A stretch of DNA of 64,000 nucleotides from Pegea sp. RAD2-039 (Eukaryota; Chordata; Thaliacea; Salpida; Salpidae). A program made the position numbers and the translations under genes. The stretch is from assembly GCA_034620365.1 (NCBI GenBank), contig JAQGEQ010000037.1:310001-374000 (forward strand), written 5' to 3'. Within the stretch, counting starts at the first letter, position 1. Each line of letters begins with the position of its first letter. Shown in pieces: positions 1-64,000 of this stretch. The notes under the pieces are model-generated. The model made no database searches. It was given only the letters and a program-made list of their open reading frames with translations, and was not told the origin of the DNA.

Positions 1-1673
1 CTGAATAACTCAAACGTCTTCAGATAAAATTTAATATTGTTTTGAAATGAAACGCTTTAAGCCAAAAAAAAAATTAGGAAAAATCTGAGTTGAAAAGATT
101 GAAAAATTTCAGTTGTTAACCAGAAAAATTCAGTGTTTAAATGATAAACAAGACTTAAAAAATGACATTGTGAAAATCAAAGAATTTACTTGAAGATTAT
201 ATCTGATGAGAAATGTTTTTGTATAATTAGAAGATTGAAAATGAAGATTGATTGATAAGCTGTATATCAATATACTTTTTGTGCTCACGTCTTTAACTTT
301 AAATTTATTTTGAAAATTTATCTAGTCAAATATGCTATTTTAATTTTTTACTTGAGATTGTGAAATCGCCCTCAGAAAACAATTTAAAGAAATGTTTGAA
401 TTAAACAAAACTGTTAGATTATTTCTGTTCATATTAATAAAACATCACTGTAAGACACCGTCTAGCGGATAGAAAACAAAACTTGCTTTTACAGTTAACA
501 AAATGAAATTATAATTCAGATTAGTTTATTATAAACTTAATTAAAATGTAAACTTCTTATAATCCTCACTTTTTAAAAGTATCTTTTATAAATCATTTCT
601 GAAGGCTGTTATGGAGAGTTTTTATCTATTTTAATTGAAAAATGTTTAAGATGTTGTAAAAACTACTTTGACATACATAAAAATAATTTTACACAAAATG
701 CATCTTGTACCTTTTATTATATTTTAGACCTATGCTGACACATTGTTTAAATTGGTTCTCAAAGATTAAATCATTTTTTTACATACATAAGAGAAAAATA
801 TAAGTAGCTGAATTTTTTCCTTTAAAACTTTATAGAATAATAAAAGTCTCATATTTTTGGTGGCTGAAGACACTTAAGACTTGTTTTTCGAGATTTTAAC
901 ATTTATAAATTTTAATTTCAATCAATCTTTAGCAGGAGAAAATGTTTACTTCTATTTAGGTGTAAAAAATTTCTTAAAGTTGAAACATAAAAAGTAATTT
1001 ATGTTTTATGGTGTTAAAAAGCAATTAAAGTTTGATATTTAACAAATTTCATGTAAATCTTTTAGTTTATTACGTTTCATAGAAACTTTATCTGACAACT
1101 TTCAATTACAATCATTAATCTTTGATTAATTATATCTTATATCAGCTTGACAATTAATTATACAAGATCATTAAATACTGATATGAAAAATTTGTTTTAT
1201 ATCTTTTGAAACAGAATCTTTTAATGAGTTTATTGTTTAAGTAACAACAGAATCACTATATTAGACAGACATCTTTCTATTAATCAAAAATCTAAATATC
1301 TATTATCAACTAAAACCTGGTTTTTTAACTAATTTATTAAAAACATCACAAAAACATTGGTGCAAAAAGAGAATATATAAAATATAAATATTTCACAAGT
1401 CAATGTGACGTCATCAATCACGTTGACGTGACCGAAATTCATTTTGATATATTTTAGGTTCAGTTGAAAATCAGATTTCTGATTCAAAACTTTTCACTTA
1501 TTTACCAAACGCGTCAGGTTTGTACGTCATAACTCCAAGACCGAAGTTGTGACGTATTCGTCTATGACGTCATTTGTTGCTTTCAGATTTTGAAGGTTTG
1601 GAATAGAAAAAAACAAACAAAATTAAGTTTGCAAGATATTGTGATACACAACAAAGGTACACACTTGAAATTT
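1..1673. other. AT-rich intergenic DNA with dispersed CRE-like sites
   Basis: I found no open frame or RNA gene here. Base composition changes near 1400: the interval 1400-1580 is richer in G and C than its surroundings. It holds several TGACGTCA-like palindromes (near 1405 and 1565) and related ACGTCA/TGACGT half sites. These resemble the core of the minisatellite that follows and may be older, diverged units or true CREB/ATF-type sites. No TATA box or start could be assigned. Confidence 0.4.
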
Positions 1674-2511
1674 TGACGACGTCATCATCTAACCACGTGA
1701 CAACTTGATGACGTCATCATCTAACCACGTGACGACTTGATGACGTCATCATCTAACCACGTGACAACTTGATGACGTCATCATCTAACCACGAAACAAC
1801 TTGACGCCATCATCTAACCACGTGACAACTTGATGACGCCACCATCTAACCACGGGACAACTTGATGACGTCATCATCTAACCACGCGACGACTTGATGA
1901 CGTCATCATCTAACCACGTGACAACTTGATGACGTCATCATCTAACCACGAAACAACTTGACGCCATCATCTAACCACGAAACAACTTGACGCCATTATC
2001 TAACCACGTGACAAATTGATGACGTCATCATCTAACCACATGACAACTTGATGACGTCATCATCTAACCACGTGACAACTTGATGACGTCATCATCTAAC
2101 CACGAAACAACTTGACGCCATCATCTAACCACGAAACAACTTGACGCCATTATCTAACCACGTGACAAATTGATGACGTCATCATCTAACCACATGACAA
2201 CTTGATGACGTCATCATCTAACCACGTGACAAATTGATGACGTCATCATCTAACCACGTGACAACTTGACGCCATCATCTAACCACGAAACAACTTGACG
2301 CCATCATCTAACCACGTGACAACTTGATGACGCCACCATCTAACCACGTGACAACTTGATGACGTCATCATCTAAACACGTGACAACTTGATGACGCCAT
2401 CATCTAACCACGTGACAACTTGATGACGTCATCATCTAAACACGGGACAACTTGATGACGCCATCATCTAACCACGTGACAACTTGATGACGTCATCACC
2501 TCACCACGTGT
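1674..2511. repeat. Minisatellite, 32/29-bp unit carrying CRE and E-box palindromes
   Basis: I counted 27 tandem copies of a unit centred on ATCTAACCAC. The common form is 32 bp and contains TGACGTCATC and CCACGTGACAACTTGA; a shorter 29-bp form has GACGCCATC and CCACGAAACAACTT. About half the units keep a perfect TGACGTCA (CREB/ATF site) and more than half a perfect CACGTG (E-box). A multi-unit pattern with two consecutive CGAAAC units followed by GTGACAAAT recurs at about 1950-2060 and 2100-2210, so there is higher-order structure. The array ends about 290 bp beyond the 3' end of the ESCO gene. Confidence 0.95.
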
Positions 2512-2795
2512 TTTTATAGTGGAATATATATAATTTTATACTTTGAAAAACTAAAAAAGATGATATATCAGAAACTGTTGTATCATTTACAAATCATTTC
2601 CATCTGATTAATTTTTCTCATCAAACTGAAAACTTTCAAAAACAATTTATGTTTTTAGCAATCTTTTTAATCGACAAGTTTTAGGAAGTCAATAAAAAAA
2701 GTTTAACAAAAATTGCGATGTCATTAAAAGACAATTTCACAAGACTGGGTTAACTTCACAACAACTTTTAAAGTTTTTAGCGTAAAAATATCAAA

Positions 2796-4001
2796 TTAAA
2801 CAACTTTATGATAAGTGAAAAATTGTTCAGTCTTACAATACTTAGAAGCAAATTGTTGTCCATCAGTTGTGGGACTTGAAAAAGCGATTTGATCAACTTC
2901 AAGATGCACACCAGTAAGAAATGATATTCGTAATGCGTCTATCATCTTTGAAGCATATTTACGTTTTCGGAATTTTGGATTGGTCCAAATTCTGGAAATT
3001 CCACAAGTAACTGGTTCAGGTAATTTCGATGCTACCATCACCACGTCATCAGAACTTCTAGGTAGGACTCGATAAGCTTCTTGGAGTGGCTCCGCGATCA
3101 GAAAACTGATCAATTCCTGATCATCTGATACATACAGATAACAAGTTTGACGATTAGATGAAATCTGATGAGCAAATCCTAAATCTTTATCCACTACTTC
3201 TTTAATCTCTTCAACTTTGTTTAGAGCATACTTTGGATCAGTTGGAAGGACTTTTATGATTCTACCATCCATGAAACTAGCAACTAAATGTTCATTTTTC
3301 AATCCAGTGAACTTAAGAGCATTAATAAACTTTTTATGATACAGAGTATGTTGATTGACATCTCTTGGGTCAGTGCACGAGTAAACCATGTTACATTGAG
3401 GACATTGGACAGCTCCAAATTTTTTCTGTCCTGCATCTATAACTAGCTGCTTATATTCGGATGCAGAGGTCTTCAAAAGATGTGGTTTATTTGGTTGGGT
3501 TTTTGGTGAAATGTTTGAAGAGTTTGTTTTGATCCTTCGGAAATTGAAAAGTGGATAGTATTTGTCCGCATTTGGGTCTTTTTCAGACGTTTTAATTTCA
3601 TTTTCTTTTGTTGTGCTCACTGTTTTCAGTGCGACATCTAGCGGTTGGTTATCATTAGTAGGCTCTTTTGTTGGCCAATAAGTTTTAACGTTTAAATATT
3701 TACTGTTTGGTTTTATAGATGGATAAGGAGTATACTTCAGTGGGTTTGGTTCTTCTATTTTCTTCTTCTTATTACAAACTTGTTTTTTTGATCTTCTTCT
3801 TCGAGATTTTGATCTTCTTACTGCTGGCTCATCGTAGTCAAATACTGCTAGCTCTTCTTTCTTCTTCATCTCTGCTCTCATCTCTTCATGCTCTTTTTTG
3901 ATCTTCTCCAGATCCAGGGCTCTTAGGAACTGATCGATTCGGCCAGATTTTGGAGTCTTGTTTTCGTCGGAATCCTTTGGAGTCTTATTTGATATCATCA
4001 T
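2796..4001 (-). CDS. ESCO: ESCO/Eco1-type cohesin N-acetyltransferase
   Basis: This 401-aa protein acetylates the cohesin subunit SMC3 during S phase in its well-studied relatives, which establishes sister-chromatid cohesion in the nucleus. The N-terminus (1-190) is charged and low in order, with a basic stretch at about 62-82 (RSKSRRRRSKK) that looks like a nuclear localisation signal. A single C2H2 finger follows (C200, C203, H218, H222), preceded by the family signature DAGQKKFGAVQC. The C-terminal acetyltransferase part contains DGRIIKVLPTDPKYAL, VDKDLGF, CGISRIW and a FRKRKYASKMIDALR segment in the acetyl-CoA-binding position, then AFSSPTTDGQQFA. It reads as one uninterrupted exon although other genes here are split, so it may be intronless or a retrocopy. 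The frame has a second Met at codon 2. Vertebrate ESCO proteins have much longer N-termini. I am confident of the family; ESCO1 versus ESCO2 cannot be decided. Confidence 0.93.
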   Translation of the reverse strand: MMISNKTPKDSDENKTPKSGRIDQFLRALDLEKIKKEHEEMRAEMKKKEELAVFDYDEPAVRRSKSRRRRSKKQVCNKKKKIEEPNPLKYTPYPSIKPNSKYLNVKTYWPTKEPTNDNQPLDVALKTVSTTKENEIKTSEKDPNADKYYPLFNFRRIKTNSSNISPKTQPNKPHLLKTSASEYKQLVIDAGQKKFGAVQCPQCNMVYSCTDPRDVNQHTLYHKKFINALKFTGLKNEHLVASFMDGRIIKVLPTDPKYALNKVEEIKEVVDKDLGFAHQISSNRQTCYLYVSDDQELISFLIAEPLQEAYRVLPRSSDDVVMVASKLPEPVTCGISRIWTNPKFRKRKYASKMIDALRISFLTGVHLEVDQIAFSSPTTDGQQFASKYCKTEQFFTYHKVV

Positions 4002-6505
4002 CTGTAAGATTAAAAAGATTTGATTTCAAAATCTAAAAACTGAATTTGTAAAAATAAATTATCAAAATATATTTCAGAAGATTCAAATCGAAAAGTTGAT
4101 CTAAAAAAGGAATAAAATTTAATTCCAAATCCAGAAAAATGAATGATTTGAAGTAAACAAACCCTTCAGTATCTTTAATCACGTAAAAGTAAATTAACAA
4201 ATAAGAAAACCAGACTTTTTAGAGATGTTAGCTGAAGAATTTCTGACAAAAGTTAAGAAAGTAGAAAAAGAAAAATATATTTTCTATCAAATGTTATTGA
4301 AAGATTAAAAAATAATTTTTTTGATAAAGATGAGATCTTGATAAAAGTAAATTCACAAAACATAATGAGAAGTGAATTGGATTATGAAGAAGTTTATCTA
4401 GTGATGAAAATGAAATAAAAAGAGTCTTTTAGTTATCTTCATCAGATAGTGTTACTAAGTGATAACATTTAAAGACATTCATTTGTAAACAGAAGATAAT
4501 TTAGTTTTTTCATTTTTATAAATAATCAAAAAAATGAGATTAATTTGAAGAATGTCATATCAGTTCAAAGATTTAGAGGTAAACACCATCAACTACAAAG
4601 CAAAATAGCTACCAGTAAGACAATTGTTTGAAGATTTAGTGGGTTAAGGTGCTAAATCAGGTTGAGGAGTTTTACAACTCAAGGTACTAAAACTGGTTTT
4701 TAATAAATTCATGTTGTGATTAAAACAGAATTACTGGCTTACAAAAATATAATTTCTAATTGTTTTGTAAGACAAGTATATAAAATTTACATGTTTACAA
4801 AACACATAAATAAATAAAAAAGTTATTTGATAAGCAAATAACTTGTTGGGAAAAGAAATTTGTACAAAAAAGATAATGAAAATAAACTGAAATTGAAAGT
4901 ATGTAAAAATCTTTACTAGTAGATCAGTTGATAATAAAATAAAAAACTTTTTTTACATAGCAAACAAGAAACTGATGCCCTGAATATCTTCTAAAAGATT
5001 AGATCTGAGATTATCAAATCTTAAACTTGTTAAATATGAAATGATTTAAAAGTTCATAACAAGGATTATATGAAGATGAGATAAATAAAGATCAATCATA
5101 AAGAAAATTCATGATAACTGACTTTATAAAAAATATTTTTTATATCAATTCATCTGCAAAATACAGAAGTATAAAAAGCTTTTAGACTTAGTATTAAAAT
5201 CAAGATATACACAAGTAAAAATATTTGAAGCAATTTTAGAGGATTTTATAGTTGAAAAAATAATTCAGATGATAGAAAATAGTTAAAAATTCAGTTAAAA
5301 GCTAATAAAAATGGTTTAGATTATAATATAATACATTAAAGTAGTTTTCTAAACATGATTATATAACTAGATTAATGAAAATCATCAAATAATTGATAAA
5401 AGTATAAATTATAAACACAAAAAACAAATTTATTTTTATGTAAAAAGTTTTCCAACTAAGAAAAAAATAACTTGAATAAAACATGAAATTAATTGGCAAC
5501 AAATAATTGTTTAAACTGCTATAAATATTTTCAATGATTACATGAAAAGCTAAAATATAGAAATCTAAACATAATTACACTGAGACAATAAAGTGACCTA
5601 CATAATTAGAGTATTTATAAACAATTATCTGAATTAAGAAGAGAATTATAGATAAACAAACTTAAGCAAAAAGAAGCTTAAAAACAAATACTTCTAAAGT
5701 TTATATTAGATGTAAACAGAGTTTACTATTATTAAAATTTTTATTTAAATATAATAAAACAGCATAAAATATAAAGTTGACAACTTCTTACCTTATATAC
5801 TTTACAATTCTTTAAGGATATTAAAAATCATCAACTAAAGCAAATTACTTGAAAAATTCACTTTATTTGAAACCTAAAGAGTATACAGAAATATTTAGTT
5901 ATGGTCTTGCAAGTTTTAATATCAAAAAGTTATAAAGTATAATTTCTTTTAAACAATTTGATTATCAACTTTGAATTAATAAGGTTTTTTAATAGATAAA
6001 CAATGATAGTAGATATATCATTATATATATAGCAACAATAAAAAAATAAATAATAAAACCAAAATATTTCTCACATGATTAAGTCACTAAGGTTTAGTTT
6101 GACAACTTGTCTGATTTACTTTAAAAAATTTTAAAGCATAAGACATTTGATTTCAATTGGCATAATCATTTTCAACTAAAGAACTTTTATATTTACATCT
6201 TTTAGTCAGGTAGTAGTAACATGACAAAGAATGTATCAAATAGATGAAAAGGTAAACAATAAAACTATTTCTTTATGAATGTATCATTAACTAAATGACA
6301 AAACTTTAAAACAAAGTACTGAAATAATGTACCATAGAAAACAAACTTTATTAGTTGACCTTAAGATTAAATGAGGTTAGTTATTTATGACATTAAATTA
6401 GATAAAAGCAAAATGTAAAAACAGAATTCAAAACGCATGTTACAGAATAGTTTTCAATAAGTAGTAAAAAATGTTATATAAGAATCTAGCCAAAAGTTCA
6501 TTTGA
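4002..6505. other. AT-rich intergenic region, no gene seen
   Basis: About 2.5 kb between the 5' end of the ESCO gene and the 3' end of BRK1. Stop codons are dense in all frames. I saw no recognisable exon, RNA gene or repeat. The promoter of the ESCO gene should lie in the first few hundred bases, but no motif stands out. Confidence 0.5.
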
Positions 6506-6739
6506 TCAATTTCCAATCTTTTCACTAGCAAGCAAGGCCTCTACAAACTTCATTCTTCTTTCAAGATTTGTCAACTTCTCATTTAAAATAGCTAAACGAG
6601 TCCGGCAAGAGAGATCAAATCCATTTAAAAAATCAGCAATCTTCTTTACACTACTTGTAATAACTTCAATATATTCATGGTTGGCCCAGTCCCTTTGGAT
6701 TTGAAGTTGGATATCATTCAATTGTTGAGACCTATCCAT
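6506..6739 (-). CDS. BRK1: BRK1/HSPC300, small subunit of the WAVE complex
   Basis: This 77-aa single-exon gene encodes the BRICK1 subunit of the WAVE/SCAR regulatory complex, which controls Arp2/3-driven actin assembly at the cell cortex. The identification rests on the conserved core: the segments [31 protein letters not shown] and [19 protein letters not shown] match the animal BRK1 family, whose members are about 75 aa. The pattern is a heptad-rich coiled coil, consistent with packing in the WAVE trimer stalk. The start codon at 6739 gives the expected family length. No frameshift or stop interrupts it and no intron is needed. An open frame on the opposite strand is its shadow. The short flanks are AT-rich with no clear promoter element. 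Confidence 0.95.
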
Positions 6740-7865
6740 AATTATTTATAGCTTATTATTAACTAGTAATCCTAAAAAGATTTAAAAAATATAAAAAAAA
6801 CAGAATTGTTTAATTTTGTAAACAAAACCTTAAAACTAAACAAATTTGTGTATTAATATTTACATTTTATAAACAAATTTCATTTAAATCTGATAATCAA
6901 TTGTTTAGAATAATGCTTAGGTTTTATAAACAAATATAAAAAAAGAAAATACAAAAATTAAAACCAACAGTATTTTGCTAGTAACAAAAAATAAATAGTT
7001 GATAATAAGAACATGATTTACTTATTTAAAGAAAATCTTTTACAACTTATAATTTATTATGCAATAATACAAATATTTAATTAACAATTCTAAATATATA
7101 AGATAAGTCATAATAAAAATGAACAAATAAAAGTATTTAAATGAATTATTATAACAGAAAAATTTACTTAAATGATTTTTATTATAAAATATCATTAAAA
7201 CAAAGACAAAATTATTAGATAAATATAAAATAACATAAAAAATATAAAATAGAAACAAAGTAATAATTAAAAACAAAACATATTTTAAAATCAATAATTA
7301 TGAAAAAACTATTTACAAAAACTTTGTAAATTATTTTAATTTTTTTCACAAAGAAATTTTGAAGATTAAAATTTATTTACAAATAAACTATCCATAAGAA
7401 ATCACCTAAAAACAAAATATTTGACGCGCAGAAGAAAAGTTTAAAGAACAAAAAATTTAAAATATTTTAAGAACACATAACATAGAATGTGTTATTTACA
7501 GAAAAATAAAGCTAGTTACTAAACAGAAAATATACAAATAAATCACTGAAAAAGAAATACAGCAAACCAAATTTTCGGTCTAAACTGCTGATTAATAATT
7601 TTTTTCTCAAAATAAAACCTTTTAAACTCAAATTAACTACGAGAAAAAAACTAATCAGAGATTTAAAGTGATTATCATAAAAGCTTTTGGTAACAAACCC
7701 ATTCATGATAACTGGTTAAAATTGGCTTTTTCGATCATGAATTGAGTCATCATTAAAACGAAGCTAAGAAATTATAAAAATTATTATCCAACATTTTTAT
7801 CAATATTTTTGCAAAAAATTAAAAAAAAATTAATCAGAATTTACGTCGTAAAAGTCCTTTTTAAA
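6740..7865. other. AT-rich intergenic region, no gene seen
   Basis: Strongly A/T-biased sequence with only low-complexity open frames rich in Phe, Tyr, Ile and Leu. Nothing recognisable was found. It ends at the simple-sequence tail of the adjacent LINE. Confidence 0.5.
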
Positions 7866-9060
7866 TGGTTATTTTATTTATTTATTTATTACAATAAATG
7901 TGAAGGAGGGTGCCTAAAGAGAGCACCTCTCGCTAACACACATTCTCACAAATTAGATCTATTTGATGTGTAAACGAAAAAGCATATGACAAGGAAGAAT
8001 TGCACTGAATCATAGAATTGTAAAAGATAAAAATTCACAGTTTAGAAATGGCAATGTTGGCGATATTATAACAATTCAGCTTTTTCTTGAACAGCATAAG
8101 TGATTTTGACATGACAATCTCTGATGGCAGATTGTTCCATGTACTGATTGTGCGGTATGAGAAAAAACTTAATCTGGTTAACGTAGCTGGTGGAGTGGGC
8201 TTATTAAGATGTAATTTATGTCTTCTAAGTTGATATAACTTGAGGGAGGGACTAATGGAGAAAAAGTCATCAAACTGAAGATCAATCAGGTTGTGAATAA
8301 TTTTAAAAATCAGAATAAGGTCGTGTTTAATTCTTCGGATTTCCAAAGTATCTAGATTGAAGAAGCTGAGACGATGCTTATAACTCTCGTATTTGATATT
8401 AAGTTTCCTGCAAACCAATCTCGTAAATGTTGCCTGAACAGATTCGATTTTTCTGATATCACCAACTTGATATGGCATCCATGCACTGACATTGTATTCA
8501 AGAATAGGGCGTATGTACAGTTTGAAAAGGTTGACGTAAAACCATGGATCTTTAGAATTAAAAGTCTTTATGATGAGGTGGACAAGCTTGATAGATTTTC
8601 CAAAGATTCTGGAAACATAACTGTGCCATTTGAAGTCAGATGTCAGAGTAATGCCGAGGTCTATGACTGAGGATACTCGTTCAAGAATAGATCCATTGAT
8701 GTAGTATTGGTTGCTGAGGCTGGCAGCTGGCTTACGGGATAATGTTATAACTTCAGACTTTGTTGGCTAGATTTTAAGTTGCCAATTCGCAGACCAGTTT
8801 TCTACAATATTTAGTGCAGTTTGGAGTTTTAAGTGAGAACCAGATAATAGCTTGATGTCATCTGCATACACAAACACACTGACATTGTCTACTGTTATTA
8901 GTTTTCTGATGAGGTCTTCAATGAAAATCAAAAAGAGAAGTGGACCCAGAACGGAACCCTGAGGAGCGCCGCTGGTGACTTTACTAGGAGTAGATAAAGA
9001 TCTTTCTACACGGGCTCGTTGGGTTCTAATGAACTACGTTGGGTTCTATTGAAGACATAG
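7866..9060 (-). mobile_element. 3' part of a CR1/Jockey-like non-LTR retrotransposon
   Basis: Read on the minus strand, this is the C-terminal half of a reverse transcriptase and the element's 3' end. The palm begins with GAPQGSVLGPLLFLIF, and the YADD catalytic motif follows in FVYADDIKL. Next come PTKSEVI, LFKLYIRPILEYNVSAWMP, the IESVQATFTRLVCRKLN region and the WNNLPSEIV end seen in CR1/Jockey-clade elements. The last 147 codons (8035-8478) are open; an in-frame TAG interrupts the frame near 8770. The 3' UTR contains GCACCCTCCTTCACATTTAT and ends in a (TAAA)n-type tail at about 7866-7895. The 5' side is truncated at about 9060, as is typical of LINE insertions. Confidence 0.85.
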
Positions 9061-9385
9061 TATAAATATTTGGGAAAGATAGACCTATAAAAGTAAATTT
9101 AAGACTTACTTACTTACTACTTAACAGAACATTTTATAAAAATTTACCCAGAAAACAATCTGATGAACAGAACCTCGCGTATTAATACTTTTAATATCAT
9201 TGGAAAATTGGTTGCTATGCAATGTTCTTATTTACTGAAGAAACTTTTCGTTCTACAACAAAATGTTCGTCTACTTATTTATAAAATGTTAACGATCTAC
9301 AACATGGACATAATTATTAAATGTCGAAAATGAACACCATCTATACAGTTACTATGTCGTATGTTTTATTATTTAATGTTTCTTA

Positions 9386-10581
9386 TGTTAATAAAATAAG
9401 GTCTGCTTCGACCGACAGTCTTTCATTTACTACTTGGTGCGCCAATTTACAGTCTACTTGTCACAGTAGGCTACTGCTAATCCCCATGTACCCAATGTGA
9501 AAGGCAAACTGTGGAAAAATATTATCTTTTTGATCCATGGATGCGTAGCTTAGGGTAGACGGTATCTGTTTAATGAGATGAATCCATCTTTCTATCTACT
9601 TATATTTTTAAAGTATTATTTACTTATTAAAAAGATTGCTAGGCTGATAAATCTTTTATACTGTTGTTTTTATTTATTTATTTATTTATTTTTTCAACAA
9701 CAGCAGAAATAACAAAACTTAAACTAATTAAAACCTATGAGTTATTTAATGAAATCAGATCAATCAGAGATTGTTTTTAAACATTTAACATCGTTTTATC
9801 TCTTCATCACCTTTTCAAACAAGAATTTACATTTCAAATCTAAAAATAGTTTGTAACCAAATATTTAAGGCTGATAAGGCTTAGTCAAAATAAACCAATT
9901 TAATTGCTTTATTGACTGTGGAAGTTTAGTTTGATTTTTGATGTCTGGATTTTCGCAAACTACGTTTATTTCTCAATAAGTGAAATAACTTCACATCCAG
10001 AAGATCATGAAGATGCAAACTTGGATTACAAGTTGCTACTGATTGATACAACTTTAATTTGTAACTTTTTCTTATTTTTTTCGAAGATTATTCAAAATCA
10101 ATTGCATAAAACATCTATAAAGTAAGAAAAAAATGTTTTTATAAAAAGAAATTGAATTTTTCTGAAATAAAAACTCAGCTACTTTTGTTGATCAGTAACA
10201 TTTACATCAACCACAAATTTGCAAATTCAAGACTATAATTTCCTAATAATTTGTAATTCATCAAAATTTACTTTTTATTTTTCTTTATAAACTAATCCAG
10301 CTTATTTATTCACAAAATAGCAAATTAAGTCTTAAGGTAGAGGAACAACGTTATGGTTACCAAAGCAAACAAATAATCAATTAAAATTTTAAATAAGTGT
10401 AGCTGATCAAAAAGCATGCTTATAATATAACTTATGATATGATGATATTTAGAGATGCTATCACCTTTCACTAATAAGGAGACTTCTGGCTGTACTTTTT
10501 TGGGCTTTTTTGTGTTATTACTCTATTGTTATTATACTGTCGTATATATTATTAATCTAATTATTATATATCTTATTAATC
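9386..10581. repeat. Long direct repeat, copy A (about 1.2 kb)
   Basis: This segment matches 13410-14602 in the same orientation over its full length with scattered substitutions and small indels. It begins at GGTCTGCTTCGACCGA and ends in ATATATCTTATTAAT. It contains TTGGTGCGCCAATTTACAGT and a T-rich stretch leading to CAACAACAGCAGAAATA. No coding capacity was recognised. The two copies flank 2.8 kb, which is LTR-like in layout, but there are no TG..CA ends and no gag or pol, so a segmental duplication or a pair of unclassified elements is as likely. Confidence 0.8.
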
Positions 10582-11265
10582 TATTAATATATAATATATA
10601 TAATAATAATAGATAAAGAGGTTTTTATTCATCTCTAATACTCGATTTAGAACAACCGAAAAGCTAATTAGAATTATGAAATAATTGTTTCTAAATTAAT
10701 AAGATGTTTTTGTTTTTATCAATTATTTAAATATGATTTCGGATTTAAATAAATTAAATAAACAAAAAGATTTCTTTCAAGTGAATTTTCGATACTTTTG
10801 TTCGGAAATTAAATTTAACAGCTGAATTTGCGGAGAGTAACTTTTGAAAATCCAAAACATAGATTTATCAGTTTTATTTGTTTTTAGACTCAAAATTGAA
10901 AGATAAGTTTTTACTAGAAACATTTAGTTTAACATTCAGAATTACTTAATGTAATATCACTAGTAATACTTTGAGTGTTAAGTGAAATCTTCAGGTATAA
11001 ATGGTTTTATTCACAAAAAAATTGTTAAATGATTGATAATATAGTTTTTATTTTTATTAAAAACGATTTTGAATCAGAAAATGCTACTTGTGCTAGGATG
11101 TCAGTTGTGGAAAACAATACAGTTGATATTTTTAAAAGTTAGAATTTTAAGAAAAAGTATACTCGGAGAAAAAATAAATCATTTTATGACAATAATGATA
11201 TCACAAGGTCTACTTTACAAAAAAAAATCAACTTTTACACTTCAACTTCATTACTTCTTTCAGTG
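10582..11265. other. AT-rich spacer, no gene seen
   Basis: Unique sequence between direct repeat A and the TGF-beta-like fragment. A pyrimidine tract ending in TTCTTTCAG at about 11264 could be a 3' splice site for the following open frame. Nothing else was recognised. Confidence 0.35.
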
Positions 11266-11749
11266 ATTTTTTTGCTATAAAACTAGATATCTTATTAACA
11301 AGGCTCTCGCTTCCACAAGCTTCATCGCACCCGTTAAAGACTTAATGGTGGAAGAAAAATTAAGTTTAGAAAATTTACAAGAAGTTTACCAGGAGCCGAC
11401 TGACGTGGCAAAACAGTTAAGTAGGTGTGAATATAATGATAAGACTTGTATGCTACACCAACGTTTACAAGACAAAAAAATCAAACATATTCAAAAGGAG
11501 GTGTTAAAGAAGCTGAATATGAAAGAAATACCGAACGTGAGCAAAAGTGACTTGCCTAATCAGATTACCATTGCTTCAATGAAAAAGTTATATGGAGTCG
11601 ATCTATTGTGTGGATATAAACCTTACATACAAATTGCACTTGAGGAAGATACAACTGTATTGAAAAAAGGAAAACGTTCTTCTGGCTCTCAAACACCATC
11701 AGAGTGCTATGATCAATATACCAGGAGATATAGACTCATCAAGATGTAA
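11266..11749 (+). pseudogene. TGF-beta-superfamily ligand prodomain fragment
   Basis: The frame is open from about 11266, with the first Met at 11345 and the stop at 11749. It contains the prodomain signature of TGF-beta/activin-type ligands: KKIKHIQKEVLKKLNMKEIP followed by NVSKSDLP, which matches the family pattern 'IK.QIL.KL.L..PPN.S...LP'. Later GYKPYIQIALEED leads to KKGKR|SSG, a furin-type cleavage site at the expected prodomain-mature boundary. Only about 15 residues lie between the two motifs, whereas an intact prodomain has well over 100, so the middle is deleted or was skipped. The cysteine-knot mature domain is absent: after SECYDQ the sequence runs into an antisense LINE fragment starting at about 11713. 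A pyrimidine tract plus CAG before 11266 could be a splice acceptor, so the fragment may descend from genomic exons. Best read as a broken gene piece; the family call is fairly strong, function is not expected. Confidence 0.55.
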
Positions 11750-11998
11750 TGTGTGTCGTCTGAGCTGATATGACTTGCGGGAAAGACTAATGGAAAGAAA
11801 TCATCAAACTGAGGGTCAATTAAATTGTGGATATTTTTAAAAATAAGAAGTAAATCGTATTTAATCCGTCGAATTTCCAAAGTATCTAAATTGAAGAAGC
11901 TGAGGCGTTGCTTATAACTATCATATTTAATATTAAGTTTCCTGCGCACCAATCTCGTAAATGTGGCCTGAACAGATTCGATTTTTCGATATCACTAA
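11713..11998 (-). mobile_element. Fragment of the CR1-like reverse transcriptase C-terminus
   Basis: On the minus strand this encodes RRKLNIKYDSYKQRLSFFNL, DTLEIRRIKYDL and LIDPQFDDFF. It closely matches the 3' end of the LINE at 8.0-8.5 kb. It is truncated at both ends and abuts or slightly overlaps the 3' end of the TGF-beta-like frame. Confidence 0.8.
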
Positions 11999-13409
11999 CT
12001 ACAGGAAACCCAAAATTAAAAGTCGAGATTTTTGTTTGATATGATTGAAGATCTAGAAGATAAGATGAAATATGCCGCAAGTGTTGAGTTTTGATGTGAT
12101 CGAGCAATCATATGTGATGTGTCTTTAGTGAGTGAAGGATAAAACATCTTGAATCGATCGATTAGTGTCCAGATATCAGATGTTGAAAGCAATCGGATGA
12201 ACTGTAATTTTGTTGATGAGTTTTCTGATGAGATTAATCCAACTCTTTCACAATAAATAAAAAGATGAATAAACTGTAGTTTGTTTATAATCTCGTGTGT
12301 TGTTGTTGAACGTTTGAAAGTTTTAAAGTTTGAAAGTTGAGGAAATTGAAGTAAAGTTGAGATGATTAATAATTGAAAAAGAATTGTCGAAACATTTAAG
12401 AAACTCAAGTAAAAAATGTGAAGAGAAAGCTGCAACTTTTGATAAAACATTTGTTGAAAGTTTGTTGCTTGATCAACAGAAAGAAGTTCTTTTGTTGATA
12501 AAATAGCTGATAGGAAAAGAATGAGAACACTTCTTATAAAAGAATGGTCCTCGAAATTGAGGATAAATCGAAGGTAATTGTGAAATGTCAACTATTTTCT
12601 CATTAGATTTTGGAGTGAGTTGAGAAATTGTTTCTTCAAATCACTAATTCGTTGAAAGATTTAGTAAGAAGTGGTGACGAACACAAGGATGAAAATCCAG
12701 CTTGTTAAAGATCTGAGTTTTTTGTAATGATGATCGGTTGAAGATTAAAGAACATCTTCATATTCAAGTTGATCTCGAAGAAAAATATTCGTCACTAGAT
12801 GACGTAGTTTGGGATTTAGATATTGACGAATCGAAACCCGAGCATGATCAGATTAGAACAAATCTCTCAATTGTATCGACAATTGAAGACAAGGAAGATA
12901 AAAAGTAGTCCCACATTCAGTGTTTCCCTCTCACATCTGAGACACTAACCAAAGAGCGATCCTCAACTTGCATCGGGCTGACATAAAGTTATCGATTTTA
13001 ACAATTGAGAGGATTTTGCAAGAAGCTGCAGATGACTGCATCAAGTAAGTCCTGGATGCAGGAAGAGATGATCTTGTTTAATTTCAATCAGAGAAATATA
13101 AAATGTTTGTAAGATAAAAAATGATGGAGACGAGAAGATGCAGAATTGATATCGATGAACTGATGCTGAAGATTGCTCGTTATCTGATCATCAGCAGCCT
13201 CATCATCAACCAAAGATTACTTAAACAGACATCAATAAGGAATTAAAGATGAGAAGTATATACGGGAAATTGAAGATCATTTGCAGGAACAGGATCAAAA
13301 ATATAATCTTTGAAGATAGTGGATATACTTATAATATGGGAGCATGGGAGAGACGATCTGTAGAAGATTAGGAGGAACCACTGATTTTTATGTTTTTTTT
13401 TTATATTTA
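11999..13409. other. Unassigned region between the direct repeats
   Basis: GA-rich on the plus strand. A 191-codon frame on the minus strand (12016-12591) has no recognisable features and looks like the complement of purine-rich DNA. On the plus strand about 12730-12908 reads as an acidic, codon-like peptide with HIQVDLEEKYSSLDDVVWDL and ending EDKEDKK before a TAG; it could be a remnant exon of an unknown gene. 13.0-13.35 kb has short acidic or helical pieces with stops. I cannot assign any of it. Confidence 0.3.
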
Positions 13410-14602
13410 TGTTAATTAAACAAGGTCTGCTTCGACCGATAATCTTTGGTTTACTACTTGGTGCGCCAGTTTACAGTCTAGTTGTCACAGTAGGCTACTG
13501 CTAATCCCCATATACCCAATGTGAAAGGCAAACTGTGGAAAAATAATCTTTTTAATCCTTAGATGCGTAGTATAGGGTAGACGGTATCTGTTTAATGAGA
13601 TGAATCCATCTTTCTATCTAATTATGTTTTTAGAGTGTTTATTTATTTGTTAAAAAGATTGCTCGGCTGATAAATCTTTTATACTGTTGCTTTTATTTAT
13701 TTTTTCAACAACAGCAGAAATAAATACTGTGAAATAACAAAACTTAAACTAATTAAAACCTATGAGTTATTTAATGAAATAAGATCAATCAGAGATTGCT
13801 TTTAAACATTAAACATCTTTTTATCTTTTCATCACCTTTTCAAACAAGAGGTGACATCTCAAATCTAAAAATAGTCTGTAACCAAATATTTAAGGCTGAT
13901 AAGGTTTAGTCAAATTAAACCAGCTTAATTGCTTTATTGAATGTGGAAGTTTAGTTTGATTTTTGATTTCTGAATTTTCGCTCAAATTAAACTACTTTTA
14001 TTTCTCAATAAGTGAATTCATTTCACATCTAGAAGATCATTAGATACAAACTTGGATTACAAGTTGCTATTGATTGATACAACTTTAATTTGTAACTTTT
14101 TCTTATTTTTTTCGAAGATTATTCAAAATCTACTGCATAAAACATCTATAAAGTAAGATAAAAATGTTTTTATAAAAAGAAATTGAATTTTTCTGAAGAA
14201 AAACTCAGCTACTTTTGGTGATCACTAACATTTACATCAACCACAAATTTGTAAATTTAAGACTGATTAATTTCCTAATAATTTGTAATTCATCAAAATT
14301 TACGTTTTATTTTCTTCATTTACTAATCCAGCTTATTTATTCGCAAAATAGCAAATTAAGTTTCAAGGTAGAGGAACAACGTTATGGTTAGCAAAGCGAA
14401 CAAATAATCAATTAAAATCTTAAATAAGTGTAGCTGATCAAAAAGCATGCTTATAATATAACTTATGATATGATGATATTTAGAGATGCTATCACCTTTC
14501 ACTAATAAGGAGACTTCTGGCTGTACTTTTTTGTGTTATAACTCTATTATTATTATACAGTCGTATATATTATTAATCTAATTATTATATATCTTATTAA
14601 TC
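13410..14602. repeat. Long direct repeat, copy B (about 1.2 kb)
   Basis: Second copy of the repeat at 9386-10581, same orientation, beginning GGTCTGCTTCGACCGA and ending in ATATATCTTATTAAT. Differences include small deletions, for example in the (TTTA)n stretch near 13690 and around AAAAAGCATGC. No coding potential was seen. Confidence 0.8.
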
Positions 14603-14895
14603 CGATTGTTGCTTTTATTATTTTATTTTTATTTACCACTTTCTACTAAGCTTCTTATACGATAAATTTTTTTTTTATTAAAAGGCTTACAACATTACAA
14701 TGTCATTTGTACGATAAAGGTATCGTTAAGTGTTTTTATAGGTTATTAAAAATTGTTTTAAATAGTAGTTCAACAGTTTTCAAATAAGTAGACAAAAACG
14801 AATAACTAAAGATTGTTTTTTTGCTGTAAGTTGTAAAATTGCCAGAAATTTTTGTGTTACTAAGGTCTATGCAATTTTTTTAAGTTGCCTTAAAA

Positions 14896-15130
14896 AAGTC
14901 TGTCTTTTTAGTGTAGCGGATACCATATCTTCCTCAGGAAATATTCCTGATTCGAGCCCGAGCGGGTACATAGTTACGAAAAGGAAAAGTAGGTCCAAAA
15001 AACCCATAGAAGGGGTTTATAAATATCTTTAAACATTACTTCTAGGAGACACAAAACTATAGCCAGAATTAGAGCTTCGTACTCAGTGTCATTCTGGCTG
15101 CTCCGGTGACACTAGCCTGGCGTATAAACA
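14896..15130 (+). mobile_element. tRNA-derived SINE (candidate)
   Basis: The sequence has a tRNA-like head with an A-box-like TTAGTGTAGCGGATA and, at a tRNA-like distance, a B-box-like GATTCGAGCCC. It continues into a non-tRNA body (GTAGGTCCAAAAAACCCA, TCATTCTGGCTGCTCCGGTGACA). The anticodon region does not form a convincing cloverleaf and no acceptor stem pairs, so this is not a working tRNA gene. The exact ends are uncertain. Confidence 0.5.
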
Positions 15131-15589
15131 GTTATTTTATTCTGCTACCTTGTTGGTTTGTAGAATATCACCACATGGGTAAAAACTGAGTCTACAAAAT
15201 TTCTGCACTGGATTACACCATAACGGTTTCTGGCCGAAGTAGGCCTAACCAAAAACAAATATAAAAATAAAACGTTCTCTTTAACTGTTTTCTTTTTATA
15301 ATTATTACTTATTATTTTATTAAGATGCTGAATAATTTTCAAAGTTTCCATGCAATGATAACACTGAAAAAGTTGTTTATTTAATGGAGAGTAATTTCAT
15401 GAAAGATTGGTTATCAACTGTCAATAATTTTGGAAAATAAAGCGACATATTTTATAATTCTAAAACGTAGAGATTATTTAAGAAAACAGCATTTTTAAGC
15501 TTAGATTATTTTTATGTCACTGTGATTAAATGCAAACAAAAAATTATACATATAATTTTTATAAGCTTGGTAAATGATTGTTGATAAGT
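15131..15589. other. Spacer, no gene seen
   Basis: AT-rich sequence after the SINE body; a higher-complexity part at 15131-15260 may still belong to that element. No coding region was recognised. Confidence 0.3.
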
Positions 15590-16440
15590 AAACATAAACT
15601 TAAATAAATGGTTTTTGTGACCAAAAGTTTTGTTTTAAACTTTGATAACTATTATAATCTGAAGAATATTTAATACAACTCTTCGCCACATTTTAATATC
15701 AAAGTATTTTTGGTGACTTTTAAATACTTTACTGGCTAACTTATCAAATTTAGAATGTATTGCGTTAAAGTTCGATAAATAATAAAATTATTTAAGTAAT
15801 TTTCAAGAAATAAAAGATTAATATAATGAAAATAGAAATATTCGTTTACTTATTTTTTTGATAAATGAGACATGATATAACTCTTATAGCTAACATAACC
15901 CAGTATAACCGCAGAGAACAGAAAGAGTAATGAATGTAAGTAATCAAATTCGATAGAGTCCAGTAATATGTTATTATAGTATTTAATCGGAATAATATTC
16001 AAAAACTTAACTCTGAGAACAAGGGTTGTGAAGATAAGGAAATTGTTAAAGTTAAGTAAAGAAAAACTATTAATCATTGTTAACACTATTTTTATATCTA
16101 AAATATTTCTCGAGTTTTAATATTAAATTTTTGATAGATAATTTACCCTTTAACAACACTCTGAGGCGAGGAAGAGTTCCTATATTCGAACAAAAGGAAG
16201 AGTTCCCAAATTTGGAAGAAAGCTATCATTACTCCTATTCATCAAAAGGGTCCTAGAAAAACAGTACTACAGACCCGTTTTGTTGACTTCCTTTACCTGC
16301 AGAACTGAAGAACGTATCATTCACAATCATATGTCCAATCATTTGATGGAGCACCATCTTATGTCCAGCATGGCTTTGTGAAGCGGAGATCTTCCCTGAA
16401 TCAACATCTCACTTTTCTTAATGAGCTTACAGTTCATGTA
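15590..16440 (+). mobile_element. Degraded CR1-like LINE fragment, extra copy before the tandem array
   Basis: This piece resembles the start of the array units: ATTTAATACAACTCTTCGCCACATTTTAAT at about 15670 matches 16515, 24895 and 33150. It then runs into reverse-transcriptase-like sequence ending near GAACGTATCATTCACAATCA and GAGCTTACAGTTCATG. Numerous stops and indels. It ends abruptly where the next copy begins at about 16443, so it is a partial, older unit of the same repeat. Confidence 0.65.
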
Positions 16441-16449
16441 AACATAAGT

Positions 16450-18420
16450 AAACGGATTTATGATGGATTCTTTTGTCTTCAACTTCAATAGTTACTGAGA
16501 ATTTTTATCTAAAGATTATTTAACACAATTCTTCGCCACATCTTAATATCAAAGTATTTTAGGAGACTATTACAGACTTCTCACTTAACTTATCATATTT
16601 ATAATGTATTGTGTTAAAACTATGGTCGAGAAATAATTGATTATTTTTATTCGTTTAGTTACTTTTATTGCCGAGAGAGACATGGCTACAGTTAAAAAAT
16701 GATATAGCAAACATAATCCAGTATAACCGCAGAGAACAGAAAAAGAGAATGTTTGAATTCCACAACTCAAAAGATTTAAGAATAGTAACAGAATTTAATA
16801 TTGTGTTATTAAAAAACTGCTTATTAAAGTATTTTATCAGAATAATTTTCAGCAACTAAACTCTGAGAAGAAAAATTGTGGTCGATAAGGAAATCGTTAA
16901 AGTTGAATAAGGAAGAACTATTAACTATTGTATACACTAATACTAGATTTGACACAGAATCGACCTCTGAATGTTTGTCAAGTTTTAAGATTAAGTTTGA
17001 TAGATAATCCACTCTCTAACAACACTATGAGGGGAGGAAAAGTCCCCAAATTTGTAAGAAATCTATCATTACTCCTATTCCTCAAAAGAGTCCATGATAA
17101 CACAGTACTACAAACCAGTTTCGTTGACTTCAGTTATCTGCAGAACTGAAGAACATAATATTAACAAACATACGATCAGTCATTTGATGGAGCACCATCT
17201 AATATCTGATGTCCAGCATGGTCATGTGAAAAAGAGATCTTCCCTGAATCATCATCTCAATGTTCGAAATGAGCTTACAGCCCATTATGAAAGTAAGACT
17301 CCTTGTGACATCATATATCTCTATTTTGTTAAAGTGTTTGATTCTATCCAACATATCTTTTCCACACACCAAGCTGATTATTGTTTTATAAAAATTAAAA
17401 ATCAGCCGCTCTAACATAAAGTGGATTAAAGGTTAATTAACAGGTAGAACCCAAGAATAAAATTCAAATTAAAGTCCAAAAATAAAAACAAACACATGTT
17501 GAAAGATCTTTATCTACTCCTAGTCAAATCACCAGTGGTGCTCTAAGAGTTCTGTTCTGGGTACCCTTCTCTTTTTAACTTTCATTGAAGAACTAATCAG
17601 AAGACTAATATCAGTCGAAGATGTCAATGAGGTTGTGACATCAAGCTTATATCCTGTAATCTCTCAGCACTTCAAACTGCACTACATAATTTAAAAAACT
17701 GGTCTATGAACTGGCAGCTCAGAATTAAGCCCACGAAGTCGGAAGTTATAACTTTCTTCCGTAAACCAGCCGCCAATTCATTAAGCCAATAATCCATCAA
17801 TAGATTTATTATTCCACGAGAATCTTCGGTTCTAGTACTCGGCATTACTTTACCATTTGAATTTAAATGGCACAATTATGTTTTCAAAATCTGTGAAAAT
17901 CAATTAATTTTGTCTTCCTTATTATAAAAACTTTTTATTCTAAATATCCATACTTTTTTATCAATCTTTTCAAAGTGTACGTACGTCCATTTCTTGAATA
18001 CATTGGTACCGTATAAATGCATCAAGTGAATGAAATAATTAAAAATCGAAACTTTTCTAGCTACATTTGCGAGACAGTTATGAAGGAGAATTAAAATTAC
18101 ATACGATAGCTATAAACATTGTGTCAGCTTCTACGATGTCGATACTCGATAAATTTGACGGATTAAATACGACTTAATTCTTATTTTTGAAATTATCCAC
18201 AATTTACTTGACCTTCAGTTTAATGATATCTTTTCCATTAGTCCTTCCTTCAAGTTATATCAACTGATCTTAAAAAGCCCTTATCACCTGGTACGTTAAT
18301 CAAAGCAAATGTTTCCTTATTCAGCACAATAAGTACTTGGAGCCAACTGCTATCAGAAATTGTCAAGTCAGAATTACCAGTGCAGTTATGACCTAATGTA
18401 AATATAACGATTTTGCTGGT
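16450..18420 (+). mobile_element. Degraded CR1/Jockey-like LINE in array unit 1
   Basis: Pieces of reverse transcriptase are readable on the plus strand, for example the SHLMEHHLISDVQHGH and PCDIIYLYFVKVFDS segments (17.1-17.4 kb). The C-terminal region near 17.9-18.4 kb retains homology to the RCLS/HRLSFFNLDTL region of the LINE at 8 kb. Frameshifts and stops are frequent, so the element is long dead. It predates the tandem duplication because every unit carries a copy at the same place. Confidence 0.75.
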
Positions 18421-18922
18421 ATAATATTGATTCAGTTAAAATTGTTAGGAAAATTATTTCTTTAGTAAATTCAAACTAAGAAACGGAAAAACTCATTTTA
18501 TTGATTATTTTAGCAAAATAAGTCGTTATATTTGTCTACGAAAATATTAGTTATATCACTTTAAATATTAAAGAATAAATTTATATTGCTTTTACGGTTT
18601 TTCTATCTTGATAGAATTATTTCAAATTTTATTTGAGATAAAACTTCAGAGTTTATTCATACATAGTGAAGACAGAGCTAGGATTAAAATATGTAGAGAA
18701 AAGATCTGTAAAAGGTTTGATTTTTAACGAAATCGTGTATTTTTGTATCAAAAAACTGCAAGTTCACATTAATAACTTAAAAGATCAAGTTTAAGAGCAG
18801 ATTTCATTTGTTTTATTCAAAAATCGTTTTTAGAAAATCTTAAAGCTTACTGAATAAACTAATTGATAATTTTTGTATTTAGTTGTAGGATTAATTTTTG
18901 AGAAAATCAATTCTTCGTAGTT

Positions 18923-19758
18923 ATGTTGAAAATGGCGGGGAGTTCTGTGCATAAAAGAAAAATGAAAAAGAACCAACTAAGAAGTGTAAAAATGTTATCG
19001 AACTATTTCAATTCAGTCAAAGATGGGACAGAGCATTGCAAATTCTGTTTCTTGCCTTTCTCTGACAAAAAGAGGTAAAAGAAATTAATCATCATCATTT
19101 TTATGATTTTAAAAGGTCATCTTTAAGACTTTTACGACACAAATGTCCCGCTAATAAGAGATCGAATCGTTACAAGTATCATAAAGATGAAGCTGATGAG
19201 CAAATCACTTCTAGGTTTGTATATCATAATGTTGTTAAAAGCCTTGTGAAAGAAAACTTGAAAATATTTAGAAGTGTTTACAAAGTCAAAGTCTTACACA
19301 AAGGAAAGCTTGGTGGGAGATATTTCAGGGCCCCTATAACTGACTTATTAGTTGTAAAAAGAGAAATAAAGTTTGTACAATTAAAAATTTCAGTGATCAA
19401 AATAAATTAAAAAGTTTTCAAATTACTTTTAAATGATCTGTTTTTCAGCAACTCCGAGCAATCAACAAAACTACGTCAATATTGTTGCAATCATGCTGAA
19501 AACCCTTCTATTTCACTTAAAGTTAAAAGTATTAGAAGGAAACCAAGTAATATTTTGCCAACTCCATATTTAAAACCAAATAAAAAACTTTTTAAAGAGC
19601 AAAAAAGAACTCCAGCTCGTCAGCTACCAGTTGTCTTCAAGAAAGAATTAGAGGATAACCAGATTGACCAATTTAATGGAATATCTTTTCTGCAGCTACT
19701 TGATCCTCTCCAAGACCCTTATGCTTCACTTCGAGATTTTTTAAGACTTCATCAATGA
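18923..19758 (+). CDS. Small zinc-finger protein, array copy 1 (3 exons, 186 aa)
   Basis: Exons are 18923-19074, 19116-19214 and 19449-19758; introns are 41 and 234 nt with GT..AG ends, both phase 2, giving 187 codons including TGA. The same structure is kept in all three array units. The protein starts MLKMAGSSVHKRK, with a possible alternative start at Met4. It has a C2HC-like finger at C39, C42, H59 and C61, with KFCFLPFSDKKR between the metal-binding pairs. A basic middle follows, then a C-terminal part with KPNKKLFKEQKRTPARQL and the conserved-looking QFNGISFLQLLDPLQDPYAS. I do not recognise the family. Nucleic-acid binding is an inference from the finger and the basic charge. If intron 2 is not removed, the frame closes early in copies 2 and 3, which supports the splice model. 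Confidence 0.75.
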
Positions 19759-22700
19759 GTTGACTAACGATTATTTTTTAGTTAATTAAATCTGATATGC
19801 ATTAGTAGCGTTTTCACAAGTTGTGTTTTTATTATTTTTTGTTTACTGCTAAATTTATAATTTTGTTCCGTTTAAAGTAGTAGAAAACTAAATTTTATCT
19901 TCAAAATTGTTTTTTTAATAATTTAATTTAGATGCAGTTTACCATTAATAACTCAGTTATAATAATAAGAAATAAATTTTCTAATATTGGTTATTGTTGT
20001 TCACATAGACATCTTCTGAAGCTACGTTTGAGTTTAGCACTGATAATGTCATCTAAGCAGTGAAAGAAAGGCAAAAAAGTTTTAGTTATAAAATTAAATT
20101 TTCATATTTCCAATTTAGAAAGCTTTTGATGACTGGCTCAAGAACGATTAAAGTATTTGTTGAATGAGGAGCAAAAAGAAAAATACATCATCAGCCGTCC
20201 TTGCCTTTACCTTAACGATTTTTCAAGTACTTTCATTATCATCAATTGGGACATATTAAAATAGATATTTAATATATGCCTAACAAAATTAAAAAATAGA
20301 TAAAACCTTGAAAAAAATAGAAGTTATTAAATGCTACTCTTTATAGCAGTACTAGAAAGTAAAACAGTGTCCAAAAATAACAACATTAGAAAAACATATA
20401 AAAAGAAATCCTGTTACTCATAAGCTTCAAAACCACTTATTATTTTTATTTATACAAATTGCTTTCCCCAAACAGGTAATTCCAACTTTCTATTTATTAT
20501 CTAAATTAAATTAATATTTAATCAAGTAATCATTAAGATAAAGTTTACTTCGCCGTTATAAGAAAACAGATTTTTTACATTATTTTAAATAAATACAATA
20601 ATAAATAAAACTTTATGTTTCACATAATATGTCTATAATAAAGTCTCAGAAAATACAAAACATACAGCGACAAGTAATTTCAATTTTTAAAAATTCGTAT
20701 AATTATGATACCTTGAACGAGCTTTTGTTAACCAGATAACTTGTTTATCATTTATAAAAGCTAAAGAGTAATGAAAACCTAGATATGATACTTATAAAAC
20801 AACACCAAATAAAGTATTGCTTAGATATGGATTATTTTGAATTGTATTTAAATAATTCTTTAACTTGTTGTTGAAGATTGACTTTTAATTGAAAATATCT
20901 GAAAAAAGATTAAATAGTTTACTTTACAAAAATACAAAAAAAAAATTGGAAATAAAATCCTGTTTAAAAATATTCATCTAAAAACTTTTTATTACAAAAA
21001 TAAACCATGAAAATTTATTACAACATTTTTAGACACTTACCTGGTAAATCGTATACCAATATTTTGAAACTAATTCTTAAATTAAAAAAAACAATTTCAA
21101 CCATAACTTGCTTTTAAAAAATCCAACTGTTTTTAGTTTATTTATATTTTTTACAAATTTATGTAACTTAAATGGTAATTCCTTGTTCTTTTATCTAAAG
21201 TACTGTGTAAAAATTTGATTTATTAAAAAAAACGATTTGTTTGTTAAGTGAACAGAATGTTATTTCTATTTCTGGAAAATCATTAAAATGTTTGTTAGAT
21301 TTGATAGTTTCCTATTACCTTCTGAAAAATTATTAACATTTCCTAAAATAATTAAAGCATAATATACTTAATTTTCAGCCTAAATTAAAACAAATCTAAA
21401 ACCAAATTTCAAAATTTCGTTAAATTATATAGGAAAAAAGCTTTTGTAAAGCATTATTTCTTATGGTAATGTTATTCTAATTCAAGCAAACTTTTAAAAA
21501 CGGTCTATTATAAAACAGCCTGTTTATACATTTTATCAAATTCTTAGCACAAGCATAAGTTTTGTAAGAAGTCGAAATTGTGACTGCTTAAGACTTTTAA
21601 TTTTGAATATATCATCGTGTTTTGAAAACTAGATTTTGAAGAATTCTTGAAAAATATTCACAAATTGTTACTGATTTTACACCTAAAATTACTAATAAAA
21701 TTATGATTGAAAAAAACATATTAGATAATACTTCTTATGGAAGTTTTAGTATTTCCTTTCAAATATTTTTCATTTATTTTAAATATTTCGATTCAGTCAT
21801 ATTATTTGTAAATTCAATTTTGTTAGATTCAACTATTATCTTTTTAATTGCTTCTAATAGTTTAAAATTTATTATTTCGCAACATTTTGTTTTTATACTT
21901 CTTTTCCTCTTTTCTCTCGTAAATTGTTTATTTAAAAAAAACAATTACATAAAAATATTATTCTCTTGACGATTTAAAACTGTTTGAGCAGTGTTAAGAA
22001 CTGTTATTAGCTATTGTTAACCAAATTCTTTTAACATAATTCGTTTTAATGAAAAGACTTTTTTCTTAGGCCTTGTTATTTTTTTTCAATCAGGTAACTT
22101 GCTAAAAGTCTAAATTATTTTATCCAAAAAATTAATTAGTTTACTGGATAGTTTTGTAAAAAGTCTCTATTTCTTTATAAGCTTTTTCTATCTGGTTTAA
22201 AAAAATTTCTTTGCTCAGTTTATCGTGTAGTTTTTCTGTAGAAAAAAATTTGTTAATAATTCTATTAGAGTTAAGCAAAGAAATTTGCACAATTTTAAAG
22301 TTTTGTTTTAATTACTTGGCTTGTAAAAAAGTATACCATATAAATGAGTTTAGTTAATATAGATGTTGGTAGCTTGAATAGTCTAACTTCCAATAAATTT
22401 GGTTATAAAGTTTTCAGAAAGTCATAATTGGTTTAATTGATTTGAGTAAAAAGATCATCTAAATCTCAATCAGACACAAAATGTAATAAGTACCATAAAA
22501 GGTATCCCGTCATCAAATGGTTTATTGTGTCTTACTATAAAAAGAATTAGTTTTTTCTATTATAAATTGGTTTATAGATTTTACTTTTTTATATGGCTTT
22601 TTGTATTTTTCATTGAATACAGTTTTTTTTTCAGTAAAAACGTTTTGATTAAGTTAGGTTTGTTGTTGTTGCTTTTACTTACTATAAAAACATTCTCTTC

Positions 22701-23029
22701 TGGTTTCAACATCTAAAACCTAAATGTATTTATTCAATACTTTAAACATTATTCAAATTTTTTTTTTTTCTAAATAACAAAAGTTAAAATGTTTTATTTG
22801 CTTACAATCGCTTAGCATAAACAAAGAGTTTTTTTCTTAGGTTTACCCAGATACAAAAAAAATATTTAAAAAAACTCTTTATACTACAAGTTAAAAAGCA
22901 TACAATCTTTTAATTTCTTCTTAAGAATATTTAATTTAATTTTTATTCTATTTTCAGACTTTAAGAGCCGTACAAAGTTATTTTAATTTTTTGACTGTCT
23001 CTTTTTTGTTTGAGCTTTAAGCTTTAGAT
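19759..23029. other. AT-rich spacer between the two zinc-finger genes, unit 1
   Basis: No convincing gene. Hydrophobic open frames at 21703-21969 and 22525-22716 lack ATG starts or are not maintained in unit 2. A pyrimidine tract ending in ATTTTCAG at about 22958 lies 70 bp upstream of the 413-aa gene and could be a splice acceptor for a 5' UTR exon or for spliced-leader addition. The same site is present in unit 2. Confidence 0.5.
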
Positions 23030-24271
23030 ATGGCAGAACCTGAAGATGAAACCGCTAATCATGAAATTCTGAATAATCAACGGAATCTTTCCTCAAATGC
23101 TGCTAATCATTCTAATCAACCTCCAAGAACCGATGCTACAACTCATCAACCTGTGTCATTTGAGAATGATACCGGTATGAGAGATATACTTGGATTCCAA
23201 CAAACCGTAGAAAGCCTAAATAATGGGGATTATTCAGTAGCTGGGACCAGCTTTGAAAATCCATTTGGTTTACTAAGTTACTCTTCTGCTTACCCAGTAA
23301 CAAATAGTAGTTATGCTGCTATGCAACCTTCTTATGCTGGCTTCCAATATCCAGCTTATACAAGTTTCCTAACCGGTAGACTCAATCAACTCTCGCCTCA
23401 AAATCATTTGTACAGTCAAGAAAACATTTTGGGGTCTTTGAGAAGTCAATGGCTTCACCAAACTCAAAACATGTTTGAACGGCTGAGAGATGATTTAAGA
23501 CAGAGTAACCAAGTTGTAGATGGTAGAATTAATCATCTTCACAATCAAGCTCTGAATAATCAACGAAATACTTCTACACCTTTTGTAGAACAACCTCAAC
23601 TAAGCCACCTTTATCAATCTCTTCAAGATCAATATTCCAACTTGCAATCAGTAGCTTCTACATCTGGTAATAATATCACATCTACAGCGAATCATCATCA
23701 AGCTGAGAGTAATCATAGCAATCAAATGTCTTCGACAGCTTCAGCGAGCTACTCAACACCTCAGCAGAGTCATGGGCAAATCGGATTGTCTGGAATTCCT
23801 AATAATCTAGCTTATGCTCCTTTCCAAGCAAGCCATACTCGACACCATTTTCGTCCATATCCAGTTTATAGTCCTAGAAAAGAGTTTCTGAGAAACTTAA
23901 GTCGTGATCAATTAGAAAGCATGGTTGAGGAATTGCATGATCGAAACCACTTCCTAGCTGCTACTTCAAATCATGAATTTCAACTTCATCAATACCTAAT
24001 GAAGGAAGCTGTGAATAAGATGCAAGATTCTCAGCAATCTCTTGATTTTAGAAGCTACATTGGACCTCCTAGAGAAGATGGTAAAGTTGAATGTGCCCCT
24101 TGTAAGAAGCTGTTCTCCTGTAGAAGTACTGCCTTGGTTCACATTAAATCAACCCATATGGGATTTGTCTACAGCTGTCCAGTATGTGGAGAGACTTTCA
24201 ACAGGAAGCTCACGAGAGATCGACATCTCAATAATCCAAATATTCATCCTCGTAATCCTCCAACAAATTAA
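23030..24271 (+). CDS. C2H2 zinc-finger protein, array copy 1 (413 aa)
   Basis: Single-exon gene. Residues 1-350 are rich in Asn, Gln, Ser, His and Tyr and probably disordered, apart from a short charged helix near 285-310 (EFLRNLSRDQLESMVEELHD). The C-terminus carries two C2H2 fingers. Finger 1 uses C355, C358, H371 and H376. Finger 2 uses C383, C386, H399 and H406, with an unusually wide H-x6-H spacing. This layout suggests a nuclear DNA- or RNA-binding regulator, but I do not recognise the family and two fingers give limited specificity. The start at ATG 23030 is preceded by a possible splice acceptor (ATTTTCAG at about 22958). Polyadenylation signals AATAAA occur about 110 bp after the stop (24381). 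The copy in unit 2 differs at about 14 residues, several clustered at 160-190 and 330-345. Confidence 0.85.
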   Translation: MAEPEDETANHEILNNQRNLSSNAANHSNQPPRTDATTHQPVSFENDTGMRDILGFQQTVESLNNGDYSVAGTSFENPFGLLSYSSAYPVTNSSYAAMQPSYAGFQYPAYTSFLTGRLNQLSPQNHLYSQENILGSLRSQWLHQTQNMFERLRDDLRQSNQVVDGRINHLHNQALNNQRNTSTPFVEQPQLSHLYQSLQDQYSNLQSVASTSGNNITSTANHHQAESNHSNQMSSTASASYSTPQQSHGQIGLSGIPNNLAYAPFQASHTRHHFRPYPVYSPRKEFLRNLSRDQLESMVEELHDRNHFLAATSNHEFQLHQYLMKEAVNKMQDSQQSLDFRSYIGPPREDGKVECAPCKKLFSCRSTALVHIKSTHMGFVYSCPVCGETFNRKLTRDRHLNNPNIHPRNPPTN

Positions 24272-24811
24272 GACTCAATCACGAATAAGTTTCGCTCTTC
24301 TGAGATTATAGTTAGACGATCTTTTTCTGATGATATTCAAGTCTTGTGAAATTGTTAGTTATTTTGAGTTCGTTTTTCTAAATAAAAAAATTCTCAAAAT
24401 TTTAATAAAGGATAAATGTTGTTTAGTATGTTTTATCTTTGCATAGGATTGAATAATTTTAGAATTGAAATGCTTTTAACAACGCTTTGTTAAACAAATT
24501 TTTTTATAAATAAACTATTTAGTTAAATGCAAATTTAATTAAACTAAAGATTTGTCAATTTTTCATCATTTCTTAGAATGTAACAAAATAACATTTAATC
24601 TGACATAAAACTCAAATTAATTCTTGTCTAGAAATGGTTAAACTAAATTTGTAGACTTTAAAACAGTACTTTAAATTATAAAGGGCTGTTTGTTTATAAA
24701 TCTTTAAGCGATATGTTTAAAATGTGATATTTTTAATCATTAAATACAAACAAACAATTTATATTTATAATTTGATAGGTTTTTTAAATGTTTGATTTAA
24801 ACTAAAAAGTA
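24272..24811. other. 3' flank of the 413-aa gene, unit 1
   Basis: AT-rich DNA with two AATAAA signals near 24381 and 24402, then spacer up to the unit junction. No further gene seen. Confidence 0.4.
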
Positions 24812-26720
24812 AACAAGAGTAAACGGATTTTTGATGGAATGTTTTGTCTTCTACTTCAACAGTTAATAACTATTTCTATCTGAAGAATACTTAACACAAC
24901 TCTTTGTCACATTCTATTATCAAAGTATTTTAGGAGACTATTAAAGACTTTCTCGCTTTACTTGTCAAATTTAGAATGTATTGTGTTAAAACTATACTCA
25001 AGAAATAAATGATTATTTTCATTTATTTAGTTATTTCTAATGCAGAAAGAGACATGGCTACAAATAACAAATGATATAGAAAACATAACACAGTATAACC
25101 GCAGTAAAAACAAAAATAAAATGTTTGAATGGCACAACTCAAAAGATATAAGGATAGTTACAGAATCTGATATTGTGTTATTAAAAAACTGATTATTAAA
25201 GTATTTAATCAGAATAATTTTCAGCAACTAAACTCTGAGAACAAAAATTGTGGTCGATAAGGAAATCTTTAAAGTTGAATAAAGAAGAACTGTTAACTAT
25301 TGTATACAATAATATTAGATTTGACACCGAATCGACCTCTGAATATTTGTCAAGTTTTAAGATTAAGGTTTGATAGATAATCCACTCTCTAACAACACTC
25401 TGAAGGGAGGAAAAGTCCCCAAATTTGTAAGAAAGCTATCATTACTCCTATTCATCAAAAGGGTCCATGATAAGACAGTACAACAAACCAATTTCGTTGA
25501 CTTCAGTTATCAGCAGAACTGAAGAACTTATTATTCACAATCATACGAGCAGTCATTTGATGGAATACCATCTAATATCAGATGTCCAGCATGGTCTTGG
25601 GAAAATAAGATCTTCCTTGAATCAACATCTCACTCTTCATAAAGAGCTTACAGTTCATTATGAAAGTAAGACTCCTTGTGACATCATATATCTCTGTTTT
25701 GTAAAGTGCTTGATTCTGTCTCACATAACAATCTCATTATTATTTTACAAAAATTAAAAATCACCAGATTTATCATAAGGTGGATTGAAGATTACTTATT
25801 ACATAGAATCCAACAACCTCCTGTTAATAGATGTTTATCTACTCTTAGTTAAATCACCAGTTATGCTCCTCAGGGTTCTGTTCTAGGTACCCTTCTCTTT
25901 TGAACTTTCGTTGAAGAATTTTTCAGAAGACTAGCAGCAGTAGATGATGTCGGTGTGTTTGTGTATGCAGATGAAATCAAGATATGTTTTTTTGTAATCC
26001 CTTAAAACTTCAAACGGCACTATGGACTTCAGAAAACTGGTCTATGTTCTGGCTTATATTCCATTAATGGATTTACTATTCCACGAGAATCTTCGCTTAA
26101 GAAAACCGCTGCATTTCTTAGCTATTTGACTTTACATGGCATATTTATGTTTTCAATATCTTTGGTAAATCTATTAATCTTGTCGACCTTATATTATTTA
26201 TGTTTAATTCTTAAGATCTCTACTTTTTATCAATCTTTTCAATGTGTATGTACGTCTATTTCTTGAATACAATGGCACTGCAGAGATGTTATATCAAGCT
26301 GGTCAAATCAAGAAAACCGAATCTATTCAAGATACATTTGCGAGATAGTTTGCAGGAGAATTAAAATTAAATACAATAGTTATAAACATTGTGTCAGTTT
26401 CTCCAATTTAGATACTTTGGAATTTCGACAAATTATATACGAATTAATTATTATGTTTTAAAATGTCTCCAGGTTAGTTTGCTTTCATTTTGAAGATTTC
26501 TTTTCCATTAGTCCATTCTTCAAGATTATCAGCTTAAATCCCCTGGTGCGTTGGTCTGAGCAAATTTTTACTTATTCGGCACAATAAGTACTTGGAGCCA
26601 ACTGCTATCCGAAATTGTCAAGTCAGAACCAATAATGCTGTTATGATTTAATGTAAATGTAACGATTTTACTGGTATAATATTGATTCAGCTAAAATTGT
26701 TTTGAAAAGTATTTTATCAA
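24812..26720 (+). mobile_element. Degraded CR1/Jockey-like LINE in array unit 2
   Basis: Readable reverse-transcriptase pieces on the plus strand include QYNKPISLTSVISRTEE, DVQHGLGKIRSSLNQH and SKTPCDIIYLCF (25.47-25.72 kb). A YADE-like remnant occurs near 25970 where active elements have YADD. Many stops and deletions; inactive. Confidence 0.75.
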
Positions 26721-27177
26721 TAAATTTAAACCAAGAAACGAATAAACTCATTTGGTTAATTATTTTAGCTAACAAGTAATTATATTTGTTTAAAAAAATT
26801 TGAGTTAAATCACTTTAAATATTAAAAGAATAACTTTATATTGCTTCAACGATTATTCCATCTTCATAGAATTATTTCAAGTATCGTTTGAGATAAAACT
26901 TCAGAATATATTCAAAAATGGTGAAGACAGAGCTGGGATTAAAATATGTAGAGGAAAGACTTGTAAAAAGTTTGACTGTTAACGAAATTGTGTTTTTTTT
27001 TATCGAAAAACTTCAAGTTTATATTAATAACTTAAAAGGTCAAGTTATAGAGCACGTTTCGATTGTTTTATTTGAATATTGTTTTTAGAAAATCTTAAGG
27101 CTTACTGAAAAAACTAATTGATAATTTTTGCATTAAGTTGTAGGATTTATTTTTGAGAAGATCAGTTCTTTGTAGTT

Positions 27178-28013
27178 ATGTTGAAAATGACAGGGAGTTC
27201 TGTGCATAAAAGAAAAATGAAAAAGAACCAACTAAGAAGTGAAAAAATGTTATCGAACTATTTCAATTCAGTCAAAGATGGGACAGAGCACTGCAAATTC
27301 TGTTTCTTGCCTTTCTCTGACAAAAACAGGTAAAAGAAATTAATCATCATCATTTTTATGCTTTTAAAAGGTCATCTTTAAGCCTCTTACGACACAAATG
27401 TCCCGCTAATAAGAGATCGAATCGTTACAAGTATTTTAAAGATGAAGCTGATGAGCAAATCACTTCTAGGTTTGTATATCATAATGTTGTTAAAAGCATT
27501 GTGGAATAAAACTTAAAAACCTTTAGAAGTGTTTACAAAGTCAAAGTCTTACACAAAGGAAAGCTTGGTGGGAGATATTTCAGGGCCCCTATAACTGACT
27601 TATTAGTTGTAAAAAGAGAAATAAAGTTTGTACAATTATCAATTTCAGTGATCAAAATAAATTAAAAAGTTTTCAAATTACTTTTAAATGATCTGTTTTT
27701 CAGCAACTCCGAGCAATCAATAAAACTACGTCAAGATTGTTGCAATCATACTGAAAACCCTTCTATTTCACTTAAAGTTAAAAGTATTAGAAGGAAACCA
27801 AGTAATATTTTGCCAACTCCATATTTAAAACCAAATAAAAAACTTTTTAAAGAGCAAAAAAGAACTCCAGCTCGTCAGCTACCAGTTGTCTTCAAGAAAG
27901 AATTAGAGGATAACCAGATTGACCAATTTAATGGAATATCTTTTCTGCAGCTACTTGATCCTCTTCAAGACCCTTATGCTTCACTTCGAGATTTTTTAAG
28001 ACTTCATCAATGA
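27178..28013 (+). CDS. Small zinc-finger protein, array copy 2 (3 exons, 186 aa)
   Basis: Exons 27178-27329, 27371-27469 and 27704-28013, with the same lengths (152, 99 and 310 nt) and phase-2 junctions as copy 1. All metal-binding positions of the C2HC-like finger are kept. Substitutions against copy 1 include Ala5 to Thr, Lys50 to Asn at the end of exon 1, and changes around QDCCNHTENPS in exon 3. The intron-2 sequence contains an in-frame TAA after KSIVE when read through, so correct splicing at AG|GTTTGTAT is required. The last 67 codons are identical in protein to copy 1. Confidence 0.75.
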
Positions 28014-31000
28014 GTTGACTAACGATTATTTTTTAGTTAATTAAATCTGATATGCATTAGTAGCGTTTTCACAAGTTGTGTTTTTATTATTTTTTGTTTA
28101 CTGCTAAATTTATAATTTTGTTCCGTTTAAAGTAGTAGAAAAATAAATTTTATCTTCAAAATTGTTTTTTTAATAATTTAATTTAGATGCAGTTTACCAT
28201 TAATAACTCAGTTATAATAATAAGAAATAAATTTTCTAATATTGGTTCTTGTTGTTCACATAGACATCTTCTGAAGCTACGTTTGAGTTTAGCACTGATA
28301 ATGTCATCTAAGCAGTGAAAGAAAGGCAAAAAAGTTTTAGTTATAAAATTAAATTTTCATATTTCCAATTTAGAAAGCTTTTGATGACTGGCTCAAGAAC
28401 GATTAAAGTATTTGTTGAATGAGGAGCAAAAAGAAAAATACATCATCAGCCGTCCTTGTCTTTACCTTAAGGATTTTTTCAAGTACTTTCATTATCATCA
28501 ATTGGGACATATTAAAATAGATATTTAATATATGCCTAACAAAATTAAAAAATAGATAAAACCTTGAAAAAGATAGAAGTTATTAAATGCTACTCTTTAT
28601 AGCAGTACTAGAAAGTAAAACAGTGTCCAAAAATAACAACATTAGAAAAACATATAAAAACAAATCCTTTTACTCATAAGCTTCAAAACCACTTATTTTT
28701 TTTATTTATACAAATTGCTTTCCCTAAACAGGTAATTCCAACTTTCTATTTATTATCTAAATTAAATTAATATTTAATCAAGTAATCATTAAAATAAGGT
28801 TTACTTCGCCGTTATAAGAAAACAGATTTTTTTACATTATTTTAAATAAATACAATAATAAATAAAACTTTATGTTTCACATAATATATCTATAATAAAG
28901 TCTCAGAAAATACAAAACATACAGCGACAAGTAATTTCAATTTTTAAAAATTCGTATAATTATGATACCTTGAACGAACTTTTGTTAACCAGATAACTTG
29001 TTTATCATTTATAAAAGCTAAAGAGTAATGAAAACCTAGATATGATGCTTATAAAACAACACCAAATAAAGTATTGCTTAGATATGGATTATTTTGAATT
29101 GTATTTAAATAATTCTTTAACTTGTTGTTGAAGATTGACTTTTAATTGAAAATATCTGAAAAAAGATTAAATATTTTACTTTACAAAAATACAAATATAA
29201 AATTGGAAAATAAAATCCTGTTTAAAAATAATCATCTAAAAACTTTTTTTTACAAAAATAAACCATGAAAATTTATTACAACATTTTTAGACAGTTACCT
29301 GGTAAATCGTATACCAATATTTTGAAACTAATTCTTAAATTAAAAAAAACAATTTCAACCACAACTTGCTTTTGAGAAATCTTACTGTTTTCAGTTTGTT
29401 TATATTTTTTACAAATTTATGTAACTTAAATGGTAATTCCTTGTTCTTTTATCTAAAGTACTGTGTAAAAATTTGATTTATTAAAAAAAACAATTTGTTT
29501 GTTAAGTGAACAGAATGTTATTTCTATTTCTGGAAAATCATTAAAATGTTTGTTAGATTTGATAGTTTCCTATTACCTTCTGAAAAATTATTAACATTTG
29601 CTAAAATAATTAAAACATAATATACTTAATTTTCAGCCTAAATTAAAACAAATTTAAAACCAAATTTCAAAATTTCGTTAAATTATATAAGAAAAAAGCT
29701 TTTGTAAAGTATTATTTCTTGTGGTAATGTTATTCTAATTCAAGCAAACTTTTAAAAACGGTCTATTATAAAACAGCCTGTTTCTACATTTTATCAAATT
29801 CTTAGCACAAGCATAAGTTTTGTAAGAAGTCGAAATTGTGACTGTTTAAGACTTTTAATTTTGAATATATCATCGTGTTTTGAAAACTAGATTTTGAAAA
29901 ATTCTTGAAAAATATTCAAAAATTGTTACTGATTTTACACCTAAAATCACTAATAAAATTATGATTGAAAAAAACATATTAGATAATACTCCTTATAAAC
30001 GTTTTATTATTTCATTTCAAATATTTTTCATTTATTTTAAATATTTCGATTCAGTCATATTATTTGTAAATTCAATTTTGTTACATTCAACTATTTTCTT
30101 TTTACTTGCTTTTAATAGTTTAAAATTTATATTTTGTTATTTCGCAATATTTTGTTTTTATAGTTCTTTTCCTCTTTTCTCTCGTAAATTGTTTATTTAA
30201 AAAAAACAATTACATAAAAATATTATTCTCTTGACGATTTAAAACTGTTTGAGCAGTGTTAAGAACTGTTATTAGCTATTGGTAACAAAATTCTTTTAAC
30301 ATAATTCTTTTTAATGAAAAGACTTTTTTCTTAGGCCTTGTTTTTTTTTCAATCAGGTAACTTGCTAGAAGTCTAAATTATTTTATCCAAAAAATTAATT
30401 AGTTCACTGGATAGTTTTGTAAAAAGTCTCTTTTTCTATCTGGTTTTAAAAAAATTCTTTGCTCAGTTTATCGTGTAGTTTTTCTGTAGAAAAAAATTTG
30501 TTAATAATTCTATTAGAATTAAGCAAAGAAATTTGCACAATTTTAAAGTTTTGTTTTAATTACTTGGCTTGTAAAAAAGTATACCATATAAATGAGTTTA
30601 GTTAATATAGATGTTGGTAGCTTGAATAGTCTAACTTCCAATAAATTTGGTTATAAAGTTTTCAGAAAGTCATAATTGGTTTAATTGATTTGAGTAAAAA
30701 GATCATCTAAATCTCAATCAGGCACAAAATGTAATAAGTACCATAAAAGGTATTCCGTCATCAAATGGTTTATTGTGTCTTACTATAAAAAGAATTAGTT
30801 TTTTCTATTATAAATTGGTTTATAGATTTTACTTTTTTATATGGCTTTTTGTATTTTTCATTGAATACAGTGTTTTTTTCAGTAAAAACGTTTTGATTAA
30901 GTTAGGTTTGTTGTTGTTGCTTTTACTTACTATAAAAACATTCTCTTCTGGTTTCAACATCTAAAACCTAAAAATATTTATTCAATACTTTAAACATTAT

Positions 31001-31277
31001 TCAAACTTTTTTTTTTTCTAAATAACAAAAGTCAAAATGTTTTATTTGCTTACAATCGCTTAGCATAAACAAAGAGTTTTTTTCTTAGGTTTACCCAGAT
31101 ACAAAAAAAATATTTAAAAAAACTCTTTATACTACAAGTTAAAAAGCATACAATCTTTTAATTTCTTCTTAAGAATATTTAATTTAATTTTTATTCTATT
31201 TTCAGACTTTAAGAGCCGTACAAAGTTATTTTAATTTTTTGACTGTCTCTTTTTTGTTTGAGCTTTAAGCTTTAGAT
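28014..31277. other. AT-rich spacer between the two zinc-finger genes, unit 2
   Basis: Counterpart of 19759-23029 with high similarity. The hydrophobic frame at 29961 differs in length and sequence from its unit 1 counterpart, so it is not under coding constraint. The acceptor-like ATTTTCAG before the 413-aa gene is conserved at about 31206. Confidence 0.5.
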
Positions 31278-32519
31278 ATGGCAGAACCTGAAGATGAAAC
31301 CGCTAATCATGAATTTCTGAATAATCAACGGAATCTTTCCTCAAATGCTGCTAATCATTCTAATCAACCTCCAAGAACCGATGCTACAACTCATCAACCT
31401 GTGTCATTTGAGAATGATACCGGTATGAGAGATATACTTGGATTCCAACAAACCGTAGAAAGCCTAAATAATGGGGATTATTCAGTAGCTGGGACCAGCT
31501 TTGAAAATCCATTTGGTTTACTAAGTTACTCTTCTGCTTACCCAGTAACAAATAGTAGTTATGCTGCTATGCAACCTTCTTATGCTGGCTTCCAATATCC
31601 AGCTTATACAAGTTTCCTAACCGGTAGACTCAATCAACTCTCGCCTCAAAATCATTTGTACAGTCAAGAAAACATTTTGGGGTCTTTGAGAAGTCAATGG
31701 CTTCACCAAACTCAAAACATGTTTGAACGGCTGAGAGATGATTTAAGACAGAGTAACCAAGTTGAAGATGGTAGAATTAATCATCTTCACAATCAAGTTC
31801 TGAATAATCAACGAAATACTTTTACACCTTTTCTAGAACAACCTCAACTAAGCCACCTTTATCAATCTCTTCAAGATCAATATTCCAACTTGCAATCAGT
31901 AGCTTCTACATCTGGTAATAATATCACATCTACAGCGAATCATCATCAAGCTGAGAGTAATCATAGCAATCAAATGTCTTCGACAACTTCAGCGAGCTAC
32001 TCAACACCTCAGCAGAGTCATGGGCAAATCGGATTGTCTGGAATTCCTAATAATCTAGCTTATGCTCCTTTCCAAGCAAGCCATACTCGACACCATTTTC
32101 GTCCATATCCAATTTATAGTCCTAGAAAAGAGTTTCTGAGAAACTTAAGTCGTGATCAATTAGAAAGCATGGTTGAGGAATTGCATGATCGAAACCACTT
32201 CCTAGCTGCTACTTCAAATCATGGCTTTCAACTTCATCAATACCTAATGAAGGAAGCTGTGAATACGATGCAGGATTCTGAGCGATCTGTTGATTTTAGA
32301 AGCTACACTGGACCTCCTAGAGAAGATGGTAAAGTTGAATGTGTCCCTTGTAAGAAGCTTTTCTCCTGTAGATCTACAGCCTTGGTTCACATTAAATCAA
32401 CCCATATGGGATTTGTCTACAGCTGTCCAGTATGTGGCGAGACATTCAACAGGAAGCTCACGAGAGATCGACATCTTAATAATCCAAATATTCATCCTCG
32501 TAATCCTCCAACGAATTAA
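31278..32519 (+). CDS. C2H2 zinc-finger protein, array copy 2 (413 aa)
   Basis: Same length and architecture as copy 1: a long Asn/Gln/Ser-rich region, then two C-terminal C2H2 fingers with all eight ligands intact. I count about 14 amino-acid differences, including Ile13Phe, Val-to-Glu in SNQVEDGR, and a cluster NTMQDSERSVDFRSYTGP just before finger 1. No frame disruption. Keeping two full-length frames while the surrounding spacer accumulates indels suggests both copies are, or were until recently, under selection. Function remains unknown, as for copy 1. An AATAAA signal lies downstream of the stop as in unit 1. Confidence 0.85.
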   Translation: MAEPEDETANHEFLNNQRNLSSNAANHSNQPPRTDATTHQPVSFENDTGMRDILGFQQTVESLNNGDYSVAGTSFENPFGLLSYSSAYPVTNSSYAAMQPSYAGFQYPAYTSFLTGRLNQLSPQNHLYSQENILGSLRSQWLHQTQNMFERLRDDLRQSNQVEDGRINHLHNQVLNNQRNTFTPFLEQPQLSHLYQSLQDQYSNLQSVASTSGNNITSTANHHQAESNHSNQMSSTTSASYSTPQQSHGQIGLSGIPNNLAYAPFQASHTRHHFRPYPIYSPRKEFLRNLSRDQLESMVEELHDRNHFLAATSNHGFQLHQYLMKEAVNTMQDSERSVDFRSYTGPPREDGKVECVPCKKLFSCRSTALVHIKSTHMGFVYSCPVCGETFNRKLTRDRHLNNPNIHPRNPPTN

Positions 32520-33062
32520 GACTCAATTACGAAAAAGTTTCGCTCTTCTGAGATTATAATTAAACGATCTTTTTCTGATGATCTTTAAGTCTTTTGAAAT
32601 GATTAGTTCTTTTGAGTTCGTTTTTCTAAATAAAAACATTCTCAAAATTTTAATAAAGGATAAATGTTGTTTTGGTATGTTTTATCTTTGCATAGTATTG
32701 AATAAATTAAATTGAAATGCTTATAACAACGCTTTGTTAAACATAAGTTGTTATAAATAAAATCTTTAGTTAAATGCAAGTTTAAGTTATTTAAAACTAA
32801 ACATTTGTCATTTTTTCATCATTTCTTAGAACATAACAAAAAAAACTTAATCTGACATAAAACTCAAATTAATTCTTGTCTAGAAATGGTTAAACTAAAT
32901 TTTTAGACTTTAAAACATTACTTTAAGTTATAACAGTCTGTTTGTTATACATTTTTTAGTGATAATTTTAAAAAGTGGTATTTTTAATCATTAAATACAA
33001 ACAAACAATTTTTATATATAATCTTAATAAGTTTTTTACATGTTTGTTTTAACTTAAAAGGA
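32520..33062. other. 3' flank of the 413-aa gene, unit 2
   Basis: AT-rich tail matching 24272-24811, with AATAAA-type signals shortly after the stop. No gene seen. Confidence 0.4.
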
Positions 33063-34980
33063 AACATAAGTAAACGGATTTATATTGAAATGTTTTGTCT
33101 TCAACTTCAACAGTTAATAAGTATTTTTTTCTGAAGATCATTTAACACAACTCCTTCTCACATTTTAATATCAAAGTAATTTAGGAGACTATTGAAGACT
33201 TTCTCGCTTAACTTATCAAATTTAGAATGTGTTGTGTTAAAACTATGCTCAAGAAATAAATGATTATTTTTATTTGTTTAGTTATTTTTAATGCCAAATG
33301 AGACATGGCTACAAATAACAAATGATATAGAAAACATAACACAGTATAACCGCAGTAAAAAGAAAAATAAAATGTTTGAATGCCACAACTCATAAGATTT
33401 AAGGACAGTAACAGAATTTGATATTGATTTATAAAGTAGTTGCTTATTAAAGTATTTAATCAGAATAATTTTCAGCAACTAAACTCTGAGCAGAAAAATT
33501 GTGGTCGATAACGAAATCGTTAAAGTTGAATAAAGAAGAACTATTAACTATTGTATACACTAATACTAGATTTGACACAGAATCGACCTCAGAATGTTTG
33601 TCGAGTTTTAATATTAAGGTTTGATACATAATCCACTATCTAACAACACTCCGAGAGGAAGAAAAGTACCCAAGTTTGTGAGAAATCTATCATTACTCCT
33701 GTTCATGAAAAGAGACCTAGAAACACAACACTTAGCTACAAACCAATTTCGTTGACTTCAGTTGTCTGCAGAACTGAAGAACATATCATTCAAAATCATA
33801 TAAACAGTCATTTGATGGAGCACCATTTACTATCTGATGTCCAGCATGGTCTTGGGAAAAAGAGATCTTCCCTGAATCAACATCTCACTCTTCATAATGA
33901 GCTTACAGTTCATTATGAAAGTAATACTCCTTGTGACATCATATATCTCTGTTTTGTAAAGTGCTTGATTCTGTCCCATATAACAATCTCATTATTTTTT
34001 TACAAAATTTAAAAATCACAAGATTTATCATAAAGTGGATTGAAGATTACTTATTACGTAGAATCCAACAACTTCCTGTTAAAAGATGTTTATCTACTCT
34101 TAGTTAAATCACTAGTTATGCTCCTCAGAGTTCTGTTCTAGGTACCTTTCTCTTTTTAACTTTCGTTGAAGAATTTTTCAGAAGACTAGCAGCAGTAGAT
34201 GATGTCGGTGTGTTTGTGTATGCAGATGAAATCAAGATATGTTTTTTTGTAATCCTTTAAAACTTCAAACGGCACTATGGACTTTAGAAAACTGGTCTAT
34301 GTTCTGGCTTATATTCCATTAATGGATTTACTATTCCACGAGAATCTTCGCTTATAAACCGCTGCATTTCTTTACTATTTGACTTTACATGGCATATTTA
34401 TGTTTTCAATATCTATGGTAAATCTATTAATCTTGTCGAACTTATATTATTTATGTTTACTTCTTAAGATCTTTACATTTTATCAATCTTTTCAATGTGT
34501 ACGTACGTCTAATTCTTGAATACAATGGCACTGCAGAGATGTTATATCAAGCTGGTCAAATCAAGAAAACCGAATCTATTCAAGATACATTTGCGAGATA
34601 GTTTGCAGGAGAATTAAAATTAAATACAATAGTTATAAACATTGTGTCAGTTTCTCCAATTTAGATACTTTGGAATTTCGACAAATTATATACGAATTAA
34701 TTATTATGTTTTAAAATGTCTCCTGGTTAGTTTGCTTTCATTTTGAAGATTTCTTTTCCATTAGTCCATTCTTCAAGATTATCAGCTTAAATCCCCTGGT
34801 GCGTTGGTCTGAGCAAATTTTTACTTATTCGGCACAATAAGTACTTGGAGCCAACTGCTATCCGAAATTGTCAAGTCAGAACCAACAATGCTGTTATGAT
34901 TTAATGTAAATGTAACGATTTTACTGGTATAATATTGATTCAGCTAAAATTGTTTTGAAAAGTATTTTATCAATAAATTT
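33063..34980 (+). mobile_element. Degraded CR1/Jockey-like LINE in array unit 3
   Basis: Near copy of the unit 2 LINE remnant. Reverse-transcriptase pieces include NSHLMEHHLLSDVQHGLGKK and SNTPCDIIYLCF at 33.75-34.0 kb. Stops and frameshifts throughout. Confidence 0.75.
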
Positions 34981-35432
34981 AAACCAAGAAACGAATAAAC
35001 TCATTTGGTTAATTATTTTAGCTAACAAGTAATTATATTTGTTTAAAAAAATTTGAGTTAAATCACTTTAAATATTAAAAGAATATCTTTATATTACTTC
35101 AACGATTATTCCATCTTCATAGAATTATTTCAAGTATCGTTTGAGATAAAACTTCAGAATATATTCAAAAATGGTGAAGACAGAGCTGGGATTAAAATAT
35201 GTAGAGGAAAGACTTGTAAAAAGTTTGAATGTTAACACAATTGTCTTTTTTTTGTATCTAAAAAACTGCAAGTTCATATTAATAACTTAAAAGGTCAAGT
35301 TATAGAGCACGTTTCGATTGTTTTATTTGAATATTGTTTTTAGAAAATCTTAAGGCTTACTGAAAAAACTAATTGATAATTTTTGCATTAAGTTGTAGGA
35401 TTTATTTTTGAGAAGATCAGTTCTTTGTAGTT

Positions 35433-36267
35433 ATGTTGAAAATGACAGGGAGTTCTGTGCATAAAAGAAAAATGAAAAAGAACCAACTAAGAAGTGAAAA
35501 AATGTTATCAAACTATTTCAATTCAGTCAAAGATGGGATAGAGCACTGCAAATTCTGTTTCTTGCCTTTCTCTGACAAAAAGAGGTAAAACTACTTAATC
35601 ATCATCATTTTTATGCTTTTAAAAGGTCATCTTTAAGCCTCTTACGACACAAATGTCCCGCTAATAAGAGATCGAATCGTTACAAGTATCATAAAGATGA
35701 AGCTGATGAGCAAGTCACTTCTCGGTTTGTATATCATAATGTTGTTAAAAGCATTGTGAAATAAAACTTAAAAACCTTTAGAAGTGTTTACAAAGTCAAA
35801 GTCTTACACAAAGGAAAGCTTGGTGGGAGATATTTCAGGGCCCCTATAACAGATCTGTTAGTTGTAAAAAGAGAAATAAAGTTTGTACAACAACGAATTT
35901 CAGCGATCAAAATAAATTGCAAGGTTTCCAAATTACTTTTAAATGATCTGTTTTCAGCAACTCCGAGCAATCAATAAAACTGCGTCAAGATTGTTGCAAT
36001 CATGCTGAAAACCATTTTATTTCACTTAAAGTTAAAAGTATTAGAAGGAAACCAAGTAATATTTTGCCAACTCCATATTTAAAACCAATTAAAAAACTTT
36101 TTAAAGAGCAAAAAAGAACTCCAGCTCGTCAGCTACCAGTTGTTTTCAAGAAAGAATTGGAGGATAACCAGGTTGACCAGTTTAATGGAATATCTTTTCT
36201 GCAGCTACTTGATCCTCTTCAAGACCCTTATGCTTCACTTCGAGATTTTTTAAGATTTCATCAATGA
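35433..36267 (+). CDS. Small zinc-finger protein, array copy 3 (3 exons, 186 aa)
   Basis: Exons 35433-35584, 35626-35724 and 35958-36267, again 152, 99 and 310 nt with phase-2 junctions. The exon-2 donor is CG|GTTTGT instead of AG|GTTTGT, which changes the junction codon from Ser to Arg and slightly weakens the donor. All C2HC-like ligands are kept (the finger reads HCKFCFLPFSDKKR then LLRHKC). Differences in exon 3 include PIKKLF for PNKKLF and RFHQ for RLHQ at the end. It is intact although its partner 413-aa gene in this unit is destroyed. Confidence 0.72.
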
Positions 36268-37620
36268 GTTGACCAACGGTTATTTCTTAGTTAATTAAAT
36301 CTGATATGCATTAGTAGCGTTCTTACAAGTTGTCTTTTATCATTTTTTGTTTACTGCTAAATTTATAATTTTGTTCGGTTTAAAGTAGTAGATACATAAA
36401 ATTTTTCTTCAGAATTCTTTTTTTTAAATATTTAATTTAGACACAGTGTACCATAAATAATTGGTTTTAATAATAACACAATAAATTTTCTAACACTGGT
36501 TCTTGATGTTCGATAAACATCTTCTTAAGCTACGTTTAAGTTTAGCACTGACAATGTCATCTTAGAATTGTAAGAAAGGGAAAAAAGTTTTAGTTATAAA
36601 ATTAGATTTTCATATTTCCAATTTAGAAGGCTTTTGATAACTGGCTCAATAACGATTAAAGGATCTGTTACATGAGGAGCAAAAAGACAAATGCATCATC
36701 AGCCGTCCTTGTCTTTACTTTAAGCATAGTTTAAAGTACTTTCAACACCAGCAATTGGGAGATATTAAAATAGATATTTAATTTATGCATAACGAAAATA
36801 GAAGAAAATATGAGAGCTTGAAAAAATAGAAGATAATAAAAACCAATCTTAATAGCAATACTAGAAAGTAAAACAGTGTCCAATAATAACAACATTAGAA
36901 AAACATATAAAAATAAATCCTTTTACTCATAAGCTTGAAGACCACTTAATTATTTTATATTTATACAAGGTGCTTTCCATAAGCAGGTAATTCCAACTTT
37001 CTATTTATTATCTAAATTAAATTAATATTTAATCAAGTAATCATTAAAATAAAGTTTACTTCGCTATTATAAGAAAACAGATTTTTTTACATTATTTTAA
37101 ATAAATACAAAAATAAATAAACTTTATGTTTAAAGCAAATAAGTCTAAAATAAAGTCTCAGAAATTGCAAGACGTACAGCGACAAGTTACTTCGTTTTTT
37201 AAAAATTCGTATAATTATGTTAGCTTGAACGAACTTTTTGCTAACCAGATAAACTGTTTATCATTTATTAAAGCTAAAGAATAATGAAAACCTAGATATG
37301 ATACTTATAAAACAACACCAAATAAAGTATTGCTTAGATTTGAATTATTTTGAATTGCATTTAAACAATTTTTTAACTTGTTGTTGAAGATTGACTTTTA
37401 ATTGAAAATATCTGAAAAAAGATTAAATATTTTACTTTACAAAAATACAAAAAAAAAATTGGAAATAAAATCCTGTTTAAAAATAATAATTTAAAAACCT
37501 TTTATTACAAAAATAAACCATGAAAATTTATAACAACATATTTAGACAGTTACCTGGTAAATCGTTTACCAATATTTTGAAACTAATTCTTAAATTTCGA
37601 AAAACAATTTCAACCATATC
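36268..37620. other. AT-rich spacer, unit 3
   Basis: Matches the first third of the unit 1 and unit 2 spacers with many more substitutions. No gene seen. Confidence 0.4.
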
Positions 37621-37827
37621 TTGAAAAATGTATGTGGTAAAGTTGAATGTGTCCCTTGTAAGAAGCTGTTCTCCTGTAGATCTACTGCCTTGGTTCACAT
37701 TAAATCAATCCATATGGGATTTTTCTACAGCTGTCCAGTGTGTGGCGAGACATTCAACAGGAAGCTCACGAGAGATCGACATCTCAATAATCCAAATATT
37801 CACCCTCGTAATCCTCTAACGAAATAA
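37621..37827 (+). pseudogene. Zinc-finger remnant of the 413-aa gene, array copy 3
   Basis: Only the last 60 or so codons survive: both C2H2 fingers with all ligands (VPCKKLFSCRSTALVHIKSI and SCPVCGETFNRKLTRDRH). They are joined upstream to unrelated spacer, so the whole N-terminal region is gone. Changes include STH to SIH just before finger 1's last His and PPTN to PLTK at the end. A TTG/ATG-containing frame could still encode a 68-aa finger-only peptide. A product is possible but I see no promoter for it. Confidence 0.8.
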
Positions 37828-38400
37828 GAAATCATGAAAAAGTTTCGCCCTTCTGAGATTTTAATTAGACGATCTTTTTCTGATGATATTTAAGTCTTGT
37901 GAAATGATTAGTTCTTTTGAGTTCGTTTTTCTAAATGGAAGATAAAACCTTATTCTTTGCAAAAATACAAAATAAAATTTGGAAATAAAATCCTTTTTCA
38001 AAATAATCCACTAAGAACCTTTTAATACAAAAATTAGCTTGAAAATTTTTAACAAAAATTTTACACAGTTACCTGGTAGATCATAAACCAATATTTTGTA
38101 ACTAATTCTAAAATTTGAAAAAACGATTTCCACAAAAACTTACTTTTATGAAATCTAACTGTTTTCATTTTGTTTACATTTTGTAGGAACTTATGTTACT
38201 TAACTGGTAATACCTTATTTTATTTTTCGAGAATTCTTCTCTATAAAAATTTGATTTATTAGAATTAATAAAGTTTCCTTGTTAAGTGAATAGATAGTTA
38301 AATAAGGAAAATCATTAAAATGTTTGTTACGTTTGATTGTTTGCTATTACCCTTTGAAAAATTATTATCACTTCCTAAAATATTTAAAACATAAGATACT

Positions 38401-39450
38401 TTTGAATATTGCATTTCACTCATTGTTAACTGGGCTGAAATAACTCAAAATCAATTAACGATACGTTTTGATGACTCACATGATTGAAGTTTCCTGTTTT
38501 AATTATGTGATGTTTCTGGCACGTGCGAACATCATAATATGCACATATGTAAATTTATACTCCTTGTTACAACATATGCTTCAATTTTGTTGCAGCGTTT
38601 ATTTTTGTCCTACACAACCGACTGATCACTTAATTGAAAAACTTAGAAATTAACATCTTTATCTTAAAGTGGATTGAAGACTATTTATCAATTTGATCCT
38701 TTTGGTACTGTATGAGTCTAGAAAAGATCGTAAAAGCTGCAAAAGACATCTTATTGCTATAATTACAATTCTTGGCTATAAATTGCTGGTTATTTAGTAA
38801 AGTTGCGCTGCTGGTACCAGGAAAAAGAATTTTCTTTTTGATTTACTAGCTAAGGGTTTATATATACTATACTGGGTAATGTTGTATTTAAGTAAGCATT
38901 AAGTTTTACTAGAAGGTCAAAAGTACGTTTGTAAATAACTACGTCTGTAAATAATACTGAATATTTGTCAGAATGTCATTATTTTAGAGAACTTAACAAG
39001 AAACATAAAGCCTTGTAAACGTTTTTTTGCTTTAACTTTCAGATTAATTTGTGTATAGATGTGGTTAAACTAAATTTGTATACTTAAAAACAGTACTTTA
39101 GGTTATAAAGTTCTGTTTGTTTTTGCATTTTTAAGTGAAATCTTTAAACAAAACATTCTCTGAGGCCAATCATTTTAGTTAAAAATGTTGTTTGTTAAGT
39201 TCCGTGGTCTCAAAATTTGGACCCGTTTGCTTCAGTTATTCCAAAATAAAATATAGAAATTGTAAGTTTTTTCTGTTTTATAAAAAACCGCTTAAACCAA
39301 AGTTCAGAAATAGTATGACAAATCAAATGCAAACGATAGTGGTTAATAACAATTAATTATTACTTATTAGGAATTCTAATTTAGGTTTTATCTAAAACTT
39401 TTTAAATAGCAATCAAATATATGTTGGTACTATATTACTCATATTATTGA
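38401..39450. repeat. Dispersed block R1, copy 1, with LINE debris
   Basis: Matches 44020-44660 in the same orientation: shared landmarks are ACATGATTGAAGTTTCC and TTAAGTTCCGTGGTCTCAAAATTTGGACCCG (39197 and 44423). Within it, about 38570-38700 contains a reverse-transcriptase relic (AAAGTGGATTGAAGACTATTTA) that is absent from the second copy. No gene. Confidence 0.7.
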
Positions 39451-40300
39451 ATTTTCAATCATTGCTATGACTAAGTAATTAACATCAAAAAACCCTTTAT
39501 AACTTAGTTTATTAGCTTATAACATGAGCCTAATGCAATTATTATTAAAAATAAAATAAAAACAAACATTTAACTTAAAGTAGTATCTAAGTATAAATGA
39601 AATGTTGAGTTGTCATCGGTTCTCCGGTAGATTAAAATCTACTTCTTTGTTACAAATTTAAAAAATGCTGTTACAAATTTGCCCTTATGTACACCATCAG
39701 TCGTGTGTACTCTGTCATTTGCTTTTAAAATTGCGTTGTTCTGTCAGTTAATTTGATTGATTATCAATTACAGTACAGAACTTTTCAGTAGAGATATATC
39801 TAAATTAATTAAAAAATTATTAAGATAATTGACGTTAATCTTTTGGAAAATTCATAACTTCTGCTTAATTGTTCTTCGTTAAAAGGTTATCTGTTAATAT
39901 AAAACAGTTGTTATACTATTATGAAATTTGGTAAGGTCTTAAAGATATACAGAGAGGGTTTAATTTTTATGAATATCAGATGACATTTAACAAAGCAATC
40001 TCTAACGATATCTGCTTTCAAAATTATCAAAATAACATTATTTTGCATATAGAATCAATTGTTTAAAAACAATAAATAATAAATCTCTAAAAACCACTTG
40101 TTTAATAAATTTTTTTTAATTTCCTGTAAATTATTAAAAGTAAACATACTTTCAACTTTCAAAGTAAATAAATCCTATAAGATTTTTAAATAATAGTAGT
40201 AATAACACTTTACTTTTAAGAGTATTTTAATGCTAAATCAAACGCTATAGAATAAAGATCACACAACAATTTATATACATACAAAAGTAAAATTGTTTAA
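39451..40300. repeat. 3' flank of CAF1, duplicated with the gene
   Basis: Non-coding sequence downstream of the CAF1 gene that is also found at 59370-60220 (GTTGAGTTGTCATCGGTTCTCCGGTAGATT and GCCCTTATGTACACCATCAGTCGTGTGTACTC occur in both). The conserved higher-complexity stretch 39600-39740 may hold the 3' UTR or a further element; nothing more can be said. Confidence 0.7.
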
Positions 40301-41584
40301 CTAATAATAACAATGTTTGCCATTTGTAAAACAAAATGAATCATAACCAGCAATCTTCAACTCATGTGCTTGTATTTGATCGTTTCCAAAGAGATGATAC
40401 ATCTGTCAAAAATAAAATCTAAATTAAATTACGTTTTAATTTTTCAGGTAAAATATTTCAATATATAAAGAGTTTATATAGTAAGCATCAAATTAATTTG
40501 TATAGATTCCTTATATTTATGCAAGTATGCTTACATCACGTGCGGCAAAAAATGTTCTTCCTGCCAAATTGCTATCACTTCCAGCTGAATGTGAAGTACC
40601 AATCCGAGAGACATTTAATTCATCAGCTAGTCTTTGTAATCCATACCCTTTACGCTAAAATTTTAACTAATTGTTAAAAATCATGATATATTTTGCAGAG
40701 ATGAGAAACTTACATTATCATCGTGTAAAAGCATGTACTTCAAATCAATTATCTTTCCAAAAATAGAACGAATTAGGATTTGTGACTCCTCTCTACTGGC
40801 CGGAAGTGATCTTGCAATGGCTTTCAACAGGAAAAAAATGTCGTATTGCCTGGTAAAATTTGCAAATTTATTTTGTTAGCTTAGCTTCCTTGTATATATT
40901 ATGGGATTAAACTAATAACCAATTAATTAAACAAATTAAAATATACATACCCATGGAACACTATAAATGTGTTTAAATCATTGTAGAAAAGCTTTGCCTC
41001 AACAGCATATTTTCTAAAGTCTTCAATATCTACTCCAATAGCTGGAAGCACAGCAAAATTAATTCCGCCATTTTTTTGAAGAAACTCTATGGACTTTTGG
41101 CAGCTTGCATCTTGTCTGTACAAGCATTAAGAAATTTAATGGTTTTGATTCTACAACATTTACATTAAAATTTATGTAAATCATTTCCTACATACCTGAT
41201 GTTGAACCGGAAATTAAAATTCCAACAACATACAGGTGTTGCCAATTCACCCTTTTCGTTCATTAAAGTGATTCCTAATTGTATTAACTTAACAGCATCA
41301 ACATTTTTCTTAATGTACAGATATTTTTCTTCCGGGGCTAAGAATTTAGGTTCTTTGAATATAGCGCCGGGAAACTCCGTGTCCTAAAAATAAAAGACTT
41401 GTATAGATCCTTAAATTTAAATTTTTTTAAAATTACAAATAGTTATCAATAATTAGAAACTTACAATTGAGATGACTTTATATGTCATTAAAGCAAGCTT
41501 TATCTGGGCGAATGCTTGCTTTAAATTCATTTGATAAACCTCAACAGTATGGTGCTGTTGCGAGACAGGTATGCTAAAACTCAT
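40301..41584 (-). CDS. CNOT7: CAF1/Pop2 (CNOT7/8-type) deadenylase, six exons, 276 aa
   Basis: Catalytic 3'-5' poly(A) exonuclease of the CCR4-NOT complex, which shortens mRNA tails in the cytoplasm. Exons on the minus strand are 41465-41584, 41196-41383, 40951-41115, 40714-40849, 40535-40654 and 40301-40402 (120, 188, 165, 136, 120 and 102 nt). All junctions are GT..AG and in phase, giving 277 codons with the stop. Introns are 59-132 nt. The family is about 285 aa, so this is full length. The DEDDh active site is complete: DTEFPG (first Asp and Glu) opens exon 2; QYDIFFLLKA supplies the second Asp in exon 4; SHSAGSDSN supplies the His and last Asp in exon 5. Other family landmarks are VDAVKLIQLGITLMNEKGEL, CCWNFNFRFN, FHG and IIDLKYML. 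The N-terminus VEVYQMNLKQAFAQIKLAL matches the usual helix before DTEFPG. A partial paralogue lies at 60.2-61.3 kb. Confidence 0.93.
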
Positions 41585-42109
41585 TTTCAGTTTTTTAAAA
41601 CACAATTCCTAGAAATTAAAGTTTTCAGCTTAATAATTATAATATCTCAATAATTTTTTGAAGTAAGCTCTACAAGTCTATTTAGATATGCAGTCAGAAG
41701 TAACAACAAAATATTAGAAAAAAGCTTCTATATCTACTAATGGCTAATCTTCTTAATTTGAAAATAACTAACTTTACAAGCATATAAAAATACCATAATA
41801 ACAAAAATTGCTAAGTTTTTCTCAAAAAATATGTTACAAAACTAACCAAGCCGGCAGTTACTTATAAATATATCAAAACTATACTCTCAAAAGAACCTTT
41901 CTCTTTTTATTCTCTCTTAGTCACGTGTTTATTCTACAGTGACATTTACTTACTTATGGAAAGTATTGATTGGGCAACAATCCTTTAATTTTACAAAACC
42001 TAATGTATTTTATTCTTTTAAATAAGAAATATTTGATTATCTATAAAAAAAAGTTTGATCAATCTTTGAATTATTAATTATTCAATCATTGATTCATTTA
42101 AATAATTAA
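41585..42109. other. 5' flank of CAF1
   Basis: AT-rich DNA upstream of the CAF1 start codon, presumably with its promoter. No core promoter motif is evident. It is not duplicated at the second CAF1 locus. Confidence 0.35.
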
Positions 42110-43330
42110 CTGATGAAAACAGTTTACTTATTTGTTTTGAATTGTGTCAAATGCAATTATTAATGAGAAATATAATAATGAAATTTTTTGTACTTATATT
42201 ACACTCTAAGTATAAATGACATTCTTAGTTGCATTGGTATATTTCTATTTTTCATCTGTTTCCCTTTTATTGTTTTGATAAGCAAAAGTGTTTGCTTTTT
42301 ACTAAAAACAAACTATTTTTAGATTAACAAAACGTCAGTTAAATAACTCCATATGCTCTATAAACAAGTGATACTAGAAGATACAAAAATAAGTTAATTT
42401 TAAATTTAATAAGGTTTTCTATAAAGCTATTATAATTTTTTCGATTTTGCAACCAAAATTTTGTGATAATAACTACAGCTATGTCTCACGTTGAGATTTT
42501 ATAAAAAAACTGATGACCATTATGCAAAATATAGATTTGAAGTGAATAAAGAAATTATAGATTTGGTAAAAAGAATTTCAAAAAGATACAATTAGCCTAA
42601 ATTAACTGAAAGACAAACGTTTATATATATATAGTTTTTTCTAATTCATTTAATCATAAAATTAACCAAGCTAAGTTGTCAAACAAAACAGTTTGCAATA
42701 ACAAATAGATTATATTTAATTTACAAGCTATTCTTACGATGTGTTCTATGAAAATAAAGTAAATTTTATGAAACACCTTTATATTTGTTGATTGTTAATA
42801 AAATTATAGACCCGAATTAGTAACTGAATTCAATTACTTTAAGACATATTGACAGCTGCAAAGAAAAAATTCAAAAGAATATTATTAAAGTTGTTTTGTT
42901 AAAGATCATCTTAAAGTTATGTAAACAAAGCAACATCTGTTGATCTCTGTAAAACTTTAACAAAGATAAAATAAGATGGTATCAGATGACATAGTAGTTG
43001 ACGTCATTTAGTGTAAGTTAAACAAATTCTGGTAGGAATATTTCAAAATTTTAACGTTTAAAAACTTTTATTACTTTTGAAGATTTTTGATGCATAATCT
43101 CATTAGTACTGATAAATTCTTTTTTTATAAAAAGTTCGTTGATATTTTAATAAATATGTACACTTCTGTCTTATAATAAGGGACATGAATCGCAATAAAA
43201 CCATTGCTATAATTAATGCAATTACCGCTAAAATTACTTTTGTAAAATATCATCTGATAACTATATACAGAAATCAATTTCTATAAATTAATTGTAATCA
43301 GCTATTGTAATCTCATTCCACCTAAATTAT
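42110..43330. repeat. Dispersed block X, copy 1
   Basis: About 1.2 kb matching 57985-59250 in the same orientation with many substitutions. Shared landmarks include TTTTGATAAGCAAAAGTGTTTGCTTTT and GTACACTTCTGTCTTATAATAAG. No coding capacity. In this cluster it lies 5' of CAF1 (on the right), whereas in the second cluster it lies 3' of the CAF1 copy (on the left). Confidence 0.75.
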
Positions 43331-43515
43331 AGTTCGACAAAACTGTAAATCCAACAAATACCAGCTCCATTCTTCTTTCTTCTAATCTTTTTTCATCTTT
43401 GCAATTCATCCTGAAGACTATTCTAAATTGCAAATAGTCAACTATCTACAGTCCTAAATACAGTTTCAGTTTTATTCAATCTTTTACTCAGTCTATTCAA
43501 TGACGTCATACCTAC

Positions 43516-43976
43516 TCAAAATCGAGAGTTGATTCGACCATTTCCGCAAACGTCTTTTAAATAGGTCGATAGGTGTCGTAAAGGAGATTGGAATTTGTCG
43601 AAGATGACATCCCAAAGTGTTTCATCGACCTCATTTGCATATTCATCGAAACACTCACAGATTTGAGGCATCAATTGAACAGCCTGCATAGAACAGATGA
43701 CGTCATAATCGTGCACATGTGAGGACGTCACACCTGATACATCTGGAAGCAATCTTGCAAACTCACGAACTTTCCTGAAACATAATGCTACTCTAAAATA
43801 ATTACGTCATGAGGAGAAGATGGGATGAAAAAAAAGGATTAATTACCTGTTGATGAGAGGAAACCGATTCTAGAAAATTTTAATCAGATTATGGCGTATT
43901 TATGATGACGTCAACAACATTCCAGCGCTGGTTGATGTAATTGATGTCAATCAGAGGTTGATCGATCAATCGAGAA
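43516..43976 (-). pseudogene. MSH2-like gene fragment (MutS core/lever region)
   Basis: Three exon-like pieces on the minus strand: about 43895-43976 (RLIDQPLIDINYINQRWNVV), 43847-43869 (NRFPLIN) and 43516-43774. The last two are joined by a good GT..AG intron in phase. The first piece matches the MutS core motif 'L..W...PL.D...I..R...V'; the next part (RFPLINRKVREFARLL, YDVICSMQAVQLMPQI) aligns with the region after it in MSH2, where RFPDLNRL is typical. The final exon ends in FGDV-like KDVCGNGRINSRF and a TGA. The roughly 15 residues expected between pieces 1 and 2 are missing, and no ATPase, clamp or mismatch-binding part is nearby. This is an isolated duplicated fragment of a mismatch-repair gene, or a very divergent remnant. 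Confidence 0.6.
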
Positions 43977-44019
43977 AGAAGTATGCTCCTCTATAAGAGG
44001 AAAAAGAATCATATATTTT

Positions 44020-44660
44020 CATGAATATTGTATTTCATCAATTGTTAACTTATTTAAATTGACTCAAAAGCAATTAGCGATAAAGTTACGTTTTGATGGA
44101 TCACATGATTGAAGTTTCCAGTTTTAATCATTTCATATTTCAGGCAGAAAATATTATTTTCATATTTAATTGTGCTACCTACATTTGAAAGAAATTGTTT
44201 TAATATATAATTATTTATTTAAGAGCGTTAGTTTAAAGTATTTTGTTTTAATTTTCAAACTATGTTTTTTAATTAATTTTTGTGTAGAAGTGGTTAAAGA
44301 AAATTTGCTACTTTTAAATGAGTACTTTAAGTTTTAAAGTACTATGTGTTTTTGCTATTTTAGTAAAATTTTTCTACAAAATATTTTCTAAGGCCAATTA
44401 TTTTAGTTAAATATGTTGTTTGTTAAGTTCCGTGGTCTCAAAATTTGGACCCGTTTATATTCATTATTCCAATTTAGAATCGAGGAGTTATTAGTCTTTT
44501 CTGTTTTATAACAAACTGCTTAAACCAAGGTTCGACAATAGTATGACAAATCAAATGCAAACGTCAGTAGTTAATAACAATTAGTTATTACTTATTAGGA
44601 TTTCTAATTTAGGGTTTATCTAAAACTTTTTAAATAATAATCAAATATATGTCGGTACTG
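44020..44660. repeat. Dispersed block R1, copy 2
   Basis: Second copy of the block at 38401-39450, shorter by the LINE relic. It shares ACATGATTGAAGTTTCC and the GTTCCGTGGTCTCAAAATTTGGACCCGTTT landmark. No gene. Confidence 0.7.
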
Positions 44661-46787
44661 TAAATGTGGCATAAGCGTTGTGTATAATGGCCTACATAGA
44701 AACGTGCTTATACTGAATAATCAGAAGTGGAGTTAGAATGTTGAAAGAAAAACATATCAATTAGATTTCAGTACATTTCTGAAAATTATCTTTTTCATGT
44801 GCAAAAATTTGAGGAGGAAATATCAGTGACGTGCTTCAAATGTAGTTTCTATTATCGATTCTCTTTTTACTCTTGTCTCTCATGGTGTCGCTCAAAAATA
44901 GTGAGTCAGTTCTAAAAGCCTTTTTTTTGTATTATCTCTTTTTTAATAAATCCAATATGAATATCCAATATAGCTTTTCACAAGACATAAGTATTGATGA
45001 TCGCATAGCAAGTAAGTAAAAAGGGTTTTCACGAAATATTTTAGCTGTTTGTAGTTAAGTTTTTGCCTAGTCAGCCATTTTAATTTTTTGGAAAATTTCT
45101 TATAAAGTTGAACAGTTTTTTATCCGTTGTTTTTCAAGATTTGTGAATTTTCATTGTTACTTTAATAATTATTGTTATATTGGTAATTATTATTGAGGTT
45201 AAAGTACCGTAAAAGTAATAATAGATAAAACATAGGAACCGAGTGAGCTTCTTTTATTTTTGCATGCAATTATAATTATAAAACCACGTCGTGATTGTGG
45301 TAAAATCTATTTTGATGAAAACTACCGGCAAAATTTCCAATGAAATTAAAAAGTGCAATAATAAACTGTTTGTTTATCTAATACTTGATTTTAAAACAAA
45401 ATTTTTCGAAGCAAAACAAAGTTGTTGTTAATAACAAAGGTTGAATTTTTGTTTAAACAAACAGAATTAAATATAAAAGAAATTGATTTTTGCTTGCCAT
45501 AACATACATTACCTAATACTTGATATGGTAAAAGTTATCCTTAGACTTAGTAAGATCTAAGCTGCTATGTTGCTTTTCAAAAGTTTAGAAACTTTTATTA
45601 GATAGAATAATCATTAGTGCTTGATTAATGATTGGAGTTAATATTTTCATAATTTCTCAGCTGTAAGCGTTTTTTGGTTTGATTCAGGTTTTTTTACTAA
45701 TTTTTAATTTCAGATCAAAGGTTTTAAGTTTATATTATGAAAAGGTATTTTGTATGTGGAGATACAAATTGTTATTATATTTCTTTGTTGGAATCAAACA
45801 AAATATCAGTTTTGTAGGAAACTTTTGATTTTCTTAAAAAAAATTGATTTGATTGTAGCTTGTCCTATAAACAAAAATTGTTTCTAACAATAATAAGACA
45901 AGTTATGACAAACTTAACGTCTTTTTTTAATGAAATCCTCTATTTTGTTGAACTATTAGTATTTACAATTTCATTAATAGTTAGAAACGAAATAAATGTG
46001 AATATTCAAAGCTAATGAGCTTTTTTTCTTTCGGTTAACAAATTTTAGAGCCTAAAAAATAATGAATTAAGAATTTAGAAAATTTAACCTTTTAGTAGTT
46101 TTAATTAAAAAGAAATGGTAAAAATGATTTCAAATTTTTTTTTTAATTTCCTGAATATATTATTAAAAGTTTCCAGACTAAAGATATGATCAAAGATTTA
46201 TTTGCCATCTGTATTTTCACACAAATAACTTTTTTAGCTTTCCTGTCTGTTGAATGTTTACTTTATTCTCTTTCTACTTATCAATGCAAAATCGGTTTTT
46301 GTTTGTTTATGCTGTAAAATAACGAAAATAGCATATTTTTCTATTGAAGGCAAAGTAGCGTAGAATTGCTAATAGATAAAACAGATGGACCGACAGATAT
46401 TTTTTGTTGCTATTCTATTTATACAACCTCTGTAATAAACGAAACAGTGTTATATAAGTGGCGATATTAAAGCTAAATTATATTCTGAAAAATATTTATT
46501 TAGGGAATATTTTATAATGAGCTTTTGTTAGTTTGCAAAATTAAATTATTTAAGGGTTGGTAGATAATTAGCTATTTTATTTTGTAAACTAAAAGAAAGT
46601 TTGAACTTAATAAGAATAATGATTAACTAAACTAAGTTTTATGAATAAGGTTGAAGATCTGTAAGATATCTGAAATAGTTTTTATTAATTAGTTAACTTA
46701 TCTAAATATAATTTCGTCAAAAGCTGATTGTTTTTTCTTAAACTTTTTACTTTAATGGAAACAGGTTTTTATTTAATAACAATTGTT
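44661..46787. other. AT-rich intergenic region upstream of the receptor-SANT gene
   Basis: No convincing exon. A more complex stretch at 44650-44900 (containing GGCATAAGCGTTGTGTATAA and CTCATGGTGTCGCTC) does not give a recognisable peptide. The promoter of the following gene is probably here. Confidence 0.4.
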
Positions 46788-49731
46788 ATGGAGTCTACTG
46801 CTGACCGCAAATCTTATGTGAAAAAACATGTCAATAAAAGTAAGTTTTAGACAAAATTTATTTGTCCTAGATATTAACCACTTTTTATTAGCTAACAAGG
46901 ATGAAAAACCAAAATGTGAGGTCTGTCAAGATCTAATTAAACCCAAAGGTGTCAAGAAAAACAAAGTTGTCCGTAAAGGCAAGCACTACGGAGTGATTTG
47001 CTGCGAAGCATGCAAATGCTTTTTCTGGCGAACTGTTAAATCCAGTAAAACTTACATTTGTAAGTATACCAAGAATTGTGCTCTAAGAGATTTAGGAAAA
47101 TGCCAGTATTGTCGCTTTAAAACTTGTCTTGAAGTAGGAATGAATATGAAAGGTGAGTTTACTAAATAATTTTTCTTTTGTCATTTTTTATATAAAATTT
47201 GACAGGCATTCAAGATGGCAGAAAGCCAGGTGGACGAAATCCTGATGTTATAGCTGTGATTGTAAGTTATTTTTTTACAGTTGATTTCTTAAAACGACTT
47301 TATTTCTTTAGAAGCCAAAACATATTAGAAACAAGATTTTAATGGGGGAAATGTGGGGTGATGATGAACTTAATAATGAAAGGGTAAGTAGTTATAACAA
47401 TCATGAAAGTTTAAATAACATTTTCACGTTAAAAGGAAAATAATTTGGAAGAAATTTCAAATGAAAATCCTTCATCAAGCAATCAGCTAGATGAACCAAT
47501 TCATACACAATTATCAACTGATCCTTCCAATGAAAATAAAACAGAATCTAATAGTTCTACCGAACTCAAATGCAAACGAAAAACAACCCAGGAGAGCCAA
47601 CAAAAAAAGAATGTTCCAACCAATTCCAGTCAACAAAACGGTAAATCCATCTTTGTTTAAAATCTATATATGTATTGGTTTTTACTTATTTGTTGTTTTA
47701 CTTTTGGCAGAATAGTTTTGATTATTATCAATTTTTTTTTGTGTTTTTGTCATTTCTTGAAAGAATTTCGATTGAGCTATGTAACTATGAAACTGGTAAA
47801 ACAGCAAAATTATTCTGCTATTTAACTTGCAAACTAAATTGGTTTTCAACATTAAAGAACTATACTTAATTTTGTAATCTCTTCATTTCGTTTATAAACT
47901 AAAAAAATTAAATTTATTAGTTTGTTCAAAAACTAATGTATTTTTTTTATAATTCAATGCTTTTCATTGAATCATGAACTTTATCTAAAATGTCTGTTTA
48001 GTTAAGAAAAAATCAAATGACAATTTAGACCATTTTCCAGATCTTTGCGATGAAACTAGAAGCGAATCACAGACTGATGAACAATGTCAAGTAAGAAAAA
48101 ATTTTCAATAAATGGTCAGGTCTAATGAAAATTATTCAGGTTGAAAGCCCACCAAACGTAGAAAATACCGCTGGCGACTGTCAAAATTCAAATGTAGATG
48201 TTGACTCAAGCTCATTCTCTGATGAAGAATGTAAGTTTTAAAAATAGAGAAGTCTCAAGTAAATATTGATATATTGAGACTCCAAAATGTTATCTTTAAG
48301 ATTTTAATTAAAAGTATTGATGTTATATTTTACCGGTAACTTTTCTTTGTAAGGTTAAGAAATATCCTTAGAGTTCATTATTAATAGTTAATTAAAAATT
48401 TTGTTTTCAGCAATTACTGGTTTTTTTATAATGATACCATCAATTATTTAGATAAAATATACTGTATAATTTATTCTGCGGTAGTACTATTTATTTAGCT
48501 AACTCTAATAACAAAGATTATATACTTTTGTAACTTTTTTGTTAGTTTACTTTTTCTAACTAATCTTTTTATAACTGTAAAAAGAAAAATTATATTTCTT
48601 ATCATTAAGCTTGCTTGTACTCTTATTGCAATTTAAGTAACAACAAAAATTCTCAATTTTTTTAACTAGTCAGAAATGAATTTTCTGAATTGATTGAGTG
48701 TTGGGATAAACATAGAGTAAAGCAGAGGATTGGTGAACAATATCAAGTAATTTATAATTTACTGTATTTGAGCAATTACTAAAATATATTTGTAGATTAC
48801 CAATTTACCAGAGATTAACAGAACTTTTGAAGAAGTTGAGTTGTCAAAGCTAACTTTTGACTCGAAGCGTTTATCTGATGAAGATGGTAGGTTTTTTCAA
48901 AGATGGACATTTGTAATAGTTAATAAATTAAAACTCAAAAGTATTAACCTGTAATTAATAAATAAGATTTTTAAATTTAAAATATGTTTTTATTAAGTTT
49001 GTTGAAACAATAGTTCACCAGCAATGACAATTTTAATATTCTATTTTTTTTAAGCAAAACATTTTATATCCACTTGCTCTGAACAAAATCCAACAAGTGA
49101 TGGTAAGAAAAATCATTCAGAAATTTTCTATGAGGAAGCATTTGAAGTCTTATCTAAAAATGACTATAACGTTAAAAAGGTAAATGATAAAATACATAAA
49201 TATTAACAATTCACTTGTTTCTTATTTGGTTTACATTCCCAATAAATGTTAAAGTCTTACAATTTGACAATTAAAAAAATATATTTTGAAATTCTTCCGA
49301 TTTTATTCTAAAGCTTAACCTATGATTTTATTTTAAGGCTTTTGAAACTTATTCTATCAAGCAAAAAAATACTCCTTTTATGGAAAATTGGAGCATCAAT
49401 GATCGTAAAATGTTTGTAAGGGGTTTCCGTAAACACAAAAAGAATTTCATGAATATACAGAAGGACTATGTTAGTAAATTCATTAGCTATATCCTTTTTA
49501 TTTTTTGAGTCAACTGTAAACAATTTAATCCATTTTGAATACTTTTAGAAAAAAAAGAAATTACTTTTTGTGATTGTTATTAAGATTACATAAATATCTA
49601 ATATATTTATAACTTTACTTATACAGCTCAAAGACAAAACAGTTAAAGAAGTCGTCCAATTTTATTATCGTTGGAAGAAAAATCGCCGATGTCGAAGATC
49701 TAGCGTGAGGATATCCAGAAGGAATCGATAA
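46788..49731 (+). CDS. Nuclear-receptor DNA-binding domain fused to ELM2-end/SANT module (12 exons, 451 aa)
   Basis: Exons: 46788-46839, 46892-47152, 47206-47261, 47312-47383, 47436-47640, 48002-48090, 48140-48230, 48670-48746, 48796-48886, 49055-49179, 49338-49469, 49627-49731. All introns are GT..AG (49-439 nt) and the phases join into one 452-codon frame. Residues 26-116 are a C4 nuclear-receptor DNA-binding domain: CEVC, HYGVICCEACKCFFWR, YICKYTKNC, GKCQYCRFKTC, then the extension DGRKPGGRN, which resembles NR5/NR6 (FTZ-F1/GCNF) receptors. Residues 117-350 are acidic, Ser/Asn-rich and probably disordered. About 352-381 (YEEAFEVLSKNDYNVKKAF) looks like the last helices of an ELM2 domain. 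Residues 389-444 are a SANT domain of the MIER/CoREST/MIDEAS type (NWSINDRKMFVRGFRKHKKN, IQKDY, DKTVKEVVQFYYRWKK). The tail is basic. No ligand-binding domain follows. In known proteins ELM2-SANT recruits HDAC1/2, so a DNA-bound repressor is inferred. The alternative is two adjacent genes, but I saw no AATAAA in the long introns 5 and 7. Confidence 0.75.
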
Positions 49732-50507
49732 ATTGTTTTTACAATCTTGAAGCTTAAATATTGAAACTTGAAATCGTCATTGACGGTTTGCAAAAGATTC
49801 AAGTTTTGATTTTAAGATTTTTTTTTTGGTGTAATTTTATAAAATTGATGTAAATATTAAAACGTGATTACAAAGTTTCTGAATTGTTACTTTTTTTTTG
49901 TAAACAGCAGGCTGCTAACTACAATTTCAAAAAGTTTTACTTCAAGTTAGTTTGTTGTTGAAATATTTTCAAATTAGTAGCTAAAGGTAAAGCCAAGCAA
50001 TTATTATTAGAGGTAGAAAAAAGAAAATAACTAAGGTTTTTGACAAAGAGCTATCTTAACTAACAATCAAGTTTCATAAGAGTTAGATTAAAAATCATTA
50101 AGTGTGTACAGTTGATTAATATTAAGTGATGCATAAAACATAAGAGTTTTGTGTGAAGTTTCACGTTTCATGTTAAGTAAAGTGTCACAGATGAATGACT
50201 TTAACATAAAGATTGATTCATAATCCAAACTTCTGTGTCAAATGTTTTTGAACATATGTTTAATTAAGAGTTTAATCAATATTCAGTTTATGGTACATTC
50301 TTTAAATTTAAACCTTTTTGCAATATGTAACTGAAGAAACATTTGAAACTCCGTTTTAAACTCCTTATATTCAGTATTTGAAATCATTCTCTGATTCAAA
50401 TATATGTGAGAGCAAAGATTAGTTTGATCGATTCTGCTAACAAAACTAAAATAGTAAAATAGTTTTGAACAGTTGTGCAACTTAGCAACCAACACACTAT
50501 TTTTCTA
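49732..50507. other. 3' flank of the receptor-SANT gene, no gene seen
   Basis: AT-rich sequence. No exon was recognised; a minus-strand open frame at 50283-50495 has no features supporting it. Confidence 0.4.
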
Positions 50508-50870
50508 TTAGCCATACAATCCCTAACTACTTCAGTGGCACTAAAAACACTACATACTGTAAATGTCTTGACTTAAGCAGAAATTGTTCAGAAAGCCTTT
50601 TAATTACTTTTGTTATCCTGAAGATGTGGAAAGTGCAAACGTAACGTGTTACAAGAAACAAACATAAAGCGACAAGTCAGTCTCTTACCGTAAGATTATA
50701 TTTAGTCTTCTATTTACGTTTTGGTAAAACTGTATAATAAATTAGCTGATGGAGTATCAATTTAAGTTAAAATAGTTGAATTGATTCAGAGATTGAGGAT
50801 TTAAGTTTATTTGATATCATTAAATTATCTCTGAAAGGCTTAAATTGTAAGGCTTTTATATTGTTTCGAA
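50508..50870. repeat. Dispersed block Y, copy 1
   Basis: Matches 56675-57030 in the same orientation, beginning TAGCCATACAATCCCTAACT and including CTACATACTGTAAATGTCTTGACT and AAGATGTGGAAAGT. No coding potential recognised. Confidence 0.75.
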
Positions 50871-51037
50871 ATTTAATTTTTTTATTTTTCCCTAAAACTT
50901 GTTTATGTTAGTCCAGATTTTCAATAGCTTACGAATCAAGATGATCTTATTAAGATCATGGGTCCGTGCATCAGAAAGGATTATTTTAATTTTATGAAAT
51001 AAAAATTTCTACAAAAAATGGTAAATCACAATTTCAG

Positions 51038-51364
51038 TCAAATTTGTTTGTTTTACGAACAACCAAGAAAAGAAAGGCAAATGATATGTGTGAAAAAGCT
51101 GACAAAATTTACTCTATTAGTAGTGAGAGCTGTAGCAATTTTTCACTTGATCTTAATGAGGATACTGACATAAACGAGATTGATGAAAGTACTGATGAAA
51201 ATGATTTTATAGATTTTTTAGAGGGAGATCAAAGCAAAAATCAGCAAGATTTTCACAGAAAATTCAAGCAAAAGTTTGATCGCTGTGAGCGATTAAGAAG
51301 ACAAGAACAGCTACAAAATTCTGAACATTCTGAGGCAGATTTAAACTTAAGTGATAAAAAATAG
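51038..51364 (+). CDS. Probable terminal exon of an unknown acidic protein
   Basis: A frame open from a possible splice acceptor (ATTTCAG ending at 51037) to TAG at 51364 encodes about 108 residues. It starts SNLFVLRTTKKRKANDMCEK, then has a Ser-rich segment, an acidic run (DLNEDTDINEIDESTDENDF) and a charged helical stretch that may form a coiled coil (FHRKFKQKFDRCERLRRQEQ). No ATG lies in frame near the 5' end except an internal one at codon 16 (51083), so upstream exons are expected or translation starts there. Composition differs clearly from the surrounding AT-rich DNA, which argues for real coding sequence. I do not recognise the family; a nuclear role is only a guess from the basic start and acidic middle. 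Confidence 0.45.
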   Translation, partial: SNLFVLRTTKKRKANDMCEKADKIYSISSESCSNFSLDLNEDTDINEIDESTDENDFIDFLEGDQSKNQQDFHRKFKQKFDRCERLRRQEQLQNSEHSEADLNLSDKK

Positions 51365-52224
51365 GTTAAAAGAGTTAACAAAATATGTGGATGATAATTA
51401 GTTACGCTTCTATCACTACTAGAATATGAAGTTTTTTAAAGAACTTTGATATTTATTCTAATTTTGAGTTATTGAAATTACAAATGTATATTTATATTTA
51501 GTGTTGATTTAATTGTAATTTATACAAATGAAAAGTCTATGCATTCAAAAGTCTAGTTGGAATTAGGTTGTCAACAAATTTTTAAACAATTTTTATAATA
51601 AAAACAAGTTGAAACTAGTTGAATCATTTTATTAATTATGACAATTCTAAATTCTACAAGTTCAATAGCTCTTGTAGCTAATAGATAGAATTACAGTAGA
51701 TGAGTCAGAGTTTTTTGAGAATCACTCGATCATAGTAGTGGCAGAACTTCATACGTCATCCGTCCACAAGCATCAGATGCAGAATTAAAGGCGAACACCA
51801 TAATGCAATATTATAAAATACAACTTTTATTGAAGTCGAAGATAAATTATGAAAACGATCAATGTTTGGTTGAAAACAACTTAAATACGAGTAAACACGC
51901 AAACCATGCAGATGTGATATGATAAAAATAGATTCTGTTAATTAGAAAAAATAAACATTATTTTGTACAAAAAGTCAGAAAATAAAGATGTTTGTGTTTT
52001 ACCAACAGAGAGTTTCTTTTGGTTGTTCATGATATTTTGAAATAGTTTTTTATCAATTTGATGGAAATAAATAAAATAGTTAGAAATTGAACTACTAACC
52101 ATTCAATTTCATGAGTAGATTTACTGGTGGTAATCATTTTTAGGCCTCAAATCATTGAACAAAATATCGATCATATAAATCATTCTACACAAGTAAAGGA
52201 AGAATATGTCCAATACTACTAATA
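51365..52224. other. Intergenic region, no gene seen
   Basis: Mixed sequence between the acidic-protein exon and the TPP2 relic. Around 51720-51850 the composition is less AT-biased (CATCCGTCCACAAGCATCAG) and could be further pseudogene debris, but no peptide was recognisable. Confidence 0.35.
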
Positions 52225-52560
52225 TCATAATAACTCTTCAGCGCTATCTGTAGCAGGTTTGGTACAGCTGATTCACTAGTAACAAACTGTAGAATGCTGA
52301 AAAAGGTTTATTTGTAAATTAAAAATAGAAAGTTTTAAAGTCACTTTTGATGATTTTAAAGCATTTGGTCCTACACCCGTAAACTGAAGTTTCCATTAAA
52401 ATTCTGATTCTAAGGAATTAGACCACAATCTTGCTACACACGTATAAATAGGTACTCCTCCCTTAAACATCAAGATGTGAACAAAAACCAGAAAGACACT
52501 GGGACTGACCTGTTAAGTAAACGCCACGAACAAGTGAGTTTTTCAGGTATTGAGAATAAC
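52225..52560. repeat. Dispersed block Z, copy 1
   Basis: Matches 57603-57930: shared ATAACTCTTCAGCGC, ATCTGTAGCAGGTTT, GGTCCTACACCCGTAAACTGAAGTTTCCAT and GACTGGGACTGACCTGT. On the minus strand 52340-52430 it encodes a TPP2-like piece (VARLWSNSLESEF, stop, WKLQFTGVGP). Confidence 0.75.
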
Positions 52561-52639
52561 TTGAAGAAATGTGATCATATGAAGAACAACGAGGTATTCG
52601 AAGTGAGGTTGAAGAATTCTCTTTCAACACACCGCTTTC

Positions 52640-54270
52640 TTTTTAACTTCATCTTTTAGGAGAGTCAAAGTTCCGATAAAGTAGATTCCTCCACTTGTAT
52701 TCTTTGGGATCCTACAAACAAATAAATCTGTATTAATATTTAAATCTAAATAAACTTTTTGCTTGTCATCCACTAGTGGCGTTACATAGGTAAGAACAGC
52801 TTCGTTGCTAGTAACAACACTAAAAGTCTTTTTGTTTCCACCAATCAGAGTTTCTCGATGATTGAAATATACATCAAAATGAATGGAAGAAGGTAGTCTG
52901 ACGTACTATTCAGTAAGAGTTTAGATGAGTAGGCAAACTTCTTTTCCGACTCTACAATAATCGCAATAGTAATTCTGAATGAGATCAATAGGAGCTTCAC
53001 TCACTTTTTGATGGATGCCAAGTAGGTTTAATGATTACTGTCACTGTTTTCGGTTTCTTGCTTTCGAATAACGAACGGAAATAGATCCCTGAAATACCAA
53101 TTAAGGAAATCGTACTCGATTCAGTCTGATACTTACCATGTGTCTTATTATTACTTGTGATCTTGAAATAAATTTTGAATGAATCAATCTTTTAATTTCT
53201 TTTCAAAATCTCCTAGCACTCCACCACCTAAAACTGACAAATTAGACTCGAGAAGGTTCCATCACGTAAATATTACCTACAAAAGACCAGCTCCTTGCGC
53301 ATATACTTCCAAATTCTTTTTAGGAAAGTTGCAGTGGTGACCAGCGCCTTCTAAACAGCAAATAGACTTAAAATCCACCCATGAAATTTTAACCATAACC
53401 AACAACTTGTCCAACATGTCATTAGCCAAGTGGTTAGTTACCTGACAGAACTAGGCCAAGTCCTCCGCAATCGTTTGGTGACTCCATTGTTGTTCCAATC
53501 ATCAATTGACCACCGAGTCGAATTGTCAAATTAGGATTATATGTGACAGCGCCACCTGGTGCTGAGATTAATACACCTATAGACAAGTCATACTGCAATT
53601 CTGAAAGTTAGAAATATGTCGATGTTCACCTGTATTTACTCGTTTCACAGTATTTTGTCTTTTAAAGAGTACTCAATGGTCATCATCTCAGGTAATAGCC
53701 AGGCCCCAACACCTTAAACTTCAAATCAGAAGATGGTTTTAACAAAATGACAACAACAAACCAATAATATGAGGACTGGTCCCTCCTGGGGCACCAACAG
53801 TGGTTACGCAAGGGCTGATGTTATTAGCACTTCATACACAAGTCAATTTATGTTCTGTGACGGTATCTGCAAAATCTTTCACAGCTTTTCTGAAACAAAA
53901 AAATGAACTTTTAGACAATTTACAAATTGATCAAATTGTTGTTACTAAAACGTACCTTTGGTTTGGCCAATGACAAGCTTCTCCCTAGCTAAGAGTTCTA
54001 GATGACATCTTTACTTCAGTATTTTAGACCTAAAATAAATACTTGGTGAGATTGTAGTGTTTCACTAGCGAATTTTACTTACAGCTCCAGCTAAAAATCT
54101 TCTAGTCTCCATTGTAGTCAAGCGACTATCTCCGATCTTTATAGCAGTGCTGTGAGCACCTTGAGAGATCCTATTTAACTTGGGATTTTCAGGGAAGCGA
54201 GTAGCATTAAGGGAATGAACATGTGTCCTATGTGATCCTAGTAACGCCTTGATTTCTGTATGTTTTCAAA
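52640..54270 (-). pseudogene. Tripeptidyl-peptidase II (TPP2) pseudogene, scrambled
   Basis: Subtilisin-family giant cytosolic peptidase in its intact form. Minus-strand pieces in order: 54240-54081 with GSHRTHVHSL (the catalytic-His region) and AIKIGDSRLTTMET; about 53995-53960 GEACHWPNQR; 53900-53790 SANNISPCVTTVGAPGGTSP; about 53710-53655 MMTIEYSLKDK; 53590-53450 [14 protein letters not shown] and [19 protein letters not shown]; 53352-53285 NLEVYAQGAG; 53093-53000 GIYFRSLF; 52930-52640 SSIHFDVYFNHRETLIGG and IPKNTSGGIYFIGTLTLLK, which is the C-terminus. In TPP2 the motif is GTSM with the nucleophilic Ser; here it is GTTM. An in-frame stop lies near 53833, several frameshifts occur, and hundreds of residues between the catalytic and C-terminal parts are missing. 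A central piece sits downstream at 52.34-52.43 kb, out of order. Confidence 0.82.
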
Positions 54271-56674
54271 CAACCAATCACAAACCTTATTTAATACTAT
54301 CCATCTGCACTAGTTTTTCCTCCTAAACAAGAAAATTTAAGATTACTTGAAAATTGATGTTAAACAAAATAAATTCAATAAAGAAGAAATCCACTTGCTT
54401 CATCTAAAACAAGCGATGTAGAGAGTCTCACATAAATTAATAAAAAAAATTAGCAGCAATTTCTTAAAGATGTAAAAAATTTTAAAACTTATTAATTGCA
54501 AGTTGTGTGAATACAAAATTTAAAAAAATACAAGAAATCAGACTATCATTCCTAAATGTCATTAATTTTAGAAGTCTAATAATTGCTGATAACCGTCACC
54601 TTCAGTAACTGTAAACTGATGTATAAATGAATTATATTTAAAACAATGAGTCTGCAGTCTAACCACGTGTACAACTTAGCATAACAATATGAACTTCATC
54701 ACATAACATCTTCTGTAATTATTTTATCTCCTTTCTTATAATCTATATAGTGTTACATTATATTAAAAATATTAAGTTTTTTTCTGAAGATACAAAAATC
54801 ATAACTGTTTTACTTATCTATTAAAGTCAAACAACCAAACTTGCAAAGAAAGCTTTAAATAGAGTTCATCATTATGAACAAACTCTTTTGAATTATTATA
54901 AACTACTAGAATATTTTGTTCATAAATAAAATAATGTATAATTGAATTTTTTTATTTGAAAACCCTTACATTATAAAGAAAGTTGTTCTTTTAACTAAGC
55001 AATGTTGTTATTTACAACACAGTCCTATATAAAGCTAGATTTACAATGATAATTATTAGATGATAGGTTAGTATCATTACTCAAAATTAATTGCTTGACA
55101 ACCATTGGACTTAGTATAATAAATTTTTATATGATGTGAGTTGAAAGAAAAGCTGCAATTCAAAAATAATATAGTGATAATCATTTTTTTAGTTATTTCT
55201 TTTTTCTAACAGAATAAATTAGCTATGATTGTAGGAAAAATAAAAAAAAAACTGATATGAAAAGATGCAAGTTGTTTTTGGAATCATTACATTTAAAAAA
55301 AATAGCCAGGTCTATTATCTAATCTAGTTTTCAAACAAAGAAAGCTATGATAAAATTACAAATCTTTTGATATAAAATTAATAATAACAATTTTTATGTT
55401 AAACCAAATAGGGAATTTTTAAAAATATTATTTGTGTGAAAAGATTCACCTATATTAAATTATAATAATTTTAAAAGTATGATAATGGTAAATTTGAAGT
55501 GACTCATCTCATCTTAATTTATACAGTACATTGGTCAAAAATTATAAAAAACATGATAATTAATAGATAAATAAAACCTAAAAAAAAATATATTTTTGCT
55601 GATGAAGACTATACTAAGATGAAGACTAGCACCAAGAAAATATTAAATGAAAATTTTACTTTTACACTAAGGAATTTCTAAACTTCTTATAAAGTAACAC
55701 CTTAAAAAAAATAATTAATAAGTTGCAGTAACATAAGACATCTAAATCAACGTTTTAGATATGTTGGTTTAATGTTTACAAAATTTTGGTAGAAAATTTG
55801 GTCTCTAAAAAAATGCGCCAACGTGATTAATTATTAATTGTTTTTTTGATCTTGGATTCTATATATAAAAAAATTATTATTTCCATAAACTTTGAAAGCA
55901 GGTAAAGAAATAATTATTTTTATGTTATATTTTGTAATAAAAATAATTAGCATGGATTTTGAAGAAATATGAAAAATGGGACATATAATGTCGGTAAAAA
56001 GTTTTTTTGAATACTAAATATTACAATGAGTGTTACATTTAAGAGTTACTCTTTAGATGAAAATAGATGATTTAATACAATCTTTCGATCTTAAAAGAAA
56101 TAAACACACCTAATTGGCTTTTTATTTGAATTTGACGTAAGAATGGTTAAAAAAGAATTGAAAGTAAATATAGTAAAGTTTGTAATTATAGCATCCTAAA
56201 AAAACTAATATTTCATATAAATGCAGGTAGTATTATTGGCAAGTTTTTCATTTTAAATAAAAGTAAATCATTTTAGAAAATAAGTGTACTTAAAACTCAC
56301 GTTGTGCTTTTATAATTGACATAGATTAAAAGTTCTTCTTTGATGCTATCACATCAGTTTATGTTTTGATTGAGTTATCCGTAAATATATAAAATCCATT
56401 TTCGCTATAATCACATCTACTTGAATATTTGTTTTTCGTCTGAACACTTTTGTCAACTGTTCTAACATTAAATAAATGACAAACTCACAATATAACTTTC
56501 TAGTCATGCAACAGATTAGGATTTATAAAACAAACGAATGTGAAGGAATATTTCAATGTTTATATTTCTCTGCTTTAAATATGAAAACTTCGATTAACTT
56601 CAATGACAAAATAAAGTCAATCGCAAAAGTGTTGTATAATCTAATCTTATTTACTTATAGTAAATGTACTTATA
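54271..56674. other. AT-rich region, no gene seen
   Basis: About 2.4 kb of low-complexity A/T-rich DNA. A short complex stretch at 54240-54320 may belong to the 5' end of the TPP2 relic. The open frame 56476-56742 overlaps block Y and has no recognisable domain. Confidence 0.45.
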
Positions 56675-57030
56675 GTAGCCATACAATCCCTAACTACTTC
56701 AGTGGCGTTAAAAACACTACATACTGTAAATGTCTTGACTAAAACAGAATTTGTTCACAAAGCCTTTTAACAGTTGTATTATCCTGAAGATGTGGAAAGT
56801 ATCAAAAACAACGTATTACAAGTAGCAAACATAAAACTACCACTCAGTGTCTTGTTATACTATTATATTTTTGCTTTTCTTTACTTTTTGTTAAAATTTT
56901 ATAATAAATTAGCTGATAGAGTTTTAATTTAAGTTAAAATAAATGAATTATTTTGAGATTGAGGATTTAAGTTTATTTGACATCATTAATTTATCTCTGA
57001 AAGTGTTAAATTGTAAGGCTTTTAAAATGT
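56675..57030. repeat. Dispersed block Y, copy 2
   Basis: Second copy of 50508-50870 in direct orientation, about 6.2 kb away. No gene. Confidence 0.75.
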
Positions 57031-57602
57031 TAAGAAAATGAATCAGCGTTTTATTAACTATAATGACTTCTAATGTTAAGTATTTATAAAAATGTTGTAC
57101 TATCGTAAAATTCATCATAAAATACAATTTTTTTGATTTCACAATTGTTTTGAGCTCTAACATAAAAGACCTCTTTATCGTATACATTTAATGACTGTAA
57201 TTTTAGCAACAATCCTAACCAAAATAACATCATTACTGAACATTTAGCTTTCTACAACTTAATGGTTTATTGCTTGACTCTTGTATGTCTATTAATTCGG
57301 TCCTAGAATTTTGCTTAAAAATTAAAATGAAGACAACTTGATCTACGATTGCTTCAGCCTTACCAGAAAATCTACTCATGCTCTCTTACATCACCAGACG
57401 TTTTTTAGTTCATATTTTCATCAGCTACTTTTATTGAACGACGTAACCTCATGAAAAGTTTGGCAAAATAGACAAACTAGAATTGCACTCGACAAATGAG
57501 ACGCGCTTTTTTAAGCAATCGAATGAAAATGTGCTATTTAGGCTGTAGTGCTGAGTTCATATTGAGGTTGTGATTTTATATACTGTAAGTTGATGCAGCA
57601 TA
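57031..57602. other. Spacer between blocks Y and Z, no gene seen
   Basis: Moderately complex sequence (57300-57560) without a recognisable peptide on either strand. In the first cluster the corresponding interval holds the acidic-protein exon, of which I see no trace here. Confidence 0.35.
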
Positions 57603-57930
57603 TCGAAAATAATAACTCTTCAGCGCCATCTGTAGCAGGTTTAATACAGCTGATTCAATAACATTCTACCGAAGCTCGCTGAAAAAGGTTTTTGTGTAAA
57701 TTGAAAATAAAAAGTTGTGAGGTCACCATTGATTACTTAGAAGTACTTGGTCCTACACCCGTAAACTGAAGTTTCCATTTCAATTCTGAATCTAATGAAT
57801 TAAACCGCAATCTTGCTAGTCACCTTTCAATAGCTACTTCTTCCTTAAACATCAAGATGACAATAAAATCAGAACGAGACTGGGACTGACCTGTGTAGCA
57901 AACGACTACAACTAAGTGCATTGTTAAGGT
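57603..57930 (-). pseudogene. Second TPP2 central-region fragment (block Z, copy 2)
   Basis: On the minus strand about 57830-57740 encodes LARLRFNSLDSELKWKLQFT then GVGPSTSK and a stop. It matches the 'RYWSSLG....I.F.G' segment of TPP2. Unlike the copy at 52.4 kb it has no stop inside this segment. The surrounding 330 bp match 52225-52560 in direct orientation. No other TPP2 parts are next to it. Confidence 0.6.
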
Positions 57931-57984
57931 ATTGAGACATACGTATAAAAGTCATCATTACGAAAAGCATTCTGCTTCATAAAA

Positions 57985-59250
57985 ACTGATAAAAACAGTT
58001 GACTAATTTGTTTTCAATTGAGTCTAACGCATATAATGATGAAAAATATATTAATGAAACTTATTTTACTTATAATACACTCTAAGTATAAATGAAATTT
58101 TTTTTTGCATTGTCATATTTCTATTCTTCATTTCTTGCCCTTTATTTGTTTTGATAAGCAAAAGTGTTTGCTTTTAAGAAAAGAAACTATTTTTAGACCA
58201 AAAAAAGTCAATTAGATAACTCCATTTGCTCTATTAACAAATGATTTTAGCAGATACAAGAATAAGTTAATTTTAACTTTAATAAAGTTTTGAATAGAGC
58301 TAATTGACATAATTTCGTTTATTTTTCAACCATAATTTTCTGGTAATAGCTACAGCAATTTTTCACGTTGATATTTTATTAAAAACCCATGAACATTATG
58401 TAGTATAAAGATTTTGTAAAAAGAAGTTCAATAAGATAATATTTACCAAACTAAACTGAAAGGCAAACCTTTTTACATATATATGTTTGCTAATTCATTT
58501 AATCATAACTTTTATCAAGCTAAGTTTTCAAACAAAGCAGTTTGCAATAACAAATAGAATGTATTTAATTTGTCAGCTGTTTTTACAATATGTTTATCAA
58601 ATCCAAGTATATTTAATGAAACACCTCTATAAAATTTGTTAATTGTTAATAAAATTATAGACTCGAATTAGTAACTAAATTCAACCCCTTTAAGGGATAC
58701 TGCCTGTTGTAAAATGAAATATACAAAAATATTTTTAAAGTTGTTTTGTTAGAGATCATCTTGAAGTGATGTAAACAAAGCAACTTATCTTTATATCTTT
58801 AGATCTTTAACAAAAATAAAATAAGAGATGACATAGTAATTGACGTCATTTATTGTAAGTTAAAAAGTATCTGGTGAGATTTTTTCAAAATTTTAACGTT
58901 TAAAAACTTTTTAAAGCTTTTGAAGATTTTTGATGCATGATCTCATTAGTACTGTAAAATTTCATTTTTAAAAAGAAGTTTGTTGTTATTTTTACTAAAT
59001 ATGTACACTTCTGTCTTATAATAAGTGACATGAATCGCAATAAAACTACCTCTATAATTGATGTAATCATCGCTAAAAATACTTTTTTTAAATATCATCC
59101 GATAGTATATACAGAAATCAATTTCTGTAAATTAATTGTAATTAACGTATGTATTCACATTCCACCTAAATTATAGTTGGATGAAACAGTAAGTACAACA
59201 AATACCATCTTTGTTCTTCTATTTTCTGATCATTTTTTATCTTTGCAATT
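57985..59250. repeat. Dispersed block X, copy 2
   Basis: Counterpart of 42110-43330, same orientation, with shared GTTTTGATAAGCAAAAGTGTTTGCTTTT and GTACACTTCTGTCTTATAATAAG. Non-coding. Confidence 0.75.
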
Positions 59251-59369
59251 CCGTAAATTACTTAGAACATATGCAAGCGTATAACAGTTAACAGTTACTT
59301 TAAATGTTATAAAACAATTTTTAAATATTTTGTTGAAAAAACAGGGATAGATCAAAATTCACTTTATTG

Positions 59370-60220
59370 AATTTTTAATCATTGCTATGACTAAATAATT
59401 AACATTAAGAAATCCTTTATTACTAAGTTTATTACTTTTTAAAATGAGCCTAATGCAATTACTTTTGAAAATAAGATAAAAACAGTCATTTAACTTAAAG
59501 TTGTATCTAAGTATAAATGAAATGTTGAGTTGTCATCGGTTCTCCGGTAGATTAAAATCTACTTCTTAGTTACAAATTTAAAAAACGCTATTACAAATTT
59601 GCCCTTATGTACACCATCAGTCGTGTGTACTCTGTCATTTGGTTTTAAAATTGCATTGTTCTGTCAGTTAATTTGATTGATTATCAATTATAGTACAGAA
59701 CGTTTCAGTAGAGATATATCTAAATTAATTAAAAATTTATTAAGATAACTGACGTTATTCTTGTGGAAAATTTTTAATTTCTTCTTAATTATTCCTCGTT
59801 AAAATGTTATCTGTTAATTTTAAACAGTAATTTTACTATTATGCAATTTGATAAAGTCTTAACGATATACAGAGAGTTTTTGCCTTTTATGACTATCAGA
59901 TGACATTTAACAAAGCAATCTCTATCGATATCTCTTTCTAAAATTATGAAAATAACATTATTTTGCATATAGAATCAAATGTTAAAAAACAATAAATAAT
60001 AAATCACTACAAGCCACTTTTTTAATAATTTTTTTTAAATTTCTGTAAATTTGTAAAAGTTAAACATACTTTCAACTTTCGAAGTAAGTAAATCTATTCA
60101 GATTTTTAAATAATAGTAGAAATAACACTTTACTTTTAAGAGTATTTTAATGATATATCAAACGCTATAGAATAAAGATCACACAACAATTTATATACAT
60201 ACAAAAGTAAAATTCTTTAA
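59370..60220. repeat. 3' flank of the second CAF1 copy
   Basis: Duplicate of 39451-40300; begins near TTTTTAATCATTGCTATGACTAAATAATTAACAT. No separate gene. Confidence 0.7.
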
Positions 60221-61299
60221 CTAATAATAACAATGTTTGCCATTTGTAAAACAAAATGAATCATAACCAGCAATCTTCAACTCGTGTGCTTGTATTTGAT
60301 CGTTTCCAAACAGACGATACATCTGTCAAAAATAAAATCTAAATTAAATTATGTTTTAATTTTTCAATTTAAATACTTCAATATAAAAAAAGTTTATATT
60401 TTAAGCATCAAATTTATTTTTGTAGAATTATTATATTTATGCAAGTACTCTTACATCACGGGCGACAAAAAATGTTCTTCCAGCCAAACTGCTATCACTT
60501 CCAGCAGAATAAGCAGTACCAATCCGAGAGACATTTAATTCATCAGCTAATCTTTGTAACCCATATCCTTTACGCTAAAATTTTAACTAAATGTTAAAAT
60601 CAGGATATATTTTGCAGACATCAGAAACTTACATTGTAATCGTGTAGAAGCATGTACTTCAAATCAATTATCTTTCCAAAAACTGAACGAATTAGGATTT
60701 GTGACTCTTCTCTACTAACCGGAAGTGATCTTGCAATGGCTTTCAACAGGAAAAAAATGTCGTATTGCCTGGTAAAATTCGCAAATTTATTTTTTTAGCA
60801 AAGTTTTCCTTGTACTTATTATGGGATTAAAGTTATTAATAATTAAACAAATTGAAATATACATACCCATGGAACACTATAAATGTGTTTAAATCATTGT
60901 AGAAAAGCTTTGCCTCAACAGCAAATTTTCTAAAGTCTTCAATATCTACTCCAACAGCAGGAAGCACAGCAAAATTAATTCCGCTATTTCTTTGAAGAAA
61001 CTCAATGGACTTTTGGCAGCTGGCATCTTGTCTGTACAAGCATTAAGAAATTTACTGGTTTTTATTCGACAACATTTACATTAAAATTTATGTTAATCAT
61101 TTTCTGCATACCTGATATTAAACCGGAAATTAAAATTCCAACAACATACAGGTGTTGCCAGTTCACCCTTTTCGTTCAATAAAGTGATTCCTAATTGTAT
61201 TAACTTAACAGCATCAACATTTTTCTTAATATGAAGATATTTCTTTTCCGGGGCTAAGAATTTAGATTCTTTGAGTATAGCGCCGGGAAACTCCGTGTC
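60221..61299 (-). pseudogene. CAF1/Pop2 deadenylase paralogue without exon 1
   Basis: Exons 2-6 of the CAF1 gene are present on the minus strand: 61112-61299, 60867-61031, 60633-60768, 60455-60574 and 60221-60322. They have exactly the same lengths as in the first copy (188, 165, 136, 120 and 102 nt), intact GT..AG sites and no stop or frameshift. Exon 1 with the start codon is absent: sequence similarity ends a few bases beyond the exon 2 acceptor, near 61320. DTEFPG and QYDIFF are kept, but the exon-5 motif reads AYSAGSDSS instead of SHSAGSDSN, so the DEDDh histidine is Tyr (codon at 60509-60511). Other changes are conservative (for example Met to Leu, Lys to Arg). Either a recent partial duplicate with reduced activity, or a gene with an unrecognised new first exon. 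Without exon 1 I class it as a pseudogene. Confidence 0.82.
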
Positions 61300-61320
61300 C
61301 TAAAAATAAAAGACTTGTTT

Positions 61321-62050
61321 ATCCTTAAATTTAAAATTTATAAAAGTTATTTTATTTATAAGATTTGCAAAATATAATTCTTACGATTAAGAAAACTAAG
61401 TAATAGTTTGTTATAGATTAAATTACTTTAATATTTACCACTAGGTGTCAATAAAAACAAAAATCTGTTGCCAGGTAACCAAACTAGTTATTTTGAAAGC
61501 AGAAGTTATTATAATAGTATATATTTTAATCTATAAACTTTGTAACTATAAAGGCATTATTTACTTCTAAGAAAGTGTTAATAATATATATTTTGTTATA
61601 ATTTAGTTTTTTCTTGCAAGTAATTAAAAATTTCAGCCAACTCTTAAGTCAGTTAATAATAATTAAAATGATATTTTTTGGTTTTATTTCAACTATAAAA
61701 AATTTAACTACAATTTAAAGATTACTTTTTATATTCAATTAATTTAAAAAAAAATTAAATAAAAAATATTATTATATAGATCAAATTTAATATTTTATAT
61801 TAACCTAATATACTTGAGTAAAAATTTAATAATATCAAAGAAAGATGCAAATATTTTGTAATAATTTATATTTTCATCAAAAATTAAAAATACAACTACA
61901 TCAAGTCATACTAGTAAAAATGTATACAATACCTAAATCATCTGATCACGTGGTTATCATCTCTGAATCAGCTTGTGATGTAACCAGAGAAGTAAGTTGA
62001 ATTGGTAAACAAAAAATTAAATAAGATTTGTATAACTGATGATGGCAATC
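61321..62050. other. AT-rich unique spacer, no gene seen
   Basis: Sequence upstream of the second CAF1 copy. I looked for an equivalent of CAF1 exon 1 (QQHHTVEVYQMNL) and did not find one. No other feature. Confidence 0.45.
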
Positions 62051-63560
62051 CTCTTTCTCTTTCCTACTCCGACATTCTTTCAAATGTATCTGAGATGGTG
62101 GATATGAAAAACTACTTCCTCTCTATCACTACCTCCATCGCTACTCTTTAACATGACTATTAGGCGAAGAAGAGCTCCTTAAATTTGCACGAAAACTATT
62201 ATTACTCCAATTCATAAAGAGGGTCCCAGACACACTTTACTTAACTACAGACCAGTTTCGTTGACTTCAGTTCCTTGCAGAACTCCAGAACATATCATTC
62301 ACAACCTAATGACCAGTCATATGATGGAGCACCATCTAATATCTGATATCCAGCATGGCTTTGTAAGGAGGAGACTTTCCCTGACTCATCATCTTACTTT
62401 TCTTAATGATCTTACAGTCCATTGTGAAAGTAATACTCCCTGTGGCATCATATACCTCGATTTTGCTAAATCTTTTGATTCAGTCCCACACAATAAGCTC
62501 ATTACTGTATAAAAAACCGAAAAATCAACAACTTTATCTTAGTGGATTGAAGATTACATTTTAGGTAAAAACCAACAAACTCGTGTAGAAAGATCTTTAT
62601 CTACTCCTAATCAAATCACCAGTGGTGTTCCTCAGGATTCTGTTTGGGGTAAGTTTCACTTATTAATTTTGATTGAAGACCTCATCAGAAGATTATTAGC
62701 AGTAGATGATGTCAGTACGCTTGTGTATGCAGATGACATCAAGCTAGTATCTTGTAATCTTTCAAAACTTCAAACTGCACTAAACACTGTAGAAAACTGG
62801 TCTATGAAACTTGGCAGCTAAGAATCCAGCCAACATAGTGTGAACTTATCGCTATTTCTCGTAAACCAGCTTCAAATTTATTAATTAAAATTTCTTTATT
62901 GGATTCATTATTCCACAAATATCTTCGGTCCTAGACCTTGACATTACCCTGTCATCTGACATTCAACGGTGCACCTATATTTCTTAAATCATTGCAAAAT
63001 CAATCAACCTTGTTTATCTTATTGTAAAGATCTATAAAGGGCCCTAATGAGCCATACTTCTTTATCAATCTCTTCAAATTTAACGTAACTCCAATTCTTG
63101 AATACATTGTTAGTGTATGGATGCCATATCAAATTAGTGATGACAAAAAATCGAATCTGTTCAGGAAACATTTACGAGATTGGTATGCAGAAAGTTATTA
63201 TTAAATACGATAGTTTTAAACATCGTCCTGCTTGGTGGCGAAGCGGTTACTACACCTAGCTACAAGGTACATCTAGCTAGGAAGTACCGGGTTCGACCCC
63301 AAGTGGAGACATATAAAACTCCTGAGAAAAACCATACAAAACTCCTGAGAATGTGTGTTAGTGATATGTGCTCTCTTTAGGCACCCTCCTTCGCATTTAT
63401 ATATATAAAATAAAAAAAAAATAAAAAATCATCTCAGCTTCTTCAATTTAGATACTTTAGAAATTCAACGAATTAAAGACGACTTAAATCTTATTTTTAA
63501 AATTATCCACAATTTAATTGACCTTGAGTTTTATGGCTTCTTTTCTATTAGTCCTTCCTT
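62051..63560 (+). mobile_element. CR1/Jockey-like LINE remnant, interrupted by a SINE
   Basis: Plus-strand reverse-transcriptase sequence: YRPVSLTSVPCRTPEHIIHN, ISDIQHGFVRRRLSLTHHLT, PCGIIYLDFAKSFDSVPHNK (62.26-62.5 kb). Then a degraded GVPQ.SV motif, and LVYADDIKLVSCN with the YADD catalytic pair (62.72-62.76 kb). The C-terminal part is present near 63.1 kb and resumes after the SINE at 63431 (CAGCTTCTTCAATTTAGATAC, the HRLSFFNLDTLEI region). Several frameshifts; inactive. It is less decayed than the array copies. Confidence 0.8.
63217..63430 (+). mobile_element. tRNA-derived SINE sharing the LINE 3' tail
   Basis: The head has an A-box-like TGGTGGCGAAGCGGTTA and a B-box GGGTTCGACCCC, separated by about 40 bp that include the inverted repeat CCTAGCTA/TAGCTAGG. 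The 3' part (GAGAATGTGTGTTAGTGATA then GTGCTCTCTTTAGGCACC and CTCCTTCGCATTTAT) closely matches the 3' UTR of the LINE at 7.87-7.96 kb, followed by an A-rich tail. It splits the LINE reading frame cleanly between about 63217 and 63430. Confidence 0.75.
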
Positions 63561-64000
63561 TTTGGTGTACCAACTCAGACGATACACAATACATCTTAAT
63601 AATGCTTGATTGTACATGCTTGTACTGCTTGACGGTGTCTGATTATGTTTTATCAGGACAGTATTCCGTAAACGTTCTATAGCATTTTCATTTTACAAAA
63701 ACCTTCTCCATTTTTATTTGCATAACTAACCTCTTTGCTTTGATTTTCTTCTATTATTGAAATTTATTAATTCTTACGTTATTCTTAAACTCACCGTTTT
63801 TTTTAAAGCTTGTAATTGTTTATACAAGAGAGACCTATAATATCTAGTGGCCTATATTATTACATCCGGTAAACAAAGTATAGTAATTTCTATAGACTCC
63901 AACATTTAAATAAAATCATTTTCTTCAAAATTGCATTACAAAACAAAATTTTAGTAAATTTCTTAACATGTAGTTTTTTAATGATGTTCGAGACTTCAAC
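63561..64000. other. Unassigned end of window
   Basis: LINE C-terminal similarity fades near 63600. The rest is AT-rich with no recognisable feature. Confidence 0.35.

Follow-up and report, generated by a model that had tools for sequence, protein, structure and literature searches.

A candidate fusion of an NR6A1-type receptor DNA-binding domain to an ELM2-SANT corepressor module in the salp Pegea sp.

Can the DNA-reading half of a nuclear receptor be joined, within a single gene, to the core of a histone deacetylase corepressor? Receptors normally reach histone deacetylases via separate corepressors that exchange with ligand, and the known ELM2-SANT scaffolds of HDAC1/2 reach DNA via partner proteins or other domains. 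The question is raised by a gene on the forward strand at 46788-49731 of the window, by which we mean the whole 64,000-nucleotide stretch of Pegea sp. RAD2-039 DNA analysed here (C106:310001-374000 in our numbering of the contigs). The genome searched comprises 387 contigs and 105.7 Mb. Taking all parts of the reading together, we give a probability of roughly 60% to a fused NR6A1-type DNA-binding domain (DBD)/ELM2-SANT gene that is expressed as one mRNA and encodes a ligand-independent repressor recruiting HDAC1/2 directly.

The gene consists of 12 exons separated by 11 GT..AG introns (22 splice sites). As the original prediction had it, the exons join in phase into one frame, which runs over 451 codons plus a stop. 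They are listed below by position in the window, strand and content; the C65 copies and the loci L053 and L054 are described further on.

46788..46839, +, exon 1: start codon, residues 1-17 and the first base of codon 18; kept in all three C65 copies
46892..47152, +, exon 2: the two C4 zinc fingers, the first with a Lys-rich insert of 12 residues; P-box EACKC
47206..47261, +, exon 3: 56 nt; C-terminal extension GRKPGGRN
47312..47383, +, exon 4: NR6-type hinge motif KPKHIRNKILMGEMW
47436..47640, +, exon 5: Ser/Asn-rich linker
48002..48090, +, exon 6: with exon 7, an apparent diverged duplicate of exons 8-9
48140..48230, +, exon 7: 91 nt, the same length as exon 9
48670..48746, +, exon 8: putative ELM2 front, RIGEQYQ (residues 295-301)
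48796..48886, +, exon 9: ELM2 middle; 3' intron of phase 1, common to L053 and L054
49055..49179, +, exon 10: ELM2 C-terminal region EEAFEVLSKNDYNVKK
49338..49469, +, exon 11: ELM2 end and first part of SANT; 3' intron of phase 0, common to L053 and L054
49627..49731, +, exon 12: last part of SANT (FYYRWKK), basic tail and stop

Judged by eye, splice signals are weak at the intron 4 acceptor and at the donors of introns 8-11. An in-frame ATG at 46755, upstream of the modelled start, would add 11 residues (METGFYLITIV).

The receptor half is readily recognized. Pfam places zf-C4 at residues 46-102 (55.9 bits, cut-off 21.1), confirming the predicted C4 receptor domain, and its eight zinc ligands (C26, C29, C55, C58, C74, C80, C88 and C91) all align with those of 26 other DBD rows. 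When the whole protein is searched against PDB sequences, this half matches receptor DBDs, the best being NR6A1 (1.9e-17). In a tree of 27 DBDs, which includes 16 human rows and represents the window type by the window gene and two copies (L057, L058), these three fall in a 9-row group with human NR6A1, the salp's own NR6A1-like gene (L002, C42:329.7k) and four other DBDs of the same genome; its support of 90/93 lies below the tool's star level (95), and the long rows of an array unit and L029 are flagged as doubtful. The gene structure of L002, read by eye, is like that of the window gene in its phase-1 intron after GMNRK, the 56-nt exon encoding GGRN and the phase-0 intron that follows. The hinge of exon 4 (KPKHIRNKILMGEMW) aligns with that of L002 (EPPELIEEILTGKFW) at an ungapped score of 30, equalled by 1 of 20000 shuffles and compared with 9 at the next best place, and for the corresponding exons of C79 and the array the scores are 27 and 18 (6 and 8 of 20000 shuffles). 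The DBD half thus appears to derive from a duplicated receptor gene of the NR6A1 (GCNF) type.

No ligand-binding domain (LBD) is found by Pfam in the spliced protein, in keeping with what had been predicted. A profile search of the genome with PF00104 returned 23 matches, none of them on C106; this search is insensitive, since it also missed the LBD of the NR6A1-like gene on C42.

NR6-like DBD exons with an 87-residue open frame also occur in tandem every ~4.17 kb on C138, C150, C288, C291, C294 and C326 (among loci L009-L025 and L067). In the array units that were read (L009, L012 and L028), the downstream frame again carries a GGRN extension, and C326, C349 and C350, where DBDs of this kind occur, hold in addition copies or pieces of window positions 39444-41233. 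A link between these arrays and ELM2-SANT was rejected, as a tblastn search of one array locus, L067 (5.3 kb), with the window protein gave significant matches to the DBD only.

The window DBD differs from that of NR6A1, notably in the helix that reads DNA. The P-box reads EACKC for EGCKG, FFKR is replaced by FFWR, finger 1 holds a Lys-rich insert (12 residues in the window gene, 18 in L057), and finger 2 is two residues shorter. Since the recognition helix is altered, specificity may differ from that of NR6A1, and with the insert and the shortening, DNA binding may be changed or lost. A prediction of exon 2 alone by AlphaFold, run without an alignment, had a mean pLDDT of 48.4 and is uninformative. 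The same changes, together with a ratio of nonsynonymous to synonymous differences (pN/pS) in the DBD that reaches 0.72, are what speaks for a protein that no longer has sequence-specific DNA binding and that inhibits CoREST-type complexes or the parent receptor, as a decoy or by dimerising. We consider this unlikely, given that neither the window copy nor any of the three C65 copies (L057-L059) has lost one of the eight zinc ligands or the GGRN extension.

The C-terminal half points to a different family. In the PDB search with the whole protein, the C-terminus is matched to RCOR3 (9e-15), and with residues 275-451 as query 15 distinct chains are matched at E<=10, every one of them an ELM2-SANT or SANT chain of a corepressor, in the order RCOR3 (6.2e-16), RCOR1, MTA1/3, RERE, MIDEAS and NCoR1/2. 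On this result a Myb-type DNA-binding SANT was rejected; judged by sequence, the domain belongs to the HDAC-corepressor class and not to the DNA-binding Myb class. The predicted SANT is upheld by the 15 PDB sequence matches, but not by Pfam, where Myb (residues 389-434) scores 19.1 bits against a cut-off of 24.4. ELM2 has no Pfam match on the spliced protein, so that zf-C4 alone of the three profiles scores above its cut-off. No second SANT is detected by Pfam in the window frame.

The original prediction recognized only the end of an ELM2 domain. That end is present, but the description was incomplete, as exons 8-9 also seem to encode an ELM2 front (RIGEQYQITNLPEI, residues 295-308). The front aligns to RCOR3 with a local score of 46 (0 of 500 shuffles), marginally to RCOR1 and the salp's own CoREST-like genes (6, 6 and 10 of 500), and without significance to RERE, MTA1, MIER1 and MIDEAS (34, 130, 125 and 178 of 500). 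For the back of the domain, the counts are 1, 6 and 7 of 500 against MTA1, MIER1 and MIDEAS, and 49 and 33 of 500 against RCOR3 and RCOR1. Because the front is nearer RCOR3 and the back nearer MTA1/MIER1/MIDEAS, we assign the module to no single ELM2-SANT subfamily (RCOR, MTA, RERE and so on); in the ELM2-SANT tree, its grouping with RCOR is weak (68/78).

Four residues of the window protein, K408, Y430, Y431 and K434, align with K305, Y327, Y328 and K331 of MTA1. The ELM2 front QRIGEQYQITNL is one residue longer than the corresponding EIRVGxxYQAxI of MTA1. That MTA1 motif is described as sitting in the HDAC groove, and two lysines and two tyrosines of MTA1 as helping to form the inositol-phosphate pocket (PMC4244562).

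The genome also holds CoREST-like genes of its own, L053 and L052 on C264 and L054 on C40. Both ELM2 and Myb exceed their Pfam cut-offs in L053; in L054 Myb does, and ELM2 reaches 20.9 against a cut-off of 21.7. In the alignment, introns 9 (phase 1, in ELM2) and 11 (phase 0, in SANT) of the window gene fall at intron positions of L053 and L054, and introns 8 and 10 match none of theirs. By eye, the L052 locus, which runs into a minisatellite, has no second SANT exon.

Between the two halves, exons 6-7 seem to have arisen as a duplicate of exons 8-9 and to have diverged since. The protein score is 61 (0 of 1000 shuffles) and the global DNA score 146.5, compared with 117 for the best of 500 shuffles; the local DNA comparison with introns included is weaker (6 of 200). 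A direct comparison of exons 6-7 with ELM2-SANT proteins yields no clear match (29 of 500 shuffles at best), and exon 5 has no significant match to eight ELM2-SANT rows. If exons 6-7 are such a duplicate, the two parent genes were probably joined in or beside exon 5. Since introns of both parents are kept, the route would be duplication and not retroposition: two intron-bearing genes were likely joined by duplication and then copied in tandem.

How often does this structure recur? A tblastn search of the whole genome with the window protein gave 149 candidates, of which 94 were scored, and all copy counts are lower bounds. There are at least three further full copies on the minus strand of C65, at ~129.6-126.7k, 119.2-116.3k and 98.6-95.6k, and hence at least four intact copies including the window gene; at least two more copies consist of exons 8-12 only (C65:143.3-142.2k and C106:392.2-393.3k). 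Over 3.5 kb, the full C65 copies share 95.4-97.1% identity with the window. Exon lengths agree throughout the intact copies, with the single exception of exon 2 of L057, which has an in-frame insertion of 18 nt. Intron indels of 1-19 nt separate the window gene from the C65 copies. Of the six pairs that the intact copies form, five show intron indels, and the pair L058 and L059 shows none. Because each of the three further copies keeps the frame and 22/22 splice sites (66/66 in all), we take the gene structure to be more than chance. That C65 is merely the other allele of C106 is not favoured, short of proof: window positions 36000-38938 match C65 at 74-91% (40 of 508 candidates scored), and 38937-42000 at 97%.

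A second group of copies is decayed. On C43 (490-580k, L062-L066) we find at least five, at ~84% DNA identity, which miss residues 1-92 and carry a frame-shifting exon indel in 5/5 cases; of the 83 splice sites that could be tested, 13 depart from GT/AG, some of these lying at truncated ends. The C43 copies are pseudogenes. All five start at the DBD end and continue via the linker exons to ELM2-type exons, L066 despite a large deletion in its interior; exon 12 is reached in L062 and L065 alone. Because linked remains are present in the C43 copies, the DBD-ELM2 link would predate their split from the intact ones. Also on C43, a repeat of ~1055 bp abuts the break in the DBD exon, a copy of this repeat adjoins the broken end of L064, and exon-1 pieces lie downstream of two copies.

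We compared the four intact copies in six pairs by an uncorrected, Nei-Gojobori-style pN/pS. For the whole frame the ratio is 0.38-0.65, on small counts of 3-13 synonymous and 6-25 other differences per pair. It is 0.23-0.34 for ELM2-SANT in five pairs (the sixth has no changes and is undefined), 0.31-0.72 for the DBD and 0.36-1.19, on few changes, for the linker. The linker evolves fast: between the window gene and L058 or L059, exon 5 differs at 9 of 205 sites, as against 4 of 359 and 8 of 359 in intron 5. The family might be no more than a set of young, decaying duplicates without function, its intact members being merely recent, as the broken state of all five C43 copies found and the setting in repeat-rich tandem arrays would suggest. 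This is quite improbable in our judgement, as four copies have stayed intact over 451 codons despite intron differences of up to 5.2%, and exons 8-9 show zero differences in all six pairs, against 1-21 differing sites in the intron before them.

The copies also bear on whether the locus holds one gene or two. On a two-gene reading, an NR6-like DBD gene cut short after exon 4 or 5 would have been misjoined to an adjacent, separate ELM2-SANT gene. Introns 5 and 7 are indeed long (361 and 439 nt) and contain two ATTAAA sites each, and two copies are made up of exons 8-12 alone. Against this, the joined frame has no Met codon between residues 137 and 388, so that a separate downstream gene would have no ATG in these exons, and a frame read through into intron 5 ends at a stop after 6 codons, one read into intron 7 after 3. 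AATAAA is absent from both introns (introns 6, 9 and 10 carry one or two each), and the linker exons keep phase and all splice sites in the four intact copies. The exons-8-12 copies look relaxed, since they stop right after SANT and have a pN/pS of 0.78-0.97 relative to the window gene. We regard two genes as very improbable. The fusion proposed originally stands at the level of gene architecture, where a joined DBD and ELM2-SANT is well supported by the four intact copies, the linked remains in the five decayed ones and the lack of an internal in-frame start; all exons are predicted to form a single spliced mRNA. Misassembly was rejected because the same joined structure occurs at three further places, 2.9-4.6% different from the window.

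Other features surround the gene. Just downstream, 50990-51361 is an acidic open frame of 124 residues with no Pfam match at E<=0.01. Positions 17789-37623 form a tandem repeat of ~8.26 kb with 416-residue open frames at 23021-24268 and 31269-32516, both ending in C2H2-like fingers (zf-met, 21.6 bits against a cut-off of 21.2, for the latter); a shortened relative, L061:2743-3891, ends ~50 bp before the start of the exons-8-12 copy on C106. On the minus strand, 2799-4025 is a single open frame for an ESCO1/2-type cohesin acetyltransferase (Acetyltransf_13 91.8 bits, zf-C2H2_3 58.8 bits). Reverse-transcriptase fragments lie at 62183-62818 (RVT_1, 34.3 bits, plus another match at 29.5 bits against a cut-off of 29.6), with related DNA at 17011, 25384 and 33635.

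How does the predicted protein compare with known systems? Knirps-type receptors likewise have a receptor DBD without an LBD and act as repressors; their corepressors are recruited by way of short motifs, and they have no corepressor domain of their own. With CoREST (RCOR), MTA, MIER, RERE and MIDEAS, the window protein shares an ELM2-like front motif, the ELM2 C-terminal region and the Lys/Tyr of the SANT pocket, and with the salp's own CoREST-like genes L053 and L054 it shares two intron positions. In contrast to these proteins, its ELM2 is divergent, no second SANT is seen and a receptor DBD stands in front. To NR6A1 it is tied by the DBD group, two intron positions, the 56-nt extension exon and the hinge motif, and it is set apart by the P-box, the finger-1 insert, the finger-2 deletion, the lack of a detectable LBD and the attached ELM2-SANT. 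GCNF itself is described solely as a repressor, in a passage that does not extend to GCNF without its LBD; the same source gives its binding site as a DR0 or an extended half site and its partners as SMRT/N-CoR, DNMT3 and MBD proteins (PMC10909835). The 2DBD nuclear receptors have an EACK-type P-box, EACKK in their first DBD (PMC10497141). A 2DBD origin was rejected, as the P-box is similar but the tree and gene structure point to NR6; the window protein has one DBD, an NR6-type extension and no LBD that we could find.

A literature search for a protein with a receptor DBD and ELM2-SANT found none, a Brachionus survey (Kim et al. 2017) being outside its scope; one match for zf-C4 with ELM2 and SANT was set aside because the domain there is zf-C4HC4. 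A protein database search, with 2239 candidates and none at E<=0.001, is uninformative on novelty, because any animal receptor should have scored and the database evidently holds no usable ones. Both parts are known, and their combination appears to be new.

The domain content suggests how such a protein would work. A duplicated NR6A1 (GCNF)-type receptor would have lost its LBD and come to carry an ELM2-SANT module instead. The encoded protein would be nuclear and bind DNA through the receptor DBD, and the ELM2-SANT core would recruit HDAC1/2 directly, giving a ligand-independent repressor with an HDAC-recruiting core of its own. It is reasonable to infer that DNA targeting is here hard-wired to deacetylation. 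More tentatively, the family may represent a new class of transcription factor, in which the hormone-sensing half has been swapped for an HDAC corepressor core, and which has multiplied in tandem while its DNA-reading finger changed fast, so that one lineage spawned dedicated repressors.

As relatives of both halves are present in the same genome, the origin of the gene should be traceable exon by exon. A natural fusion of a receptor DBD to an HDAC-recruiting core, if true, would show that the corepressor exchange step can be dropped in evolution, as it is in engineered repressor fusions. The family would also offer a direct test of whether tethering an ELM2-SANT to DNA suffices by itself for repression in an animal.
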